A program made the position numbers and the translations under genes. The notes beneath the pieces are model-generated. The model did no database searches, was not told the DNA's origin, and saw nothing but the letters and a program-made list of their open reading frames with translations. 64,000 nucleotides of DNA. Source: Streptomyces sp. NBC_00341 (GTDB taxonomy: Bacteria > Actinomycetota > Actinomycetes > Streptomycetales > Streptomycetaceae). Below are positions 1-64,000 of the stretch, in pieces (position 1 is the stretch's first letter; the number at the start of each line of letters is the position of its first letter). The stretch is from contig NZ_CP108002.1 of assembly GCF_041435055.1 (NCBI RefSeq), forward strand, positions 3,224,001-3,288,000. Direction: 5' to 3'.

Positions 1-1711
1 CCGCCGTCGTGATCTCGTTAGCATGACCGGCCACGACGCTCGCGATGTTGTCCAGGGAAGCTCCGCCCTTGCCCGGTTCGAAGTAGATCGAATGCGCGGG
101 CAGATCGCCGGTCACGAGCCCCATGAGGCCGGTGTCCTCGCCGGGGGCGACGCTGAAGTGATGACCTCCGAAATGGTCGTCGGCCGGATCGGTACCGAAC
201 CAGTTCTCCTTGGGGCCGTACTCACTGCCCGGTGCGATGTACTGCAGAGGGTTACCCGTGGGCAGGTTGCTCACCTGGTCGTTCTCCGCCGCACCGACGT
301 AGACGTGATCGGCGCCCACGCCGAGGTCGGCGGCCTTGTCGACGCCGACCCCCGGGCTGCCCACGAGGATCACGTCGTCGGCGGGGATTCCGCCGGGCTG
401 CTGGGTTGCCTCACCCACGGTCAGGGAGCCGTACGAGTGGCCGATGGCCGTCACATGCGGGGACCCGGATTCATGGGTGGCCCGAATGCCATTCAAAAAG
501 CCGTTGTACGCCGGGGCTCCGGCCTTGGCGTCATCGTCCCTCATGACGTCGGTGGCCGACCACTCGACACCGCCCAGCTGCGGTGCGTCATAGCCGAGCC
601 AAACGATGGATGCGGTCGTGGCGCCCGGATATTTCTTGTTCGCGGCGTGCGCCACATTCCACGCCCGCTCCACGTCCGCAGACGCGAAGTGCCCGCTCAG
701 CTTGGTGTTCAGGCCCGGCACATACGCGGAGACGTTCTTCGAGGTGTCCGGGTTGCCGAACGAGACGATGGCGCGGCCGTTGCCCTGCGAGCCGAGGCCT
801 AGGAGATACGGGCGGGGCTCGCGCCCCCGGTCCAGTTGCTGCTGGATGCCCTTCACGCCGTCGATCTTGTCCTTGAGAGCCGCCGCCTCGCCCCCGGTCG
901 CGGATGCGTAGTCGGACTCCAGGCTACTCAACAGCATGGGCAGGTAGGTCCGGTTGGCCCGGTCCCGGTCGGCCATCGGTACGCCGTCCCGGTTGCCGAT
1001 CTCCTGCGGGTAGTCCTGGATCAGCTCGGCCTGGAGGCTGGGGGAGAGCCCCGCCCACCACGCCTGTACGGCGTCGGGCGACGCCTTTCCGTCCGGCATG
1101 CCGAGCTCGGACAGCAGCTCGGTATTGAGTGCGTCAGCTGTCGCCAGTTCCAGCAGGCCGGCGCTCCAGTCACCCTTGGCGCACCGGTTGGCCGCATCGG
1201 TGAAGAGTTCGATCGCCGCCGTGTACTCCTTGTCCGCCGCCTGCGCCGCGTTCCAGGCGTCACCGATCCGGTCGGCGTACCCCTGAGCGCGAGCGGCCTG
1301 GTCTCGATGCATGATCGCGATGTCGCCCGGCATCATGTGGTCGGCGCCGACAGTCGGGGCAGTGACCGTGCCGTCGTCGGCGACTTTGTATCCGGCGTCC
1401 GTGGCGTCCGCGACTGCGTCCGCGAGTCGGCCCTGGTAGGTCAGGAGCGCTTCGCCACAGGCCCTCAACACTTCGCCCACGCCGTCGAGTTCCTGCTTGG
1501 CGACGTTCAAGTCCCGCTGCATTCGGGCGAGTCTGTCGTCGGCCGACTCGGCGGTGGCACCGCCCCAGGCCCCGTCCTGACTGAGAGGGCGGTGCAGGTA
1601 CTTGCCAAAGTCGCCTGCGTGAGTGGTGAACTGCTCCGCCAACGCGTCCCAGGCATCGCCGGCGTCGGTCAGCAGGAGTGGCTTGGCATCACGGAGCTCC
1701 GAGACTCGCAT
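1..1711 (-). CDS. DUF1023 alpha/beta hydrolase, 3' end outside window
   Basis: About 570 codons are visible and no stop is reached before the window edge, so the C-terminus is missing. The C-terminal half is an alpha/beta hydrolase of the DUF1023 type: it contains the nucleophile elbow GHSYGS (roughly residue 430), preceded by a conserved WLGYDAP stretch. The first ~250 residues are helical and carry a W-G turn (DGAWGGATAESAD, near residue 48) like ESX/LXG-type proteins. There is no signal peptide. The ATG start lies 3 nt after the stop of the small upstream gene, so the two are translationally coupled. The family is common in actinobacteria next to small ESX-like genes; substrate unknown. 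A type VII-linked role is inference. Confidence 0.85.
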   Translation of the reverse strand, partial: MRVSELRDAKPLLLTDAGDAWDALAEQFTTHAGDFGKYLHRPLSQDGAWGGATAESADDRLARMQRDLNVAKQELDGVGEVLRACGEALLTYQGRLADAVADATDAGYKVADDGTVTAPTVGADHMMPGDIAIMHRDQAARAQGYADRIGDAWNAAQAADKEYTAAIELFTDAANRCAKGDWSAGLLELATADALNTELLSELGMPDGKASPDAVQAWWAGLSPSLQAELIQDYPQEIGNRDGVPMADRDRANRTYLPMLLSSLESDYASATGGEAAALKDKIDGVKGIQQQLDRGREPRPYLLGLGSQGNGRAIVSFGNPDTSKNVSAYVPGLNTKLSGHFASADVERAWNVAHAANKKYPGATTASIVWLGYDAPQLGGVEWSATDVMRDDDAKAGAPAYNGFLNGIRATHESGSPHVTAIGHSYGSLTVGEATQQPGGIPADDVILVGSPGVGVDKAADLGVGADHVYVGAAENDQVSNLPTGNPLQYIAPGSEYGPKENWFGTDPADDHFGGHHFSVAPGEDTGLMGLVTGDLPAHSIYFEPGKGGASLDNIASVVAGHANEITTA

Positions 1712-1714
1712 GCC

Positions 1715-2080
1715 TCAGTACCTCCCGTAGAGGCCGGGTGCGGGGCTGAAGCCCGGAGCGTAGGGGCCCCGGAACGCCTTGCGCCGCTCCTGGTCCTCGT
1801 CCGTGAGGCTCTTACCTGAGCCACTGACCGCGTCCGCCGCGCCTCCCACCATGCCCGCCAGTGAACGCAACGCCTTCGTCCACGCCTCCAGGCAGTCGTC
1901 AATCGCCTGGGCGGACTGGAAACCGACCAGTCCGGCGACGGCCGTATCCGTCGGCGTGAACAGGGCTTTGACGTCATCCGGTATGTCGTGGGCAACCTTG
2001 CGAGCGGCCGCGGCCGCCTTATGTACCTCGCTCGGTTCGATCCATAACCCTCGCGTCGCACCGCCGATCGGTGTGGACAT
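1715..2080 (-). CDS. Small ESX/EspC-like helical protein, partner of the hydrolase
   Basis: 121 aa. The ATG (MSTPIGGATRG) is chosen over a longer reading because GGGGGA sits just upstream. The protein is largely helical (residues ~15-90) with a charged linker and a C-terminal Pro/Gly/Tyr tail (YAPGFSPAPGLYGRY). Size, helicity and position directly before a DUF1023 hydrolase fit the EspC/WXG100-like small proteins of actinobacterial type VII loci, although no clear WXG turn is seen. Only 3 nt separate its TGA from the hydrolase start. It may be a secretion partner, chaperone or targeting helper of the hydrolase; function is not shown by the sequence. Confidence 0.7.
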   Translation of the reverse strand: MSTPIGGATRGLWIEPSEVHKAAAAARKVAHDIPDDVKALFTPTDTAVAGLVGFQSAQAIDDCLEAWTKALRSLAGMVGGAADAVSGSGKSLTDEDQERRKAFRGPYAPGFSPAPGLYGRY

Positions 2081-2135
2081 GAGTTCCCCCCATGGTCGCT
2101 TGGTAGCTGGCGATCCATAGGCTAGAGACACGTTC

Positions 2136-2173
2136 GTCCCCGGCCCTGAGTACGCGTACTCAGGACCGGGGAC
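2136..2173 (-). terminator. Rho-independent-type hairpin after the molybdoenzyme operon
   Basis: A near-perfect inverted repeat (GTCCCCGG / CCGGGGAC arms continuing through CCTGAGTAC / GTACTCAGG, one mismatch) centred on ACGCGT. It lies 58 bp beyond the stop of the molybdopterin subunit and 55 bp upstream of the ESX-like gene start, so it separates two same-strand units. There is no U-run, as is usual in Streptomyces. Confidence 0.75.
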
Positions 2174-2230
2174 GAGCAGTCGCGAAGTGCCGTGCCCCCG
2201 TGATGGTGCAGGCTCCGTGCCCCGCAGGGC

Positions 2231-4576
2231 TCAGGACCTGACCGTCGCCACCGCTGCCTGCGGCCGGATCGGGAGGCGGTTGACCGGGCGACCGGTGGCC
2301 GAGCGGACCGCCGCCGCCACCGCGGCCGGGGAGGTCACCACGGGGACCGCGGAGGCGGGTTTGGCGCCGAACGGGGCCACCACGTCGCGCTCCTCGACGA
2401 GTCGGACGATGCGGATGTCCGGCGCGTCGAGGGAGGTCGGCAGGGCGTAACCCGTGAGGTCGGGGTGGCGGATGAGGCCGCGGGCGGTGCGGAGGTTCTC
2501 CGTGAGGGCGGTGCCGATGCCCTGGGTGATGCCCGCCTCGATCCGGGTCGCCAGCTGGGACGGGTTGAGGACCCGGCCGACGTCCTGGGCGACGGCCATC
2601 TCCACGACGCGGACCGAGCCGAGCTCGATGTCGACGTCCACCACGGCCCGGATCGCGCAGAAGGCGAGGCCGACGAAGGCGTCGCCCTGGCCGGACTCGT
2701 CCAACGGCTCCGTGGGGTGGGGGCGGCACTGGGCGGTGGCCCAGAGCTCCTTGCCGTCCATCGCCTCCATGACGGTCGTCGAGAGCACCCCGTCGTAACT
2801 GGTGATCTTGCCGTCGGCGATCTGGAGCAGTTCGGTGGACATGCCGAACTGGTGGGCCAACGGCTGGAGCAGCTGGGTGCGGACCATCTTCGCGGCGCGT
2901 TCAACGGCTCCGGCCGAGACCCAGGTGTGACGGCCGTGCGTGGCCGGTCCCGCGGGGGGCTGGTCGGTGTCGACGGAGGCCACGTGGACCTCCTCGATGC
3001 CCAGGGTCTCCTGGACGACCTGGCGGGCCAGTGTCGAGAAGCCCTGGCCCGTCTCGACGGCGGCGCAGATGACGGTGGCGACCCCGTCGTGGACCCGGAC
3101 CGTCGCCGTGGAGACCTCGTCCGCGCCCTCCGCACCGAGCATGTGGACCATGCCCAGCGCGTAGCCCACCCCGCGCCGCACCGCGCCGGGTTCGCCCGCG
3201 CCCTCCGGGCCGCCCGGGAGCAGCCAGTCGTCCTCCGGGGAGTCCTTGGGGAGCGAGGGGAGCCGGAAGTCCCGTACCGCGCGCAGGAGTTCCGCGACGG
3301 GGGCCGGGCAGGTCACGGTCTGTCCGGTGGGCAGGATGTCGCCGGTGGACAGGGCGTTGCGGAGCCGCAGTTCGGCCGGGTCGAGGGAGAGCTTGGCGGC
3401 CAGCTTGTCCATCTGGCCCTCGTACGCGGCGCAGACCTGCATCGCGCCCTCGCCCCGGACGTGGCCGGACGGCGGGTTGTTCGTACGGACGGCCCAGCCC
3501 TCGATGAAGGCGTGCGGGACGACGTAGGGGCCGCAGGCGAACGCGACGGCGGCGGCCAGCGATTCGGAGGAGTCGTCGGCGTACGCGCCCGCGTCGAGGA
3601 GGATCTGCGCCTCGACCTTCACCAACCGGCCCTCGGCGTCGGCGTGGTGGCGGTAGCGGAGCAGCGTCGGGTGGCGGTGCGCGTGGCCGAGGAAGGACTC
3701 CTCGCGGGTGGCGGCCAGCTTGACCGGGCAGCCGGTGCGCAGGGCGAGCAGCCCCAGCGGGAGCTGGAATCCGGGGTCCTCGCGGTCGCCGGTGGCGCCG
3801 GGGACGCCGGTCACGACGACCTTCACCCGGTCCGGTTCGAGGCCGAAGCAGGCGGCGGCGAGGTCGCGGTCGGTGTGCGGGTCGGTGGAGGCGGTGTAGA
3901 TCTCGACGCCGCCGTCGGGGCGGGGCACGGCGAGCCCGGCCTCGGCACCGATCGGCGCCGGGTCCTGGCGGCCGATGCGGTACAGCCCCTCGACGATCAC
4001 CTCGCCCACGATCTCCGGGTCGCCGTAGCGCAGCGGGATGTGGCGGATCAGGTTGCCGTCGGGGTGCAGCGGTTCCGCGGCGAAGGCCTTCTCCGGGTCG
4101 GTGACCGGTTCCAGCACCTCGTACTCGACGGCGATGGCGGCGGCGGCCAGCCTGGCGGTGTCGGGGTGGTCGGCGGCGACCGCGGCGATCGGCTCGCCGT
4201 GGTGGCGGACCAGCTCGGAGGCGAAGACGGGACGGTCCACGACGCGGCGTCCGTAGGCGCTCTCGCCGGGTACGTCCTCATGGGTGACGACCGCGCGTAC
4301 GCCCGGCATCTCTACGGCGGCCGAGGTGTCGATCGACAGGATGCGCGCGTGCGGGTGCGGGGAGCGGAGCACGGCCGCCCAGAGCAGTCCCTCGGCCCAC
4401 AGGTCGGCGGCGTACGGGAAGGTGCCCTCGGTCTTGGGGCGGGCGTCGGCCGGCGGCAGCGAGGCGCCGAGGCCGAACACCGGCTGCTCGCCCTCGGGGC
4501 CGTCGGGCCCGTCCAGTGAGGGGATGCTGATCGCCGTGTGGGTCGCGCCGCCCGCGGTGGCTGCGTCGTTGCTCAC
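2231..4576 (-). CDS. Xanthine dehydrogenase-like molybdopterin-binding subunit, degenerate active site
   Basis: 781 aa, matching XdhB/CoxL large subunits. The N-terminal Ald_Xan_dh a/b hammerhead domain (~45-160) has the typical LWAEGLLWAAVLRSPHPHAR start, and the molybdopterin domains follow to the end. ETGQGFSTLARQ keeps the GQG loop. Two hallmark motifs are altered. The Moco-binding GGGFGGKED equivalent reads GATGDRED (~residue 266). The C-terminal GAKGVGE, whose Glu is the catalytic base, reads GAKPASA with Ala743 at the Glu position. Its ATG overlaps the TGA of the Fe-S subunit (ATGA). It is the third gene of a FAD/Fe-S/Mo operon. Hydroxylase activity on purines is doubtful given these losses. 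Confidence 0.85.
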   Translation of the reverse strand: MSNDAATAGGATHTAISIPSLDGPDGPEGEQPVFGLGASLPPADARPKTEGTFPYAADLWAEGLLWAAVLRSPHPHARILSIDTSAAVEMPGVRAVVTHEDVPGESAYGRRVVDRPVFASELVRHHGEPIAAVAADHPDTARLAAAAIAVEYEVLEPVTDPEKAFAAEPLHPDGNLIRHIPLRYGDPEIVGEVIVEGLYRIGRQDPAPIGAEAGLAVPRPDGGVEIYTASTDPHTDRDLAAACFGLEPDRVKVVVTGVPGATGDREDPGFQLPLGLLALRTGCPVKLAATREESFLGHAHRHPTLLRYRHHADAEGRLVKVEAQILLDAGAYADDSSESLAAAVAFACGPYVVPHAFIEGWAVRTNNPPSGHVRGEGAMQVCAAYEGQMDKLAAKLSLDPAELRLRNALSTGDILPTGQTVTCPAPVAELLRAVRDFRLPSLPKDSPEDDWLLPGGPEGAGEPGAVRRGVGYALGMVHMLGAEGADEVSTATVRVHDGVATVICAAVETGQGFSTLARQVVQETLGIEEVHVASVDTDQPPAGPATHGRHTWVSAGAVERAAKMVRTQLLQPLAHQFGMSTELLQIADGKITSYDGVLSTTVMEAMDGKELWATAQCRPHPTEPLDESGQGDAFVGLAFCAIRAVVDVDIELGSVRVVEMAVAQDVGRVLNPSQLATRIEAGITQGIGTALTENLRTARGLIRHPDLTGYALPTSLDAPDIRIVRLVEERDVVAPFGAKPASAVPVVTSPAAVAAAVRSATGRPVNRLPIRPQAAVATVRS

Positions 4577-6285
4577 GCCATGCCTCCGTCCTGCAGATGG
4601 GCCTGCACACTACCCGCGCCGGGGGGCGCCTGGTGCGGGATGCGTGCCTCGTCCTGTTTCGCGGACTGTTCCGTGGGCTGTCCCGTGGACTGTCCCGTGG
4701 ACTGTTCCGCGGATTCCGGTGCGGGTGCGGAGGCCGCCTCACGGCCCGCGATGACCTCGTTCACGGCGTCGAGCACCCCCCGGTAGCCGGAGCAGCGGCA
4801 GAGGTTGCCGCAGAGTGCCTGACGGGTCTCCAGCTCGCTGGGGGCGTGGTTGCCCTCCAGCAGGTCGTGGACGGTCATGGCCATTCCGGGGATGCAGAAG
4901 CCGCACTGGACGGCGCCGCAGTCGGCCAGCGCCCGCTGGACGTCGGACGGTTCGCCGTCGACGGCCAGGCCCTCGACGGTCCGCACCTCGCTGCCCGCCG
5001 CGGTGGCCGCGGGGACCAGGCAGGAGGCGACGAGCCGGCCGTCCACCTGGACGTTGCAGGCACCGCACTCGCCCTGTGAGCAGCCGTCCTTGGCCCCGGC
5101 GAGGCCGAGGCGCTCGCGCAGTACGTAGAGCAGCGACTCACCGATCCAGGCGTCGGTGACGGGCCGGTCGACGCCGTTCACGTGCAGCGCGTACGAGACG
5201 GAGGGGTGCTCGCTGGGCAGGTCGAGCCGGGGGGCCGGGGCGGCCTCCGGGTCCGTGACGTCGGGATCGGCGTCGAGATCAGGGGCGAGGTCGGGGGTGG
5301 GGGCGGGGTCTGTGACTCGGGGATCCGTGGCGTCGGCTTCGGCTTCGGCTTCGGCGGGCGTGTCCGCCGCGTCCGGGGCCGTGACATCGGTGTCCGGTGC
5401 CGCTTCGGCGTCCGTGGCCCCGGTGTCCGGCGCGTCCTCTGCGACCGGCTCCGCGACCGGGTCCGCAGCAGGTTCCGCCACCGGCTCCGTGCCTGGCTCC
5501 GTGACCGGTTCGGCCGGGCCGGGGTGCTCCATGGCGGGCTGCGACGCGTCCTGGAGGGCTGCCTCCGGCGGGACTTCGTGCGCGTCCGCCGCGCCGTCCG
5601 GCGCGTCCGGTGTCCCGTCGTGGTCCGCCCCCCGCGGCGGGGCGTTGTCCCCGGCCGGGGGTTCGGGCTCGCGCGTCGCCCAGGGGGCGGGCGCGCCGCC
5701 GGGCAGGGTGGCCGGCGGGGTGCGGTCCGCGTACCAGGCGGCCGCCGCGGAGGGGGAGAACTCGCCGGACTCCTCGGGGAGATCGCCGTCGGCGACCGGG
5801 ATCTGCCACTGGCCGGTGTGCCCGGCCGGTTCCGCGGACTCGGCGGACTCCGCGAAGTTCCACTGGCCGGTGGCGGCCCGGTCCTCGCGGTACCGGTCCG
5901 GGTACTGCTCCCCCGGCGGGTGCGGCTGGTACGGGGTCTGCTGGTATCCGTACGGCGCCTGCTGCTGGTTCGGGTCGGGCCAGTGCACCGCCTCGGGGGC
6001 GGGCTGCTCCGCGCCCGGGGCGTGGTCCTGCCCGTCGCCCCGGCTGTCCTGCCCGTCCGGTGTCCGGACGACCCAGCTGCCGGTGGCCGCCGGGTCGATC
6101 CCGGCGGCCGGGGTCAGCGGCAGGATCATCGGCGGTACGTAGCCCTGGCCGGGCGCGGCCAGCGGGATGTTCGCCAGGTCCTCCGGCGGCAGGTGGACGA
6201 AGGCGGTCGACTCGCCGTCGTACTCACCGCTCTGGGGGATCGGCTCCCATCCCCCGTGCTGTTCGGTGTGGTCCTCGTTGCTCAC
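4573..6285 (-). CDS. [2Fe-2S] subunit of molybdo-flavoenzyme with ~355-aa disordered N-terminal extension
   Basis: 570 aa against about 160-180 for the family. The real CoxS/XdhC-type domain occupies roughly residues 360-515. It has the plant-ferredoxin cluster (CSQGECGAC...C, ~397-420) and the second cluster (CGFC ~460, CGNLCRC ~491). The preceding ~355 residues are low-complexity, rich in P, E, A, D, Q (repeated EP/DP/AAP blocks, and a tyrosine/glutamine patch YGYQQTPYQPHPP). A short Q/E/S tail follows the domain. The GTG start is preceded by GGGAGGG and overlaps the TGA of the FAD subunit by 4 nt, so the long extension is genuinely part of the ORF between two tightly coupled genes. Confidence 0.85.
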   Translation of the reverse strand: MSNEDHTEQHGGWEPIPQSGEYDGESTAFVHLPPEDLANIPLAAPGQGYVPPMILPLTPAAGIDPAATGSWVVRTPDGQDSRGDGQDHAPGAEQPAPEAVHWPDPNQQQAPYGYQQTPYQPHPPGEQYPDRYREDRAATGQWNFAESAESAEPAGHTGQWQIPVADGDLPEESGEFSPSAAAAWYADRTPPATLPGGAPAPWATREPEPPAGDNAPPRGADHDGTPDAPDGAADAHEVPPEAALQDASQPAMEHPGPAEPVTEPGTEPVAEPAADPVAEPVAEDAPDTGATDAEAAPDTDVTAPDAADTPAEAEAEADATDPRVTDPAPTPDLAPDLDADPDVTDPEAAPAPRLDLPSEHPSVSYALHVNGVDRPVTDAWIGESLLYVLRERLGLAGAKDGCSQGECGACNVQVDGRLVASCLVPAATAAGSEVRTVEGLAVDGEPSDVQRALADCGAVQCGFCIPGMAMTVHDLLEGNHAPSELETRQALCGNLCRCSGYRGVLDAVNEVIAGREAASAPAPESAEQSTGQSTGQPTEQSAKQDEARIPHQAPPGAGSVQAHLQDGGMA

Positions 6286-7178
6286 GACAGTGCCCTCCCC
6301 AGCGCGCGTCGGGCCAGCGCTGCGACGGTGCGCCGCAGGTGCAGTACGGCGGGGGACAGCGGTGGCGCCTCTCCCCCGTCGGCGGGCGGTGGCTCGTCCG
6401 GGATGCACGCCGCGGCGACGTACTCGCCGAAGGCGGCCAGCGCGTCGGGCGCCAGGCCCCGTTCGCCGTCCCAGTCGATCAGCGAGGCGATCCAGCGTTC
6501 GGCCTCCAGCGGCCGCAGCGGCATCGGCGCGATGGCGCCGACCGCGCAGCGCACTCCGCGCCGGGCCGGGTCGAGGACGATCGCGACGGAGGCGGTGGCC
6601 CGGCCGGGGCCGGTGCGTCCGGTCGCCTTGAGGAAGACCTGCGGGGCGTGCAGCAGGGGTACCCGGACGAAGCCGATCAGCTCTGCGGGCTCCAGCATCT
6701 CGCGGCCGGCCAGCAGGTGCGAGACCGGGATCTCGCGGCGGGCGCCGCCGGGGCCGGCGATGACCAGCTCGGCCTCCAGCGCGGCCAGGACCGGCAGGGC
6801 GTCCCCGGTCGGGGCGGCGGTGGCGATGTTGCCGCCGAGCGTCCCGGCGTTGCGGATCTGCGGCGGGCCGGCGGCGCGGGCGGAGGCGGCCAGGGCGGGG
6901 ATGAGGGCGGCGAAGTCGGGGCGGCCCATCCGGGCGTGGGTGAGCCCGGCGCCGAGGAGGGCGTGACCGTCCTGGTAGTGCCAGCCCCTCAGTTCGCTGA
7001 TCCGGCCGAGTCCGACCAGGCCGGAGGGGCGCAGGAGGCCCTTGTTGACGGCCGACATCAGGTCCGTGCCGCCTGCCACGGGGACGGCGGCAGGCATGGC
7101 ACCGAGTGCCGCCACTGCCTCGTCCAGCGAGGCAGGCAGCGTGACGGACTGCGTCGCCTGCGGTGCTTGCGTGGTCAA
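6282..7178 (-). CDS. FAD-binding subunit of molybdo-flavoenzyme (CoxM/XdhA type)
   Basis: 298 aa from a TTG start (LTTQAPQATQSV) with AAGGGG upstream; this gives the usual ~290-aa CoxM length, whereas the open frame extends 55 codons further without support. The FAD domain shows the two pyrophosphate-binding motifs AGGTDLM (~residue 35) and TLGGNIATAAPTGD (~110). The C-terminal CO_deh_flav_C domain follows. It is first in the operon FAD - Fe-S - Mo, with 4-nt overlaps at both junctions. It would pass electrons from the Fe-S subunit to NAD+ or another acceptor. The flavin subunit looks intact, in contrast to the Mo subunit. Confidence 0.85.
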   Translation of the reverse strand: MTTQAPQATQSVTLPASLDEAVAALGAMPAAVPVAGGTDLMSAVNKGLLRPSGLVGLGRISELRGWHYQDGHALLGAGLTHARMGRPDFAALIPALAASARAAGPPQIRNAGTLGGNIATAAPTGDALPVLAALEAELVIAGPGGARREIPVSHLLAGREMLEPAELIGFVRVPLLHAPQVFLKATGRTGPGRATASVAIVLDPARRGVRCAVGAIAPMPLRPLEAERWIASLIDWDGERGLAPDALAAFGEYVAAACIPDEPPPADGGEAPPLSPAVLHLRRTVAALARRALGRALS

Positions 7179-7487
7179 CCCAGCTGCCCCTTCCCGGTGT
7201 CCCGGCTGTCCCGTCTGTTTCGCCGTACGGTACGTGCTCAAAGCCTGGACGTGGCAACTCTGGCACATCTTCGGACCGGCCCGACGCGAGGGTCCGCGAA
7301 GGGAGTATCCGTCCCTGGCCAGGGGGATGATCCCGATTCGCACCTCTTCGGAGTGGAGTGCGAATTGCCACTATTCAGCGAGCTTGTACGACTTATTCCG
7401 TTCCACGGAAGTGTCAACGGAGGAGAACGGCGGAGTTCGACGGGAGAGCCCGGAGAGCACCGGGAAGGGACCGGTAAGGGAGAGGTC
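7179..7487 (-). other. Intergenic region, probable promoter of the molybdoenzyme operon
   Basis: 309 bp between the GH20 gene and the FAD subunit, both leftward. Two inverted repeats are visible: ATTCGCAC / GTGCGAAT at 7336-7365 (14-nt loop) and TTCCGT-TCC-ACGGAA at 7396-7410. Either could be an operator for the operon. AT content is locally higher at 7365-7410. No credible ORF or RNA gene is seen. Confidence 0.5.
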
Positions 7488-9131
7488 TCACACGCGCGGG
7501 GGCGCTCCCTCGAGCGGGCGGCCGAGGATGCCGGGCCGCCGCTGCCACGGCAACGGGCCGCTCGACGGCCGGTAGTCGACACCCAGCGCGTCGAGTCGCG
7601 CGTAATGCGCGGTCATCCGCCGCTCGAAGCCGGCGAAGTCCCGTTCCTCCGGGGCGGGCAGGGCCGACCAGGCGACCTCCGCGAAGGCGGCCAGCCGCGG
7701 GAAGACCTGGTAGTCGACCCGGGCCCGGTTCTGCATGACCTCGGTCCAGACGTTGGCCTGGGTGCCCAGGACGTGCCGGGCCGCCTCCTCGGAGAGGCCC
7801 GGCGGAACGGGTTCGAAGCGGTAGACGTCCTCCAGGGTGCGGACGTAACCGATCGGCATCGGCTCGTCGGGGCCGCCGTCCTGACGGTGGTCCAGGTAGA
7901 CCTGCTGCTCCGGGCACATCACGACGTCGTGCCCGGCCTCCGCGGCGGCGATGCCGCCCCCGTAGCCGCGCCACGAGGAGACGGCCGCGCCCTCGGCGAG
8001 TCCGCCCTCCAGGATCTCGTCCCAGCCGATCAGGCGGCGGCCCCGTGCGGTGAGCCAGCTGTCGAAGTGCCGGATGAACCAGGACTGGAGCTCGTCCTCG
8101 TCGGCCAGGCCGAGTTCCTTGATGCGGGCCTGGGCCGCGGGCGAGCGCTTCCACTGGTCCTTGGGGCACTCGTCGCCGCCGACGTGGATGAACGGCGAGG
8201 TGGCGGCGGGGAAGAGTTCGAGGACCTCCTCGAAGACGCCCTCGAAGAAGCGCAGGGTCTGCTCGGTGGGGGCGAGGACGTTCGGGGCGACGCCCCAGTC
8301 GTCCCAGACGGTCAGGGCGGTGGTGTCGATGACGTCGGTGTTGCCCAGCTCCGGGTAGGCGGTGATGGTCGCCTGCGAGTGGCCCGGGATGTCGATCTCG
8401 GGGACGACCCGGATGTGCCGGGCGGCGGCGTACGCCACGATCTCGCGGATGTCGTCCTGGGTGTAGAAACCGCCGTGCGGGGTCTCGTCCCAGAGTTCGG
8501 AGGCCCGGTGGCCGTGCTTGGTGCGCGAGCGCCACGCGCCGGCCTCGGTCAGGCGCGGGTGGCGCTTGATCTCGATGCGCCAGCCCTGGTCGTCGGTGAG
8601 GTGGAAGTGGAAGACGTTCAGCTTGTGGGCGGCGAGGAGGTCGAGGTAGCGCAGGACGTCGGTCTTGGGCATGAAGTGCCGTGACACGTCGAGCATCATG
8701 CCGCGCCAGCCGAAGCGCGGTCCGTCCTCGATGTCGGTGAACCCGAAGCCGGGCCGGGCGGCGCCGTCCACGGGCGCCCGGCGGAACGCCTCGGGCCCGA
8801 GCAGCTGACGCAGCGTCTGCGCGCCCCAGAACACCCCGGCGGGGCTGCCCCCGGTGATCGCGACGCTGTTGCCGGGCAGGGTGGTCAGCCGGTACGCCTC
8901 GGGCTCCAGGGCGGAGTCGGTCAGCAGCCGGACGGACTGCTCCGCGCCCTCCGCGGCGGGGGCGAGCGACAGGCCGAAGGCGGCGCCGAGCGTGGCGCGC
9001 AGCCAGCGCTCTGTGGTCTCGGTGCCGGGCGCCGCCGTGATGGTGGTGGACGCGTCCAGGACGAATCCGCCCCCGCCCTGGTCACCGGGGCCACCGGCGC
9101 GCACGGGGGCCGGGATCAGTTCCATGTCCAT
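7488..9131 (-). CDS. GH20 beta-N-acetylhexosaminidase, cytoplasmic
   Basis: 547 aa. An N-terminal GH20b domain (~20-130) is followed by the catalytic (beta/alpha)8 barrel. Signature residues: HFHLTDDQGWRIEIK (~175-190), the catalytic pair in HVGGDE (D320, E321), and downstream SWRGYGGG and YRFEPVPPGL. No signal peptide precedes the domains, so the enzyme should act inside the cell on imported chito-oligosaccharides, releasing GlcNAc. It begins 4 nt after the second permease stop with AAGGA in the permease 3' end, making it the fourth gene of an importer operon. Regulation is probably by DasR through the upstream site at 12356-12371. Confidence 0.93.
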   Translation of the reverse strand: MDMELIPAPVRAGGPGDQGGGGFVLDASTTITAAPGTETTERWLRATLGAAFGLSLAPAAEGAEQSVRLLTDSALEPEAYRLTTLPGNSVAITGGSPAGVFWGAQTLRQLLGPEAFRRAPVDGAARPGFGFTDIEDGPRFGWRGMMLDVSRHFMPKTDVLRYLDLLAAHKLNVFHFHLTDDQGWRIEIKRHPRLTEAGAWRSRTKHGHRASELWDETPHGGFYTQDDIREIVAYAAARHIRVVPEIDIPGHSQATITAYPELGNTDVIDTTALTVWDDWGVAPNVLAPTEQTLRFFEGVFEEVLELFPAATSPFIHVGGDECPKDQWKRSPAAQARIKELGLADEDELQSWFIRHFDSWLTARGRRLIGWDEILEGGLAEGAAVSSWRGYGGGIAAAEAGHDVVMCPEQQVYLDHRQDGGPDEPMPIGYVRTLEDVYRFEPVPPGLSEEAARHVLGTQANVWTEVMQNRARVDYQVFPRLAAFAEVAWSALPAPEERDFAGFERRMTAHYARLDALGVDYRPSSGPLPWQRRPGILGRPLEGAPPRV

Positions 9132-9135
9132 GAGG

Positions 9136-9984
9136 TCAGTCCTTAACCGCTCCGCCCAGTCCCGAGACCAGGCGTCGCTGTACGAGTACGAAGAAGACCA
9201 GCACGGGGATGGTCATCACCGTCGAGGCTGCCATGATCCCTCCCCAGTCGTTCTCATCGGGTTTGAAGAAGACCAGCAGCGCCATCGGGAGCGTCGACTG
9301 GGAGGTGTCGCTGATGATGAACGACTTCGCGAAGAGGAAGTCGTTCCAGGTCGAGATGAACGAGAAGACGCTCGTCGCGACCAGTCCCGGGAAGACCAGT
9401 GGGAAGAGGATCTGCCACAGGAAGCGGGCCCGGCTCGCGCCGTCGATGTACGCCGCCTCCTCCAGGGCGTCCGGGACGGCCTTGACGAAGCCGCGCAGCA
9501 TCCAGATCGCGAACGGCAGCGAGAAGGCCAGGTGCGGCAGGATCAGCGAGCCGAGCGTGTTCAGCTGGCCGAAGTCGCGCATCAGGAAGAACAGCGGGAT
9601 CGTCAGCGCCTCGACCGGCACCATCTGCGCGACCAGGAACATGATCAGCAGGGTGGTGCGGAAGCGGAACCGGAACCGGGTGACCGCCGTCGCCGCCAGG
9701 AAGGCGATCAGCGCGGAGACGATGACGACCGTGCCGGCGACGATCAGGCTGTTGAGGAAGTAGCGCCCGAAGTCCTGCTGCTGGAAGACCCGGCGGAAGG
9801 AGTCCAGGGACGGCGACAGCGTCCAGGGCCTCGGGTGCGCGGACTGGACCTCTCCGGCCGGCTTGAAGGCCGAGAGCACCATCCAGTACAGCGGGAAGGC
9901 CACGACGACGGCGATCAGCAGCGCCGCCGCCTCGGCGGCGAGCCGGCCGGGCCGGCGGACGCGCGACAGGGACGGCAGGCTCAC
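9136..9984 (-). CDS. Sugar ABC transporter permease (MalG/DasC-like)
   Basis: 282 aa from GTG (VSLPSLSRVRRPG), preceded by GGGGGAGG; GTGA overlaps the stop of the preceding permease. Six predicted membrane helices, with the cytoplasmic EAA loop EEAAYIDGASRARFLWQILFP (~185-205) that docks the ATPase. CUT1 family. There is no ATP-binding gene in the operon; in Streptomyces such importers share MsiK, so that is the expected partner (known for the group, inferred here). Together with the binding protein and the cytoplasmic hexosaminidase, the likely cargo is N,N'-diacetylchitobiose or a related amino-sugar oligomer. Confidence 0.88.
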   Translation of the reverse strand: MSLPSLSRVRRPGRLAAEAAALLIAVVVAFPLYWMVLSAFKPAGEVQSAHPRPWTLSPSLDSFRRVFQQQDFGRYFLNSLIVAGTVVIVSALIAFLAATAVTRFRFRFRTTLLIMFLVAQMVPVEALTIPLFFLMRDFGQLNTLGSLILPHLAFSLPFAIWMLRGFVKAVPDALEEAAYIDGASRARFLWQILFPLVFPGLVATSVFSFISTWNDFLFAKSFIISDTSQSTLPMALLVFFKPDENDWGGIMAASTVMTIPVLVFFVLVQRRLVSGLGGAVKD

Positions 9985-10955
9985 AGTTCCTCCCCCTGGC
10001 GCCTCACCAGGCGCAGATAGACCAGCGTGACCGCCAGCAGGATGACCAGCATCACGACACCGATGGCCGAGCCGAGGCTGTACTGCGAGGACGCGAACGC
10101 CTTCTGGTAGGCGTACACGTTGAGCACCAGGTTCTGCCCGGCGATGCCGCCGCCGTTGGTCATCACGTAGATCTGCGTGAAGACCTTGAAGTCCCAGATG
10201 ATCGACTGGATGGTGACGACGATCAGGATCGGCCGCAGCATCGGCGCCATGACGGAGCGCCAGATCCGCCACTGCGAGGCGCCGTCCAGCGCCGCCGCCT
10301 CCAGCACCTCGGTGGGGATCGCCCGGATGCCCGCGTACACGGTGACCATCACGAACGGGAACGAGCACCACAGGACTTCGAGGAGCACCAGTGCGAAGGC
10401 GCTGTAGCGCCCGTACGTCCACGAGAAGTCACCGAGCCCCAGCACCCGGTTGACCGGTCCGAAGTCGGCGTCGAAGAGGAAGACCCAGACGGTCGAACCG
10501 GTGATCGCCGGGGTCGCCCAGGCGCCGAGCGCGGCCATCATCAGCGCGAGCCGGGGCAGGGCCCGTACCCGGGTGAGCAGGACGGCCAGGGCGCAGCCGA
10601 CCAGCAGGGTAGCCAGCACGCACAGGGTGGCGAAGACCACGGTGGCCGCCAGCACCTGCCAGAACTGGCTGTCCCGGAAGAGCGTCGCGTAGTTGCCGAA
10701 CCCCTGGAAGGTGGCCGGTTCGCCGCCGCTGACCTGGGCCTGGGTGTACTCCAGGAAGGAGATCAGGCCGAGTTGGTAGATCGGGTAGACCAGCAGCCCG
10801 CCCAGCAGGACGAGCGCGGGCAGGAGGTAGAGCCAGGGGGTCCAGCCGGACCGCCGGGCCGGGGAGACCGGGGGGCGGTGCCGGCGCGGACGGGGGGTGG
10901 CCCCGCCCGTGCCGGGTGCGCCCGGCGCCTTGTACGCCGTGCTGTTCGCCGTCAT
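9981..10955 (-). CDS. Sugar ABC transporter permease (MalF/DasB-like)
   Basis: 324 aa. A basic/proline-rich N-terminus (~1-38) precedes six membrane helices. The EAA motif reads LEAAALDGASQWRIWRSVMAP (~225-245). The ATG lies 2 nt after the binding-protein stop, and its own TGA overlaps the next GTG, so three transport genes are tightly coupled. CUT1 family inner-membrane component; forms the translocation channel with the downstream permease. No inserted domain, unlike the permease at 45258-46682. Confidence 0.88.
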   Translation of the reverse strand: MTANSTAYKAPGAPGTGGATPRPRRHRPPVSPARRSGWTPWLYLLPALVLLGGLLVYPIYQLGLISFLEYTQAQVSGGEPATFQGFGNYATLFRDSQFWQVLAATVVFATLCVLATLLVGCALAVLLTRVRALPRLALMMAALGAWATPAITGSTVWVFLFDADFGPVNRVLGLGDFSWTYGRYSAFALVLLEVLWCSFPFVMVTVYAGIRAIPTEVLEAAALDGASQWRIWRSVMAPMLRPILIVVTIQSIIWDFKVFTQIYVMTNGGGIAGQNLVLNVYAYQKAFASSQYSLGSAIGVVMLVILLAVTLVYLRLVRRQGEEL

Positions 10956-10957
10956 CG

Positions 10958-12262
10958 TCAGCCCGCGGCGGCGAACGCTGCGTCCATCTTCTTCGCCGCG
11001 TCGTCCGAGGCGCCGGCCACGTCCTTACGGCCGCTGACGATCTCCTGGAACATCGTCGGCAGGATCAGCGAGGAGTCGATCTGGCCCCAGGCGGCCGAGG
11101 CGGGGACGAACTTGGCGCCCGCGCCGAGCGTCCTGACGAACGGTTCGACGAACGGCTCCTTCTTCGCGGCCGCGTCCAGCACGTCCGTGTACGTCGGCAG
11201 GAAGCCCATCGCGTCGAACATCTTCGCCTGGGTCTCCTTGCCGGTCAGCGACTTCATCAGGTCGACGGCGAGGGTGCGGTGCTTGCTGCTCTTCAGCACG
11301 CCGATGTTGTTGCCGCCCGCGAACGCGGGGGCGACGGAGCCCTCGGCCACGCCGGGCAGCGGGACGACCGCGTACTTGCCCTTCACCGTGCCCGCCTCGA
11401 CGGCCGCGTGGCTGAAGTCGCCGCCGATGGCCATGGCGGCCTTGCCGGCGGCGAAGGCGGTGACGGTCGCGTTGCCGCCCATGGCCGCGCACTTGGCGGC
11501 CGGGCAGTTGGCGCCGCCGAAGAGCGAGGTGTAGGCGGCGATGCCCTTGCGGGCCTTCTCGCTGTTGATGGCCGCCTTGTACGAAGTCCCGCCGCCCGTG
11601 GCCAGTTCGCCGCCGTTGGCCCAGATGAACGGCATCGCGCCGTAGGTGTACGCGCCGCCCACCGCGAGCCCGTAGAGGTCCGGCTTCTTCTTGTGGATCT
11701 TCTTGGCGGTGGAGATCAGCTCCGCCTGGGACTTGGGCGCCTCGATCCCCAGGTCCTCGAAGACGTCGGTGCGGTAGTAGAGCGCCCGGACGCCGACGAA
11801 GAGCGGGGCCCCGTAGATCTTTCCGTCGACCGTCACGGACTGCTTGGCCGTGGGGTCGGTGTCCTTGGCGTCCGCCCACGCGCCGAACTCGGCGCTGATG
11901 TCGGCCAGTCCGCCGTCCTTCACGTAGCCGGCGGTGTCGGTGTTGCCGTACTCGATCAGGTCCGGGGCGCTCTTGGGGTCGTTGAACGCGGCCTTGACGC
12001 GCTGGGCGCGGGTGTCGACGGGTATGTACTCGATCTCGGCCTTCGCGTCCTTGTGGGCCTTCCGGAAGTCCGCGACCGCGGCGTCGACGACCTTCTCCTT
12101 GGGCTTGTTGCCCACCTCCTGGAACAGCCAGACGCGCAGTGTGCCGGTCTTCTCGTCCCCCTTGGCGCCGGTGTCGGAGGTCTGCGGCGCGCAGGCGGTG
12201 GCGGTGAGACCCGCCAGCACAAGCGCCGCAGCCGGGGCGGCAATTCGGGCAGAAAGCTTCAT
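10958..12262 (-). CDS. Extracellular amino-sugar-binding lipoprotein of ABC importer
   Basis: 434 aa from ATG (MKLSARIAAPAAALVL) with GGTAGGGG upstream. The lipobox LTATAC gives Cys24 as the lipid anchor. Residues ~40-434 are a CUT1 (family 1) solute-binding fold; several aromatic residues (Y, W, F) that could stack on sugars are present. It is the first gene of the operon binding protein - permease - permease - GH20. Two DasR-like sites lie 69-109 bp upstream. Specificity is inferred from the co-transcribed hexosaminidase, with chitobiose the best guess. A cellobiose- or maltose-type ligand is less likely. Confidence 0.88.
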   Translation of the reverse strand: MKLSARIAAPAAALVLAGLTATACAPQTSDTGAKGDEKTGTLRVWLFQEVGNKPKEKVVDAAVADFRKAHKDAKAEIEYIPVDTRAQRVKAAFNDPKSAPDLIEYGNTDTAGYVKDGGLADISAEFGAWADAKDTDPTAKQSVTVDGKIYGAPLFVGVRALYYRTDVFEDLGIEAPKSQAELISTAKKIHKKKPDLYGLAVGGAYTYGAMPFIWANGGELATGGGTSYKAAINSEKARKGIAAYTSLFGGANCPAAKCAAMGGNATVTAFAAGKAAMAIGGDFSHAAVEAGTVKGKYAVVPLPGVAEGSVAPAFAGGNNIGVLKSSKHRTLAVDLMKSLTGKETQAKMFDAMGFLPTYTDVLDAAAKKEPFVEPFVRTLGAGAKFVPASAAWGQIDSSLILPTMFQEIVSGRKDVAGASDDAAKKMDAAFAAAG

Positions 12263-12330
12263 CCGGACCCCTACCGGTAGGCGTTGCAACATACGCAACG
12301 CGCGTTTCGTTCTGCACAACTTGCAGGAGG

Positions 12331-12346
12331 GTAGGTCTAGACGAAG
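12331..12346. promoter_or_regulatory. Partial DasR-like element
   Basis: GTAGGTCTAGACGAAG contains GGTCTAGAC, the core of the DasR responsive element (consensus ASTGGTCTAGACCAST), but the outer half-sites do not match (10 of 16). It sits 10 bp from the much better site at 12356 and about 70 bp upstream of the binding-protein start. It may be a weak second site or chance. Confidence 0.4.
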
Positions 12347-12355
12347 TCGCCGACA

Positions 12356-12371
12356 AGTGGTCTCAACCACT
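12356..12371. promoter_or_regulatory. DasR responsive element (dre) upstream of amino-sugar importer operon
   Basis: AGTGGTCTCAACCACT is a 6-bp inverted repeat (AGTGGT...ACCACT) matching ASTGGTCTAGACCAST at 14 of 16 positions; the two mismatches are central. It lies 94 bp upstream of the binding-protein ATG. DasR is the GntR-family GlcNAc-6P-responsive repressor of chitin and GlcNAc genes in Streptomyces, which fits an operon with a hexosaminidase. Binding itself is inferred. Confidence 0.72.
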
Positions 12372-12421
12372 CTGTGACCCGCGGGCGCAGCCCGTGCGAC
12401 GCGGCGGGCCCGGAACGGCGA

Positions 12422-12461
12422 AGAACCCCCGGGGCACGCGGCTGCGTGCCCCGGGGGTTCT
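12422..12461 (-). terminator. Strong hairpin terminator downstream of DUF3039 gene
   Basis: Perfect 18-bp stem (AGAACCCCCGGGGCACGC and its complement) with a 4-nt GGCT loop, 47 bp beyond the DUF3039 stop. It isolates this gene from the importer operon promoter. Confidence 0.88.
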
Positions 12462-12507
12462 CCCGGACAGGTCGGTTCTGCTGCTGCGGACAGAAAGTGT
12501 CGGCCTA

Positions 12508-12801
12508 CTACTTCTTGTCCTTGCCGCCCTTGCCCTTGTCCTTGTCGCCGCCGGCGCCCATGGACTCGTAGATCTCCTTGCACATGGGACACACCGGGTA
12601 CTTCTTGGGATCGCGCCCCGGCACCCAGACCTTGCCGCACAGCGCCACCACGGGGGTGCCCTCCAGGGCACTCGCCATGATCTTGTCCTTCTGGACGTAA
12701 TGGGCGTAGCGCTCGTGGTCGCCGTCGCCGTTCGACACCTGTGGCGTCGGCTCCACGAGGGTTCCCGTACCTGCCCCGCGATCGGGCTCAAGAGTGCTCA
12801 T
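12508..12801 (-). CDS. DUF3039 small zinc-finger-like protein
   Basis: 97 aa. A conserved core (HYVQKDKIMASALEGTPVVALCGKVWVPGRDPKKYPVCPMCKEIYE) contains three cysteines, CG...CPMC, likely binding a metal. The C-terminus is a lysine/glycine run (GGDKDKGKGGKDKK). ATG chosen at MSTLEPD; a TTG three codons earlier is possible. DUF3039 is widespread in actinobacteria with no assigned role. Genes immediately around are YqgE and murA. It is a monocistronic unit closed by the hairpin at 12422-12461. Confidence 0.82.
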   Translation of the reverse strand: MSTLEPDRGAGTGTLVEPTPQVSNGDGDHERYAHYVQKDKIMASALEGTPVVALCGKVWVPGRDPKKYPVCPMCKEIYESMGAGGDKDKGKGGKDKK

Positions 12802-12831
12802 AACCGCCAAGCGTACTGAAAGCCCGGCGGA

Positions 12832-13392
12832 TCAGTTCAGCGAAGGGTCGTCCGGGTACGTGGCGACCATGGCCAGTTCGCTGCGCTGTCGGCGCAGGAC
12901 GGCCCTCCAGAGACCCTCCGGACGCGGGGACGAGACATCCCCCGGCTCCGACTCGACGACGTACCAGGCGCCCTCGGAGAGTTCCGCCTCCAGCTGCCCC
13001 GGCCCCCAGCCGGCGTACCCGGCGAAGATCCGCAGCGAGCCGAGGGCCGGCGCCAGCAGCTCGGGCGGCGCCTCCAGGTCCACCAGGCCGATCGCCCCGT
13101 GCACCCGGCGCCAGCCGAGCGGGCCCTCCTCCCCGGGGATCACCGCCACCCCCAGCGCCGAGTCGAGGGAGACCGGGCCGCCCTGGAAGACGACACCGGG
13201 TTCGCCGGCCAGTCCGGCCCAGGACAGCAGGATGTCGGCGACGCCCACCGGGGTCGGGCGGTTCAGGACAACGCCGAGCGAGCCCTCCTCGTCGTGGTCG
13301 AGGAGCAGCACCACCGCGCGGTCGAAATTCGGGTCCGCCAGGGCGGGTGCGGCCACGAGCAGCCGCCCTGTGAGCGAGGACACCTCGGTCAT
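12832..13392 (-). CDS. YqgE/AlgH family protein (DUF179)
   Basis: 186 aa, typical family length. Conserved features: SLTGRLLVAAPALADPNFDRAVVLLLDHDEEGSLGVVLNRPT at the N-terminus, GGPVSLDSALGVAV mid-protein and RIFAGYAGWGPGQLEAE near the C-terminus. It is an alpha/beta fold protein of unknown biochemical role; AlgH in Pseudomonas was named as a regulator, but no DNA-binding motif is evident. Start is the only ATG before the conserved block. It ends 30 bp before the DUF3039 start, on the same strand, and is divergent from murA. Confidence 0.9.
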   Translation of the reverse strand: MTEVSSLTGRLLVAAPALADPNFDRAVVLLLDHDEEGSLGVVLNRPTPVGVADILLSWAGLAGEPGVVFQGGPVSLDSALGVAVIPGEEGPLGWRRVHGAIGLVDLEAPPELLAPALGSLRIFAGYAGWGPGQLEAELSEGAWYVVESEPGDVSSPRPEGLWRAVLRRQRSELAMVATYPDDPSLN

Positions 13393-13575
13393 GCCAGAAA
13401 TGATCCCGCATGTTCGGCGTTCGTGGGGGCCAAGTCGACCGGCAGCCGCCCTGCGCGCCCGAGCGCAGCTCAGGGCGCACGGGTGCACGGGGAGCGCACG
13501 GCCGGGCACCCGTGCGGACGGTGACCCTCCGCGAGATCCAGGACGCGGAGCGTGTTGTGGCGGATTCATGACGTT

Positions 13576-13613
13576 CGCGTACCCCCCGCTTTCTTACGGA
13601 AGGGGGGTGCGCG
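13576..13613 (+). other. Hairpin in the murA upstream region
   Basis: Inverted repeat CGCGTACCCCCC / GGGGGGTGCGCG (12 bp with one G-U pair, 14-nt loop), ending 53 nt before the murA ATG. It could be a leader structure, an attenuator or an operator. A TACCCT hexamer follows at 13618-13623. Confidence 0.4.
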
Positions 13614-13666
13614 GCCATTACCCTTTCGATTGGCCCCCTGCCCGACCACTCCGGAACGCGAGATTC

Positions 13667-15007
13667 ATGACCGGCACAGACGATGTCCTGCTTGTCCACG
13701 GCGGAACCCCGCTGGAGGGCGAGATCCGCGTCCGAGGCGCCAAGAACCTGGTGCCGAAGGCAATGGTCGCCGCGCTGCTCGGCAGCGGGCCCAGCCGGCT
13801 GCGCAACGTGCCCGACATCCGCGATGTGCGGGTGGTCCGGGGGCTTCTGCAGCTGCACGGCGTGACGGTCCGTCCGGGTGACGAACCGGGCGAGCTGATC
13901 CTGGACCCCACCCACGTCGAGAGCGCGAACGTCGCCGACATCGACGCCCACGCGGGCTCGTCGCGCATCCCGATCCTCTTCTGCGGCCCGCTGCTGCACC
14001 GGCTGGGCCACGCGTTCATCCCGGGGCTCGGCGGCTGCGACATCGGCGGCCGGCCGATCGACTTCCACTTCGACGTGCTGCGCCAGTTCGGCGCGACGAT
14101 CGAGAAGCGGGCGGACGGCCAGTACCTGGAGGCCCCGCAGCGGCTGCGCGGCACCAAGATCCGACTGCCGTACCCGTCGGTGGGCTCGACCGAGCAGGTG
14201 CTGCTGACGGCCGTGCTGGCCGAGGGCGTCACCGAGCTGTCCAACGCGGCCGTGGAGCCGGAGATCGAGGACCTCATCTGCGTACTGCAGAAGATGGGCG
14301 CGATCATCTCCCTGGACACCGACCGGACCATCCGGATCACCGGTGTCGACCGGCTGGAGGGCTACACGCACCGGGCCATCCCGGACCGTCTGGAGGCCGC
14401 CTCCTGGGCGTCCGCGGCGCTGGCGACCGAGGGCAACATCTACGTCCACGGGGCGCAGCAGCGCTCGATGATGACGTTCCTGAACACCTTCCGCCGGGTC
14501 GGCGGCGCCTTCGAGATCGACGACGAGGGCATCCGGTTCTGGCATCCGGGCGGCGCGCTGAACGCCATCGCGCTGGAGACGGACGTGCACCCCGGTTTCC
14601 AGACCGACTGGCAGCAGCCGCTGGTCGTGGCGCTGACGCAGGCCGCCGGCCTGTCGATCGTGCACGAGACGGTGTACGAGTCGCGGCTCGGCTTCACCTC
14701 GGCGCTGAACCAGATGGGCGCGCACATCCAGCTCTACCGCGAGTGCCTGGGCGGCTCCGACTGCCGCTTCGGCCAGCGCAACTTCCTGCACTCCGCGGTC
14801 GTCTCCGGGCCGACGAAGCTGCAGGGCGCGGATCTGGTCATCCCGGACCTGCGCGGCGGTTTCTCGTACCTGATCGCCGCCCTGGCGGCGCAGGGGACGT
14901 CCCGGGTGCACGGGATCGACCTGATCAACCGGGGCTACGAGAACTTCATGGACAAGCTGGAGAAGCTCGGCGCGAAGGTGGAGCTGCCGGGCGGTTCACT
15001 CGTCTGA
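13667..15007 (+). CDS. murA: UDP-N-acetylglucosamine 1-carboxyvinyltransferase
   Basis: 446 aa. First committed step of peptidoglycan precursor synthesis: transfers enolpyruvate from PEP to UDP-GlcNAc in the cytoplasm. The EPT fold is evident: GGTPLEGEIRVRGAKN (Lys26-type Lys and Asn22-type residues near the N-terminus), the catalytic loop GGCDIGGRPIDFH with Cys124 at the fosfomycin-reactive position, and LRGGFSYLIAALAAQG near the C-terminus. A much longer upstream reading frame exists but antisense to YqgE; the ATG after AGATTC gives normal length. Monocistronic, closed by a hairpin at 15015-15039. Cys rather than Asp predicts fosfomycin sensitivity of this copy. Confidence 0.96.
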   Translation: MTGTDDVLLVHGGTPLEGEIRVRGAKNLVPKAMVAALLGSGPSRLRNVPDIRDVRVVRGLLQLHGVTVRPGDEPGELILDPTHVESANVADIDAHAGSSRIPILFCGPLLHRLGHAFIPGLGGCDIGGRPIDFHFDVLRQFGATIEKRADGQYLEAPQRLRGTKIRLPYPSVGSTEQVLLTAVLAEGVTELSNAAVEPEIEDLICVLQKMGAIISLDTDRTIRITGVDRLEGYTHRAIPDRLEAASWASAALATEGNIYVHGAQQRSMMTFLNTFRRVGGAFEIDDEGIRFWHPGGALNAIALETDVHPGFQTDWQQPLVVALTQAAGLSIVHETVYESRLGFTSALNQMGAHIQLYRECLGGSDCRFGQRNFLHSAVVSGPTKLQGADLVIPDLRGGFSYLIAALAAQGTSRVHGIDLINRGYENFMDKLEKLGAKVELPGGSLV

Positions 15008-15014
15008 GCCGGGT

Positions 15015-15039
15015 CCCCGGGGGCGGCGAGCCCCCGGGG
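15015..15039 (+). terminator. murA terminator hairpin
   Basis: Perfect 10-bp stem CCCCGGGGGC / GCCCCCGGGG with a GGCGA loop, 8 nt after the murA stop. Confidence 0.85.
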
Positions 15040-15087
15040 AGCGCCTCCGTACCCGCACAGAGGCCCGCAAACGGCTCTCTGCGGCCC

Positions 15088-15137
15088 GTACGCCGAAGGG
15101 CGGCCACCCTGGTCGGGGTGACCGCCCTTCGTCGTAC
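15088..15137 (-). terminator. hup terminator hairpin
   Basis: Long interrupted stem (GTACG, CGAAGGGCGG, CACC with matching complements separated by single mismatches), beginning 11 nt beyond the HU stop codon. Faces the murA terminator in the convergent intergenic space. Confidence 0.85.
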
Positions 15138-15147
15138 CAGGGGGTTG

Positions 15148-15429
15148 TTACTTGCCCTTGGCGGCTTCCTTGAGCTTCGAGCCCGCGGAGACCTTCACGC
15201 TGTAGCCGGCCGGGATGTTGATCGGGTCGCCGGTCTGCGGGTTACGAGCGGTGCGAGCGGCACGGTGGGTGCGCTCGAAGGTCAGGAAGCCGGGGATGGT
15301 GACCTTCTCGTCGCCCTTGGCGACGATCTCACCGACGGTCTCGGCGAGCGCGGCCAGCACGGCGTCGGCGTCCTTGCGAGTCACCTCGGCGCGGTCGGCC
15401 AGGGCGGCCACCAGCTCACTGCGGTTCAT
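15148..15429 (-). CDS. hup: HU-family nucleoid-associated protein
   Basis: 93 aa: MNRSELVAALADRAEVTRKDADAVLAAL through the beta-arm signature FERTHRAARTARNPQTGDPINIPA and VKVSAGSKLKEAAK. This is the short HU form (HupA, without the long Lys/Ala-rich C-terminal tail of the sporulation HupS). GGGAG lies 7 nt before the ATG. It bends and compacts DNA as a dimer; the Arg-rich arm with the intercalating Pro is intact. The 3' end is closed by the hairpin at 15088-15137. Confidence 0.96.
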   Translation of the reverse strand: MNRSELVAALADRAEVTRKDADAVLAALAETVGEIVAKGDEKVTIPGFLTFERTHRAARTARNPQTGDPINIPAGYSVKVSAGSKLKEAAKGK

Positions 15430-15771
15430 GTTGTTACTCCCGTGTTCTTCTTGCCTGTGAGGCGTGAGATCGAAGCCGATGCTGCCAGGGCCCTCGGACA
15501 GTCCCCGGACTCGGGTCCGTGTAAGAACCCTCGCGCCCCGTGGGGTCTCCCCCCGGACGAAGTCCTTGGGAAAGTATCCTGCCCCCACCTGCGGCGGGAA
15601 AGCCAATCCGGCACCCTCCGGAGTCACACGAAAAGCGCCACTGCCTCGTCGTGGTGACGTTCCGTCGACTCCCCGAAAGCGGTCCGCAGCGATTGCGGGG
15701 CTCTGCGGGACGCGTCGCCCGCCCACCCTAAAGGGGCGTTTGGGGCGCCGCGACCCGCGACGCGCCGGACA
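15430..15771 (-). other. Intergenic region upstream of hup
   Basis: 342 bp between the HU start and the malic enzyme stop, both leftward. It must hold the hup promoter and the end of the malic enzyme transcript. I could not identify convincing -35/-10 boxes, a strong terminator or an ORF with coding character. Confidence 0.5.
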
Positions 15772-17205
15772 TCAGACGGACGTGGGACCCGTCACAGTCG
15801 CGCCGGCCGCCTTGGCGGCGTCCCGGACCGCTCCGGCGACCGCTCCGGCGACCTTGTCGTTGAAGACCGAGGGGATGATGTAGTTCGCGTTCACCTCGTC
15901 CTCCGCGACGACACCGGCGAGGGCGCGCGCGGCGGCGAGCATCATCTCGGTGTTGACGGTCCGGGACTGGGCGTCCAGGAGTCCGCGGAAGACGCCGGGG
16001 AAGACCAGGACGTTGTTGATCTGGTTGGGGAAGTCGGAGCGGCCGGTGGCCACGACCGCGGCCGTCTCGCGGGCGACCGTGGGGTCGACCTCGGGGTCCG
16101 GGTTCGCGAGCGCGAACACGATCGCGCCGTCCGCCATGGCCGCGACGTCGGTCCCGTCCAGCACGTTCGGGGCCGAGACGCCGATGAAGACGTCGGCGCC
16201 CACGACGGCCTGCTTGAGGGTGCCGGTGACGGACTCCGGGTTGGTGTTGTCCGCGATCCAGCGCAGCGGCGAGTCGGCGTCGGCGGAGACCAGGTCCTCG
16301 CGGCCGGCGTGCACCACGCCGTGGATGTCGGCGACGACCGCGTGCTTGACGCCCGCGGCGAGGAGGAGCTTCAGGATGGCCGTACCGGCCGCCCCGGCGC
16401 CGGACATGACCACTCGTACGTCCCCGATGGCCTTGCCCACCACGCGCAGCGCGTTGGTCAGCGAGGCCAGGACGACGATGGCGGTGCCGTGCTGGTCGTC
16501 GTGGAAGACGGGGATGTCCAGGGCCTCGCGCAGCCGGGCCTCGATCTCGAAGCAGCGCGGCGCGGAGATGTCCTCCAGGTTGATGCCCGCGAAGCCGGGG
16601 GCGATCGCCTTGACGATCTCGACGATGGCGTCGGTGTCCTGGGTGTCCAGGCAGATCGGCCAGGCGTCGATGCCGGCGAACCGCTTGAAGAGGGCCGCCT
16701 TGCCCTCCATCACCGGGAGCGCGGCCATCGGGCCGATGTTGCCGAGGCCGAGCACCGCGGAGCCGTCCGTCACGACTGCGACGGAGTTGCGCTTGATGGT
16801 GAGCCGGCGGGCGTCCTCGGGGTTCTCCGCGATCGCCATGCAGACCCGGGCCACACCGGGGGTGTAGATCATCGAGAGGTCGTCACGGTTGCGGATGGGG
16901 TGCTTCGACTGCATCTCGATCTTGCCGCCGAGGTGCATCAGGAACGTACGGTCGGACACCTTGCCGAGGACGACGCCGTCGATGTCGCGCAGGCCTTCGA
17001 CGATCTCGTCGGCGTGCGAGGTGGAGGAGGCCGCGATCGTGACGTCGATCCGGAGCTTGTCGTGGCCGGAAGCGGTCACGTCGAGGCCGGTGACCGAACC
17101 ACCGGAGGACTCCACGGCCGTGGTGAGCTGGGAGACCGCTGTGCCGCTCGCGGGCACCTCCAGCCTGACCGTCATCGAGTACGAGACGCTGGGCGCCGTT
17201 GCCAT
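15772..17205 (-). CDS. NAD(P)-dependent malic enzyme with N-terminal ACT domain
   Basis: 477 aa from ATG (MATAPSVSYSMTV), chosen because AAGGA lies 8 nt upstream; a longer frame lacks a ribosome site. Residues ~8-85 are an ACT regulatory domain (VRLEVPASGTAVSQLTTAVESSGG). The catalytic part follows: YTPGVARVCMAIAE (catalytic Tyr), KALFKRF with Lys, DIPVFHDDQHGTAIVVLASL (metal ligands), and the Rossmann motif SGAGAAGTAILKLL. It converts malate to pyruvate plus CO2 and NAD(P)H. In Streptomyces, malic enzymes feed storage lipid and antibiotic precursor supply. ACT domains usually sense amino acids, suggesting feedback control. Confidence 0.93.
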   Translation of the reverse strand: MATAPSVSYSMTVRLEVPASGTAVSQLTTAVESSGGSVTGLDVTASGHDKLRIDVTIAASSTSHADEIVEGLRDIDGVVLGKVSDRTFLMHLGGKIEMQSKHPIRNRDDLSMIYTPGVARVCMAIAENPEDARRLTIKRNSVAVVTDGSAVLGLGNIGPMAALPVMEGKAALFKRFAGIDAWPICLDTQDTDAIVEIVKAIAPGFAGINLEDISAPRCFEIEARLREALDIPVFHDDQHGTAIVVLASLTNALRVVGKAIGDVRVVMSGAGAAGTAILKLLLAAGVKHAVVADIHGVVHAGREDLVSADADSPLRWIADNTNPESVTGTLKQAVVGADVFIGVSAPNVLDGTDVAAMADGAIVFALANPDPEVDPTVARETAAVVATGRSDFPNQINNVLVFPGVFRGLLDAQSRTVNTEMMLAAARALAGVVAEDEVNANYIIPSVFNDKVAGAVAGAVRDAAKAAGATVTGPTSV

Positions 17206-17653
17206 GGCCGAGTCCTTCGCTTTCCTTAGCTTCATTGCTACGCGGCCGGGTCCGAAATCAGGATCAGACCCGCACACGCCTTCAGATATTCGCACCTACC
17301 GGTGGGTAGCCGGTAATGACTGCCACACTTCGGAAAGTTGTTTCCACCATACGAGATATGGGGGCTCCAGCGGAACCCCTGAAGGGTCACCTCCGGGATG
17401 CCGGTGGGCCCGTAAACAGAAACAGACCCGCGTCACCGGGAGGTGACGCGGGTCTGTCTTCTTCGGTTAAGCGGCACCGGCCCGCCATGCTCGCCTCGCG
17501 GCAAGTGGTCGCTCGAAGCGACTAAGGTTGGGCCCGGGGGCTTGGATCGAGCCGATGCCGACTCCAGGCTAACAAACACCCCGGAGAAGTGATTCCCTCC
17601 GCGCGGGTTGACTCCGAAGAGGCTCCCTCGCCGGCTGCCGCGGCGGCCGGGCG
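17206..17653 (-). other. Intergenic region between malic enzyme and HelD-like gene
   Basis: 448 bp. Contains the terminator at 17422-17457 and, nearer the malic enzyme, a 6-bp inverted repeat TACCGG...CCGGTA at 17297-17315 that could be an operator. 17458-17653 contains no gene I can support. Confidence 0.5.
17422..17457 (-). terminator. Hairpin terminator between HelD-like gene and malic enzyme
   Basis: Perfect 16-bp stem ACAGACCCGCGTCACC / GGTGACGCGGGTCTGT with a GGGA loop. It lies about 200 bp past the helicase stop, leaving a long 3' UTR. Confidence 0.8.
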
Positions 17654-20035
17654 TCAGTCCCTCAGCAGGTCCGGCACCCCGTCCTCGTCGGGCAGGTCCC
17701 GCTCCCCAGAGACGACCGTGAGCTGCTGCGTCGCCCGCGTCAGCGCGACGTACAGCACCCGCAGCCCCGCCGGGGACTCGTCCGCGATCTCCGCGGGCGA
17801 GACGACCACCGTGGCGTCGTACTCGAGGCCCTTCGCCTCCAGGCTGCCGAGCGCGACCACCCGTTCGCCCAGCTCCGCGAGCCACTTACGGGCCTGTGCC
17901 CGCCGGTTCATCGCGACGACGACGCCGACGGTGCCGTCCACCTCGGCCAGCAGCCGTCGCGCCTCCTCCCGCACGGTCCCGGCCAGATCACCGTCCCGTA
18001 CGGTCTCGAAGCGCGGCCTCACACCCGTGGAGCGGACGGCGGCCGGTGACTCCATGCCGGGCATCGCGAGCGCGAGGACCTTGGCGGCGAGCTCGGCGAT
18101 CTCCGCCGGGTTGCGGTAGTTGACGGTCAGCGTGAAGTTCCGGCGCGGGCGGCTGCCGAGCGCCTCGTCGCGCGCCGCGGCCGCCTCGTCCGGATCGGAC
18201 CAGGAGGACTGCGCCGGGTCCCCGACGATCGTCCAGGTGGCGTGCCTGCCCCGGCGGCCGACCATCCGCCACTGCATGGGCGTGAGGTCCTGCGCCTCGT
18301 CGACGATGACGTGCGCGTACTCCGTGCGCTCCGCCGCGAGCCGCTCGGCCCGCTCCCACTGGGTCTCCTCCCGCTGCGGCATCAGCTCCTCCAGACCGGT
18401 GAGGTGGTCCAGCGGGTCGAACTCGCGTTTGCGCTTGGGCCGGTTCGGGGTGCCGATCAGATGCTGCAACTCGTCCAGCATCGCCACGTCGTGGACGGAC
18501 AGCGGCCCCTGACCGGCGCTGTCGAGGCGCTTCAGGGAGCGGGCGAGCCGGCGCACCTCGCCCTGGTTGAGGGTCCGCCGCGCCCAGCGGGCGAGCCGCT
18601 TCTCGTCGGACATCGCGGCGAGCACCCCGCGCGGGGTGAGCTCGGGCCACCAGGCGTTCAGGAACGCGATGAACGGCGTCTCGGTGGAGACGTCCTCGTC
18701 GAACGACGAGCGCAGTTCGACGGCCAGCTCCGGATCGGTGTAGCGGCCCCGGCCGGACGACCTGCTCCACAGCGCGTCCAGCAGCAGTTTGCGGGCGCGC
18801 GGGCGCAGCAGGTTGACCGGTGCGGTTCCGCTCAGGACGTTGTTCCGGATGCGCCGGAGCTCGTCCTCGTTGAGCTCGACCCGGGCGCCGAAGGCCACCA
18901 CCCGGAGCCGGGTGGGCGTGACGGCCTCCTTCGGGACCTCCTCCGCGTCGCCGAACGCCAGCTGGCCCGCGTCCTCGGCGGGCGGGCGGAGCACCGGCTG
19001 CTCCAGCGCCCCGCGGGCCGCCTTGCGCAGCACGTGCAGGATCCGGGAGGAGCCCTTGATCCGGGCGACGGCCGGTTCGTCGTAGGTGGTGGCGCCCTCG
19101 ATGCCGGCCGCCTCGTCCGACAGCGAGCCGACCGCGCGGATCGCGACCTGGCCCTCCTCACCGAGCGAGGGCAGCACCCCCTCGGTGTACGCGACCAGCA
19201 GCGGCGTCGGTGAGACGACGAGGATGCCGCCCGCGTAGCGCCGCCGGTCCTGGTAGAGCAGGTAGGCGGCCCGGTGCAGGGCGACCGCGGTCTTGCCGGT
19301 GCCGGGGCCGCCCGAGACCTCGGTGACCGAGGCGGCGGGCGCCCGGATCACCATGTCCTGCTCGGCCTGGATGGAGGAGACGATGTCCCGCATGGTGTGG
19401 CTGCGGGCCTGCCCGAGCGCCGCCATCAGCGCCCCGTCCCCCACCACGGGGAGCTTCTCGCCCTCCAGGTAGCCGGTCAGCTCGGGGCGCATCAGGTCGT
19501 CCTCGACGCCGAGGACCCGGCGGCCCTTGGAGCGGATGACGCGGCGGCGGACCACCCGGCCCGGTTCCTTCGGCGTGGACCGGTAGAAGGGCGCGGCGGC
19601 CGGCGCCCGCCAGTCGATGACCAGTGGCGCGTAGTCGGAGTCGAGGACCCCGATCCGGCCGATGTGCAGCGTCTCCGCGATGTCTGCGGTGCTGTCCTCC
19701 CGTACTGCGTCGTCGGCCGGCTCGACGGAGGTGAACGCGCCGTCGGGGCCGCGCTCACCGTCCTTGCCGAGCAGCAGGTCGATCCTCCCGAAGAGGAAGT
19801 CCTCGAACTCGCTGTTCAGCCGGTTGAGGTGGATTCCGGCCCGGAACACCTGGGCGTCGCGTTCGGCGAGTGCTCCCGGTGTCCCGACCTGGCCGCGTTT
19901 GACGGCATCACTCATGAGAAATTCCGCCTCGTGGATCTTCTCCTCAAGGCGGTGGTACACACGGTCGAGATGTTCCTGCTCGACACCGATTTCCCGGTCC
20001 CGCAACGAATCGACAGCGGCATCCTGCGCGGCCAC
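17654..20035 (-). CDS. helD: HelD-like superfamily 1 helicase, RNA polymerase-associated
   Basis: 793 aa from GTG with AAGGGGG upstream. The N-terminal ~1-80 is a charged helical region (EQEHLDRVYHRLEEKIHEAEF), as in the HelD arm that enters the RNA polymerase secondary channel. Motif I GGPGTGKTAVALHR (~242), motif II DEAQDLTPMQWRM (~575) and motif VI YVALTRATQQLTVV (~760) are intact. The combination of coiled N-terminus plus AYLLYQDRR after the P-loop is typical of HelD rather than UvrD/PcrA. HelD removes RNA polymerase from DNA using ATP, and one Streptomyces HelD (HelR) gives rifamycin tolerance. I did not find a rifamycin-associated element upstream, so which HelD class this is remains open. 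Confidence 0.85.
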   Translation of the reverse strand: MAAQDAAVDSLRDREIGVEQEHLDRVYHRLEEKIHEAEFLMSDAVKRGQVGTPGALAERDAQVFRAGIHLNRLNSEFEDFLFGRIDLLLGKDGERGPDGAFTSVEPADDAVREDSTADIAETLHIGRIGVLDSDYAPLVIDWRAPAAAPFYRSTPKEPGRVVRRRVIRSKGRRVLGVEDDLMRPELTGYLEGEKLPVVGDGALMAALGQARSHTMRDIVSSIQAEQDMVIRAPAASVTEVSGGPGTGKTAVALHRAAYLLYQDRRRYAGGILVVSPTPLLVAYTEGVLPSLGEEGQVAIRAVGSLSDEAAGIEGATTYDEPAVARIKGSSRILHVLRKAARGALEQPVLRPPAEDAGQLAFGDAEEVPKEAVTPTRLRVVAFGARVELNEDELRRIRNNVLSGTAPVNLLRPRARKLLLDALWSRSSGRGRYTDPELAVELRSSFDEDVSTETPFIAFLNAWWPELTPRGVLAAMSDEKRLARWARRTLNQGEVRRLARSLKRLDSAGQGPLSVHDVAMLDELQHLIGTPNRPKRKREFDPLDHLTGLEELMPQREETQWERAERLAAERTEYAHVIVDEAQDLTPMQWRMVGRRGRHATWTIVGDPAQSSWSDPDEAAAARDEALGSRPRRNFTLTVNYRNPAEIAELAAKVLALAMPGMESPAAVRSTGVRPRFETVRDGDLAGTVREEARRLLAEVDGTVGVVVAMNRRAQARKWLAELGERVVALGSLEAKGLEYDATVVVSPAEIADESPAGLRVLYVALTRATQQLTVVSGERDLPDEDGVPDLLRD

Positions 20036-20152
20036 CGAGACCCCCTTCTGACGTGCATTGGGCAGCCGTCAACCCTATGCGACGCGGGGCCCGTCGCGCA
20101 CCTGCCACGAGCATGTGATCTCACCGGTGCCCGGACAGGGACCCGAGGGGCG

Positions 20153-20767
20153 TCACGGCGTCGTGGGCCGCCCGGCCGGGTCGGCGTTGCGCCGCCGGTG
20201 CCGGGCGACCCGTTCGCGGTTCCCGCACACCTCGCTGGAGCACCAGCGCCGGCGCCGGCCGCGTGAGGTGTCCAGGTAGATCCGGCGGCAGTTGTCGCCC
20301 TCGCAGCGGCGCAGGCCGCCCAGCGCCACCGGGTCGGTGAGGAGCTCCACCGCGTCGCGGGCCACGGTGGCGAGCAGCGCCCGGCAGTCGGGTTCGGTGC
20401 TGAGCCCGCGCACCAGGGCGCCGCTCCCGGTGCGCACGGCGCGCACGCCGGGCGGCGCCCCGGCGGCGAGCGCGTTGACGCGCTCCAGGGCGCCCTCGGC
20501 TCCGCGGCCGCCGAGCTGTGCGGTCAGCAGCCGGTCGACGGCGGTCCTCAGCTGGCGGAAGAGCAGCAGCCAGTGGTGGTCCACGGCGGTGAGCCGGGTG
20601 CCCTGCGGTACGGCCCCGGAGGCCGTCAGCCAGTGGGCGAGCTGCTCGGGCCGGTCCAGCGGGTCGGGGGCGTCGGCGCGGCCGGCCCCTGTCGCGACCA
20701 GGTCCAGGCAGAGCCGCCCGGCGTCGAACCGCCAGTCGCACGATCCCTTGCGCGTTGCCATGCGCAT
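20153..20767 (-). CDS. CGNR zinc-finger transcription regulator (ABATE family)
   Basis: 204 aa. N-terminal ABATE-type helical domain (~10-150: CDWRFDAGRLCLDLVATGAG) followed by the CGNR zinc finger near the C-terminus (C-x4-C...WCSSEVCGNRERVARHR, ~160-190). The start at MRMATRKG is supported by AAGG 7 nt upstream. The family is thought to bind DNA or RNA and act as a stress-responsive regulator; the ligand is unknown. It is leftward like helD, 117 bp upstream of that gene, and could be transcribed with it. Confidence 0.88.
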   Translation of the reverse strand: MRMATRKGSCDWRFDAGRLCLDLVATGAGRADAPDPLDRPEQLAHWLTASGAVPQGTRLTAVDHHWLLLFRQLRTAVDRLLTAQLGGRGAEGALERVNALAAGAPPGVRAVRTGSGALVRGLSTEPDCRALLATVARDAVELLTDPVALGGLRRCEGDNCRRIYLDTSRGRRRRWCSSEVCGNRERVARHRRRNADPAGRPTTP

Positions 20768-20877
20768 GCCACCGCCTTGGGTCCGGCCCGACGTCCCCAC
20801 CAGAGTGCCCCTCCGGCACCCCGCCCGTAACCCCTGCCGCCGCGCGGACACCGTACGGGCCGCGCGGGGGCGGGCGC

Positions 20878-21462
20878 TCAGGCGCCGGGCGCGGCCGGTG
20901 CCCCGGTGACCGGGCCGTCGTGCAGGATGCGCTGGAAGAGCCGGTGATCGCGCCAGTCTCCGTCGATGTGCATGTAGCGCGGGACCGTCGCGAACTGCTC
21001 GAAGCCGCACTTGGCGAGCACCCGCTGCGAGGCCACGTTGTGCAGCAGCGTTCCCGCCTGGATGCGGTGCAGCCGCAGCTCGTCCCGGGCCAGTTCGCAG
21101 ATCAGCCGCACCGCGGTGGTGGCCAGGCCCCGGCCCGCGCACTCGACGTCCACCCAGTAGCCGAGCGTGGCGCTGCGGAACGGTCCGAGCACGATGCCGT
21201 CGAGGTTGAATCCGCCGACCGCCCGGTCCTCCTCGTCGGCCAGCACCCAGGACCTCGCACGCCCCGCCGCCTGGTCGGCCAGGATCCCGGCAAGCCGATC
21301 GCGCTGCCCCTGCTCGGTGTAGAAGGCCTCGGGCCGCCGGGGCTCCCACGCGCTCATGTACGTACGGCTGCGGGTCAGCGCCTCGGCGAGGGAGGCGGCG
21401 TCGGACTCGGTGACGGGACGGAGTCGTATCCCGGGGTCGAGCCGGTGGATGTCATTGATCAT
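20878..21462 (-). CDS. GNAT acetyltransferase, RimJ/RimL-like
   Basis: 194 aa. The core GNAT fold is clear: IRLRPVTESDAASLAEAL at beta-1, GYWVDVECAGRGLATTAVRLICELA (acetyl-CoA loop, variant of Q/R-x-x-G-x-A), and LHRIQAGTLLHNVASQRVLAKCGFEQFATVPRYMHIDGDWRDHRLFQRI, which is the RimJ/L signature. It likely acetylates an N-terminal Ser/Ala of a ribosomal protein or a small amine. It ends 111 bp before the CGNR gene and is divergent from the DUF1772 gene. Confidence 0.9.
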   Translation of the reverse strand: MINDIHRLDPGIRLRPVTESDAASLAEALTRSRTYMSAWEPRRPEAFYTEQGQRDRLAGILADQAAGRARSWVLADEEDRAVGGFNLDGIVLGPFRSATLGYWVDVECAGRGLATTAVRLICELARDELRLHRIQAGTLLHNVASQRVLAKCGFEQFATVPRYMHIDGDWRDHRLFQRILHDGPVTGAPAAPGA

Positions 21463-21553
21463 CCCAGCACGGTATCCCGGGCCTGGACGCCCGCGTAGGG
21501 AGCTGCGCGCCTGAACGATGGAGCGGGAGCCGCCGCGCGAATTGACTGGAGCC

Positions 21554-22123
21554 ATGACAACCAGCCAGGCCCACCGGCCGCACCGCGCCCTCCGCCACCT
21601 CGTTCTCGGCGGCGCCGCCGTCACCACCGGACTCGTCGCGGGCACGTTCTACGTCTTCTCCTGCGCGGTCATGCCCGCGCTCGGCCGCAGCGACGACCGG
21701 ACCTTCATCGAGGTCATGCAGAACATCAACGACGTCATAGAGAACCCGGTGTTCTTCGCCGGTTTCTTCGGCGCGCTGGTCCTCACCGCGGTGGCCGCCT
21801 GGCAGCAGCGCCGCTCCCCCGGTCCGCGCGGGTGGCTCTTCGCCGCGTTCGCGGTGTACGCCGTCGCCTTCCTGCTCACCTCCGGCGTCAACGTCCCGCT
21901 CAACGACGAGCTCGCCCGGGCCGGCAATCCGGCGCGCGTCGCAGACCCGGCCGCCGTGCGGGACCGGTTCGAGGACGCGTGGGTCGCCTGGAACGCCGTA
22001 CGGGCGCTCCTGTGCACCGCGGCGCTGGCCCTCCTGCTGCGGGGATCACACCTGACGGCGCGCCATCTCCCTCAGGAGTCGGCGTACTTGGCGTCGGCGG
22101 CCGGGTCCAGGGCCAGCCGGTAG
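21554..22123 (+). CDS. DUF1772 membrane protein
   Basis: 189 aa, four predicted membrane helices (~16-38, 62-82, 93-113, 145-163), the usual topology of the anthrone oxygenase/DUF1772 family. NDELARAGNPAR between helices 3 and 4 matches the conserved N-x-x-L region. The start at MTTSQAHR is chosen by family; an ATG 12 codons upstream is also open. Some family members act in polyketide tailoring, but most are uncharacterised and no cluster is nearby. Its last 52 bp overlap antiparallel with the 3' end of nnaR. Confidence 0.78.
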   Translation: MTTSQAHRPHRALRHLVLGGAAVTTGLVAGTFYVFSCAVMPALGRSDDRTFIEVMQNINDVIENPVFFAGFFGALVLTAVAAWQQRRSPGPRGWLFAAFAVYAVAFLLTSGVNVPLNDELARAGNPARVADPAAVRDRFEDAWVAWNAVRALLCTAALALLLRGSHLTARHLPQESAYLASAAGSRASR

Positions 22124-23214
22124 CCCCGCTTGACGACCGTCTGGACGATCCTGGGCACCCCGAGCGCGGTGCGCAGCCGAGCCATGGCCGTCTCCACCGC
22201 GTGCTCGTCCGTGCCGCTGCCCGGCAGCGCGCGCAGCAGTTCCGCGCGGGCCACCACCCAGCCCGGCCTGCGGGCCAGGGTGTGCAGCAGGGCCATCCCG
22301 GCGGGCGGCACCGGGCGCAGCTCGTCGTCGACCAGGACGGCGTGGCCCCGGATCTCGACCCGGTGTCCCGCGATGGGCAACGTCCGCGCCCGGGAGGGCA
22401 GTTCGCGGCAGAGGGCCTGGACGAGCGGGCCGAGCCGGAAGCGTTCCGGCTGGATGGTGTCGAGCCCGTGGGCCTGCAACGGCAGGGCGGTGACCGGCCC
22501 GACGCAGACCGATACGACGTTGTCCCGCAGCGCGCCCAGGAGTTCGGGAAGCATTCCGCGCTCCTCCGCACGGCGCAGCAGCGAGGCCGCGGCGGGGGCG
22601 CTGGTGAAGGTGAGCGCGTCCAGGCCGCGGGTGGTGGTGAGGTCGAGGAGCCGGTCGAGCGGGGTGATGTCCTCGGGCGGCATCCAGCGGTAGACGGGGA
22701 CTCCGATGACCTCCGCGCCCGCCGCCCGCAGCGACTCGACGAAGCCGGGGAGCGGTTCGCCGTGCAGCTGGAGGGCGATGCGGCGGCCCTCGACGCCCTC
22801 TGCGAGCAGCCGTTCCAGCACTTCGGCCATGGACTCGGAGGCGGGTGACCACGCCTCGGTCAGCCCGGCGGCCCGGACCGCGCCCTTGACCTTGGGGCCG
22901 CGCGCCAGCAGCTCGACGCCGCGCAGCCGGTCCAGCAGCCGGTCCCCGATCCCCCAGCCGTCGGCCGCCTCGATCCAGCCCCGGAAGCCGATCGCGGTGG
23001 TGGCGATGACCACGTCGGGGACGCTGGTGATGAGCTCCTGGGTGGCGGCGAGGAGTTCGCTGTCGTCGGCGAGCGGCACGATCCGCAGGGCGGGGGCGTG
23101 CACCACGGTGGCGCCGCGCCGCCGCAGCAGCGTGGCGAGTTCCTCCGCCCGGCGCGCGGCGGTGACGCCGACCGTGAAGCCCGCGAGGGGCCCGTGCTGT
23201 TCGTCGTCGTGCAT
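22072..23214 (-). CDS. nnaR: Nitrate assimilation regulator NnaR (HemD-like domain plus winged helix)
   Basis: 380 aa from ATG (MHDDEQHGPLAGFTVGV). Residues ~10-250 form a uroporphyrinogen-III synthase (HemD) fold (GFTVGVTAARRAEELATLLRRRGATVVHAPALRI; FTSAPAAASLLRRA). The C-terminal ~100 residues are an OmpR/PhoB-type winged helix (LLHTLARRPGWVVARAELLRAL ... VETAMARLRTALGVPRIVQTVVKRGYRLA). This fusion is the NnaR architecture known in Streptomyces, an activator of nitrate/nitrite genes working with GlnR. A GTG 28 codons upstream extends the frame but lies inside the GlnR-like box at 23281-23318, so the shorter start is preferred. Same strand as, and downstream of, narK. Confidence 0.88.
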   Translation of the reverse strand: MHDDEQHGPLAGFTVGVTAARRAEELATLLRRRGATVVHAPALRIVPLADDSELLAATQELITSVPDVVIATTAIGFRGWIEAADGWGIGDRLLDRLRGVELLARGPKVKGAVRAAGLTEAWSPASESMAEVLERLLAEGVEGRRIALQLHGEPLPGFVESLRAAGAEVIGVPVYRWMPPEDITPLDRLLDLTTTRGLDALTFTSAPAAASLLRRAEERGMLPELLGALRDNVVSVCVGPVTALPLQAHGLDTIQPERFRLGPLVQALCRELPSRARTLPIAGHRVEIRGHAVLVDDELRPVPPAGMALLHTLARRPGWVVARAELLRALPGSGTDEHAVETAMARLRTALGVPRIVQTVVKRGYRLALDPAADAKYADS

Positions 23215-23280
23215 ATGGTCTACCCGGCTCTCGTCCCGCTGCTGCTCGATGGTGCGGAGGACCGAGACTGTCAACGCCGC

Positions 23281-23318
23281 GTGACAGGCTCGGTTCACCC
23301 GTATTTCCCGCCCGTTAC
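23281..23318 (-). promoter_or_regulatory. GlnR-type box upstream of nnaR
   Basis: On the minus strand GTAAC-n6-GAAAT-n6-GAACC-n6-GTCAC, four 5-mers at exact 11-bp phasing. The first pair matches the GlnR a/b-site pattern GTnAC-n6-GAAAC; the later two are weaker. A TTGACA hexamer at 23269-23274 follows immediately, a suitable -35 position, although no good -10 is seen 17 nt on. GlnR control of nnaR is established in Streptomyces coelicolor; the exact box here is inference. Confidence 0.6.
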
Positions 23319-23343
23319 GTCACCCGACACCGTGCGGACATCA

Positions 23344-24678
23344 TCACACCTCTGCGTAGCTGAGCTGGGGCTTCGCCGGCACCGGAGCCGTGCGGCGAAG
23401 GTATACCGCCCAGGTGAGTACGGCACACACCCCGTAGAAGGCGAGGAAGGACCAGAAGGCGGCCGTCCCGGTGCCCGCGTTCCGGAAGGACTGCCGGAAG
23501 GCCAGGTTGATGCCGAGCCCGCCGAGCGCGCCGACCGCGCCGATGAGCCCCATGGCCGCCCCGGACAGCCGCCGCCCCTGCGCCGCGGCCGCCTCACCGC
23601 GCAGTCCGCGCGCGGTCGCCTTGGCGTGGAAGATGCCCGGGATCATCTTGTACGTCGATCCGTTGCCGAGGCCGCTCAGTGCGAAGAGCGCGGTGAAGCC
23701 GGTCAGGAAGACGGTGAGCGATTCGATGCCGGAGGCGTACACGACGACTCCGGTCGCGGCGGCCATCGCGACGAAGTTCCCCATGGTGATGCGGGCGCCG
23801 CCGTACCGGTCGGCCAGCCGGCCGCCGACCGGCCGGATCAGGGAGCCCAGCAGCGGGCCGATGAAGGTGAGCGAGGCGGCCTCCAGCGGGGTGCGGCCGA
23901 ACTGGGTCTGGAGCACCAGGCCGAAGGCGAAGCTGTAGCCGATGAAGGAGCCGAAGGTGCCGATGTAGAGCACCGCCATGATCCAGGTGTGCGGGTCGCG
24001 GACGGCGTCCCCGGCGGCCCCGGTGTCGTTCTGCACGGGTGCCAGGTTGTCCATGAAGTACGCGGCGCACAGCGCGGCGACGACGATCAGCGGGATGTAC
24101 GCGCCGAGCACGATCCTCGGATGCGCGGCACCCGCCGTCCCGATCACCAGCAGCCCGGCGAGCTGTACGACGGGCACTCCGACGTTGCCGCCGCCCGCGT
24201 TGAGCCCGAGCGCCCAGCCCTTCTCGCGCAGCGGGAAGAAGGCGTTGATGTTCGTCATGGAGGAGGCGAAGTTGCCGCCGCCGATGCCGGTCAGCGCGGC
24301 CACCACCATGAAGGTGGTGTACGAGGTTCCCGGCTCCATCACCAGATAGGCGGCGACGGTCGGCACCAGCAGGGTGAACGCGCTGAACACGGTCCAGTTC
24401 CGGCCGCCGAACCGGGCCACCGCGAAGGTGTAGGGCACCCGCGCGACCGCGCCCACCAGGGTCGCGGTCGAGATCAGGAAGAACTTCCCGGCCGGGTCCA
24501 CCCCGTACTCCGGCCCCATGAACAGGACCATCACCGACCACAGGGTCCAGATCGAGAAGCCGATGTGCTCGGAGAGGACGGAGAACCACAGATTCCGGCG
24601 GGCGATCCGCTCGCCCCTCTCCCGCCAGAACGTCTCGTCCTCCGGTTCCCACTGCTCGATCCAACGGCCAGCCATCAC
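23344..24678 (-). CDS. narK: Nitrate/nitrite transporter of the NarK/NasA MFS family
   Basis: 444 aa, twelve predicted membrane helices. N-terminal WIEQWEPEDETFWRERGERIARRNLWFSVLSEHIGFSIW is characteristic of NarK/NasA. The two nitrate-signature glycine-rich helices are present: TGIGGGNFASSMTNINAFFP and ALSGLGNGSTYKMIPGIFHAKA. It imports nitrate or exchanges it with nitrite across the membrane. It precedes nnaR on the same strand with 129 bp between the preferred start and its stop. Ribosome site GTGGAGGCGCGTG before ATG. Probably nitrogen-regulated via GlnR/NnaR. Confidence 0.93.
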   Translation of the reverse strand: MMAGRWIEQWEPEDETFWRERGERIARRNLWFSVLSEHIGFSIWTLWSVMVLFMGPEYGVDPAGKFFLISTATLVGAVARVPYTFAVARFGGRNWTVFSAFTLLVPTVAAYLVMEPGTSYTTFMVVAALTGIGGGNFASSMTNINAFFPLREKGWALGLNAGGGNVGVPVVQLAGLLVIGTAGAAHPRIVLGAYIPLIVVAALCAAYFMDNLAPVQNDTGAAGDAVRDPHTWIMAVLYIGTFGSFIGYSFAFGLVLQTQFGRTPLEAASLTFIGPLLGSLIRPVGGRLADRYGGARITMGNFVAMAAATGVVVYASGIESLTVFLTGFTALFALSGLGNGSTYKMIPGIFHAKATARGLRGEAAAAQGRRLSGAAMGLIGAVGALGGLGINLAFRQSFRNAGTGTAAFWSFLAFYGVCAVLTWAVYLRRTAPVPAKPQLSYAEV

Positions 24679-24770
24679 GCGCCTCCACAGGGGGTCGGGG
24701 TGTTGTCCCCGAACCTAGGGAGCGCGCGTTTCGGCGTGGTGCCGTGAGGTGACCGGTGCGCAACCTTGCT

Positions 24771-24798
24771 CTCACCGGGGCGCGGGCGCCCCGGTGAG
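24771..24798 (-). terminator. Terminator of the MatAB-type operon
   Basis: Perfect 12-bp stem CTCACCGGGGCG / CGCCCCGGTGAG with a CGGG loop, 5 nt beyond the acyltransferase stop codon. Confidence 0.85.
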
Positions 24799-24803
24799 GG
24801 AGG

Positions 24804-26168
24804 TCAGCGGCCGCGCCGCCCCGGGGACCCGGCCGCCTCCGGCGTGCCGCGTCCGGCGGGCCGCTTCCCGGTCCGCTTCGGCTCGCCGTTGGGCCAGAGC
24901 CGGGGCCGCCGCTTCGCCGCCACGTCCTCGACCCAGCCGACCGCGACGATCATCACCCCTATCAGCGGCCAGATCAGGATCAGCATCAGGACGTTGTAGG
25001 AGGCGTCGATGTAGGTGCCGAGGTGGTCACCGACCCACGGGATGTTCCACAGCTGGTCGATGATCGGCATCGTCGCCATGAACAGCAGGTTGTGCCAGAG
25101 GTAGATCGTCACGGCCCGGTTGTTGGCCAGGGTGATCGGACTGTCCCAGCCGGCCAGCCGGCCGGGCAGCTGCTTCCACGAGGGCGCGTACTGGAGCAGG
25201 ATCGCGCAGAAGCCGAGTGACCAGGTGGCCTGGGCGAGCGGGATCTCGTCGAGGTTCCAGCCCTCCTCCGTGAGGTGTCCGGACGCCCACCAGAGGCCGA
25301 AGGCCATGATGATCGCGGCCGAGGAGACCGAGATGTAGCGCGGGACCTTCTTCAGCAGCCCGTCGTTGTGGGCGAAGCCCAGGATCCAGCAGGCGCCGAA
25401 CGTACCGAAGTCGACGAGCGCCTCGCCGGTCGCCCCGTCCACGGTCACCAGGCCGGTGCCGATGACGGCGGTGAGGCCGATCGGCGCGAGCATCGTCGCC
25501 CAGGGCAGCCTGCGGAACGCCTTCAGGAGCAGCGGTGAGGCCAGTACGAACCACAGGTAGGCGCGGATGTACCAGAGCGGGCCCGCCGCCTGCTCGGCCC
25601 ACGACTGCTCCAGGAACCCGCTCTCGGAGCCGCTCTCCCAGGGGAACGGCGGCGAGCCGACCGGCAGGATGTAGCAGCCGAGCTTCAGGAACCACCAGAT
25701 GCCCTCGTCCCGAACCGGTTTGAGGCCCATCACGAACATCATCGGTACGACGAGTGCGGCGAACGCCCACATCGGCGGCAGCAGTCTGCGCAGCCGGCCG
25801 CGCAGGACGCTCCAGGCCGGCCGGGCCAGCGACCGGGCCATCAGGGAGCCGGCCAGCGCGAACATCACGCCCATGGACGGGAAGAGGATGGTCAGCCAGG
25901 CCCAGCCGAAGAGGTGGAAGACGACGACGCGGACGAGCGCGACGGCCCGGAGCAGGTCGAGGTAGCGGTCACGGCCGCCCGCCCTCGCCGGGGCGGCCTC
26001 CGGCTCCGTCGCGGGCGGGTACGGCGACTGTCCGGCGGGCGGGTACGGCGACTGTCCGGCGGGCGGGTACGGCGACTGCACCGGGAACGGCACCGTGTGC
26101 GGCTCCCCGGGCGGCTGCTGCGGCTGCGGCTGCGGCGGGTACGCGGAGGGGTAGCTGGGGTGGGTCAT
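24804..26168 (-). CDS. matA: Acyltransferase-3 family membrane protein (MatAB locus)
   Basis: 454 aa. A proline/glutamine-rich cytoplasmic N-terminus (~1-62) contains three tandem copies of QSPYPPAG. The acyltransferase-3 core begins RDRYLDLLRAVALVRVVVFHLFGWAW, with His in the first helix as the family's catalytic residue, followed by about ten membrane helices (YLWHNLLFMATMPI near the end), then a basic C-terminal tail. Its ATG overlaps the glycosyltransferase TGA (ATGA). In Streptomyces the homologous pair with the upstream gene makes poly-beta-1,6-GlcNAc that glues hyphae into pellets. The letter matA versus matB is assigned from memory. It probably acetylates or otherwise modifies the glycan. 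Confidence 0.82.
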   Translation of the reverse strand: MTHPSYPSAYPPQPQPQQPPGEPHTVPFPVQSPYPPAGQSPYPPAGQSPYPPATEPEAAPARAGGRDRYLDLLRAVALVRVVVFHLFGWAWLTILFPSMGVMFALAGSLMARSLARPAWSVLRGRLRRLLPPMWAFAALVVPMMFVMGLKPVRDEGIWWFLKLGCYILPVGSPPFPWESGSESGFLEQSWAEQAAGPLWYIRAYLWFVLASPLLLKAFRRLPWATMLAPIGLTAVIGTGLVTVDGATGEALVDFGTFGACWILGFAHNDGLLKKVPRYISVSSAAIIMAFGLWWASGHLTEEGWNLDEIPLAQATWSLGFCAILLQYAPSWKQLPGRLAGWDSPITLANNRAVTIYLWHNLLFMATMPIIDQLWNIPWVGDHLGTYIDASYNVLMLILIWPLIGVMIVAVGWVEDVAAKRRPRLWPNGEPKRTGKRPAGRGTPEAAGSPGRRGR

Positions 26169-28360
26169 GCGACGGGCCTCCGGTCGTTGCTGCTGCCGCG
26201 CCGCTGGCCGGTCATCGCGCCGGGCGCCTCCACGACACCGGTGCGGCGCAGCTTCTGCCAGCGCAGCCGGCCGCCGGTGAGAGCGGTGATCCAGGACTGG
26301 AGCAGCACCACGTACATGAGCTGCCGGTAGAGGATCTGCTGGAGGGGCAGCGAGATCAGATGCGTCATGCGTTCCCGGTCGAGCCGGAAGGCGTACGCGG
26401 CGCAGACCGCCTGTACCGCGAGGACGCCGAGCCAGGCGACGATCGTCTTCTGGGTGGGCCCGAAGACGATCCCGTACAGCAGGAAGACGTCGATGAGGGG
26501 GGCGAGCAGCGGGGCGACGACCATGAACAGGGCGACGAACGGCAGTCCGACGCGTCCGAAGCGGCCGGAGGGGCCGCGCTCGATCACCGCGCGGCGGTGC
26601 TTCCAGATGGCCTGCATCGTGCCGTACGACCACCGGTAGCGCTGCGACCACAGCTGCTGCACGGTCTCCGGCGCCTCGGTCCAGGCGCGGGCGTTCTCCG
26701 CGTACACGACGCGCCAGCCGTCCCGGTGCATGGCCATCGTGACGTCGGTGTCCTCGGCGAGGGTGTCCTCGCTCATGCCGCCGATCCGGTCCAGCGCGTC
26801 CCGGCGGAACGCCCCGACCGCGCCGGGGATGGTGGGCATGCAGCGCAGCAGGTCGTACATCCTGCGGTCGAGGTTGAAGCCCATCACGTACTCGATGTGC
26901 TGCCAGGCCCCGATCATCGAGTCCCGGTTGCCGACCTTGGCGTTGCCCGCGACGGCCCCGACCCGTGGGTCCGCGAAGGGCTGTACGAGCTCGCGGACGG
27001 TGGACGGCTCGAAGACGGTGTCCCCGTCCATCATCACGATGATGTCGTGGCGGGCGTGCGCGATTCCGTTGTTGAGGGCCGCGGGCTTCCCCGCGTTGCG
27101 CTGGCGCACCACCCTGACGTCTCGCAGCCACATCGCCTCGACGATGTCCGCGGTGCCGTCCGTGGAACCGTCGTCGATCACGATGACTTCGACCGGATAG
27201 TCACTTGCCACCAGGGAGCGCACCGTGTTGGCGATGCACTCGCGTTCGTTGTACGCGGGCACCAGGACGGTCACCGGGCGGATCACCGGTTCGCCCCAGC
27301 CGAAGCCCCGTCCGCGGACCCGGCGCGCGTGCACGAAGGAGAGCAGCAGCATCAGCCCGAAGCGGGAGATGACCAGCACCCCGATGACGGCGAGACCGGC
27401 CACCATCACATCGGTGATGTGGTCCGAGACGCCGACGGCGTGGACGAACGCCTTGCCCTGCCAGAGCGCGAGACCCGTGACGGGGGTGTGCGCGCTGGGG
27501 GCGCCGAGGGCGGTGGTGAGGTTGGTGAACTCGTAGCCCTTGTCCTGCATCTTGGGCAGGAAGTGGCCGAGCGCGGCCACCGTCTGGGAGCGGTCGCCGC
27601 CCGAGTCGTGCATCAGGACGATGGCGCCCTTGCCGTGCTTCGGTGTGGCGTTCTTGCTGATGACACCGACGCCGGGGCGCTTCCAGTCCTCACTGTCGGT
27701 GTTGTTGACGACGGTGAGGTAGCCGCGGCTGCCGATGTACTGGGTGACCGGCCAGGACTTGTCGTCCATGGCGTCGGCGAACGAGGAGTACGGCGGCCGG
27801 AACAGCGAGGTGCGGATTCCGGCCGCGCCCGCCAGCACCAGCTGGTTCTGCGAGAGCTCCCAGTCGATGCGGGTGTGCGACTGGTAGGAGAGGTCGGGGT
27901 GGTTGAAGGTGTGCAGCCCGACCTCGTGCCCCTCCTCGACCATGCGCTTGACCAGGTCGGGATAGCGCGAGGCCATGGTGCCGGTGACGAAGAAGACGGC
28001 GTGGGCGCCGTACTCCTTGAGCTTGTCGAGCACGCGCGGGGTCCACACGGGGTCCGGGCCGTCGTCGAAGGTCAGCACGATGCGGTGATCGGGGATGCGC
28101 AGGGACTTGGCCGGTTCGCCCGCGCTGCGCGCGTCGATGACGGGTCCGCCTTCGAGGACCTGCTCGGGCACCGTGTCGGTCGCCGCAGGTGGCTGGATCC
28201 GGTGGTCGGCAAGGATTTCGCTGTGCACGTAACCGCGCAGCATCAGCATGGCGAGCAGGGCGACGAGGAGCAGGAACGGCAGCAAATAACGCATGGGAAG
28301 CCTGCGCCGCCGGGTCTGCTTCTTACGGTTGTGCCTGCCCCGCGTGACGGGGGTGGTCAT
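26165..28360 (-). CDS. matB: Bifunctional polysaccharide deacetylase / GT2 glycan synthase (MatAB locus)
   Basis: 731 aa. Basic N-terminus and one membrane helix (~22-42); then an extracellular CE4 deacetylase domain (~90-290) with the metal/catalytic motif LTFDDGPD, HTFNHPDL and FRPPYSSFADAM. A membrane hairpin (~325-345) leads to a processive GT2 domain (~360-620) with VPAYNERE, DDGSTDGT, MDGDTVFE and the QxxRW-type QRYRWSYG. Further helices follow at the C-terminus. This layout is that of poly-GlcNAc/chitooligosaccharide synthases fused to a deacetylase. Starts directly after the TAA of the upstream gene (TAAATG) and overlaps the acyltransferase gene by 4 nt. Confidence 0.88.
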   Translation of the reverse strand: MTTPVTRGRHNRKKQTRRRRLPMRYLLPFLLLVALLAMLMLRGYVHSEILADHRIQPPAATDTVPEQVLEGGPVIDARSAGEPAKSLRIPDHRIVLTFDDGPDPVWTPRVLDKLKEYGAHAVFFVTGTMASRYPDLVKRMVEEGHEVGLHTFNHPDLSYQSHTRIDWELSQNQLVLAGAAGIRTSLFRPPYSSFADAMDDKSWPVTQYIGSRGYLTVVNNTDSEDWKRPGVGVISKNATPKHGKGAIVLMHDSGGDRSQTVAALGHFLPKMQDKGYEFTNLTTALGAPSAHTPVTGLALWQGKAFVHAVGVSDHITDVMVAGLAVIGVLVISRFGLMLLLSFVHARRVRGRGFGWGEPVIRPVTVLVPAYNERECIANTVRSLVASDYPVEVIVIDDGSTDGTADIVEAMWLRDVRVVRQRNAGKPAALNNGIAHARHDIIVMMDGDTVFEPSTVRELVQPFADPRVGAVAGNAKVGNRDSMIGAWQHIEYVMGFNLDRRMYDLLRCMPTIPGAVGAFRRDALDRIGGMSEDTLAEDTDVTMAMHRDGWRVVYAENARAWTEAPETVQQLWSQRYRWSYGTMQAIWKHRRAVIERGPSGRFGRVGLPFVALFMVVAPLLAPLIDVFLLYGIVFGPTQKTIVAWLGVLAVQAVCAAYAFRLDRERMTHLISLPLQQILYRQLMYVVLLQSWITALTGGRLRWQKLRRTGVVEAPGAMTGQRRGSSNDRRPVA

Positions 28361-29074
28361 TTAGTTGGTGCCTTCTTGCTCTTCCACAGGAGGGTCGGCG
28401 GACTCGGCGGGGGGCGGCGTCGTGGTGGTGTCCGACGGCTCCGTCCCCGGCTCCGCGGGAGGCGTCCCGGTGTCGGCGGCGGGCGGCGCGGACGCCGTGG
28501 TACCGGCGGACGACGCGGTGCCGCCACCACCGGTGGTGGCCGCAGAGCGGTCCCCGACCGGTACGACGGCGGCGGGTGCGGAGGAGCCGGCGCCGGGGGC
28601 CGTGGAGCCGGCCGCGGCGGAGCTGCCCGGCAGTACGGGGGCGCTACTTCCGGCCACGGGTGCGGACGGCGAGGAGCCGGCCGTCGCGCCGGGCGTCGCG
28701 GAGACGTCCGCGCTCTCGTCCGGTGCGGGCGGCACCTGGACCTCGTCCGCGTTCTGGTGCTCCTCCTGACCGGAGAGCGGCAGGAACGGGGCGCTGGAGT
28801 TGCCGCCGAGGACGGCGGCGACGAGCGTCACCGCGAAGCAGACGCAGACCGCTGCGATCACCCAGCCGAACCGTCGGAGCGTCTTGCTCCGGCGCCCGCT
28901 CTCGTCGACGAAGACGGGGCCGTCGGAGCCTTCCGGAGCGCCGGGTTCCGGCAGCAGCTCGGAGAGCTGGCGTCCCAGACCGTCAAGTTGGATGGTGACT
29001 TCGTTCGGCTCGTGTGTGTGCCCCGCATGGGCACCTTCACGCCAAGTTTCCACTGGTGTACGCACTTCCCCCAC
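28361..29074 (-). CDS. Single-pass membrane protein with Ser/Pro/Ala/Thr-rich exterior, MatAB operon
   Basis: 237 aa from GTG; no strong ribosome site, so a slightly shorter form is possible. A cytoplasmic N-terminus (~1-68, acidic) precedes one membrane helix (~69-90: FGWVIAAVCVCFAVTLVAAVLG). The remaining ~145 residues are low-complexity extracellular sequence dominated by S, A, P, G, T (GSSAPAAVV, TTTTPPPAES). No enzymatic motif. Zero spacing to the synthase gene (TAAATG) means it is co-translated with the polysaccharide machinery. It could be a wall-spanning stalk, a scaffold for the synthase or a glycosylated adhesin; none is proven. Confidence 0.78.
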   Translation of the reverse strand: MGEVRTPVETWREGAHAGHTHEPNEVTIQLDGLGRQLSELLPEPGAPEGSDGPVFVDESGRRSKTLRRFGWVIAAVCVCFAVTLVAAVLGGNSSAPFLPLSGQEEHQNADEVQVPPAPDESADVSATPGATAGSSPSAPVAGSSAPVLPGSSAAAGSTAPGAGSSAPAAVVPVGDRSAATTGGGGTASSAGTTASAPPAADTGTPPAEPGTEPSDTTTTPPPAESADPPVEEQEGTN

Positions 29075-29314
29075 TCAAGATCGGGTGCGCGCAACTGACC
29101 GGTTATATGCCGCCGGACCGGGCCCCCACCCTGTCCACGCGCCCCCCACCACAGTGCACCCGGACGATGAATGTAGCGCACGCCGAGGAGGCCGCGACCC
29201 TACTGTCCGGTGTTGTAAATCATGAGTGGTACATCCGTTCCACCTCGCACGCCGCCGCACGCCGGGACGCGCGCCCCCGCGCGCCGGTCGTGGCCTGCGG
29301 GCCTGCCGGCAGAC

Positions 29315-29357
29315 AAAAAACGAGGACCCCGCTGCCGGTGGCAACGGGGTCCTCGTT
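29315..29357 (-). terminator. tmRNA terminator
   Basis: 13-bp perfect stem AACGAGGACCCCG / CGGGGTCCTCGTT with a 13-nt loop, followed on the minus strand by a run of six T. Starts 14 nt after the tmRNA 3' end. One of the few canonical U-tract terminators in the window. Confidence 0.93.
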
Positions 29358-29370
29358 CACATGGGAATTG

Positions 29371-29755
29371 TGGAGATGGCGGGAATCGAACCCGCGTCCA
29401 ACGGTGCGGAATCAGGGCTTCTCCGAGTGCAGTTCGCTGCGCTTTTCTCGGCCCCGGAGGTCACGCGAACAAGCCTCCGACAGGCCCAGTCACTGTTTGA
29501 TTTCCTTCAGGGCCCCGTGACCGGGCCTAGAAGTTTAGATCCCTAAATGATGCCAGGATCCGGGTCGGGATCACCCCCGGGCTGACACTCCGCAGAGTCT
29601 TCGCTTAGCTGCTAATTAGGCAGCGAGGGCGAAGGCGGAGGAATCGCGCTTGGAATTGGCGATTATTGGTTGCGACATATGGTTAACGAGATCATTGCCG
29701 CTTCCTCGACTCGCTTCCCCTGCTTCGACATCCGCTGTCGAAACCGATCATCCCC
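29371..29755 (-). ncRNA. ssrA: Transfer-messenger RNA
   Basis: About 385 nt. The 5' end GGGGATGATCGGTTTCGACA pairs with the 3' end CATCTCC (acceptor stem G1-C7 with one G-U pair), followed by discriminator A; CCA is not encoded. The T arm GCGGGTTCGATTCCCGC is intact. The internal frame encodes the tag ANSKRDSSAFALAA ending in TAA, with the ALAA degron for ClpXP-type proteases. It rescues stalled ribosomes together with SmpB, whose gene lies 121 bp upstream on the same strand. Several short plus-strand reading frames over this locus are spurious. Confidence 0.97.
29616..29660 (-). other. tmRNA-encoded proteolysis tag
   Basis: 14 codons plus TAA within ssrA: ANSKRDSSAFALAA. The resume codon GCC follows the CAACCAATAATC stretch. 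The AxALAA end is conserved, while the middle (SKRDSSAF) is species-variable. Confidence 0.88.
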
Positions 29756-29876
29756 ATGTTGATTTTTCAAAGGTGGTACACACCCCGTGGGGTGCAGTGC
29801 CATCGTACGTGACCAACGTGCGCCGATGCCAGCGTATTCCTGGCGGACCGGCCGCCGGCCGTCGTGACCCGCCCGG

Positions 29877-30365
29877 TCAGGCGGCCCGCTGGCGGCGGCG
29901 CACCGCCGAGATCGCCCGGTTCGTCTCCCTGGTGTCCTGCTTCTCGCGCAGCGTCTGGCGCTTGTCGTACTCCTTCTTGCCCTTCGCCAGCGCGATCTCG
30001 ACCTTGACCCGGCCGCTGCGGAAGTACAGGGCGAGCGGCACGATCGTGTGCCCGGTCTCCTGCGCCTTCGACTCCAGCTTGTCGATCTCGGCCCGGTGCA
30101 TCAGCAGCTTGCGCTTGCGCTTGGCGGAGTGGTTGGTCCAGGTGCCCTGGACGTACTCGGGGACGTGGATGTTGTGCAGCCACGCCTCGCCGCCGTCGAT
30201 CTGCACGAAGCCGTCCACCAGGGAGGCCCGGCCCATGCGCAGCGATTTGACCTCGGTCCCCATGAGTACGAGGCCGCACTCGTAGGTGTCGAGGATGGTG
30301 TAGTCGTGGCGCGCCTTCTTGTTCTGCGCGATGATCTTGCGCTCTGGGTCCTTTTCCTTAGCCAT
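29877..30365 (-). CDS. smpB: SsrA-binding protein SmpB
   Basis: 162 aa. Beta-barrel core [51 protein letters not shown] and the tmRNA-contact region; C-terminal basic helix tail [26 protein letters not shown] that enters the mRNA channel. Required for tmRNA trans-translation. It lies 18 bp downstream of the S41 protease and directly upstream of ssrA, so the operon may read ftsE-ftsX-protease-smpB. Confidence 0.97.
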
Positions 30366-30383
30366 AGTGCGGCCATTTTCGCA

Positions 30384-31571
30384 CTACGACCCACCCCCGA
30401 GGCCACTCAATACCGTCTCGGCCCTCTTCTGGGCCTCAGAGCTGACCGCGAGGTCCGGTGTGATGCCCCGGTCGTCGACGCTGCGGCCCGCCGGAGTGCG
30501 GTAGTGGCCCACGGTCAGCTCGGCCACCGCACCGCCCGCGAGCTTGCTCGGCATCTGGACGGAGCCCTTGCCGAAGGTGCGCGAGCCGACCGTGACCGCG
30601 CGCCCCCGGTCCTGCAGCGCGCCGGTCAGCAGCTCGGCCGCGCTCATCGTGCCGCCGTCGATGAGGACGACGACGGGGCGCTCGGTGTCGCCCCCCGCGT
30701 CCGCGTACAGGGCGCGCTGCTCCCCGTGCACGTCATAGGTGGCGACCAGGCCGCCGTCCAGGAAGGCGGAGGCCGCGGTGACGGCCTCCGTGACCAGCCC
30801 GCCGGAGTTGCCGCGCAGGTCAAGCAGCACACCGGCGCCCGCGGGTGCCTTCCGGACTGCGTCACGGACCTGAGTGCCGGAACCCTTGGTGAACGAGCCG
30901 ACCTCGATCAGTACGGCCGAGCCGGATTCGGGCCGTTCGGGGCCGAGCCGCCGCACGGTGACCGCCTCCGTGGTGAGCCGGGCCCTGCGCAGCGTCTCGG
31001 TCCGGCTGACGGAACCCCGCTGCACCCCCAGCACCACGGCGCTCCCCTCGGCCGCGCCCTCGCGGTCACCGCGCAGCAGGGCCACCACGTCGGAGACCGG
31101 GCGCCGGTCGACCCGGCTGCCGTCGACCGTGCGGATCAGGTCGCCCGCGCGGACACCGGCCCGGTCCGCGGGGCTGCCCGGCTGGACCCGGGCGACCGCG
31201 ACCAGCCCGTCGGCGGAGCGCCTGGCTGCGATCCCGACGCCCGTGTACGAGCCGTCGAGGGCCTGCTCGAACTCCTCGTACTCCCGCTCGTCGTAGACCG
31301 CGCCCCAGCGGTCCCCGCTGCGGCTGACGACCTCCTCGGCCGCCTCCGTACCGGACTTGCCGTCCGCCACCGCGTCGGCTGCGGCGTCGGCCACCGCGTC
31401 GCGGTCCGCGACGGAGGCGACGGACCGGGTCTGCGCGTCCCGGCCCCGCCCGTCGCCGCGGGGCAGCGAACCGGTGGCGGCGCCGGTGGCGAGCACACTC
31501 GCGAAGACCAATGTCAGGGCAGCCCCGCGGCAGAGGCCGCGGGACCCTGCACGGTGCACGGGGCCAGACAT
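30384..31571 (-). CDS. S41 family C-terminal processing peptidase with PDZ domain
   Basis: 395 aa from ATG (MSGPVHRAGSRGLCRGAAL). N-terminal signal/anchor helix (~12-33). A helical region, then PDZ domain (~110-190: YTGVGIAARRSADGLVAVARVQPGSPADRAGVRAGDLI) and the S41 core with DLRGNSGG, nucleophile in GGTMSAAE (Ser) and general base Lys in RTFGKGSVQ. Acts outside the membrane on protein C-termini or wall enzymes. It sits 67 bp downstream of ftsX. Since FtsEX controls wall hydrolases, a role in trimming a hydrolase or regulator is plausible but unproven. Confidence 0.92.
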   Translation of the reverse strand: MSGPVHRAGSRGLCRGAALTLVFASVLATGAATGSLPRGDGRGRDAQTRSVASVADRDAVADAAADAVADGKSGTEAAEEVVSRSGDRWGAVYDEREYEEFEQALDGSYTGVGIAARRSADGLVAVARVQPGSPADRAGVRAGDLIRTVDGSRVDRRPVSDVVALLRGDREGAAEGSAVVLGVQRGSVSRTETLRRARLTTEAVTVRRLGPERPESGSAVLIEVGSFTKGSGTQVRDAVRKAPAGAGVLLDLRGNSGGLVTEAVTAASAFLDGGLVATYDVHGEQRALYADAGGDTERPVVVLIDGGTMSAAELLTGALQDRGRAVTVGSRTFGKGSVQMPSKLAGGAVAELTVGHYRTPAGRSVDDRGITPDLAVSSEAQKRAETVLSGLGGGS

Positions 31572-31638
31572 GCTGCCTAGCCTAGGACAAGGCTCCGGGG
31601 CGCACGGGCTGTTGGCCGCGCGCCCCGGGAGGCGATCG

Positions 31639-32556
31639 TCATACCTTGAGGTACTTGCGCAGCGCGAAGAGTGCGGCAACCGCGGGCATCAGCAGGCCGA
31701 TCGCCAGAACCAGCGGGAGCTTGGTGAGCACCGCGTCCCAGCCGATGAAGTCGATCAGGTTCAGCTTGTCCTGGAGCGCGAGGCCGCCGTCGATCAGGAA
31801 GTAGCGCCCGGCCAGCAGCATGACGCAGGCCAGCACGCCGCCGATCAGTCCGGCGAACGCGGCCTCCATGATGAACGGCATCTGGATGTAGAAGCCGGAG
31901 GCGCCGACGAGCCGCATGATGCCCGTCTCCCGCCGTCGGCTGAACGCGGACACCCGGACGGTGTTCACGATCAGCATCAGCGCGATGACCAGCATCAGCG
32001 CCATCACGAACAGCGCGGCGACGTTCATGCCGTTCATCAGCCCGAAGAGGTTGTCCAGGATGCTTCTCTGGTCCTGGACCGACTGCACCCCGTTGCGTCC
32101 GGCGAACGCGGTCGCGACGACCTTGTACTTCGTCGGGTCGTGCAGCTTGACGCGGAAGGACTCCGGCATCTGGTCCGGCGTGATGTTGCCGGCCATCGGG
32201 GAGTCGCCGAACTCCTCCTGGTAGTGCTTGTACGCCTCGTCGGACGATTCGTACGTCACCGTCTCGACGACGTCCATCTTCTTGAGATCGCCCTCGATCT
32301 CCTTCTTCTGCTGCGCGGTGACAGCGCCCTTGGCGCACTGGACCACCGTCTCCGCATCACCCTTGCCGCAGAGGTAGATGGAGACGTTGACCTTGTCGTA
32401 CCAGTAGTCCTTCATCGTGCTGACCTGCTCGCGCATGAGCAGCGCGCCGCCGAACAGGGCAAGCGAGAGGGCGACGGAGACGACGACGGCGAAGGTCATC
32501 GTGAGGTTGCGACGGAGGCCGACGCCGATCTCCGACAGGACGAACTGGGCGCGCAT
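31639..32556 (-). CDS. ftsX: Cell-division ABC transporter-like permease FtsX
   Basis: 305 aa. Topology: cytoplasmic N-terminus MRAQFVLSEIGVGLRRNLTM, helix 1 (~20-40), large extracellular domain (~45-175, with two Cys at YLCGKGDAETVVQCAKG that may form a disulphide), then three helices with the conserved cytoplasmic loop RRRETGIMRLVGAS. Does not transport; together with FtsE it activates peptidoglycan hydrolases at growth or division sites. Starts 23 bp after the ftsE stop. Confidence 0.96.
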   Translation of the reverse strand: MRAQFVLSEIGVGLRRNLTMTFAVVVSVALSLALFGGALLMREQVSTMKDYWYDKVNVSIYLCGKGDAETVVQCAKGAVTAQQKKEIEGDLKKMDVVETVTYESSDEAYKHYQEEFGDSPMAGNITPDQMPESFRVKLHDPTKYKVVATAFAGRNGVQSVQDQRSILDNLFGLMNGMNVAALFVMALMLVIALMLIVNTVRVSAFSRRRETGIMRLVGASGFYIQMPFIMEAAFAGLIGGVLACVMLLAGRYFLIDGGLALQDKLNLIDFIGWDAVLTKLPLVLAIGLLMPAVAALFALRKYLKV

Positions 32557-32579
32557 GGCGTCCTTTCAGTACTCGGTGC

Positions 32580-33269
32580 TCAGTGCTGGTAGCCGTAGAC
32601 GCCGCGCGCCTGGTCGCGTACGAGACGGCCCTGCTCGAGCTCGATGACGCGTTTGCGCATCTGGTCGACGATGTTCTGGTCATGGGTCGCCATGATCACG
32701 GTGGTGCCGGTCCGGTTGATCCGGTCCAGCAGCTTCATGATGCCGACGGAGGTCTGCGGGTCGAGGTTGCCGGTCGGCTCGTCCGCGATCAGCAGCATGG
32801 GCCGGTTCACGAAGGCCCGCGCGATCGCCACGCGCTGCTGCTCACCGCCGGAGAGCTCGCCGGGCATCCGGTCCTCCTTCCCGCCGAGACCGACGAGGTC
32901 GAGGACCTGCGGGACCGCCTTGCGGATCTCGCCGCGCGGCTTGCCGATCACTTCCTGGGCGAACGCCACGTTCTCCGCGACGGTCTTGTTGGGAAGCAGC
33001 CGGAAGTCCTGGAAGACGGTGCCCAACTGGCGCCGCATGTGCGGCACCTTCCAGTTGGACATGCGCGCGAGGTCCTTGCCAAGGACGTGGACCATGCCCT
33101 GGCTGGCGCGCTCCTCACGGAGGATGAGTCGCATGAAGGTGGACTTGCCGGAGCCGGAGGAGCCCACCAGGAAGACGAACTCGCCCTTCTCGATATCGAG
33201 AGACACATCCCGTAGAGCGGGACGGCTCTGCTTGGGGTAGGTCTTGGAGACGTTGTCGAATCGGATCAC
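32580..33269 (-). CDS. ftsE: Cell-division ATP-binding protein FtsE
   Basis: 229 aa from GTG ([13 protein letters not shown]), the family length. Walker [10 protein letters not shown] (~36-44), signature [14 protein letters not shown], Walker [13 protein letters not shown], and the H-loop ATHD are all intact. Membrane-associated ATPase partner of FtsX. First gene of the leftward run ftsE-ftsX-S41 protease-smpB. The ribosome site is weak, so the GTG is chosen by homology. Confidence 0.96.
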
Positions 33270-33528
33270 GGATGCACCACGGTCGGCCGGGAGTAGGTGA
33301 GCGTGACCATACGCGAACCGGACTGACGCGTGCAGGCGCGCGTACCGGGATGGGTGATTTATGCCGGAACGCAAGCGGACGCGAACCGGGAGCTTCCGTT
33401 ACCTGTCCGGCGGGCCGCGCCGAAATCCTCGCGAGCTGGCACAGTGGTAGGGGGAACGGTCGCGTTTCCGTGAGCGTTGTGCGGAGAGAAAGCTTGTGCG
33501 GCTCCGCCGCGCGGGAGGAGGAAAGCGC

Positions 33529-33732
33529 ATGACCTATGACCGATTGGTGTGCGCGAACTGTGCGGCGCCCGTGGCCGAGGGCCGCTGCCCCGTGTGCCGG
33601 GCCAGCCGCGCGCGGCTGGAGGAGCAGGGACAGGGCCAGGGTCCCTTCGGCGGGATGAACCCCATGATGCTGATCGCCCTGCTGGTGGTGCTGCTGTGCG
33701 CCCTTGCGCTGCTCGCGCACCAGGCGGCGTGA
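33529..33732 (+). CDS. Small zinc-ribbon single-pass membrane protein
   Basis: 67 aa, with GGAGGAG upstream of MTYDRLVCANCAAPV. CxxC (8-11) and CPVC (20-23) form a likely zinc ribbon. A charged/Gln-Gly linker (RARLEEQGQGQGPFGG) leads to a hydrophobic C-terminal helix (~47-62: MMLIALLVVLLCALALLA). Not recognised as a named family. Divergent from ftsE with 259 bp between, so it may share regulatory DNA. Tail-anchored with the zinc ribbon in the cytoplasm would be the predicted topology. Confidence 0.72.
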   Translation: MTYDRLVCANCAAPVAEGRCPVCRASRARLEEQGQGQGPFGGMNPMMLIALLVVLLCALALLAHQAA

Positions 33733-33899
33733 CCGGGAGCGACCACCTCGTTACCTGAACTCCCCCGTCCCGGTCGCGCCGGAACGGTCGTCCGGTACGC
33801 CCCTGTGACCGACTGCGGCACGGTACGGCGGCCGATGGGGCCGATTCCGTGGAAACCCGCGCCGAAGGGGCCCTCAGGGGCGGGGAAGGGCCGTACACG

Positions 33900-33939
33900 C
33901 ACAGGGACCCGGTCCGCCGAGGCGGACCGGGTCCCTGTG
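33900..33939 (-). terminator. Terminator of LAXTG protein gene
   Basis: 19-bp perfect inverted repeat CACAGGGACCCGGTCCGCC and complement with only 2 unpaired central bases (functional loop will be larger), 24 nt past the stop codon. It lies between convergent genes and may also stop the small zinc-ribbon gene. Confidence 0.85.
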
Positions 33940-33963
33940 GTCGTACAAGTACCGCTTGGGCCG

Positions 33964-34953
33964 TCAGGCGGCCGTGCGGCCGTTCACCAGGCGCGGGAGG
34001 ATCCGGAAGCCGATGCCTCCGGCGATCATCGTCGCGGCACCGATGAGCAGGAACGTGGTCTCGGCCGCACCGGTCTCGGCGAGCTCGTCCTTGCCCTTGC
34101 CCTGCTCGGCCGGCTGGTTGCCGACCGAGTCGGTGTCGGTGTTGTCGGCGCACTCGGCACCGTTCAGGTCGACGGTGCAGTCGCCGCCGCTACCGCCGTC
34201 GGTCGCGGAGCCGGAGCCGCCGGTGGTGGTGTCGCCGCCCGAGGCGTTGCCGCCACCGTTGGAGTCGCCACCGCCGACAGCCGCGTCGCCACCACCAGCG
34301 GCAGCGTCACCGCCACCGGTCGCGTCGCCACCGCCGACAGCCGCGTCGCCACCACCCGCGGCGTCGCCACCGCCGACAGCAGCGTCGCCACCGCCTGCGG
34401 CGTCCTCACCACCGGCAGCAGCGTCACCGCCACCCGCAGCATCTTCACCACCAGCAGCAGCGTCGCCACCGCCTGCGGCGTCCTCACCACCAGCAGCAGC
34501 GTCACCGCCACCCGCAGCGTCCTCACCACCAGCAGCAGCGTCACCGCCACCCGCAGCATCTTCACCACCAGCAGCAGCGTCGCCACCGCCTGCGGCGTCC
34601 TCACCACCAGCAGCAGCGTCACCGCCACCCGCCACGTCGGCGCCACCGGCGACATCCGCGCCACCCGCGACATCGGCGCCACCGGCCGCGTCGCCACCAC
34701 CGGCCGCGTCTTCGCCACCACCGGCCGCGTCTTCGCCACCAGCGGCGGCGTCGCCGCCACCCGCCGCGTCGTCCTGGCCGTCGATACCGATGTTCACGCC
34801 GTCCTGGTTGGCCTCGGCGTTGACGCCGATACCCGGGACGTCGACGCCGATCCCGACGGCCTGCGCCGCACCCGCGGCGGTGAGCGAGGCGCCTGCGGCA
34901 ATGACCGCACCCGCGGCTATCCGCGCGACGCGTACTCGCGTCTTCTTCGTCAT
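33964..34953 (-). CDS. Sortase-anchored (LAXTG) surface protein with Gly/Ala/Asp repeat
   Basis: 329 aa. Signal peptide 1-33 (TRVRVARIAAGAVIAAGASLTAAGAAQA). Residues ~34-60 are a short unique segment (VGIGVDVPGIGVNAEANQDGVNIGIDGQ). Then ~190 residues of acidic, glycine-rich repeats based on DAAAGGEDAAGGG and shorter DAA(V/G)GGG units, with no aromatic residue. A second unique segment with a Cys pair (GDCTVDLNGAEC) follows, then LAETG at 291-295, a membrane helix and a basic tail: a class E-type LAXTG wall-sorting signal as in long chaplins. GGGGG 9 nt before the ATG. Not recognised as a known chaplin or named adhesin. No sortase lies in the window. Confidence 0.85.
   Translation of the reverse strand: MTKKTRVRVARIAAGAVIAAGASLTAAGAAQAVGIGVDVPGIGVNAEANQDGVNIGIDGQDDAAGGGDAAAGGEDAAGGGEDAAGGGDAAGGADVAGGADVAGGADVAGGGDAAAGGEDAAGGGDAAAGGEDAAGGGDAAAGGEDAAGGGDAAAGGEDAAGGGDAAAGGEDAAGGGDAAAGGEDAAGGGDAAVGGGDAAGGGDAAVGGGDATGGGDAAAGGGDAAVGGGDSNGGGNASGGDTTTGGSGSATDGGSGGDCTVDLNGAECADNTDTDSVGNQPAEQGKGKDELAETGAAETTFLLIGAATMIAGGIGFRILPRLVNGRTAA
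34382..34615 (-). repeat. Six tandem 39-bp repeats within the LAXTG gene
   Basis: Six 39-bp units in frame, each encoding a 13-residue DAAAGGEDAAGGG-type repeat. Units fall in two sequence types (GCGTCGCCACC... and GCGTCACCGCC...) in the order A-B-A-B'-B-A, so a B-A-B block of 117 bp appears duplicated. A seventh unit is degenerate. Such a tract is prone to copy-number variation. Confidence 0.88.
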
Positions 34954-35299
34954 GTGCTGCTACCCCCAGTAGCTGTTCTCGTCAATGGAGCAGCCATATG
35001 CGGGGCCACGGCCCTGCGGGGTTTGCTCCGAACGCCGGCCGACGTTGTGCCGCGGCCATGCCGCCCGCCCCCGATCACACCCGTCCCAGACATACGCATG
35101 CTGCTCCAGCAGCCTGTCCAGAGTTAAGGACTACGTCAAGGCCGATCCATGCAATGTGCGGCGTTTTGGCGCCAATTGACCTTCATTCGGCATCAGGACT
35201 GTGACGCACTCGCCACGCCGTCTCCCCAACTGCCGGGCCGGAACGCGAAGGAGCCCGAACGGCGGTCACCGTCCGGGCTCAACTACTTCGCGGGTGAGG
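34954..35299 (-). other. Intergenic region upstream of the LAXTG gene
   Basis: 346 bp. Contains the prfB terminator (35251-35280) and, nearer the LAXTG gene, a 14-bp hyphenated palindrome GCTGCT-CC-AGCAGC at 35100-35113. TTGACG hexamers occur on the minus strand but without convincing -10 partners. No gene seen. Confidence 0.5.
35251..35280 (-). terminator. prfB terminator hairpin
   Basis: GAGCCCG / CGGGCTC stem with further internal pairing (CGG / CCG), 19 nt after the prfB stop. Confidence 0.75.
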
Positions 35300-36406
35300 T
35301 TACTTCTCGTTCTGCTTGCGCCAGCGGATACCGGCCTCGACGAAGCCGTCGATCTCGCCGTTGAAGACCGCTTCGGGGTTGCCCATCTCGAACTCCGTAC
35401 GCAGGTCCTTGACCATCTGGTACGGGTGCAGGACGTACGACCGCATCTGGTTGCCCCAGGAGTTGCCGCCGTCGCCCTTGAGGGCGTTCATCTTCGCCTG
35501 CTCCTCCTGGCGGCGGCGCTCGAGGAGCTTCGCCTGGAGGACGTTCATCGCGGACGCCTTGTTCTGGATCTGCGAGCGCTCGTTCTGACAGGAGACGACG
35601 ATGCCGGTCGGCAGGTGGGTCAGCCGGACCGCGGAGTCCGTGGTGTTGACGCCCTGGCCGCCGGGGCCGGAGGAGCGGTACACGTCGATGCGGAGCTCGG
35701 ACTCGTCGATCTCGACGTGGTCGGTCTGCTCGACGACCGGCAGCACCTCGACGCCCGCGAAGGACGTCTGACGGCGGCCCTGGTTGTCGAAGGGCGAGAT
35801 CCGGACGAGCCGGTGGGTGCCCTGCTCGACGGAGAGCGTGCCGTAGGCGTACGGCACCTCCACCGCGAAGGTGGTCGACTTGATGCCGGCCTCTTCGGCG
35901 TACGCCGTCTCGTAGACCTCGGTCTTGTAGTTGTGCCGCTCGGCCCAGCGCAGGTACATGCGCTGCAGCTTCTCCGCGAAGTCCGCCGCGTCGACGCCGC
36001 CCGCCTCGGCCCGGATGGTGACCAGGGCCTCGCGCGCGTCGTACTCGCCGGACAGGAGGGTACGGACCTCCATCTCGTCGAGCGCCTTCTTCACGGAGGT
36101 CAGCTCGGACTCGGCCTCCGCGAGCGCGTCGGCGTCGCCCTCGTCCTCGGCGAGCTCGAAGAGGACTTCGAGATCGTCGATGCGGCCGCGCAGGGCCTCC
36201 GTCTTTCGGACCTCGGCCTGCATGTGCGAAAGCTTGCTGGTGATCTTCTGCGCCGCCTCCGGGTCGTCCCAGAGAGACGGAGCGGCAGCCTGCTCCTCGA
36301 GCACGGCGATGTCACCCCTCAGCGCATCCAGGTCCAGGACGGCCTCGATCGACCCCATGGTCGAGGAGAGGGACTTCAGCTCTTCGGAAATATCGACGAC
36401 TGCCAC
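35300..36406 (-). CDS. prfB: Peptide chain release factor 2
   Basis: 368 aa. RF2 determinants: the SPF recognition tripeptide in [16 protein letters not shown] and the universal GGQ in [17 protein letters not shown], for UGA/UAA decoding and peptidyl-tRNA hydrolysis. The frame is continuous from [13 protein letters not shown] with no internal TGA, so there is no programmed +1 frameshift as in many bacteria. Separate from the kinase genes by 101 bp. Confidence 0.97.
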
Positions 36407-36507
36407 GGGTCCAGCGTAACGGCTGTCGGCGCGGACGTTCCTCGGGCCGCGTGATCGCGTCCCGCAGCCCCTTCTTTCTCAGGGCTCTCAGCGGGTGCCG
36501 GGGGCAC

Positions 36508-37758
36508 TCAGGGGGTGCCGGGGGCGGAGCTGCTGGTGTCCTGCGGGGTCGCACCCGCGTCGTCATCGCTCATCGCGAGCCAGCCGCCGACCCCGAGTGC
36601 CGCCACGAGTATCAGTGCCGCCGCGCCCAGGGTGAGGCGGCGCTTGCGGATGGCCGCCGCCTTGTTGCGCGCCGAGCCGGGCCGGGGCCGGCCGGGGGCG
36701 CGCGGGGCGCGGGCGGTGCCCCGGGGGCCGCCGGAGAGCTCGTCGGGGGCCGGGACGCGCATGCTCGTGTGGGTGTCCCGGTTGGAGTCCGGGGACGAGC
36801 CGGGGACCAGCGGCACCGCGCCCCGGCGGCGGGGCTCCTCGGCCGCCGGGGTGTACTGCTGCTCGTCGTAGCTCTGCCCGTGCGACTGGGGCTCCGGTTC
36901 GTCGTCCGGCTCGTCCACATCCAGCGGCGGGATACCGGCGAGCTGCGGGAGCTGTTCGCGCAGCCGGGCCGCCAGCTCGGAGGCGCGCAGCCGGGAGGCC
37001 GGGGCCTTGGCCAGACACTGGACGAGCAGCTGCCACAGCTCCTCGGGGATGCCGGGGAGCGGGACGACGGTCTCGGTGACGTGGCGGCGCAGTACGGCGC
37101 CGGGGTGGCCGCCGCCGAAGGGCGTGAAGCCCGCGAGGAGCTCGTACAGCACCGTCGCGAGGGCGTAGATGTCGACGGCGGCGCGCGGCGGGAGGCCTTC
37201 GACGATCTCGGGGGCCAGGTAGTCGGGCGTCCCGATGATCTTGGTGGCCTTGGTGCGGCGCGGGGTGTCGATCAGCTTGGCCACGCCGAAGTCGGTGAGC
37301 AGCGCGGGGTGGGAGTTGCCGGGCCCGAGCGGGCCCTCCATGTCGAGCAGGATGTTCTCCGGCTTGACGTCGCGGTGGACGACCCCGGCGGCGTGGGCGG
37401 CGGCGAGGCCGTCCGCGACGTCCGCGACGATCGCGACGGCGGCCTCCGGGGCCAGCCTGCGCTCGCGGTCGAGCCTGGTGCGCAGATCCGTGCCGCGCAC
37501 CAGGTCCATGACCAGCGCCAGGTCGTTGCCGTCCACCACGAGGTCGCGGACGGCGACGATGTGCGGATGGTCGAGGCCGAGCAGGGCGGTGCGCTCCTGG
37601 ACGAACCGGCCGACGAGCTCCTGGTCCGACGCGAGGTCCTCGCGAAGCAGTTTGATCGCGACCGGCCCCTCGGGGCCGTCGCCGAGCCACACCGTGCCGG
37701 CGCTGCCGCGCCCCAGGATCTGGTGGGCGGTGTACCGGCTGCCGATATTCCGTGCCAA
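36508..37758 (-). CDS. pkaB: Membrane Ser/Thr protein kinase PkaB
   Basis: 416 aa from TTG (LARNIGSRYTAHQ) with GGGAG upstream, matching the 417-aa PkaB of S. coelicolor. Kinase domain ~8-270: P-loop GRGSAGTVW, AIKLL Lys, HRDVKPEN catalytic loop, DFGVAK, GTPDYLAPE. A linker rich in Pro/Glu/Arg follows, then a membrane helix (~380-400: LTLGAAALILVAALGVGGWLAM) and a short external Ser/Thr tail (~20 aa), so no PASTA or other sensor domain. The interval to pkaA (37759-37962) holds an inverted repeat CTTCTGCG / CGCAGAAG (37866-37904), a candidate operator. Confidence 0.93.
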   Translation of the reverse strand: MARNIGSRYTAHQILGRGSAGTVWLGDGPEGPVAIKLLREDLASDQELVGRFVQERTALLGLDHPHIVAVRDLVVDGNDLALVMDLVRGTDLRTRLDRERRLAPEAAVAIVADVADGLAAAHAAGVVHRDVKPENILLDMEGPLGPGNSHPALLTDFGVAKLIDTPRRTKATKIIGTPDYLAPEIVEGLPPRAAVDIYALATVLYELLAGFTPFGGGHPGAVLRRHVTETVVPLPGIPEELWQLLVQCLAKAPASRLRASELAARLREQLPQLAGIPPLDVDEPDDEPEPQSHGQSYDEQQYTPAAEEPRRRGAVPLVPGSSPDSNRDTHTSMRVPAPDELSGGPRGTARAPRAPGRPRPGSARNKAAAIRKRRLTLGAAALILVAALGVGGWLAMSDDDAGATPQDTSSSAPGTP

Positions 37759-37962
37759 GACTGCTCCCTCAGCGGCTGGCGATTGGGCCCTCGCGCAACA
37801 ACCCCCGGTCGACAAAGTTACGCGGCGATCGGGGGGTTGCGTGCCCTGGATGGCGCCAACCTTCACTTCTGCGTACGAATTGCCAGCGAATTGGTTCGCA
37901 GAAGTCGATATAGCTACAGAATTGACGGGGCGTCCAGCCGGACCGGCGGCGCCCCGTCCCCG

Positions 37963-39606
37963 TCAGTTACCGCTGTCGCCGCCCAGCGCCGAGACCCAGT
38001 CGCTGATCTGGCCGGCGGCGTCGCTGATCGCGTGCCAGTAGCTCTGGCCCTGCCCGATCCAGTCCTTCAGCGGCGTGAGTTCCCAGATCAGCCAGCTCGC
38101 GACGACGAGGAGGACCAGCGTGAACAGGCAGCCCTTCAGGCAGCCGAGGCCGGGGATCTTCATCGGGTTGGCGCTGCGCTGCCGGGGCTCGCGCGGCGCG
38201 CGCTGAGCAGGCTGCTGGGGTTGCTGCGGCTGCTGAGGCGGCGCGTACTGCTGACGCTGCTGCTGCGGCTGGTACTGCTGCTGGGGCTGGTACTGCTGTT
38301 GCTGCTGGGGGTACTGCTGCTGAGGCTGCTGCCGGTTCTGCGGGGGGTACTGCTGCTGCCCGCGCGGCTGTTGAGGCTGCTGTTGCGGCTGGCGCTGGGG
38401 GCGGCGGCGCAGCGGGTCCTGGCTCGGGTCGAGGTACTGGACCTGGGTCTGGTCGTTGCGGTCGCGGGCGGCCTGGAGCTGCGACTGCCAGGGGTGCGGC
38501 CCATCGGACTGCGGGGCGCCCTCGGGCTGTGCCGGGACCGGCGGCATGACCGCGGTCGGGTCGGGGTGGCCGCCGCCCTGGCCGGCGTTCTGCTGCATCA
38601 CGCTGGTGGCCGCGTTCGGGTCGTACGAGCCGGCGTTGCTCGGCAGCACCTGCGTCGGGTCCGCCGCTCCGGGCGTCTCCGGGACGGCGGTGGGCGCCGG
38701 GTCGGGTGCCAGCAGGACGGCCACTCCGTCGGCGGCGGCGATCTGCGCCGAGTTCGCGTGCACGCCGATACCGGCGGCGACGGTGCGCAGCGCGCGGGCC
38801 AGGTTCTCCGCGCTGGGCCGCCGGTCCGGGTCCTTGCTCAGGCAGCGCTCTATGACGGTCCACAGGGGCTCGGGGACCGTGCTGGGGCGGCGGGGCTCCT
38901 CGCTGAGGTGGCGCTGCAGGACTTCGAGCGCGGTGCCCCCGGCGAACGGCGGGCGGCCGGTGAGCAGCTCGTACAGCAGGATCCCGGCGCCGTAGATGTC
39001 GACGGCGGAGGTCTGCGGGCGGCCCTCGGCCGACTCGGGCGCCACATAGGCCGGCGTGCCGACGAACTCGTGGGTCCGGGTCAGCCCCGGGGAGTCCGCG
39101 AGCCGGGCGATGCCGAAGTCGGTGAGCATCGGGTGCATCTGGCCGTCGCGCTCGGAGACCAGCACGTTGGCGGGCTTCAGGTCGCGGTGGACGACGCCGT
39201 CGGCGTGGCTGGCGGCGAGCGCGTCCGCGATCTGCGCGGTGAGCAGCGAGGCGGCGACCGGGCTGAGCGGGCCGTTGTCGCGCAGGTAGTGGTGCAGGTC
39301 GGGGCCGTCGATCAGGTCCATCACCAGGGCCAGGAGGTCTCCCTCCACGACCAGGTCACGGGTGCGCACGATGTTCTCGTGGGTCAGCCGCAGCAGCACG
39401 GAGCGCTCGCGCAGGAACCGCATCACGACATCCGCGTCGTTGGCGAGCTCCTCCTTGAGGACCTTGATCGCGACGAGCTCGCCGGGCTGGCCGGTGACGG
39501 CCGCCTCTGCGCCCGCGGCCTCGCGCTGGCGGGCGCGCCAGACGGTGCCCGTGGCGCCGCGTCCCAGCGGCTCCTCGAGCAGGTACTTGCTGCCTACCGG
39601 CCGCAC
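37963..39606 (-). CDS. pkaA: Membrane Ser/Thr protein kinase PkaA
   Basis: 547 aa from GTG with GGGAG upstream. Kinase domain ~6-280 with GRGATGTVWRAR, AIKVLKEEL, HRDLKPAN, DFGIARL and GTPAYVAPES. A long linker (~285-490) is glutamine/proline-rich (many QQ/PQQ/YPQQ blocks, ~395-475), which likely acts as a flexible or interaction segment. One membrane helix (~495-515: CLFTLVLLVVASWLIWEL) and a ~35-residue external tail without a recognisable sensor. PkaA was one of the first Streptomyces Ser/Thr kinases shown to affect aerial mycelium. Divergent from the FHA gene, a natural phosphothreonine reader. Confidence 0.94.
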   Translation of the reverse strand: MRPVGSKYLLEEPLGRGATGTVWRARQREAAGAEAAVTGQPGELVAIKVLKEELANDADVVMRFLRERSVLLRLTHENIVRTRDLVVEGDLLALVMDLIDGPDLHHYLRDNGPLSPVAASLLTAQIADALAASHADGVVHRDLKPANVLVSERDGQMHPMLTDFGIARLADSPGLTRTHEFVGTPAYVAPESAEGRPQTSAVDIYGAGILLYELLTGRPPFAGGTALEVLQRHLSEEPRRPSTVPEPLWTVIERCLSKDPDRRPSAENLARALRTVAAGIGVHANSAQIAAADGVAVLLAPDPAPTAVPETPGAADPTQVLPSNAGSYDPNAATSVMQQNAGQGGGHPDPTAVMPPVPAQPEGAPQSDGPHPWQSQLQAARDRNDQTQVQYLDPSQDPLRRRPQRQPQQQPQQPRGQQQYPPQNRQQPQQQYPQQQQQYQPQQQYQPQQQRQQYAPPQQPQQPQQPAQRAPREPRQRSANPMKIPGLGCLKGCLFTLVLLVVASWLIWELTPLKDWIGQGQSYWHAISDAAGQISDWVSALGGDSGN

Positions 39607-40106
39607 GTCATGCGCTCCCTGCTGCTCGTGGTACTTGCGGTCCCCCGGATTCCCTCCAGGAGTTTCCGGCCCACTCTAGAGCCTGTCCGGGGGTGGGCGA
39701 CCGACTCCGTCCGGTTGCCGCTTTGTCCGGAATTCCCTGAGGGGGCGGGTCTTGGCGCCCCGGGGTGCACCGGTTGCGGAGGAAGACGCCCACTTCGTAC
39801 GGATGGTTGCCGCACCGGGGGGCGCACGATGTCTCCGGGCGCCGGAACGGACCGTACCGGCCGCGCCGGGAACGGGCCAAGCAGGCACTTTTGTGCGCAC
39901 AGCAGACGTTTCAAGATCACTTAGCGGTGACCCCCGGGCGTGTTGTCAGTGGCAGGTGCGAGGATGCCTCAAGCACGGAACTGTGGGGGCGGGAGCCCCG
40001 CGTTACGTGACGAACCTGTACCGGACGACGCGTCCGTGCCGGGTGGGGGGAATCACAGGGCGTTTCCCCTGCCGGGCACCGCGCGCAGAAGGGACCGCTG
40101 ACGGCG
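39607..40106. other. Divergent intergenic region, pkaA and FHA-FtsK promoters
   Basis: 500 bp between leftward pkaA and the rightward FHA-FtsK gene. It should carry both promoters. A PafBC/RecA-NDp-like element lies at 39943-39965. Small open frames (e.g. around 39608-39880) lack ribosome sites and coding bias, so none is annotated. Confidence 0.55.
39943..39965 (+). promoter_or_regulatory. RecA-NDp/PafBC-like DNA-damage promoter
   Basis: TTGTCAGTG-n8-GAGGAT. The first nine bases match the actinobacterial RecA-independent DNA-damage motif TTGTCRGTG-n8-TAnnnT exactly; the -10 half matches at A and final T only. It lies 141 bp upstream of the FHA-FtsK start. It would imply PafBC-type activation; inference. 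Confidence 0.45.
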
Positions 40107-43100
40107 ATGCAGATCCGGCTGACCGTCCTCGCGCCGCGCAGCGGCCAGACCCCGGCGCGCGCCTGCGATGTGCTGGTCACCGCCCCCGTGGGGACGGCGC
40201 TGGCCACCGTGGCGTCCGGCCTGGCCGCGGCCGTCTCCGGGGCCGACGGCTCCCTCGGCAGCGGCGCGGTGGTGCTGTTCGCCGGGCGGGAGCGGCTCGA
40301 CGCGCAGCGCAGCGCCCTCGGCGAGCCGCCCCTGGTCGACGGGGCGGTGCTCTCGCTCCAGGTCCCGGGCGAGGACGAGTCGACGGACGAGACCGTCCCG
40401 GCGCGGCTGCACGTGGTCGCCGGACCGGACGCCGGCGGGGTCCACCTGCTGCACGGCGGGCAGATCCGGATCGGGCGCTCGGCCGAGGCCGATGTGCCGC
40501 TCGACGACCCGGACGTCTCGCGGCTGCACTGCGCGGTGACCGTCTCCGACGACGGCCGGGTCACGGTGGCCGACCTGGGCTCCACCAACGGCACCTCGCT
40601 GGACGGCGCGGAGGTCCGCGACCGGCCGGTCCTGCTGCAGCCGGGTGCGCTGCTGCGGCTCGGCGAGTCGACGCTCCGGCTGACCTCGGGTGCGCGTACG
40701 CCGACGCTGGCGACGGCGCCGGACGGCGAGGGGCATCTGCGGGTGGCCGCTGCCCCGGCCGACCCCGGCCCCGGTCACGGGGACGGCTCCGCCCACGCGT
40801 ACAGCGCGGCCGTTCCCCCCGGGTCCGGCGCCGACGACGAAGCCGCCTTCCACGAACACGGGCACGGGCACCGACACGGGCCCAGCCACGAGCACAGCGC
40901 GGACGACGACGGGCGCGGGCAGTCCCGGCCCCGGCCCGGCTCCGAGCCCCCCGGCCGCCACCCGGACGAGGAGGCGCCCCGGCGCGGCATAGGCGCCTGG
41001 GCCCGCCGGCTCGCGGGCGGCAAGGGCGATCCGGTGCACGAGAGCGCGCCCGACGAGACGCCCGCACCGGTCCCGGCCCCCGCCACCTTCACCGCACTGC
41101 CCACCGCTCCGGAGGGCACCTGGCCCGATCCGGCCGCCGTCCTGCTGACCGCGCTCGGCCCCGGCCCCCGGCTGTGGGAGCGCGACACCGCGCATCCGGA
41201 GGCGCTGGTGGTCCGGCTGGGCACCACCGAGCGGGCCGAGCTGCCGGCCGTACCGGTGACCGTGGGGCTGCGGGAGGCGGGCTCACTGGGGCTCGCCGGA
41301 CCACGGGACCGGCTGGCCGGGCTCGCCCGCTCGGCCGTGGCACAGCTGGCCGCCCTGCACTCCCCCGCCGATCTGGAGATCGTGCTGATCAGCACGGACC
41401 GGGCGCGCGGGCTCGACGAGCGCAGGCGCGAGTGGTCCTGGCTCGGCTGGCTGCCGCATCTGCGCCCGATGCACGGCCAGGACTGCCGGCTGCTGCTCGC
41501 GTACGACCGCGAGCAGGCCGCCGCCCGGACCACGGAGCTGGTGCGCCGGCTGGACGACGGGCCGCTGGGCCCCGGCTGGGCGAGCCTGGACCGCGCGACG
41601 GTCGCCGAGGCCGCCCGGCACTACGAGGGCCCGTTCACCGTGGTGATCGTGGACGGCGACCCCGGCTCCTCCGCCCTGCGGGAGAGCACCGCCCGGCTGG
41701 CCTCGGCGGGCGCGGCGGCGGGCATCCACCTGATCTGTCTGGCCGAGACCCCGGCCGCCACCCCCACCTCCCCGGTCGCGGCGACGTACGAAGCGGCGTG
41801 CCACGCCTCCATCGCGTTCCGGGAGTGCGGGGCCGTGGCGATGCTCAGCGGTGACGTGGCGACGGCCCTGCGGCTGCTGCGCACGGCGGGCGGCCGGGCT
41901 GCGGGCCACGGCACGGTCGCCACGGTGGACGCGGTCTCCGCGCACTGGGCGCAACGATTCGGCAGGGCGCTGGCCCCACTGCGCGCGGAGGGCCCGTCCG
42001 GGCTGCCGGGCCGACCCGCCGCGGTGGCGCTCCCGCCCTCCGCCCGGCTCCTGGACGAACTGGGCCTGGCCCGTGCCACCCCGGCCTCCCTGATGGCCCG
42101 CTGGGCCTCGACGGCGGACGACCAGCCGGGCGCGACGGTGCGCGGCTCCGGCAGCTGGACGGGCACCCGCGCCCCGGGCCCGCGCGTGGGCGCCCAGCGC
42201 ACGAGCTCCGAATCAGCCCGCACGGACGGCCCCGGCTCGGGCCGCACGCCGTACCCGGAACGGCCCGGCGCATACGACAACAGCACCTCGGGCCGCACCC
42301 CGTACCCGGACCGCTCCGGCACGTACGACACCACCGGCTCCGGCCGCACCCCGTACCCCCGGGTGGGCGGGCAGCGGTACGACGCGGAGACACGGGAACC
42401 GCAGAGTTCGCGCACCCTGCCCGGCTCCGACACCCGCGGCTCCGATACCCGCGGCTGGGACGGGTCCGCGGATGTGCGGGACAGCGACAGCCTGCGGTCC
42501 GCCGGTTCCGGGCGCTCCTCCGGCCGGGTCAGCGGGCCGCGTCAGGGCGACGCGCCCCGGGTCTCCACCGCGGACCCCGGTGCCCGCCCGGCGGCCCGTC
42601 CCGATGAGGGTGCCGCGTTCGCCGGGCGGCCCGTCGTGGTGCTCGGGGCCGGTCCCCGGGGCCCGGTGAGCGTGGATCTCGCCGACGAGGGGCCGCACCT
42701 CCTCATCGAGGGGCCCGGCGGCAGCGGACGTACCGAGCTGCTGAGGGCCGTCGCCGCATCGCTGGCGGCCGCCGCCCGGCCCGACCGGCTCGGCATCCTG
42801 CTGGTCGACGGCGCCGGGGGCGAGCGCGGCGAGAGCCTGCGCCCCTGCACCGAACTCCCGCACGTGTTCACGCACTTGGTGGCCTCGGATCCGGTCAGGA
42901 TGCGGGAGTTCGCGCAGGCGCTGGGCGCAGAGGTGAAGCGGCGGGCCGAGCTGCTCGGCGGGCTCGACTTCACCGAGTGGCACAGCCGGTCGGACGCGGC
43001 GCGGCGTTCCGCCGGTCAGCGGCCGCCCAGCACGCCCGGCGGACAACACGGCGACGTGGACTCCCAGATGACCGGCACCCTGCAGCTGCGGCCGATGGCC

Positions 43101-43655
43101 CGGCCGCCGGAGCCGGGCCCGTCACCGCTGCCCAGGCTCGTCGTGCTGGTGGACGACTTCGACGCGCTGATCGCCCCCGCCCTCGGCAGTCCGGGCCGGC
43201 CTGCCGCCGGTTCGGTCGTCAGGGCGCTGGAGACCGTGGCCAGGGAGGGCGGCCGGCTCGGCGTCCACCTGGTCGCGACGTCCGCCCGGCCGGACCGCAC
43301 GCAGGACACCGACCTGGCGCACGGGGCCCGGCTGCGGGTCGTGCTCGATCCGCCCACCGTTCCGCCCTCACCGGACGCTCCGGCGCCCGGCCGGGGCCGG
43401 CTGGGCCATCCGGACGGGCGGGTGACGCCGTTCCAGGGCGGCCGGGTCACGGGCCGCATTCCGCGTACGGCGACGCTGCGGCCCACGGTCGTACCGCTGG
43501 AGTGGGAGCGGATGGGAGACCCGCCGACCCGCCGCCCGGTGCGCGAACTGGGCAACGGTCCGACCGATCTGGCGTTGCTGGCCAGCGCGCTGGAGCGGGC
43601 GGCGCGTTCGGTCAACGCCGTGCCGCTGGCACCCCTCGCACCCGCCCGTCCCTGA
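40107..43655 (+). CDS. FHA domain protein with FtsK/EccC-like ATPase region
   Basis: 1182 aa. Residues ~1-100 resemble a ubiquitin-like EccD/YukD fold region. FHA domain ~100-200 (RIGRSAEADVPLDDPDVSRLHC; GSTNGTSLDG) reads phosphothreonine. A disordered His/Asp/Pro-rich linker (~215-320) precedes a first FtsK-like module (~335-680: TVGLREAGSLGLAGPRDRLAGLARSAVAQLAALHSP). A second linker with three SGRTPYP repeats (~710-760) follows. The last module has a variant P-loop GPGGSGRTELL (~869, Arg in place of the Walker Lys) and Walker B LVVLVDDFDAL (~1011). Next to pkaA/pkaB, it is a likely phosphorylation-dependent partner. Comparable to EccC-type coupling proteins, but possibly ATPase-dead. Confidence 0.82.
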   Translation: MQIRLTVLAPRSGQTPARACDVLVTAPVGTALATVASGLAAAVSGADGSLGSGAVVLFAGRERLDAQRSALGEPPLVDGAVLSLQVPGEDESTDETVPARLHVVAGPDAGGVHLLHGGQIRIGRSAEADVPLDDPDVSRLHCAVTVSDDGRVTVADLGSTNGTSLDGAEVRDRPVLLQPGALLRLGESTLRLTSGARTPTLATAPDGEGHLRVAAAPADPGPGHGDGSAHAYSAAVPPGSGADDEAAFHEHGHGHRHGPSHEHSADDDGRGQSRPRPGSEPPGRHPDEEAPRRGIGAWARRLAGGKGDPVHESAPDETPAPVPAPATFTALPTAPEGTWPDPAAVLLTALGPGPRLWERDTAHPEALVVRLGTTERAELPAVPVTVGLREAGSLGLAGPRDRLAGLARSAVAQLAALHSPADLEIVLISTDRARGLDERRREWSWLGWLPHLRPMHGQDCRLLLAYDREQAAARTTELVRRLDDGPLGPGWASLDRATVAEAARHYEGPFTVVIVDGDPGSSALRESTARLASAGAAAGIHLICLAETPAATPTSPVAATYEAACHASIAFRECGAVAMLSGDVATALRLLRTAGGRAAGHGTVATVDAVSAHWAQRFGRALAPLRAEGPSGLPGRPAAVALPPSARLLDELGLARATPASLMARWASTADDQPGATVRGSGSWTGTRAPGPRVGAQRTSSESARTDGPGSGRTPYPERPGAYDNSTSGRTPYPDRSGTYDTTGSGRTPYPRVGGQRYDAETREPQSSRTLPGSDTRGSDTRGWDGSADVRDSDSLRSAGSGRSSGRVSGPRQGDAPRVSTADPGARPAARPDEGAAFAGRPVVVLGAGPRGPVSVDLADEGPHLLIEGPGGSGRTELLRAVAASLAAAARPDRLGILLVDGAGGERGESLRPCTELPHVFTHLVASDPVRMREFAQALGAEVKRRAELLGGLDFTEWHSRSDAARRSAGQRPPSTPGGQHGDVDSQMTGTLQLRPMARPPEPGPSPLPRLVVLVDDFDALIAPALGSPGRPAAGSVVRALETVAREGGRLGVHLVATSARPDRTQDTDLAHGARLRVVLDPPTVPPSPDAPAPGRGRLGHPDGRVTPFQGGRVTGRIPRTATLRPTVVPLEWERMGDPPTRRPVRELGNGPTDLALLASALERAARSVNAVPLAPLAPARP

Positions 43656-43658
43656 GGG

Positions 43659-43686
43659 CGACCGGCCCGCGACTACGGGCCGGTCG
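43659..43686 (+). terminator. Terminator after FHA-FtsK gene
   Basis: 11-bp perfect stem CGACCGGCCCG / CGGGCCGGTCG with a 6-nt loop, 3 nt past the stop codon. Confidence 0.85.
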
Positions 43687-43882
43687 TCCCCAATCTCCGT
43701 ATACCGTCACTGACTTGACGTCACGAGCCCACAACGATCATTGAGTTGGTCCCGATTCCGGTATTGCGGCACCCCGGTGCCGGGCGTAGGACTGTGCGCA
43801 CACGACCAAGTGAAGAATGACCGGAACCGTCGGAGTCCGGCGGTTCCGATCGGTGCACGCGCACAGGAGAGACGGGGCAGGG

Positions 43883-45253
43883 ATGCGCACAACGCTTCGG
43901 ATTCGCAGGGCCGCCATGGTCTTCACAGCCATCGGAGCACTGGCCCTCACCGGCTGCGGCGACGACGGTGACGGCGGAAAGGGCAAGGCCGACGGGGGCG
44001 GCTCCGAAGGCGGCAAGGACAGCGCGTCGAGCGTCGTCCTGCCGAAACTGGACGGCGAGAAGATCTCCGTCGCGGCGGTCTGGACCGGTCCGGAACAGGC
44101 CAACTTCGTCAAGGTCCTGAAGGAGTTCGAGAAGCGCACGGGGGCGACGGTCACCTTCGTCCCGGCGCAGGACCCGATCGTCAACTTCCTCGGTACGAAG
44201 ATCGCGGGCGGCCAGCCGCCGGACGTCGCGATGATCCCGCAGGTCGGCGCGATCCAGCAGGCCGTCGCGAAGAAGTGGGCGAAGCCCGCCGGGGACGCGG
44301 CGAAGGCCCAGCTGACCAAGAACTACTCCAAGGTCTGGCAGGACCTGGGCGCCGTGGACGGCACCCAGTACGGGGTGTACTTCAAGGCCGCCAACAAGTC
44401 GCTGATCTGGTACAACGCCAAGGCGTTCGAGAACGCCGGGGCGAAAGAGGCGAAGACCTGGAAGGACTTCCTGGCCACCGCCGAGACGGTGTCCGCCTCG
44501 GGTGTCACCCCGGTCTCGGTCGCCGGTGCGGACGGCTGGACGCTCACCGACTGGTTCGAGAACGTCTATCTCTCCCAGGCCGGTCCGGAGAAGTACGACC
44601 AGCTGGCCCAGCACAAGATCAAGTGGACGGACCCGTCCGTCAAGGACGCGCTGACCACCCTCGGGCAGCTGTTCGGCAAGCCCTCCCTGATCGCGGGCGG
44701 CGCGGACGGCGCACTCCAGACGGAGTTCCCGGCGTCGGTCACCCAGACCTTCACCGGCGGTGACCAGCCCAAGGGCGCGATGGTCTTCGAGGCCGACTTC
44801 GTCGGCGTCAACATCCAGCAGACCAAGGCCAAGATCGGTACGGACGCCAAGGTGTTCCCGTTCCCCGCGGTCGGCGCCGAGTCGCCCGTGGTGACCGGCG
44901 GGGACGCGGCGGTGGCGCTGAAGGACACCAAGGGCGCCCAGGCCCTGCTGACCTGGCTGGCCTCCGCCGACGCCGCGAAGATCGCGGCCGAGCAGGGCGG
45001 GTTCATCTCGCCCAACAAGGCCCTGGACGTGGCCGCTTACCCCAACGAGGTGCAGCGAACGATCGCGAAGGCACTCATCGCGGCCGGTGACGCCGTCCGG
45101 TTCGACATGTCCGACCAGGCCCCGCAGTCGTTCGGCGGGACGCCCGGCAAGGGTGAGTGGAAGAGCCTGCAGGACTTCCTGAAGAACCCGAAGGACATCG
45201 CGGGGACCCAGGCCAAACTGGAGTCCGACGCGGCCAAGGCGTACAAGAGCTGA
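43883..45253 (+). CDS. Sugar ABC transporter substrate-binding lipoprotein
   Basis: 456 aa from ATG (MRTTLRIRRAAMVFTAIGALALTGC) with GGGGCAGGG before it. Lipobox LTGC, Cys25 as anchor; a Gly/Asp/Lys-rich spacer (~27-50) then a family 1 binding fold (KISVAAVWTGPEQANFVKVLKEFEKRTGATVTFVPA), with several aromatics that could form the sugar site. First of three genes; no ATPase, so the shared MsiK is the likely energy source. No glycosidase is adjacent, so the substrate cannot be inferred. Confidence 0.88.
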   Translation: MRTTLRIRRAAMVFTAIGALALTGCGDDGDGGKGKADGGGSEGGKDSASSVVLPKLDGEKISVAAVWTGPEQANFVKVLKEFEKRTGATVTFVPAQDPIVNFLGTKIAGGQPPDVAMIPQVGAIQQAVAKKWAKPAGDAAKAQLTKNYSKVWQDLGAVDGTQYGVYFKAANKSLIWYNAKAFENAGAKEAKTWKDFLATAETVSASGVTPVSVAGADGWTLTDWFENVYLSQAGPEKYDQLAQHKIKWTDPSVKDALTTLGQLFGKPSLIAGGADGALQTEFPASVTQTFTGGDQPKGAMVFEADFVGVNIQQTKAKIGTDAKVFPFPAVGAESPVVTGGDAAVALKDTKGAQALLTWLASADAAKIAAEQGGFISPNKALDVAAYPNEVQRTIAKALIAAGDAVRFDMSDQAPQSFGGTPGKGEWKSLQDFLKNPKDIAGTQAKLESDAAKAYKS

Positions 45254-45257
45254 CGGG

Positions 45258-46682
45258 ATGACGACAGCCGCAGCGGGGGGCGCCGACGAGGCGCCCTCCG
45301 CCGACACCGGAGCCCGCGGCGGGACCTCGGTACCCGCCCCCAGAAAGCCCGGGGACGGGCAGCCGCCCGTCCGCCGGGTGCCCAGCCGCAAGAGTGTGAC
45401 CGGTACCCGAAGGGTCATCGCGGCGCTCTTCCTGCTGCCCGCGCTGGTCCTGCTCGGCGCGCTCGTGGTCTATCCGATCGTGTACTCCGTCTACCGGTCC
45501 TTCTTCGACCAGGCGGGTACCGGGTTCGCCGGACTCGACAACTACAAGGCGCTGTTCTCCGACGACACCATCCGTACCGCGATCAAGAACAACGCGATCT
45601 GGGTCGTCCTCGCACCGACCGTCTCCACCGTCCTCGGCCTGATCTTCGCCGTGCTGACCGAACGGATCCGCTGGGGCACGGCGTTCAAGCTGATCGTCTT
45701 CATGCCGATGGCGATCTCGATGCTCGCCGCAGGCATCATCTTCCGGCTGGTGTACGACCAGGCGCCGGAGCGCGGCATCGCCAACGCCGTCGCGGTGGGC
45801 GTGCACGACACGTTCAACGGGTCGACCGGGTTCCCCAAGGCGCACCCACTGCCCGTCCACCCGCTCAAGGCGGCCGGCGGCGGGTCCTTCGTGACCAAGG
45901 CGCCGGTCCGGGCCGGGGAACCGGTCCAGCTGCCCCTGGTCGGGGTGGCGCCCGCGAAGATGCCCGGCGACGCGAAGCCCGCGCGAACCCCCGCGAAGGC
46001 GGACGGCGGGAAGATCACCGGCACCGCCTGGCTGGACTTCACCAAGGGCGGCGGCGGGAAGCCCAACGTCATCGACGCCTCGGAGCTCGGCCTCAAGGGC
46101 ATCGAGGTCGAGGCCGTCAAGGGCGGCGAGGTGGTCGCCTCGGCCACCGCGGGCGCCGACGGCACGTTCACACTGCCCGCGGCGGCGGACGGCGCCGAAC
46201 TCCGGCTCCCCGCCTCCAACTTCAGGGAGCCGTACAACGGCGTCGACTGGCTCGGGCCGAGCCTCGTCACGCCCGGCATCATCGGCAGCTACGTCTGGAT
46301 GTGGGCGGGCTTCGCCATGGTGCTGATCGCGGCCGGACTGGCGGGTCTGCCGCGCGAACTCCTCGAAGCGGCCCGGGTCGACGGGGCGAACGAGTGGCAG
46401 GTGTTCCGCCGGATCACGGTGCCGATGCTCGCCCCGGTCCTCGCGGTGGTCCTGGTGACGCTGATGATCAACGTCCTGAAGGTCTTCGACCTGGTCTTCA
46501 TCATCGCGCCGGGCTCCTCGCAGGACGACGCGAACGTGCTGGCGCTCCAGCTCTACCGGTCCTCGTTCGGCACGGACGCGGACCTGGGGATCGGCAGCGC
46601 CATCGCCGTACTCCTGCTGCTGCTGGTGGTCCCGGTGATGCTCTTCAACATCAGGCGGATACGGAAGGAGGGGCGCCGATGA
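45258..46682 (+). CDS. Sugar ABC permease (MalF-like) with inserted extracytoplasmic beta domain
   Basis: 474 aa against ~300 for normal CUT1 permeases. Helices 1-3 lie at ~52-170. An insertion of about 150 residues (~185-335) follows, Pro/Gly/Lys-rich at first, then a compact segment (GKITGTAWLDFTKGGGGKPNVIDASELGLKGIEVEAVKGG and DGTFTLPAAADGAELRLP). That segment looks like a Cna-B/SdrD-type or carboxypeptidase-regulatory beta sandwich. The remaining helices and the EAA loop LLEAARVDGANEWQVFRRI (~368) are intact. The insert should face outside and could contact the binding protein like the MalF P2 loop. Starts 4 nt after the binding-protein stop. Confidence 0.86.
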   Translation: MTTAAAGGADEAPSADTGARGGTSVPAPRKPGDGQPPVRRVPSRKSVTGTRRVIAALFLLPALVLLGALVVYPIVYSVYRSFFDQAGTGFAGLDNYKALFSDDTIRTAIKNNAIWVVLAPTVSTVLGLIFAVLTERIRWGTAFKLIVFMPMAISMLAAGIIFRLVYDQAPERGIANAVAVGVHDTFNGSTGFPKAHPLPVHPLKAAGGGSFVTKAPVRAGEPVQLPLVGVAPAKMPGDAKPARTPAKADGGKITGTAWLDFTKGGGGKPNVIDASELGLKGIEVEAVKGGEVVASATAGADGTFTLPAAADGAELRLPASNFREPYNGVDWLGPSLVTPGIIGSYVWMWAGFAMVLIAAGLAGLPRELLEAARVDGANEWQVFRRITVPMLAPVLAVVLVTLMINVLKVFDLVFIIAPGSSQDDANVLALQLYRSSFGTDADLGIGSAIAVLLLLLVVPVMLFNIRRIRKEGRR

Positions 46683-47602
46683 CGACGTCCACGGCCACGG
46701 CCCCGCCCGCCGGGGCGGGCGACGCCCCGGACACCGGCACGGCGAAGGCCGGGCGGTCGCTCGGCGCCCGGATCGCGGCACGGGCCGGCGGCGGCGTGAT
46801 GCGGGTCGTCCTGATCCTGGTGGCCCTGTTCTGGCTGATGCCCACCATCGGGCTGTTCCTGTCCTCGCTGCGCAGTGCGGACAAGATCGCGGCGACCGGC
46901 TGGTGGAAGATCTTCACCACCCCGTCCGAGCTGACCTTCGACAACTACCAGCGGCTGCTGGACAATTCGACGATCACCGACTCGCTGTTCAGTACGGTGA
47001 TGATCACCGTCCCGTCGACCGTTCTGGTCGTGGTGATCGGCTCGCTCGCCGGATACGCCTTCGCCTGGATGGAGTTCCCGGGCCGCGACTGGTGGTTCCT
47101 TGTCGTGGTGGGGCTGTTGGTGGTTCCGGTGCAGGTGGCGCTGATCCCGGTCTCCAAGCTCTTCGGCACGGTCGGGATCTTCGAGACGACCTTCGGCGTG
47201 ATCATCTTCCACACCGCCTTCGGACTGCCGTTCGCCATCTTCCTGTTGCGCAACTTCTTCGCGGAGATCCCGCGGGAACTGCTGGAGGCGGCGCGGCTCG
47301 ACGGGGCGGGCGAGATCCGGCTCTTCACCCGGGTCGTGATGCCGCTGGGCGGTCCGGCGATCGCCTCGCTCGGGATCTTCCAGTTCCTCTGGGTGTGGAA
47401 CGACATGCTGGTCGCCCTGATCTTCGCGGACTCCGACTCGCCGCCGATCACGGTCGCACTCCAGCAGCAGGTACGGCAGTTCGGCAACAACATCGACGTG
47501 CTGGCGCCCGGCGCCTTCGTCTCGATGGTGATTCCGCTCGCGGTGTTCTTCGCCTTCCAGCGCCAGTTCGTCTCCGGCGTCATGGCGGGCGCGGTCAAGT
47601 AG
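46679..47602 (+). CDS. Sugar ABC permease (MalG-like)
   Basis: 307 aa; ATGA overlap with the MalF-like gene and AAGGAGGGG upstream. Six helices; EAA loop ELLEAARLDGAGEIRLFTRVVMP (~200-222) for ATPase docking; C-terminal FVSGVMAGAVK typical of CUT1 MalG-type permeases. Normal length with no insertion. Followed at once by a terminator hairpin, so the operon is binding protein - permease - permease. Confidence 0.9.
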   Translation: MTTSTATAPPAGAGDAPDTGTAKAGRSLGARIAARAGGGVMRVVLILVALFWLMPTIGLFLSSLRSADKIAATGWWKIFTTPSELTFDNYQRLLDNSTITDSLFSTVMITVPSTVLVVVIGSLAGYAFAWMEFPGRDWWFLVVVGLLVVPVQVALIPVSKLFGTVGIFETTFGVIIFHTAFGLPFAIFLLRNFFAEIPRELLEAARLDGAGEIRLFTRVVMPLGGPAIASLGIFQFLWVWNDMLVALIFADSDSPPITVALQQQVRQFGNNIDVLAPGAFVSMVIPLAVFFAFQRQFVSGVMAGAVK

Positions 47603-47634
47603 CCGCAGGGGCGGGAGCCGCGCCGCCCCTGCGG
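47603..47634 (+). terminator. Terminator of second sugar ABC operon
   Basis: 12-bp perfect stem CCGCAGGGGCGG / CCGCCCCTGCGG with an 8-nt loop, starting at the base after the permease stop codon. Confidence 0.85.
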
Positions 47635-47967
47635 CCTGTGTGGCCCGTGCACGTCAACGCGGGGCAGTCCGGTCAGTCACCACGGACTGCCCCGTACGCG
47701 CGCCGGGGACGCCCCGGGCCCCCGGCGGCGGACCGGGAATACCACGCCCCTCGCGCCCCTGGATGTCCAAGGTTCACTTAAGGGTGTGCGTAGTATGATA
47801 AGTGGGGCCTTCATCAGCCGCGCGGTCGACCACCGCGGCCGCCCCACCGGGCCCCCCCTTCCCCCCTCCCCCGCTATCGCACCGTTGCCAGCCCCCTGCC
47901 CGTTCTGCTGGGCACTCCGCAGTAACCTGTCTGCGCCCCAGTACGCACAGTCCGAGAAAGAGTCTGT
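47635..47967 (+). other. Intergenic region upstream of the 723-aa wall-polymer gene
   Basis: 333 bp after the ABC operon terminator. Contains a promoter candidate at 47772-47799 and a pyrimidine-rich tract (CCCCCCTTCCCCCCTCCCCC, 47856-47875). No ORF with coding character. Confidence 0.55.
47772..47799 (+). promoter_or_regulatory. Candidate promoter of the GT/TagF-like gene
   Basis: GTTCAC-n16-TATGAT in an unusually AT-rich stretch (TAGTATGATAAG). The -10 matches the vegetative TAnnnT well, the -35 (TTGACA) only partly. It lies 169 nt upstream of the ATG. Confidence 0.5.
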
Positions 47968-50139
47968 ATGCCCCGGCTGAGTGTCATCATCCCCGTCCGC
48001 CGCGCCCGAGGAAGTCTGCGCGAGTGCCTGGAGTCGGTGCTCTCGCAGTCCTTCACGGACATCGAGGTGATCGGTGTGGATGACGGCGCTCCGGACGGCT
48101 CGGGGCTCGTGCTGGACGAGTTCGCCGCCCTCGACAGCCGGGTCCAGGCCATCCACCTGCCCGCGGGCGCGGGAGCCCACGGCCGGCGCAACGCCGGTGC
48201 GGAGCGGGCCACCGGGGACTACCTCCTGTTCCTGGAGGGCCACTACATCTACCTGCCGAACGCGCTGCGGGAGATCGTGGACGGGCTGGACGCCACCGGC
48301 GACCCCGATGTGCTGGTCTTCGGCCACCGCAAGCGCCCGTTCCGGGGCAAGACCCGGGCGACCCGGTCCCTCGAGCTGCTGAGCGGCATGCCCGCGGGCC
48401 CGCACACCCTGGCCAAGCGCAAGGACCTCCTGGACATCGCGCCCGTCTCCTGGAACCGGGCGGTCCGCCGCACCGTCGCCGAGCGCGAGAGCCTGGCCTT
48501 CGGCCCCGGCCCGCACGGTGAGCGCATGTACGCGCTCCTGACGCTCGCCGTCGCCGGCTCCGTCGCCACCCTGGGCACCGCCTGCGTCGAGCACCGCCAG
48601 CAGCGCTACCTGCCCGGCCTGGCGGACGACGCCGAGCCCACGGCCGGCACGACGCCGCTGGAGCTGATCGACGCGTACGGGGACCTGATGACCTCCGTCG
48701 AGGCACGCCCGGCCCTCAGCCCGGTACGCGGACTGCTCTTCGACCGCGCCGTCCAGGAGCTGCTGTCCGCGTACCCGACGGTGACCAAGCGCCGCAGGCA
48801 GTACGTCAGCGCCGTCGCCGCGTTCCACAGCGCCCACCGCCCCGACGGCTTCACGTTCCCGGGCGGCGCGAAGGGGCTCAGGCCGCAGCTGATGAGCGGC
48901 GGCAAGTACGCCGCGCTCGGCGCCCTGGACACGGCTCTGGCCACCCGCCGCGGCCTGCGCTCTGCGCCCACCACGGCACGGGCCAAGGCGAAGAAGTCGT
49001 TCACCGCGCGCTACTACAAGGCGCAGCGCAAGCTTCCGCTGGACCCGAAGCTCGCCGTCTACGCGGCCTACTGGAACCGCGGCGTGAGCTGCAACCCCGA
49101 GGCGATCTACCGCAAGGCCCAGGAGCTGGCCCCCGATGTGCACGGGGTCTGGGTGGTGTCGAAGAACCAGGTGGACTCGCTGCCGAAGGGCATCGACTAC
49201 GTGGTGCCCGGCACCCGCCGCTACTGGTCGGTGCTGGCCCGTGCCACGTACTTCTTCAACAACGTCAACTTCGCCGACCACCTGGTCAAGCGCCCGGGTC
49301 AGATCCACGTGATGACCCACCACGGCACCCCGCTGAAGATCATGGGGATGGACCAGCAGAACTATCCGGCGGCCGCTCAGGGGCTCAACTTCGACCGGCT
49401 GCTCAAGCGGGTCGACCGCTGGGACTGGAGCGTCTCCGCCAACCCGCACTCCACCGAGGTGTGGTCCCGCGCCTACCCGAGCGCCGCGCGTTCTCTGGAG
49501 ACGGGCTACCCGCGCAACGACGTCTTCGCGACGGCGACGCAGGAGCAGATCGAGACGATCCGCGAGGGCCTCGGCATCCGCCCCGGCCAGCGCGCCCTGC
49601 TGTACGCGCCCACCCACCGCGACTACGAGTCGGGCTTCACCAGCCGTCTCGACCTGGAGCGGTTCTGCGCGGCCGTGGGCCCGGACACCGTGGTGATGGT
49701 GCGCGCGCACTACTTCTACGGCGGCGCGGGGCTGCCCGAGAGCCCGTCGATCATCGACGTCTCCACGCATCCGCGCATCGAGGACCTCTGCCTCGCGGCC
49801 GACGCCCTGATCACGGACTACTCGTCGGTGATGTTCGACTACGCGCACCTGAACCGCCCGATCGTGGTGCACGCCCCGGACTGGGAGACGTACCGCACGG
49901 TACGCGGTGTCGTCTTCGACCTGCTGTCCGGCAAGCCCGGCGAGACCCCGGGCGCCGTCGCGACGACCACGGACGAGCTGGCGCGGGCGTTCACCGACGG
50001 CAGCTGGGACAGCCCCGCGAACGAGGCGCTACTGAAGGCGTTCCGTGAGCGGTTCTGCCCGTACGACGACGGCCGCGCCGCCGAGCGCGTCGTGCGCCGC
50101 GTCATCCTGGGCGAGGAGCCCGCGCCCAGCACGGCCTGA
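47968..50139 (+). CDS. GT-A glycosyltransferase fused to CDP-glycerol glycerophosphotransferase (TagF-like)
   Basis: 723 aa. Residues ~1-110 are a GT2/GT-A fold (LSVIIPVRRARGSLRECLESVLSQSFTDIEVIGVDDGA; HYIY in place of the DxD, so that half may be degenerate). The C-terminal ~380 residues form the Glyphos_transf domain: THHGTPLKIMGMD, TGYPRNDVF, LLYAPTHRDY, DALITDYSSVMFDYAHLNRPIV. It would polymerise or add glycerol/ribitol phosphate (or another CDP-alditol product) onto a wall teichoic acid chain on the cytoplasmic face. It shares architecture with the larger enzyme at 53777-57313. Monocistronic, closed by a hairpin at 50160-50197. Confidence 0.88.
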   Translation: MPRLSVIIPVRRARGSLRECLESVLSQSFTDIEVIGVDDGAPDGSGLVLDEFAALDSRVQAIHLPAGAGAHGRRNAGAERATGDYLLFLEGHYIYLPNALREIVDGLDATGDPDVLVFGHRKRPFRGKTRATRSLELLSGMPAGPHTLAKRKDLLDIAPVSWNRAVRRTVAERESLAFGPGPHGERMYALLTLAVAGSVATLGTACVEHRQQRYLPGLADDAEPTAGTTPLELIDAYGDLMTSVEARPALSPVRGLLFDRAVQELLSAYPTVTKRRRQYVSAVAAFHSAHRPDGFTFPGGAKGLRPQLMSGGKYAALGALDTALATRRGLRSAPTTARAKAKKSFTARYYKAQRKLPLDPKLAVYAAYWNRGVSCNPEAIYRKAQELAPDVHGVWVVSKNQVDSLPKGIDYVVPGTRRYWSVLARATYFFNNVNFADHLVKRPGQIHVMTHHGTPLKIMGMDQQNYPAAAQGLNFDRLLKRVDRWDWSVSANPHSTEVWSRAYPSAARSLETGYPRNDVFATATQEQIETIREGLGIRPGQRALLYAPTHRDYESGFTSRLDLERFCAAVGPDTVVMVRAHYFYGGAGLPESPSIIDVSTHPRIEDLCLAADALITDYSSVMFDYAHLNRPIVVHAPDWETYRTVRGVVFDLLSGKPGETPGAVATTTDELARAFTDGSWDSPANEALLKAFRERFCPYDDGRAAERVVRRVILGEEPAPSTA

Positions 50140-50159
50140 CCCGCCGCGCACCGGACCGT

Positions 50160-50197
50160 AAGGGCCCGCCACCGGAGCGTTCCGGTGGCGGGCCCTT
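50160..50197. terminator. Bidirectional terminator hairpin
   Basis: 17-bp perfect stem AAGGGCCCGCCACCGGA / TCCGGTGGCGGGCCCTT with a GCGT loop between the convergent TagF-like and small-transporter genes; can serve both strands. Confidence 0.9.
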
Positions 50198-50232
50198 CGC
50201 CGTGCGCGGGCCGGCCTCACGGGTCAGTACAC

Positions 50233-50607
50233 CTAGCGCTGCTGGCCCGCCATCACCGTGGCGAGGCCGACGACCACGAGCGCCGAGCCGCCCCAGGTCC
50301 ACATCGAGGTCCGCTCGTGCAGCACGGTCGCCCCGGCCAGCACGATCAGCAGGTAGCCGAGCGCGTTGAACGGGTACGCGATGGAGAGCGGCACCTTGGC
50401 CAGGGTGGACATCCAGGCGAGGGCGGAGACCGCGAAGACCACCAGGCCGACGACCACCCAGGGGCTGGTGGCGGCCCGCAGGGCGACCGAGCCACCGTGC
50501 TCCCCGGCGGCGGCCGCGGCACCCTTCATCCCGTGCTTGAGCATGATCTGGCCGCCCGCGGACGAGAACACGGCGAACAGCAGCAGCATCAGACTGGGAA
50601 CGGTCAA
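50233..50607 (-). CDS. Four-helix EamA/SMR-type small membrane transporter
   Basis: 124 aa from TTG (LTVPSLMLLLFAVFSSAGGQ) with GGAGCAAGG before it. Four predicted helices (~4-22, 43-62, 68-88, 95-115), as in SMR/ArnE-type half-transporters that pair as dimers. AYPFNALGYLLIVLAGATVLHERTSMWTWGGSALVVVGLA fits the DMT superfamily. It is the last gene of the leftward set GT-C - GT2/methyltransferase - transporter, 70 bp after the previous stop. A role flipping a polyprenyl-phosphate-linked sugar is suggested by context; drug export is an alternative. Confidence 0.78.
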   Translation of the reverse strand: MTVPSLMLLLFAVFSSAGGQIMLKHGMKGAAAAAGEHGGSVALRAATSPWVVVGLVVFAVSALAWMSTLAKVPLSIAYPFNALGYLLIVLAGATVLHERTSMWTWGGSALVVVGLATVMAGQQR

Positions 50608-50677
50608 GACCTTGCTCCTGAGGGCGGCGGCCGGGTTCTCGGACGCGTGGGCTGCGGTGGGTGGGGGGATGGTCGCC

Positions 50678-52192
50678 TCAGACGCCGACCCGGTCGGCGG
50701 GGACGTACTGTCGGTTGAGGATGTCCTGTACATCGACGTGCTCTCCAGCGATGATCGTCTCGGCCGCATGCGGGGTGAGCAGTGCGACGTGCTGATAGCC
50801 GAACAGCGTCGGCCGGATCCGGGTCAGCAGCCTCGAAAGACCGCCGAGTACCGCCGCGAGCGGGCCGCGCCCGAGCAGTGACCAGAACGGCGCCCCCGTC
50901 GAGGCGATGTCCAGGACGTCGTAGCCCGCGGCGCGTACCGTGCGGCGCAGGCTGGCCCTGGTGAAGAAGCGCAGGTGCGTCTCGTCGAGGATGCCCCGGC
51001 GGTCGTAGTCGAAGGCGCCGACCGCGACCCGCATCCGTGAGTACCAGTGGCTGAAGTTCGGCACGGACAGCAGCACCTGGCCGCCGGGCCGGAGCACGGT
51101 GGCGACCTCGGTGAGCACCCGCTCCGGGCGGGAGAGGTGCTCGATGACGTCCCCGGCGACGACGTAGTCGAAGTCGGTGCAGAGCTCGGGCGGCAGGCCC
51201 TCCTCCAGGTTGGCGAGGTGGAAGTACGTGCACTTCTCGCGCACTCCGGGCACCTCGACGAAGTCCACCCCGGTCACCTCGTGGCCGAGTGCCTCCAGCC
51301 GCTGCGCGAACAGGCCGCCGGAGCAGCCGAGGTCCAGGACCCGGCCGGGCGGCAGCTTGCGCATCTTCTCCAGGATGACCGCGTGCGAGGAGCCGTCGCC
51401 CTCCTTGAAGGCGTACTCGACGGGCTTCGGGATCCAGGCGCAGGTGCCGAACCCCTTGACCGCCAGGCGGTATTCGAGGACGTCCTTGACGACGTCCTTG
51501 GCGTACTTCATGCCGTTGACGTAGCAGATCTCGTCGCCGTAGTACGTGGGCACGGGGATCTCCTTGATCCGCATTCCCGCGTCGAGCAGCTGGACGATGA
51601 TCTGGGTGTCGAAGTCGAAGGCGTCGGTGTTCCGGTCGACCGGCAGCTTCTTCAGGGCCTCGACGCTGTAGGCGCGGTATCCGGAGTGGAATTCGGTCAG
51701 TTGCGAACCGAGGAGACCGTTCTCCAGCCGGGTGAGGATGCGGTTGCCGAGCCATTTGTAGAGCGGCATACCGCCCTTGAGGGCGTTCCCGGATTTCATC
51801 ATCCGGGACCCGAACACCGCCTCGCACTCGCCGCGTTCGATGGGTGCGACCATTTCGGGGAGCAGTTCCGGGGCGTACTGTCCGTCGCCGTGCAGGAGCA
51901 CGATGATGTCCAGTCCGTGTGCGGCTGCCAGCGCGTATCCGGCTTTCTGGTTTCCGCCGTATCCGAGGTTCTTGGTGTGCCGCATCACCACGGTGCGCGG
52001 CATTCCCTCGGCCTGCGACCAGCGGCAGCCGGCGGTGAAGGTCGCGTCGTGGCTGGCGTCGTCGAGAATGAGAATCTCGTCGACCCTGGACCGGAAATCC
52101 TCCGGAATCCGGTCGAGGGTCTTCTCCAGCGTTGTCTCCGCGTTGTACGCGACCACCAGGATGCCGATCCTGGGACTCGGGCTTTCCTTCAC
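50678..52192 (-). CDS. GT2 (DPM1-like) glycosyltransferase fused to class I SAM methyltransferase
   Basis: 504 aa. Residues ~8-235 are a GT2 of the dolichyl/polyprenyl-phosphate mannosyltransferase type: ILVVAYNAETTLEKTLDRIP, ILDDASHD, NLGYGGNQKAGYALA, LLHGDGQY (DxD equivalent) and FHSGYRAYSVEAL. It lacks the usual C-terminal membrane helices. Residues ~285-480 are a methyltransferase with motif I VLDLGCSGGLFAQRL, FDYVVAGDVIEHL and LRPGGQVLLSVPN. The two steps could build a methylated sugar donor or link sugar transfer to lipid-phosphate methylation. Follows the GT-C gene by 83 bp. Confidence 0.87.
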   Translation of the reverse strand: MKESPSPRIGILVVAYNAETTLEKTLDRIPEDFRSRVDEILILDDASHDATFTAGCRWSQAEGMPRTVVMRHTKNLGYGGNQKAGYALAAAHGLDIIVLLHGDGQYAPELLPEMVAPIERGECEAVFGSRMMKSGNALKGGMPLYKWLGNRILTRLENGLLGSQLTEFHSGYRAYSVEALKKLPVDRNTDAFDFDTQIIVQLLDAGMRIKEIPVPTYYGDEICYVNGMKYAKDVVKDVLEYRLAVKGFGTCAWIPKPVEYAFKEGDGSSHAVILEKMRKLPPGRVLDLGCSGGLFAQRLEALGHEVTGVDFVEVPGVREKCTYFHLANLEEGLPPELCTDFDYVVAGDVIEHLSRPERVLTEVATVLRPGGQVLLSVPNFSHWYSRMRVAVGAFDYDRRGILDETHLRFFTRASLRRTVRAAGYDVLDIASTGAPFWSLLGRGPLAAVLGGLSRLLTRIRPTLFGYQHVALLTPHAAETIIAGEHVDVQDILNRQYVPADRVGV

Positions 52193-52275
52193 GGGGCGTT
52201 CTCCAGTTGCGCTCGGTGCTCGTTGCTGGGATCGGGAACAGGTCGGTGGGGGGGGTGCGGCCCCGTTGTGCGCGG

Positions 52276-53508
52276 TCAGTTGACGGCGGAGCCGGACCGC
52301 TGCGACGTACGGGGGCCGGCGAGCGGCGGGCAGACGGCAGTTTGACGACAGGCCCTAGTGGCGAGGATGTGGCGGACGCCGGTGGCGAGGCCGACCGCGA
52401 GGACGATCCAGCCGGCGGCGCCCAGCTCCAGCACCGGTTCGCTCCAGCGCACCGCGGAGCGTCCGCTGTAGCCGAGGACGGCCGTCAGCCCGGCCACGGC
52501 GCTGTACGCGAGCCCTTCCCAGAACCCGAGAACGAACGTTCCGGCGGCCGCCCAGGTCAGGTACTGGAGGCCGGATGCGGTGGACAGGAGCAGCAGCAGG
52601 CCCAGCGTGACGGCGACGACCCCGGGCAGTTGCGCGGGCCGCAGCCACGCCAGCCAGACCCCGGCGGCCACGCAGACCAGCACGAAGAGGAAGTGGCCGC
52701 CGCCCTGCATGAAGGTGATGACGGACTCCGGCAGCCCGAGCACGTCGGCGAACCGGACGAGCCCCCAGAGCCGGTAGCTGCCGCCCTCGTACTCCAGGAC
52801 GTTCTCCTTGAGCTGCAGCGGCACGGTCACCAGGACCGGCCCCCAGACCAGCGCGAACAGTGCGCCGAATCCGGCGGCGAAGCGGACCAGCACCGGCCGG
52901 CCGCCGCGCAGCGCGGCGACGAACAGCGCCGGGATCACCACCACCGGAACGAACTTGACGCTGATCGAGAGCGCCGCGGCCACCCCGGCGGCCAGCGGTG
53001 ACTTCCGGTCGGCCAGCAGATGGGCCGCTGCCAGCGCGAACGCGATGGCGACCGCGTCGGTGTTGCCGTGGTAGCCGGAGGTGGCGATCAGTACCGGGCT
53101 GACGGCGACTCCGACACCGCACAGCACCGCCGTCGTCTGAGCGGCCCGGCGCCGGACGATCTCGAACACGAGAATCGCGCAGCAGAAATCAGCGAGGGAA
53201 GCGGGCGAACGGATGAGCGTGGCGAACGACATTCCGAGTTCGGAAAGACCGTTCAGGCCGAGCAGCATCCAGCCGGCCAGGGGCGGGTGGTTGTAGACGG
53301 GCAGTCCGGGCAGCGGGTGCTCATAAATCCGGACGGGGCCGTACGCGGTGACCGCCTTCGCGAATCCCGCGAAGATGCGCACATCGGCGGGGCCCGGCGA
53401 ATTCGCCGCGATGACCATGCGAGTCAGTAGGCCGACGGCCGCGGCAATGAGCACAACGGCTCTTGCGCGTCGCACGTCCCAGGATTCGCATCGCATTCGG
53501 ATACCCAT
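52276..53508 (-). CDS. Integral membrane GT-C glycosyltransferase (GT87/DUF2029-like)
   Basis: 410 aa from ATG (MGIRMRCESWDV), about ten membrane helices. The first outer loop carries PGPADVRIFAGFAKAVTAYGPVRIY with Asp-Arg and PVYNHPPLAGWML, features of polyprenyl-phosphate-sugar-dependent GT-C mannosyl/arabinosyl transferases. A C-terminal tail of ~30 residues is polar. No ribosome site precedes the ATG, and a TTGCAT-n16-TACGTT promoter (53517-53544) would start transcription at or next to it, so a leaderless message is likely. First gene of a presumed three-gene operon. Confidence 0.82.
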   Translation of the reverse strand: MGIRMRCESWDVRRARAVVLIAAAVGLLTRMVIAANSPGPADVRIFAGFAKAVTAYGPVRIYEHPLPGLPVYNHPPLAGWMLLGLNGLSELGMSFATLIRSPASLADFCCAILVFEIVRRRAAQTTAVLCGVGVAVSPVLIATSGYHGNTDAVAIAFALAAAHLLADRKSPLAAGVAAALSISVKFVPVVVIPALFVAALRGGRPVLVRFAAGFGALFALVWGPVLVTVPLQLKENVLEYEGGSYRLWGLVRFADVLGLPESVITFMQGGGHFLFVLVCVAAGVWLAWLRPAQLPGVVAVTLGLLLLLSTASGLQYLTWAAAGTFVLGFWEGLAYSAVAGLTAVLGYSGRSAVRWSEPVLELGAAGWIVLAVGLATGVRHILATRACRQTAVCPPLAGPRTSQRSGSAVN

Positions 53509-53516
53509 GAAAACAG

Positions 53517-53544
53517 AACGTAGCAACCCGGCGACGCTATGCAA
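53517..53544 (-). promoter_or_regulatory. Candidate promoter giving a leaderless GT-C mRNA
   Basis: TTGCAT-n16-TACGTT on the minus strand, with 8 nt between the -10 and the ATG at 53508. Local AT content is high. If correct, the transcript begins at the start codon. Confidence 0.45.
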
Positions 53545-53704
53545 CGCACCGATGAGCACACTTTTACGGCGCACGGCTCGAATACACCGCGCGCCGGAGC
53601 AAACACCGGGAAGGCAAAATCACCCGAACGGTTCACGCGGTCCGCACGGTCCGTACGCCGGTCTCCGTTCACCGTGGCGCCGCCCGGGGGTTCACCACAC
53701 GCCG

Positions 53705-53736
53705 GTGCCCGGCCGGTACGGGTACCGGCCGGGCAC
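53705..53736 (-). terminator. Terminator of the 1178-aa gene
   Basis: 14-bp perfect stem GTGCCCGGCCGGTA / TACCGGCCGGGCAC with a CGGG loop, 40 nt beyond the stop codon. Confidence 0.85.
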
Positions 53737-53776
53737 ATGTGCCCCCGCGGGGGCGGTGTTTCGCGCGGAGCGCGGA

Positions 53777-56700
53777 CTACAGCATCCGGTCGACCACCCG
53801 GGCGGTCGCACGGCCGTCGTCGAGGTCGCAGAAGTCCCGCTTGAATGCCTCGTACGCTTCCGCGTGTCCCGCGATGGCCCGGACCGGGTCGCGCAGGGCC
53901 TCGATCAGCTCCTCGGAGCCCGGGATCAGCGGGCCGGGGGCGCGCTCCTCGAATTCGAAGCTGAATCCGCGCAGCGTGTCGCGGTAGTGCTCCAGGTCGT
54001 AGGTGTGGAACAGCATCGGACGGCCGGTCTGGGCGAAGTCGAACATCAGCGAGGAGTAGTCGGTGACCAGGGCGTCGCTGATCAGCATCAGCTCGCCGAC
54101 GTCCGGGTAGCGCGAGACGTCGCGGACGAATCCGGTGCCGCTGTCCGGCAGCCGGTCGGTGACCATGTAGTGACGCCGCACCAGCAGCACGGTGTCCGCG
54201 CCCAGTTCGCGTTCGGCGGCGGCCAGGTCGAGCTGGAGGCCCAGCGAGTAGCGTCCGCCGCCCAGCTGCTGGTCCTCGCGCCAGGTCGGCGCGTACAGGA
54301 CGACCCGCTTGTCCTTGGGGATCCCGAGCCGCTCCCGTACCGCCGCCGCGACCTTCGTCCGGTCGGCGGCGTGGAAGAGGTCGTTACGGGGATAGCCGCA
54401 CTCCAGGACCTCGCCCTCGAAGCCGAAGGAGCGGCGCAGGACGGGGGTGGAGAAGGTGTTCGGGGAGACCAGGAAGCTCCACTGCCGGGCGCGCTGCTTG
54501 AGCGTGCCGATGTAGGCGGCGTTCGCCTGGACCGTGCCCGCGAGCTCCAGGCCGATCCGCTTGAGCGGGGTGCCGTGCCAGGTCTGGACGACGGTCTGGT
54601 CCTCGCGGCGCTCGAACCACTCGGGCAGCTGCGTGTTGGTGACGACGTACCGGCTGCGGGCCAGCGCCTCGTGCCAGGCGGCCGACCCGTGCTCCACGGC
54701 GACGGCGCCCGCGGGGATGATGGCCTGCTGGTCGCGGACCACCCACAGGTGCTCCAGCTCGGTGCCCCTGGCGACCAGTTCCTCGTAGACCGCCCGCGGC
54801 GAGTCGGAGAACTGGCGGCCGTCGAAGGTGCTGTACAGGGCGGCCTCGCGCAGCGGCGCGGTGCGCTGCGCGGCGTAGGCGTCGCTGAGCAGCTTCTTGG
54901 CGCGCGGGCCGCGCTCCGAGGCGGCGAGCACCGGGGCGGAGACGACCAGGAGCTGGTCGCCGAAGCGCCGCGCGATGGTGTAGTCGCGGCCGGTGAGGGT
55001 GCGGGTGGCGGGCAGGGTGCGGAAGGCCGAGGCGGGGATGCGCAGCGCGATGTCGCCGCTCTCGTCGGCCGCGCCCTTCTCGCGGAAGAAGAAGTACCAG
55101 TTGCCCTCGCCCAGCGGGAGCGGGCCGCCGGGTCCCTCGACGGCGTCGGGGCGCAGTTCGGCACGGAAGCGCCGGGCGTCCTCGTCTCCGGAGAACTCGA
55201 CCGGGAAGGTCGTCTCCTCGCGGTGGGCGCTGTTCTGGACCACCAGCTCGACGGGGTGTGCGCGGTCCTCGGGGAACGTGCCCTCCAGGAGGAGCCGCCC
55301 GTCGTCGGTCCAGCCGGCCAGCTCGACGTGGGGCTGCACGGTGCGGTCGCTGATCAGCAGGTTTCCGCGCGAGCTCGTGACGAGGGCGAGCTCGCGGCGT
55401 GCGCCGTCCTCGCCGTCGTCGAGCGGGTAGCGGCCGGGCAGCACCGGGCCGGGCACGTCGATCGGCGTCCGCCGCGCCTCGGGGCCGACGAGGTGGACGC
55501 TGTAGCCGAGGTTCTTCGGCGTGCTGTCCGCCGCCGGGCGGGCCGCTGTGACGGCCGCGAGCGGGAGTTCGGCGGTGAAGCGGCGCCAGCCGGCGGCCGA
55601 GGACTCGGCGCCCTCGCCCACCGTGACCGGGAAGTCGCAGGTGGCGCCGGTGGCCTTGTGGGTGAGGCCGAGCCGCAGCTCGCCCTTGGCGAGGCGGTCG
55701 CGGACCATGCCGGAGACGAGGACGGTGCCGGCGGTGTCGCCCGCGCGGTGGGTCTCGAAGCGGGCGTCGATGCGCTCCGCGTGCAGGACCAGCTTGTCGC
55801 CGTCGAAGGCCGGGGCGATGCGGTGGTCGCCGTCCGGACGGTAGACGGGCGGTGCCACGGTGGCCTCGCGGACGGAGGGGATGGCGCGGCGCAGCAGGCC
55901 GTTCCTGGCGACGCCGATCTCCAGGTTCCAGGTGAGCTGCTTGGGTTTGCCGTCGGCGGCGATGCGGAGCTTCGCCGGGTCGACGACCGCCTCGAAGCCC
56001 GCGCGGTCGTAGTCGTGCAGGCTCTGCCGGGCGCGGGCGGTGGCCTCCGGCTCGTCGGTCCTGCGCAGCCGCAGCGGCACCACGTTGCGCCGGCCGGCCC
56101 GCAGCCAGCCGATCCGGAACTCGCCGGGGCCCGAACCTGCGGGCAGGTTGCGGATGTAGGCGTACCCCGTGAGGTGCAGTTTGCCGTCGCGCCACTGGGC
56201 GTCCCGCAGCCGGGCGGCGAGCGGGAGGTCGCGGTCGGCCACGCGCAGCACCTGGGCCGGCACCGGCTGCTTCAGTACGGGGTACTCGGCCTGCCGGCGG
56301 CGCACGCCGCGTACGGCGAAGGCACCGGGCTCGCGCTTGTCGTAGGTGAGCAGCGCGAGGAGTTCCTCCATGCGGTGCTCGCGCACCAGGTACCACATCA
56401 CGCGCAGCCGCAGCGGGAGTCCGTCCAGGACCTTCGGGTCGACCTGGTCGATGAAGGCGTTGCAGTGCGTCAGGAAGGCCTCGCGGTAGTCCGCGTCGCC
56501 GTCGGGGAGGACCTCCATGAAGTACCAGAGGTCGTTGGCGAGGGCGTGTGCCTCGTAGTGGTTCTTGTCGGCGGCCGGACGGTTCTCCGCCAGGAAGGTG
56601 GAGACCCCCTGCACGTGCGCGACCCGGTCGCGGACGCCCCGGACGACGGCCCGGCTGGTGGTGATCGAGCCCGGCCGGTCCCGCCAGTGGTAGACGGGGT

Positions 56701-57313
56701 CCTTCACGATGTCGACGGAGCCGGCCAGGAAGTGGGCGGGCAGCACGACGGGGATGTCCTCGTAGAGCGCGCCGACCGGGAAGGCGAACTCGTGCTTGTC
56801 CCAGAAGGAGCGGCGGAAGACCTTGTTGCAGGCGATCCGGTCCCCGAGGAGCTCCAGGTCGCGGGAGACGTGGGTGCGCATCCGGGTCGTCGCCATCGGC
56901 TTGCGGAACATCGGCGACTGCTGGAGCTTGCCGTTGGCGCGCAGCCGCAGCACGTTGCCGGACGCGAGGTCGGAGCCGGTCTCCTCCAGCGCCCCGACGA
57001 GCAGTTCGTACGCGTTCGGCGGGATGATGTCGTCACTGTCGACGAAGGCCAGGTAGCGGCTCTCCGGGTCGCAGTTGCGGACACCGGTGTTACGGGCGTG
57101 CCCCAGCCCGCCGTTCTGCTGGCTCACCAGCCGGAAGCGGTCGTCCCGCGCGGCGAACTCGGCGGCCAGTGCCGCGCTGCCGTCGGTGGACCCGTCGTCG
57201 ACCATCACCACCTCGAGGTCGGCCATGGTCTGCTCCGCGAGGGACTGCAGGCAGTCCGTCAGGAAGAGTTCCACGTTATAGACGGGGACAACGACACTGA
57301 GCCGTGGCGGCAT
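53777..57313 (-). CDS. Giant GT2 / CDP-glycerol glycerophosphotransferase with three internal beta domains
   Basis: 1178 aa from ATG (MPPRLSVVVPVYNVE). N-terminal GT2 (~1-330) with VDDGSTDGSAALAAEF, VDSDDIIPP (DxD) and ALYEDIPVV. A middle region (~360-790) appears to hold three ~110-residue beta-sandwich modules, each opening with a similar strand: LHLTGYAYI, VLVSGMVRD, LLLEGTFPE. The C-terminal Glyphos_transf domain (~820-1170) has QTWHGTPLKRIG, ECGYPRNDLF, VVLYAPTWRED, DALVTDYSSLMFDFAQTGRPML and DLDDGRA. This is a TagF/TarL/TarS-like layout in one chain, probably both glycosylating and polymerising a wall teichoic acid. No membrane helix; expected to be peripheral at the inner face. Confidence 0.88.
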   Translation of the reverse strand: MPPRLSVVVPVYNVELFLTDCLQSLAEQTMADLEVVMVDDGSTDGSAALAAEFAARDDRFRLVSQQNGGLGHARNTGVRNCDPESRYLAFVDSDDIIPPNAYELLVGALEETGSDLASGNVLRLRANGKLQQSPMFRKPMATTRMRTHVSRDLELLGDRIACNKVFRRSFWDKHEFAFPVGALYEDIPVVLPAHFLAGSVDIVKDPVYHWRDRPGSITTSRAVVRGVRDRVAHVQGVSTFLAENRPAADKNHYEAHALANDLWYFMEVLPDGDADYREAFLTHCNAFIDQVDPKVLDGLPLRLRVMWYLVREHRMEELLALLTYDKREPGAFAVRGVRRRQAEYPVLKQPVPAQVLRVADRDLPLAARLRDAQWRDGKLHLTGYAYIRNLPAGSGPGEFRIGWLRAGRRNVVPLRLRRTDEPEATARARQSLHDYDRAGFEAVVDPAKLRIAADGKPKQLTWNLEIGVARNGLLRRAIPSVREATVAPPVYRPDGDHRIAPAFDGDKLVLHAERIDARFETHRAGDTAGTVLVSGMVRDRLAKGELRLGLTHKATGATCDFPVTVGEGAESSAAGWRRFTAELPLAAVTAARPAADSTPKNLGYSVHLVGPEARRTPIDVPGPVLPGRYPLDDGEDGARRELALVTSSRGNLLISDRTVQPHVELAGWTDDGRLLLEGTFPEDRAHPVELVVQNSAHREETTFPVEFSGDEDARRFRAELRPDAVEGPGGPLPLGEGNWYFFFREKGAADESGDIALRIPASAFRTLPATRTLTGRDYTIARRFGDQLLVVSAPVLAASERGPRAKKLLSDAYAAQRTAPLREAALYSTFDGRQFSDSPRAVYEELVARGTELEHLWVVRDQQAIIPAGAVAVEHGSAAWHEALARSRYVVTNTQLPEWFERREDQTVVQTWHGTPLKRIGLELAGTVQANAAYIGTLKQRARQWSFLVSPNTFSTPVLRRSFGFEGEVLECGYPRNDLFHAADRTKVAAAVRERLGIPKDKRVVLYAPTWREDQQLGGGRYSLGLQLDLAAAERELGADTVLLVRRHYMVTDRLPDSGTGFVRDVSRYPDVGELMLISDALVTDYSSLMFDFAQTGRPMLFHTYDLEHYRDTLRGFSFEFEERAPGPLIPGSEELIEALRDPVRAIAGHAEAYEAFKRDFCDLDDGRATARVVDRML

Positions 57314-57633
57314 GTTGAGCACGTCCGTTCATCGGGGGCCTGGCTGTCCGTATGGCTCAACCGTGGATACGGTCGGGGGTCACCGGTTACGGTCCCGAAC
57401 GAGTGACTACGCCTGCCCCGTGCTCGCCCCGTGGGCAAAGCCGCTCGGGGGGTGACGGCCGTGCCTGGGGCTTCGCCCGGACGGTCCTGGAGCACACTCG
57501 GCGCATGCTCCGGAAGGCCCGGTGGGCGGCCCGCCGACCACACTAGCGGATGGCCGGTGACCCCTGAAAAACGCGCTGGGGCGCCCGTACGGACAGCACC
57601 CCGGTATACGGGCGATCGCACCGCGGCCCGCGC
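57314..57633 (-). other. Intergenic region upstream of the 1178-aa gene
   Basis: 320 bp between the TetR stop and the giant transferase start, both leftward. Presumably holds the transferase promoter. I see no strong hairpin, no convincing -35/-10 pair and no coding ORF. Confidence 0.5.
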
Positions 57634-58239
57634 TCAGCGGGTGAGCGCGGCCACCGCCGAGACCGCCAGGTCATCCAGGTATCCCGCGGGCAGCTCGCCC
57701 CTGACCACCGCGAGGCGCCAGTAGAGCGGGCCGACGATCAGGTCGAGGGCGCGGTCGGGGTCGCTGTCCTCCGGCAGTTCCCCGCGCGCCACGGCGTCCC
57801 GTACGACGACGGCGGCGATGCCCTGCTGCGGGTCGAGCAGGGCGGCCTTGATGGTGGCGGAGATCTCCGGGTTGCGGGCCGCCTCGACGAGCAGGTCCGG
57901 GATGACCTGGGAGGCGAGCGGGTGGCGCAGGGCGTAGGCGGCCAGTTCGAGCACGGCGCGCACGTCGCCGTACAGCGAGCCGGTGGCCGGGGCGGGCATG
58001 CCCTGTACCGCGACGGCGGAGACCAGGTCCAGGACCAGGTGCAGCTTGGACTTCCAGCGGCGGTAGACCGCGGTCTTGCCGACGCCCGCGCGCCGGGCGA
58101 TGCCCTCGATGGACATCCGGGCGAAGCCGACCGCGGCCAGCTCCTCGAAGACCGCGCTGCGGATCGCATCGGTCACGTCCTCGCGCAGCACGGCGGCTCC
58201 GGCGGGGGCACGGCGGCGGCTTCCCGGGGCGGTGGTCAT
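57634..58239 (-). CDS. TetR/AcrR family transcription regulator
   Basis: 201 aa from MTTAPGSRRRAPAG; an ATG four codons upstream is equally open. HTH at ~30-70: IRSAVFEELAAVGFARMSIEGIARRAGVGKTAVYRRWKSKLHLV, the TetR recognition pattern. The C-terminal domain (~80-200) resembles TetR_C_11 (ligand pocket). It is divergent from the TagGH-like exporter; the 132 bp between them contain two copies of a 17-bp repeat, the probable operators. Likely controls exporter expression and itself. Confidence 0.85.
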   Translation of the reverse strand: MTTAPGSRRRAPAGAAVLREDVTDAIRSAVFEELAAVGFARMSIEGIARRAGVGKTAVYRRWKSKLHLVLDLVSAVAVQGMPAPATGSLYGDVRAVLELAAYALRHPLASQVIPDLLVEAARNPEISATIKAALLDPQQGIAAVVVRDAVARGELPEDSDPDRALDLIVGPLYWRLAVVRGELPAGYLDDLAVSAVAALTR

Positions 58240-58260
58240 GGCCCGAATCATAGTCCGTTA

Positions 58261-58326
58261 CGACGAAACGGTTGCGTTGCGACGTCGCGGCGTCCTACCC
58301 TCGGCGTTGCGACGATACGGTTGCGT
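58261..58326. promoter_or_regulatory. Duplicated operator-like 17-bp repeat between TetR gene and exporter
   Basis: CGACGAAACGGTTGCGT at 58261-58277 recurs as CGACGATACGGTTGCGT at 58310-58326 (one mismatch, 49 bp apart, direct orientation). The GTTGCG/CGTTGC elements around them are partly palindromic. Placement in the divergent promoter region suggests binding by the TetR protein. Confidence 0.6.
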
Positions 58327-58371
58327 CCCGTCGCTCATGTGTGTTCCTGCCCCTCGACGAAAGCGATCGTG

Positions 58372-59328
58372 GTGAGCCAGACAACAGCCCCGGCGGCCCC
58401 GGCGACCCCGGCTGCCCCGGTGGTCACCCCGCCGGCCGCGTCCCTTCCCGTGTACGCGCCGGGAGAGCTCGCCGCCCTCGCCGCCCGGCACGGGCTGACC
58501 GTGAGCGGCGCCCGGCCGTCCCTCCCCGCGTACGTACGGGAGCTGTGGGGGCGGCGGCACTTCATCACGGCGTTCGCCACCGCCAAGCTGACCGCCCAGT
58601 ACAGCCAGGCGAAGCTCGGCCAGATCTGGCAGATCATGACCCCGCTGCTCAACGCGACGGTCTACTACTTCATCTTCGGCGTCCTGATGAAGACGAAGCA
58701 CGGCGTCCCCGACTACGTGCCCTTCCTGGTCACCGGCGTCTTCATCTGGACCTTCACCAGCAGCTCGATCACCGCGGGCACCCGCGCGATCAGCGGCAAC
58801 ATCGGGCTCGTCCGGGCGCTGCACTTCCCGCGCGCCTCGCTCCCCGTCGCGCTGGCCCTGCAACAGCTCCAGCAGCTGATCTTCTCGCTGGGCGCGCTGG
58901 TGCTGATCCTGCTGGTGTTCGGCCAGTACCCGCAGCCCTCCTGGCTGCTGGCGCTGCCGGCCCTCGCACTCCAGGCCGTCTTCAACACCGGCATCTCGAT
59001 GGTCATGGCCCGGCTCGCCGCGCGCACCCCGGACATCGCCCAGCTGACACCGTTCATCCTGCGCACCTGGATGTACGCGTCCGGCGTCATGTGGAGCATC
59101 GGCACGATGCTCCAGGGCGACCGGGTCCCGCACGCGGTGAAGCTGGCTCTTGAGGTCAATCCGGCCGCCGTCTTCATCGACCTGATGCGGTTCGCGCTCA
59201 TCGACAGCTTCGACGGCGGTCAGCTGCCCCCGCACGTGTGGCTCATCGCCACGGGCTGGGCGCTGGTGTGCGGCGTGGGCGGATTCATCTACTTCTGGCA
59301 GGCAGAGGAGAGTTACGGACGTGGCTGA
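58372..59328 (+). CDS. ABC-2 type polysaccharide/teichoic acid exporter permease (TagG/Wzm-like)
   Basis: 318 aa from GTG (VSQTTAPAAPATP); a GTG one codon earlier is possible. Proline/alanine-rich N-terminus (~1-30), then an ABC2_membrane domain with the amphipathic RELWGRRHFITAFATAKLTAQYSQAKLGQIWQIMTPLLNATVYYFIFG typical of TagG/Wzm and six helices (~85-310). It moves lipid-linked wall polymer to the outside with the ATPase encoded next, whose GTG overlaps its stop by 8 nt. Controlled probably by the divergent TetR gene. Confidence 0.92.
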   Translation: MSQTTAPAAPATPAAPVVTPPAASLPVYAPGELAALAARHGLTVSGARPSLPAYVRELWGRRHFITAFATAKLTAQYSQAKLGQIWQIMTPLLNATVYYFIFGVLMKTKHGVPDYVPFLVTGVFIWTFTSSSITAGTRAISGNIGLVRALHFPRASLPVALALQQLQQLIFSLGALVLILLVFGQYPQPSWLLALPALALQAVFNTGISMVMARLAARTPDIAQLTPFILRTWMYASGVMWSIGTMLQGDRVPHAVKLALEVNPAAVFIDLMRFALIDSFDGGQLPPHVWLIATGWALVCGVGGFIYFWQAEESYGRG

Positions 59329-60100
59329 CAGCACTTCGCCCGGAGTACCGACGGTCGTCGTCGACGACGTCCACATCACGTACAAGGTCAACGGCGCCCG
59401 CACCGGCAAGGGCAGCGCCACCTCGGCCCTCAGCCGGCTCGCCTCGCGCCGGCAGTCCCCCGGAGTGCGCGAGGTGCACGCCGTGAAGGGGGTCAGCTTC
59501 GCCGCGTACAAGGGGGAGGCGATCGGCCTGATCGGCTCCAACGGCTCGGGTAAGTCGACGCTGCTGAAGGCCATCGCCGGACTGCTGCCCGCCACCAGGG
59601 GCCGCGTCCACACCCAGGGCCAGCCCTCGCTGCTCGGGGTGAACGCCGCGCTCATGAGCGATCTGACGGGCGAGCGCAACGTCGTACTCGGCGGACTCGC
59701 GATGGGCATGACCCGCGCCGAGATCCGCGAGCGCTACGCGGAGATCGTGGAGTTCTCCGGCATCAACGAGAAGGGCGACTTCATCACCCTGCCGATGCGC
59801 ACGTACTCCTCCGGCATGGGCGCCCGGCTGCGCTTCTCGATCGCCGCCGCCAAGAACCACGACGTCCTGCTGATCGACGAGGCACTGTCCACCGGCGACG
59901 CGAAGTTCCAGCGCCGCAGCAAGGACCGGATCATCGAGCTGCGCCAGCAGGCCGGCACGGTCTTCCTGGTGAGCCACCACAACAAGTCGATCACCGAGAC
60001 GTGCGACCGGGCGATCTGGCTGGAGGCGGGAACGCTGCGGATGGACGGCCCGGCGAAGGAAGTGGTCGCCGCCTACGAAAAGTTCACCAAGAAAAAGTAA
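59321..60100 (+). CDS. Teichoic acid/polysaccharide export ATPase (TagH/Wzt-like)
   Basis: 259 aa from GTG inside the permease 3' end. Walker A GSNGSGKST (~73-81), signature YSSGMGARLRFSIAAA, Walker B DVLLIDEALSTGD and H-loop VSHH. The insertion TSALSRLASRRQSPGVREVHAVKGV before the P-loop and the SLLGVNAALMSDLTGERNV stretch are typical of TagH/Wzt. It lacks the C-terminal carbohydrate-binding domain seen in some Wzt proteins, ending at EKFTKKK. Powers export of the polymer made by the nearby TagF-like enzymes. Confidence 0.93.
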   Translation: MADSTSPGVPTVVVDDVHITYKVNGARTGKGSATSALSRLASRRQSPGVREVHAVKGVSFAAYKGEAIGLIGSNGSGKSTLLKAIAGLLPATRGRVHTQGQPSLLGVNAALMSDLTGERNVVLGGLAMGMTRAEIRERYAEIVEFSGINEKGDFITLPMRTYSSGMGARLRFSIAAAKNHDVLLIDEALSTGDAKFQRRSKDRIIELRQQAGTVFLVSHHNKSITETCDRAIWLEAGTLRMDGPAKEVVAAYEKFTKKK

Positions 60101-60167
60101 CGCCCCACTCAAGCCCCCGATCCCTCTCACCCCACCCGGGCCCTCTCACCCCGCCCAGGCCCTCTCA

Positions 60168-60248
60168 AGCCCGTCCGGCGATTGAGGACATCTTTTCAGC
60201 CCGTCCGGCGCTTGAGGACACCCCCAAGCCCGTCCGGCGATTGAGGAC
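60168..60248. repeat. Three tandem copies of a 22-bp intergenic repeat
   Basis: Three copies of a 22-bp unit with core GCCCGTCCGGCGATTGAGG (copy 2 has C for A) at 60168-60189, 60198-60219 and 60227-60248, with 29-30-bp period. This motif is a common intergenic repeat in Streptomyces genomes (recalled, not searched). It sits between convergent genes, after a CCCTCTCA-rich stretch (60121-60167). Confidence 0.85.
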
Positions 60249-60285
60249 GAGGCGGCCCCCGGGTCCGCACCCGGCAGCCGCCTCG
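60248..60285. terminator. Terminator between exporter ATPase and glutamate dehydrogenase
   Basis: CGAGGCGGC / GCCGCCTCG outer stem (9 bp) enclosing CCGGGT / ACCCGG, 16 nt beyond the dehydrogenase stop. Placed to end transcripts from both sides. Confidence 0.8.
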
Positions 60286-60301
60286 CCTCACCCCCGCACC
60301 A

Positions 60302-63300
60302 CTACACGTGCGTACGCAGCAACGTCCGCATCGTCCGCATCGCCACCGACAGGTTCGCCAGGTCGAACGCGTCCGACCCCTGGATCTCCTCCAGCGTCGA
60401 GCGCGACCGCGTCAGGATCGCCGCGTTCTTCTCCTCCCACGCCTCGAACCGCTCCTGCGGCGTCGCGGAGTCCCCGCCGACGCTCAGCACGTCACCCGTG
60501 AGCGCCGCGTGCGCCGCGTACAGGTCCTCGCGGATGGAGGCACGGGCCATCGACTGCCAGCGGTCGGCCCGCGGCAGCTCGATGATCCGGTCCATCAGCT
60601 GGGTGATGGACAGCCGGTCCGCGAGGTCGTAGTACACCTCGGCGACGGACAGCGGGTCCGTCCCCGTCCGGTCCGCGATCGCCACGATGTCGAGGGCCGG
60701 GAAGGCGGACGAGAATCCGGCGACGCGTTGGGCCAGCTCGTCCGGAACACCCGCCTCCGTGAGCTCTTCCAGGATCGACCGGTACCACTCCTGGTCGGCG
60801 CCCATCAGCATCTTGGGCAGCTCGGCCCAGACCTGCTCGACCCCGGCCCGGAAGAAGTCGATCGTCCCGGCGATCTCCAGCGGCTGCGGCCGGTTACCGA
60901 GCAGCCAGCGCGAACCGCGCTCGACGAGCCGCCGCGAGTGCAGCCTGATCCGGGTCTGCACATCGGCGGCCACCCGGTTGTCGAGCGCCTCCACGGCGTC
61001 CCACACCGTGGCGAGCCCGAAGATCTCGCGGGCCGCGACCTGCGCCCGCACGATCTCCTCGATCGAGGCCCCGGTCTCCTCCCGGAGGCGGTGCAGGAAC
61101 GTTGATCCGCCGCTGTTCACCGTGTCGTTGACCAGCACCGTGGTGATGATCTCGCGCCGCAGCGCGTGCCCGTCGACCGCCTCGGGGAACCGCTCGCGCA
61201 GCTGCCGCGGGAAGTAGGCGTGCAGCAGCTTCTGCAGGTACTCGTCGTCCGGCAGGCTGGTTCCGATGAGCTCCTGCGCCGCGGTGATCTTGGTGTAGGC
61301 GAGCAGCACGGCCAGCTCGGGCTGGCTGAGCCCCTTGCCGGCGCTGAGCAGCTCGCGGATCTGCCGGTCGGTGGGCAGGAACTCCAGCGCCCGGTCGAGA
61401 TGTCCGTCGCGGCCCAGCCGGCGCATGAAGCGCTGGTGGGCGTGGAGCAGCGAGGGCGCCTGGGCGACCGCGTTGGCGAGCGCCGTGTTCTGCGCGTAGT
61501 TGTTGCGCAGAACCAGGTGGCCGATCTCCTCGGTCATCTCGGCCAGCAGCTTGTTGCGCTGCTTGACGGTCATGTCGCCGTCCCGCACCAGACCGTTGAG
61601 CAGGATCTTGATGTTCACCTCGTGGTCGGAGGTGTCGACGCCGGCGCTGTTGTCGATCGCGTCGGTGTTGATCCGGCCGCCGGTACGGGCGAACTCGATC
61701 CGGCCGAGCTGGGTGGCGCCGAGGTTGCCGCCCTCGCCGACGACCCTGGCCCGCAGGTCCTCGCCGTTGACGCGGATCGCGTCGTTGGCCTTGTCACCGA
61801 CGTCCGCGTTCGACTCGGCGGAGGACTTGATGTACGTACCGATGCCGCCGTTCCACAGCAGGTCGACGCGCGCCTTGAGGATCGTCTGCATCAGGTCGGC
61901 GGGCGTCATCTTGGTGACTCCCGGCTCGATGCCGAGCGCCTCGCGGATGTGCGCGTTGACCGGGATCGACTTGGCGCTGCGCGGGTGGATGCCACCGCCC
62001 GCGGAGATCAGCTCCTTCTTGTAGTCGGCCCAGGAGCTGCGCGGCAGGTCGAAGAGGCGGCGCCGCTCCGCGTACGAGACGGCGGCGTCCGGCTTCGGGT
62101 CGATGAAGATGTGCCGGTGGTCGAAGGCCGCGACGAGCCGGATGTGCTCGGAGAGCAGCATCCCGTTGCCGAACACGTCACCCGACATGTCGCCGACGCC
62201 GACGACGGTGAAGTCCTCCGTCTGGGTGTCGTGGCCGAGCTCCCGGAAGTGCCGCTCGACGGAGACCCAGGCGCCCCGGGCGGTGATGCCCATGCCCTTG
62301 TGGTCGTAGCCGGCCGAGCCGCCGGAGGCGAACGCGTCACCCAGCCAGAAGCCGTACGCGACGGCGACCTCGTTGGCGATGTCGGAGAACTTCGCGGTGC
62401 CCTTGTCGGCCGCGACGACGAGGTAGGTGTCGTCCTCGTCGTGCCGGACGACACCCTTGGGGTGCACGACCTCGCCGGCCACCATGTTGTCGGTGATGTC
62501 GAGCAGCGCCGAGATGAAGGTGCGGTACGAGGCGATGCCCTCGGCCAGCCAGGCGTCGCGGTCGACGGCCGGGTCGGGGAGCTGCTTGGCGACGAAGCCG
62601 CCCTTGGCGCCGACCGGCACGATGACGGTGTTCTTCACCATCTGCGCCTTGACCAGGCCGAGGATCTCCGTACGGAAGTCCTCGCGCCGGTCCGACCAGC
62701 GCAGACCACCGCGGGCGACCTTGCCGAACCGCAGGTGGACGCCCTCGACCCGGGGCGAGTAGACCCAGATCTCGAACGCCGGGCGCGGGGCCGGGAGGTC
62801 CGGGATGGACTGCGGGTCGAACTTCATCGACACGTAGTTGTGCGGCTTGCCGCTGTCCGCGCGCTGGAAGAAGTTGGTGCGCAGGGTGGCCTTGATGACG
62901 GTGAGGAAGGACCGCAGGATCCGGTCCTCGTCGAGCGAGGCGACCTGGTCCAGGGCCCCGTCGAGCTCTTCGAGGAGCCCGTCGGTCAGCTCGGTGCCCG
63001 CGCTCTGGCGCTCCGGCGACATCCGGGCCTCGAAGAGCGAGACCAGCAGCCGGGTGGTGTGGACGTTGTTCTGGAGCGTGCTCTCCATGTAGTCCTGGCT
63101 GAAGGTCGATCCGGCCTGGCGCAGGTACTTCGCGTAGGCGCGCAGCACCATCGCCTGCCGCCAGTTCAGACCGGCGCTCAGCACCAGCGCGTTGAAGCCG
63201 TCGTTCTCGGCCTCGCCGGTCCACACGGCGGCGAAGGTCTCCTGGAACCGCTCGCGGGCGTCGTCGGCCAGGTAGCCGCCGTTGCCGGTGGCCTGCGGCA

Positions 63301-64000
63301 TCCGCAGCCCGAAGTCGTAGATCCAGGCGTGTGTGCGGTCCGCGCAGCGCAGCTCGTACGGGCGCTCGTCGACGACCTCGACACCGAGGCGCTGGAGCGC
63401 CGGGAGGACGGCGGACAGGGAGACCTGCTCACCGGTCCGGTAGATCTTGAAGCGGCGCTCGCCCGGGGCGGAGCCGACCGGCTCGTACAGGCTGAGGGCG
63501 AAGTCCCGCTCGTTCTCCTTGAGGGCTTCGAGGTGGACGAGGTCGGCCACGGCGGCACGCGCCGAGTGGTCGGCCTTGTAGCCCTCGGGGAACGAGTGCC
63601 CGTACTGGCGCAGCAGCTCGGCCGCGCGCTCCTCGCCGCACTCGGCGTTCAGCGCCTCCTGGAACCCGTCGGCCCAGGAGCGGGCTGCCTCGACGAGCCG
63701 GGCCTCGATGCGGTCGGCCTCGGCGTCGGTGAGGGTGGTCAGCTCGCTGCCGGGGGCGACCCGGACGACGAAGTGCAGCCTGGAGAGGATCGATTCGGTG
63801 TTCCAGGCGGTGAAGTCGACGCTGGTGCCGTTCAGCTCCTCCTTGAGGATGTCGATCAGCCGCAGGCGCACGCCGGTGGTGTAGCGGTCGCGCGGCAGGT
63901 AGACGATCGCGGAGTAGTAGCGCCCGTACTCGTCCTGGCGCAGGTAGAGCCGGAGCCGGCGCCGCTCCTGGAGGTAGAGCACCGAGGTGACGATGGAGCG
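60302..64000 (-). CDS. gdh: Large NAD-specific glutamate dehydrogenase, 5' part outside window
   Basis: About 1233 C-terminal codons are visible and the frame is open through the right edge; the intact L-GDH family protein is ~1600-1650 aa. Catalytic region: LRWSDRREDFRTEILGLVKAQMVKNTVIVPVGAKGGFV (substrate/Lys), GVGDMSGDVFGNGMLLS (dinucleotide fold) and GGIGTYIKSSAESNADVGDKANDAIRVN. A long helical C-terminal domain follows (LSAGKGLSQPELAVLLAYTKITAAQEL). The enzyme oxidatively deaminates glutamate to 2-oxoglutarate with NAD+. This 180-kDa class was first characterised in Streptomyces clavuligerus and is usually allosterically controlled. The internal GTG at 63982 is not the real start. Confidence 0.94.
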   Translation of the reverse strand, partial: RSIVTSVLYLQERRRLRLYLRQDEYGRYYSAIVYLPRDRYTTGVRLRLIDILKEELNGTSVDFTAWNTESILSRLHFVVRVAPGSELTTLTDAEADRIEARLVEAARSWADGFQEALNAECGEERAAELLRQYGHSFPEGYKADHSARAAVADLVHLEALKENERDFALSLYEPVGSAPGERRFKIYRTGEQVSLSAVLPALQRLGVEVVDERPYELRCADRTHAWIYDFGLRMPQATGNGGYLADDARERFQETFAAVWTGEAENDGFNALVLSAGLNWRQAMVLRAYAKYLRQAGSTFSQDYMESTLQNNVHTTRLLVSLFEARMSPERQSAGTELTDGLLEELDGALDQVASLDEDRILRSFLTVIKATLRTNFFQRADSGKPHNYVSMKFDPQSIPDLPAPRPAFEIWVYSPRVEGVHLRFGKVARGGLRWSDRREDFRTEILGLVKAQMVKNTVIVPVGAKGGFVAKQLPDPAVDRDAWLAEGIASYRTFISALLDITDNMVAGEVVHPKGVVRHDEDDTYLVVAADKGTAKFSDIANEVAVAYGFWLGDAFASGGSAGYDHKGMGITARGAWVSVERHFRELGHDTQTEDFTVVGVGDMSGDVFGNGMLLSEHIRLVAAFDHRHIFIDPKPDAAVSYAERRRLFDLPRSSWADYKKELISAGGGIHPRSAKSIPVNAHIREALGIEPGVTKMTPADLMQTILKARVDLLWNGGIGTYIKSSAESNADVGDKANDAIRVNGEDLRARVVGEGGNLGATQLGRIEFARTGGRINTDAIDNSAGVDTSDHEVNIKILLNGLVRDGDMTVKQRNKLLAEMTEEIGHLVLRNNYAQNTALANAVAQAPSLLHAHQRFMRRLGRDGHLDRALEFLPTDRQIRELLSAGKGLSQPELAVLLAYTKITAAQELIGTSLPDDEYLQKLLHAYFPRQLRERFPEAVDGHALRREIITTVLVNDTVNSGGSTFLHRLREETGASIEEIVRAQVAAREIFGLATVWDAVEALDNRVAADVQTRIRLHSRRLVERGSRWLLGNRPQPLEIAGTIDFFRAGVEQVWAELPKMLMGADQEWYRSILEELTEAGVPDELAQRVAGFSSAFPALDIVAIADRTGTDPLSVAEVYYDLADRLSITQLMDRIIELPRADRWQSMARASIREDLYAAHAALTGDVLSVGGDSATPQERFEAWEEKNAAILTRSRSTLEEIQGSDAFDLANLSVAMRTMRTLLRTHV

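Follow-up and report, generated by a model that had tools for sequence, protein, structure and literature searches.

A candidate accessory cassette for external methyl-rhamnose decoration in Streptomyces wall-polymer loci

What do a GT-C glycosyltransferase, a glycosyltransferase-methyltransferase fusion and a small multidrug resistance (SMR)-type protein do together among the wall-polymer genes of a soil Streptomyces? We addressed this question in a 64,000-nucleotide stretch of Streptomyces sp. NBC_00341 (NZ_CP108002.1, positions 3,224,001 to 3,288,000), hereafter the window, in whose numbering all coordinates are given. We see roughly an even chance that 50233-53574 is a self-contained accessory three-component cassette that places lipid-linked O-methyl-rhamnose on a wall glycopolymer.

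Gene content and predicted products

A first-pass annotation had described two TagF-like fusions, a TagGH-type exporter with a TetR gene and, between them, the three genes in question. Open reading frames and Pfam/NCBIfam scans placed every one of these features where it had been reported. The features of the region are as follows.

47968..50139, + strand: TagF1, GT2 plus CDP-glycerol/ribitol glycerophosphotransferase-like fusion, 723 aa (PF00535, E=3.2e-26; PF04464, E=4.6e-125)
50233..50769, - strand: SMR/EamA-type protein, candidate polyprenyl-phosphate-sugar flippase (NCBIfam ArnE, E=2.5e-10, and ArnF, E=1.4e-8, below curated cut-offs)
50678..52192, - strand: GT2-methyltransferase fusion, 504 aa (PF00535, E=1.5e-19; PF13489, E=5.5e-21)
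52276..53574, - strand: GT-C membrane glycosyltransferase, 432 aa (Pfam PMT_2, E=4.9e-10)
53777..57322, - strand: TagF2, GT2 plus Glyphos_transf fusion, 1181 aa (PF04464, E=3.1e-104; PF00535, E=7.5e-34)
57634..58251, - strand: TagR-like TetR regulator, 205 aa, divergent from tagG (PF16859/PF00440)
58261..58320, + strand: candidate TagR operators, a pair of CGACGAnACGG boxes spaced 49 bp within the tagR/tagG promoter
~58372..59328, + strand: TagG-type ABC-2 permease, start codon uncertain (PF01061, E=6e-14 on 58387-59325)
59321..60100, + strand: TagH-type ATPase (NCBIfam TagH, E=1.3e-54, below cut-off)

The Glyphos_transf domains of the two TagF fusions scored 417.8 and 349.3 bits against a curated cut-off of 22.1, and both proteins fell under NCBI's TarF equivalog cut-off. 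TagF2, which also had a TarS_linker match below cut-off (E=2.4e-5), lies 202 bp upstream of the GT-C gene on the same strand. A TagR, the type of regulator to which the TetR protein is likened, is described from S. roseosporus (PMC10269677). The CGACGAnACGG motif was present at its two promoter sites and at no other position in the whole window, and among 67 loci with both TagR and TagG, 50 carried a pair spaced 47-50 bp, 16 a single box and one none.

Within the fusion, residues ~1-245 form a candidate polyprenyl-phosphate sugar synthase and ~265-475 a class I SAM methyltransferase. The top folds for its AF2 model (pLDDT 83.1, pTM 0.67) were 3cc8, a methyltransferase, followed by ArnC, the best-ranked GT2 structure, and the dolichyl-P-mannose synthase DPMS; glucosyl-3-phosphoglycerate synthase ranked after these two and GtrB lower again. 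The GT2 domain also matched DPMS by sequence profile (E=7.8e-13), and, judged by sequence and model, the fusion probably supplies the GT2 synthase of a three-component system. DPMS has an ordinary DXD motif, so that the histidine at the corresponding site of the fusion (H-G-D-G-Q in the window, with H101, D103, G104 and Q105 unchanged across 36 sequences) is a departure from it. The first-pass annotation knew of no description of a set with an EamA/SMR-like flippase candidate and a synthase-methyltransferase fusion. Such fusions are themselves not uncommon in databases, with at least 7,997 matching among the 7,998 scored candidates listed, and ours, with GT2 and class I methyltransferase on a single chain, agrees with the NCBI description 'bifunctional glycosyltransferase/class I SAM-dependent methyltransferase'. 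Our literature search found no functional paper on the family.

The SMR protein, of which 15 relatives were aligned, matched only two NCBIfam models, ArnE and ArnF, and its Pfam matches were EamA, SMR, TMEM234 and YWFCY, with no GtrA among them. Its likelier start is an ATG at 50733, preceded by a GGAG-type ribosome site, and the overlap with the fusion gene remains with this start.

For the GT-C enzyme, the AF2 model (pLDDT 88.8, pTM 0.86) ranked ALG6 with Dol-P-Glc first, ALG3 with Dol-P-Man second, PglB third and GPI-MT-I with Dol-P-Man fourth, PimE and ArnT appearing only at E>0.01 (ArnT, E=0.014). GPI mannosyltransferase 1 was matched by sequence profile (E=3.4e-8), and D64 and N95-H96-P97-P98 were invariant in 18 sequences. 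These nearest matches (ArnC/DPMS, ALG6/ALG3 and, below cut-off, ArnE/ArnF) support the three-component logic of the first-pass annotation, with the GT-C enzyme as a putative user of a polyprenyl-P-monosaccharide. The fold matches are nevertheless unspecific, because glucosyl-3-phosphoglycerate synthase trails ArnC and DPMS, and an oligosaccharyltransferase, PglB, stands near the top for GT-C. Proteins are also substrates of PMT_2-type GT-C enzymes, and the PMT_2 match and PglB are what would be expected if the cassette glycosylated secreted proteins or another envelope glycan, lying among TagF genes only as part of a variable glycan locus. Against this, the two top GT-C folds, ALG6 and ALG3, act on glycolipids.

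Distribution of the cassette

We compared 79 loci encoding relatives of the fusion, drawn from the best 80 of 188 matches (45 in Streptomyces, 34 elsewhere). In the Streptomyces loci of this best-80 sample, the GT-C gene adjoined the fusion in 44/45 and the SMR gene in 42/45, so this gene order is not due to chance; two of the SMR misses (L027, L039) are contig ends and the third (L042) is a genuine absence. The three genes are thus inherited jointly, and the SMR and fusion genes are in overlapping frames. Among the 34 other loci from the best 80 of 188 matches, the same profiles identified GT-C in six and SMR in four. The full set of three is also present in Pseudonocardia (L046) and Nakamurella (L047), and L062 has the fusion and SMR genes without GT-C or wall-locus rml (dTDP-L-rhamnose) genes. 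Of the 11 fusion-bearing genomes outside Streptomyces, nine yielded no SMR of the cassette type anywhere, and therefore the flippase there, if any, is a different protein. The fusion family itself extends to Acidobacteriota, a planctomycete and Chloroflexi.

Co-conservation with the wall-polymer genes, as suggested at first pass, stood within Streptomyces insofar as a TagF-type gene was present in the examined stretch of 43 of the 45 fusion loci. It did not stand for a fixed unit: the fusion gene is accessory, being found in 4/71 Streptomyces genomes, while the neighbouring tagR was in 56/71. Separation of the GT-C/GT2/SMR genes from TagF/TagGH, named beforehand as evidence against a common function, was likewise seen in part. 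Locus L036 has a complete cassette with no TagF or TagGH, and the Streptomyces genome G030 has a second complete copy away from TagF; conversely, TagF-type genes were still present in 30 of 36 cassette-free TagR loci.

The possibility of a protein or other envelope glycan as acceptor gains from a second, TagF-free cluster (L132) and from the complete cassettes of the Pseudonocardia and Nakamurella genomes (G112, G113), in which Glyphos_transf was not matched at E<=0.001, a search that overlooked a divergent member in another genome. The TagF-type genes at 43 of 45 Streptomyces loci and the co-varying rml operon, which is likewise in wall-polymer loci, count against it, and we consider it unlikely. 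A far less probable reading, to which we give very little credence, is that the three genes are passengers inserted at a recombination-prone site and functionally unconnected to their neighbours or to rml. The patchy spread (4/71 genomes), the several separate blocks that cassette loci form on the locus tree and the TagF-type genes of the 30 cassette-free loci would agree with this, but the conserved order, the overlapping frames and the dependence on rml across the tree speak against it.

Association with the dTDP-L-rhamnose operon

The link between cassette and rml operon was absent from the first-pass annotation and is new here. Adjoining rmlA, rmlB and rmlD were found in 12/45 Streptomyces cassette loci, and rml lay beside none of the 36 cassette-free TagR loci. 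Where the cassette had no rml beside it (30 cassette-positive Streptomyces genomes), rmlABCD lay by proB at a second wall locus in 28, and a 29th had rmlC and proB at a contig end; in cassette-negative genomes, RmlC was located <=5 kb from proB in 5/67 and <=20 kb in 7/67. A Fisher test on rml by proB (29/30 versus 7/67), which ignores ancestry, gave p=5e-17, and a tree-based dependence test on 63 loci gave LRT 18.0 (4 df, p=0.0012).

In the window's own genome, the sole RmlC and the sole RmlD above cut-off map to G000:C1:2.73 Mb, flanked by proB and a TagF; the operon containing them adjoins this TagF together with obg, L27 and L21. Two cases come from other genera: the Pseudonocardia cassette has rml genes at a distance of 7-10 kb, and in an actinomycete MAG (L074) the fusion gene is flanked by RmlC/RmlD matches. 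Exceptions comprise L062/G109 and three cassette-free tree loci with wall-locus rml (L120, L128 and L124, the last with a divergent set). Moreover, two of six proteins scanned near the rml operon are GT2s with a TarS linker, and other enzymes may be the operon's clients. Since rmlABCD accompanies the cassette within genomes and is associated with it, dTDP-L-rhamnose is a putative donor for the decoration, and the genomes suggest rhamnose as the cassette sugar.

The same three-component machine could instead carry a different sugar, such as methylated glucose, galactose or mannose, with rml simply marking strains of a particular wall type. Consistent with this, the wall teichoic acid of S. antibioticus bears beta-glucose, a small part of it 3-O-methylated (PMC13274773), the nearest GT2 structures, ArnC and DPMS, were determined in complex with UDP or GDP, and no rml was seen in the examined stretch of the Acidobacteriota, planctomycete and Chloroflexi fusion loci. 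The contrast between 12/45 and 0/36 loci, the dependence on the tree (p=0.0012) and the rml genes found near the Pseudonocardia cassette and the MAG fusion weigh against it, and we regard it as possible but well short of probable. Only 2/34 non-Streptomyces loci had rml within the examined stretch, and other fusion members may therefore use other sugars.

Proposed route and comparison with known systems

In the methyl-rhamnose route that we favor, the GT2 domain would work at the inner face and charge polyprenyl phosphate with a sugar, for which L-rhamnose donated by dTDP-L-rhamnose is the likeliest candidate, and the fused methyltransferase would O-methylate this sugar, either lipid-bound or shortly ahead of loading. 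The ArnE/ArnF-like SMR protein would then flip the lipid-linked methyl sugar, and the GT-C enzyme would hand it to a wall glycopolymer outside the membrane. Because the cassette lies within a TagR-TagGH-TagF locus in Streptomyces, a teichoic-acid-type polymer is its likely acceptor, and we infer that a single polymer may be synthesized, exported and decorated by the locus.

The end of the Arn pathway of lipid A modification (ArnC, ArnE/ArnF, ArnT), whose sugar is L-Ara4N, has the same combination of an Und-P-sugar synthase fold, an SMR-type protein and a GT-C. The cassette differs in having one SMR gene at the locus rather than an ArnE and ArnF pair, a synthase fused to a methyltransferase and a Gram-positive host. 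A polyprenyl-P-rhamnose donor is used by RptA of Corynebacterium glutamicum. RptA is an actinobacterial transferase putting rhamnose on a wall polymer, as the cassette is proposed to do, a likeness by description and not by sequence, and its acceptor, unlike that proposed for the cassette, is arabinogalactan (PMC3123699). The CsbB/GtcA/YfhO systems of B. subtilis, S. aureus and Listeria share a cytosolic polyprenyl-P-sugar synthase, a small flippase, an external GT-C and a teichoic-acid setting, the cassette's acceptor being putative (PMC7389260); the candidate flippase of the cassette, however, gave no Pfam match to the GtrA (GtcA) family, and the synthase has the methyltransferase fusion.

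Another actinomycete system for extracellular glycosylation, the Actinoplanes missouriensis gsf cluster, encodes a small flippase and several glycosyltransferases as well as a protein that contains a SAM methyltransferase domain, but its flippase is GtrA-type, three of its glycosyltransferases are cytoplasmic and the available part of the source mentions no GT2-methyltransferase fusion (PMC13390465). Three-component pentofuranose systems likewise place a GT-C in a glycan locus beside a four-helix transporter, ORF14, which has 48% similarity to ArnE across 46% of its length; their donor comes from PRPP, unlike that proposed here, and a synthase-methyltransferase fusion goes unmentioned in the available text (PMC11127046). 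Finally, the Streptomyces TUA-WTA 'utr' locus specifies species-variable wall glycans and lies near TagF and ribosomal L21/L27, as does the rml operon of the window's genome, but there sugar addition is predicted to be by TarS/TarM-like enzymes, and the available part of the paper makes no reference to the three-gene cassette (PMC13274773).

Implications

More tentatively, and with somewhat less confidence than in the cassette itself, we suggest that polyprenyl-phosphate O-methyl-L-rhamnose may be a hitherto unassigned class of lipid-linked donor, made by a single synthase-methyltransferase chain and moved by a single ArnE/ArnF-like flippase, from which a GT-C would cap or decorate wall teichoic acids. 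The cassette would move between wall loci with, or supplied by, the rml operon, and fusion relatives in other phyla would apply the same one-chain design to other methylated sugars. Counting against methyl-rhamnose, the methylation described for Streptomyces wall polymers takes the form of 3-O-methyl-glucose (PMC13274773) and of methylated teichulosonic acid (PMC11481543), methyl-rhamnose being unmentioned in the available portions of these sources.

Wall glycans differ among Streptomyces species and act as receptors for antibacterial umbrella toxins; two target species lack known TUA genes, and recognition of other surface sugars has been proposed for them (PMC13274773). A movable cassette that would add methylated rhamnose externally is a concrete candidate for such wall-glycan variation. 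If correct, the proposal would assign a function to a large named protein family, the synthase-methyltransferase fusions, and would make one testable chemical prediction.

Organization of the wall-polymer locus in Streptomyces sp. NBC_00341

The locus at 47968-60100 of the window (contig positions 3224001-3288000) lies in a genome of 9.06 Mb that has five Glyphos_transf matches, and its genes were arranged as follows:

47968-50139, + strand, TagF1, a GT2-Glyphos_transf fusion
50233-50769, - strand, SMR protein
50678-52192, - strand, GT2-methyltransferase fusion
52276-53574, - strand, GT-C protein
53777-57322, - strand, TagF2, a GT2-Glyphos_transf fusion
57634-58251, - strand, TetR-type regulator, here TagR
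then, + strand, TagG and TagH

TagF2, GT-C, the GT2-methyltransferase fusion, and SMR share an orientation; 202 bp separate TagF2 from GT-C and 83 bp GT-C from the fusion, whose frame overlaps that of SMR, so a single transcript for the four is plausible. Judged by gene arrangement alone, the TetR-TagGH segment was like TagR-TagGH of S. roseosporus, in which TagR is reported to repress tagGH (PMC10269677). Within the tagR/tagG promoter, the motif CGACGAnACGG occurred at 58261 and 58310 (+), a spacing of 49 bp, with no other copy in the window and none upstream of TagF1, TagF2, or the SMR-to-GT-C genes; a pair spaced by 47-50 bp was present in 50 of 67 loci, and these boxes are candidate TagR operators. 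Adjoining the locus, at 45258-46682, was a sugar-importer permease whose translation displayed a long insertion between membrane helices.

The SMR, GT2-methyltransferase, and GT-C genes as a unit

Scanning GTDB genomes with the fusion yielded 188 relatives, the best 80 of which represented 79 distinct loci, 45 from Streptomyces and 34 from other lineages, including Acidimicrobiia, Acidobacteriota, one planctomycete, and Chloroflexi. Among these best 80 of 188, profiles built from the window proteins recovered GT-C in 44 of the 45 Streptomyces loci (absent from L062) and SMR in 42 (L042 lacked it, and L027 and L039 stop at contig ends), and the same profiles found GT-C in six and SMR in four of the 34 others. 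The complete cassette was present outside Streptomyces in Pseudonocardia (L046) and Nakamurella (L047), and an SMR-alignment search of 11 non-Streptomyces genomes had matches in these two genera, with none at E<=1e-10 in the other nine. In 29 of the 34 non-Streptomyces loci, a multi-helix ORF of 330 aa or longer lay within 3.5 kb of the fusion, the nearest being on the same strand in 20; three of six such large membrane proteins scanned had a Pfam match, one to PMT_2 and one below cut-off, so for most of these loci a GT-C partner is only putative. In one Streptomyces locus, L028, two cassette-family GT-C genes (4495-5748 and 7548-9137) flanked the fusion gene.

Structural comparisons were made for the two larger proteins. 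The AlphaFold2 model of the fusion, from 36 of 38 requested sequences (alignment A3; L080 was removed for an in-frame stop and L063 by choice), had a mean pLDDT of 83.1 and a pTM of 0.67. Its first Foldseek match in the PDB was a Bacillus methyltransferase (3cc8), followed by ArnC and dolichyl-phosphate mannose synthase and, at lower ranks, glucosyl-3-phosphoglycerate synthase and GtrB. At its metal site, the GT2 domain of the window's protein has the sequence HGDGQ, of which H101, D103, G104, and Q105 were invariant across the 36 sequences. The GT-C model (pLDDT 88.8, pTM 0.86) had as its closest structures ALG6 in complex with Dol-P-Glc and ALG3 in complex with Dol-P-Man; PglB, an oligosaccharyltransferase, came next, followed by the Dol-P-Man complex of GPI mannosyltransferase I, and ArnT (E=0.014) and PimE (E=0.017) were also matched; its sequence profile identified GPI mannosyltransferase 1 (E=3.4e-8). 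The SMR protein matched the NCBIfam models ArnE (2.5e-10) and ArnF (1.4e-8), both below their curated cut-offs, and its profile reached only E=0.62 against EmrE. The three proteins suit a polyprenyl-phosphate monosaccharide pathway with a putative donor, and they very probably constitute a three-component cassette.

Relationship of the cassette to the TagR-TagF locus

The first-pass annotation had placed the cassette, the TagF fusions, and the exporter in one wall-glycopolymer locus, and co-occurrence of the cassette with TagF in other genomes stood for Streptomyces, where 43 of 45 fusion loci (best 80 of 188) had a Glyphos_transf gene in the stretch examined, the exceptions being L036 and L039, a 5.9-kb contig. 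The pairing was not fixed, in that TagF loci occurred without the cassette and cassettes without TagF. None of the 34 non-Streptomyces loci (best 80 of 188) had a Glyphos_transf gene in the stretch examined, nor had the Pseudonocardia (G112) and Nakamurella (G113) genomes a match at E<=0.001, in a search that also missed the divergent member in G098.

In a sample of 71 Streptomyces genomes, TagR was present in 56 (E<=1e-60) and the fusion in four (E<=1e-40), and a TagF-type gene was found at 30 of 36 cassette-free TagR loci. The TagR-TagF locus is therefore a general wall locus. Each of the four sampled genomes with the cassette had one copy of it 5-8 kb from TagR. A second copy in G030 (L132, at G030:C33:780117-799900) was part of a different cluster, which lacked TagF and included an integrase-like ORF. 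The latter cluster had lower GC3, and from their sequence starts we take its ORFs to be asparagine-synthase-like, Wzx-like, a glycosyltransferase, a methyltransferase, and integrase-like. We rejected a fixed TagF-cassette unit on the fusion's presence in four of 71 genomes, the 30 of 36 cassette-free TagR loci with TagF, and G112 and G113. Given the general wall locus, the TagF-free L132 copy, and the two genomes with no Glyphos_transf match, we regard the cassette as a module in its own right, which in Streptomyces is mostly inserted in a wall-polymer locus. Cassette-positive loci include those of S. atratus JCM 3386 (L018) and S. noursei (L035). The wall polymer is probably its acceptor in Streptomyces.

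We dropped G098 (L036) as a TagF-free case, since a divergent Glyphos_transf protein lies beside its rml genes (22.6 bits, cut-off 22.1). Proteins of this divergent type, with predicted membrane segments, were seen at L160:11821-13956 and L187:14505-16787 (25.9 and 22.6 bits, cut-off 22.1) and adjoined rmlA at the proB wall locus in many cassette-positive genomes. Separately, G096, the genome of L034, had eight Glyphos_transf matches, six of them within ~43 kb of one contig.

Association with dTDP-L-rhamnose genes

Next to GT-C, rmlA, rmlB, and rmlD were present in 12 of the 45 Streptomyces loci (best 80 of 188), with rmlC as well in 10, and L028 had rmlA only. At the 36 cassette-free TagR loci there was no rmlA, rmlC, or rmlD, and RmlB matches of 26-32% were taken as other sugar epimerases and excluded from the count. 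In the window's own genome, the sole RmlC and the sole RmlD over cut-off were encoded together with rmlA and rmlB in L160, where proB lies on one side and a TagF-obg-rpmA-rplU group on the other. This is a second wall-polymer locus and resembles the one reported as the TUA-WTA locus in S. griseus (PMC13274773).

Forty cassette-positive Streptomyces genomes were examined for rml (those of L006, L008, L027, L039, and L042 were left out). The operon was local to the cassette in 10, and of the remaining 30, 28 had rmlABCD by proB, G106 had proB together with rmlC where a contig ends, and the last, G109, had no rml by proB; G109 is the source of L062, the locus that also lacks GT-C. Among the 67 cassette-negative genomes, RmlC was within 5 kb of proB in five and within 20 kb in seven, the latter count coming from coordinates of all RmlC matches compared by eye, with G001 and G050 scored negative for proB at a contig end and further contig ends possibly concealing more. 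The best-match region was examined in 40 of the 44 cassette-negative genomes with strong RmlC; in six, a wall-locus anchor accompanied rmlA or rmlB, and one more had rmlC with proB. RmlC reached at least 147 bits in 40/40 cassette-positive versus 44/67 cassette-negative genomes, a threshold set after the scores were seen, and its presence alone was set aside as weak evidence.

Fisher's test for rml by proB in the 30 cassette-positive genomes without local rml versus the 67 cassette-negative genomes, which ignores ancestry, gave 5e-17. In a TagR+TagG+TagH tree of the 65 of 82 loci with enough of all three proteins, cassette-positive loci were split into several blocks by intervening cassette-free loci. 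When models of independent and dependent change were compared by a Pagel-type test over 63 loci (without L135, a duplicate of L009, and L006, which has no rml state), the LRT was 18.0 (4 df, p=0.0012) with bounded rates on this marker tree, itself drawn from the locus; 26 loci had both characters, 33 neither, three rml only, and one the cassette only.

The link was further supported by rml neighbors outside Streptomyces: in Pseudonocardia, RmlB over cut-off, RmlC and RmlD below it, and a piece of RmlA lay 7-10 kb from the cassette, and in an actinomycete MAG (L074) RmlC (below cut-off) and RmlD (over) flanked the fusion. A third sugar gene of L074 was rejected as RmlB, LegB/GalE models being closer. 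A possible occurrence of 3-O-methyl-rhamnose in Catellatospora and Asanoa, and of rhamnose in Streptacidiphilus whole cells, was excluded from the evidence because our searches found no open literature confirming either.

Several observations count against rhamnose. L120, L128, and L124 carried rml without the cassette, L062 is a further contrary case, and 32 of the 34 non-Streptomyces loci (best 80 of 188) were without rml in the stretch examined. In addition, 3-O-methyl-glucose is reported for S. antibioticus teichoic acid (PMC13274773). On balance, we lean toward rhamnose as the sugar in Streptomyces.

Beside rmlD in L174, L184, and L187 was an ORF of ~264 aa that encodes another, small methyltransferase-like protein (Methyltransf_24, at cut-off in L187), and an ORF with a similar sequence start was once beside the cassette (L028:9126-9935).

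Relation to known systems and proposed function

Both the three-component design and flippases of the SMR type have precedents in the literature (PMC7389260, PMC11127046), an Actinoplanes cluster pairs a GtrA-type flippase with a methyltransferase-domain protein (PMC13390465), and RptA is an actinobacterial transferase of rhamnose onto a wall polymer (PMC3123699). Since such systems have been described and the fusion is already a named database family, the cassette architecture is a variant of known three-component systems. Our literature searches, judged by title and abstract, found no paper giving the fusion a function, so the rml link to the cassette is, as far as those searches go, new.

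The most economical choice of donor would be dTDP-L-rhamnose, from which the GT2 domain may form polyprenyl-phosphate rhamnose, with the attached methyltransferase methylating the sugar before or after loading. SMR would then flip the lipid-linked sugar, and GT-C would use it outside. Allowing for dependence among the parts, we give an even chance that the cassette, rhamnose, and a wall-polymer acceptor all belong together.
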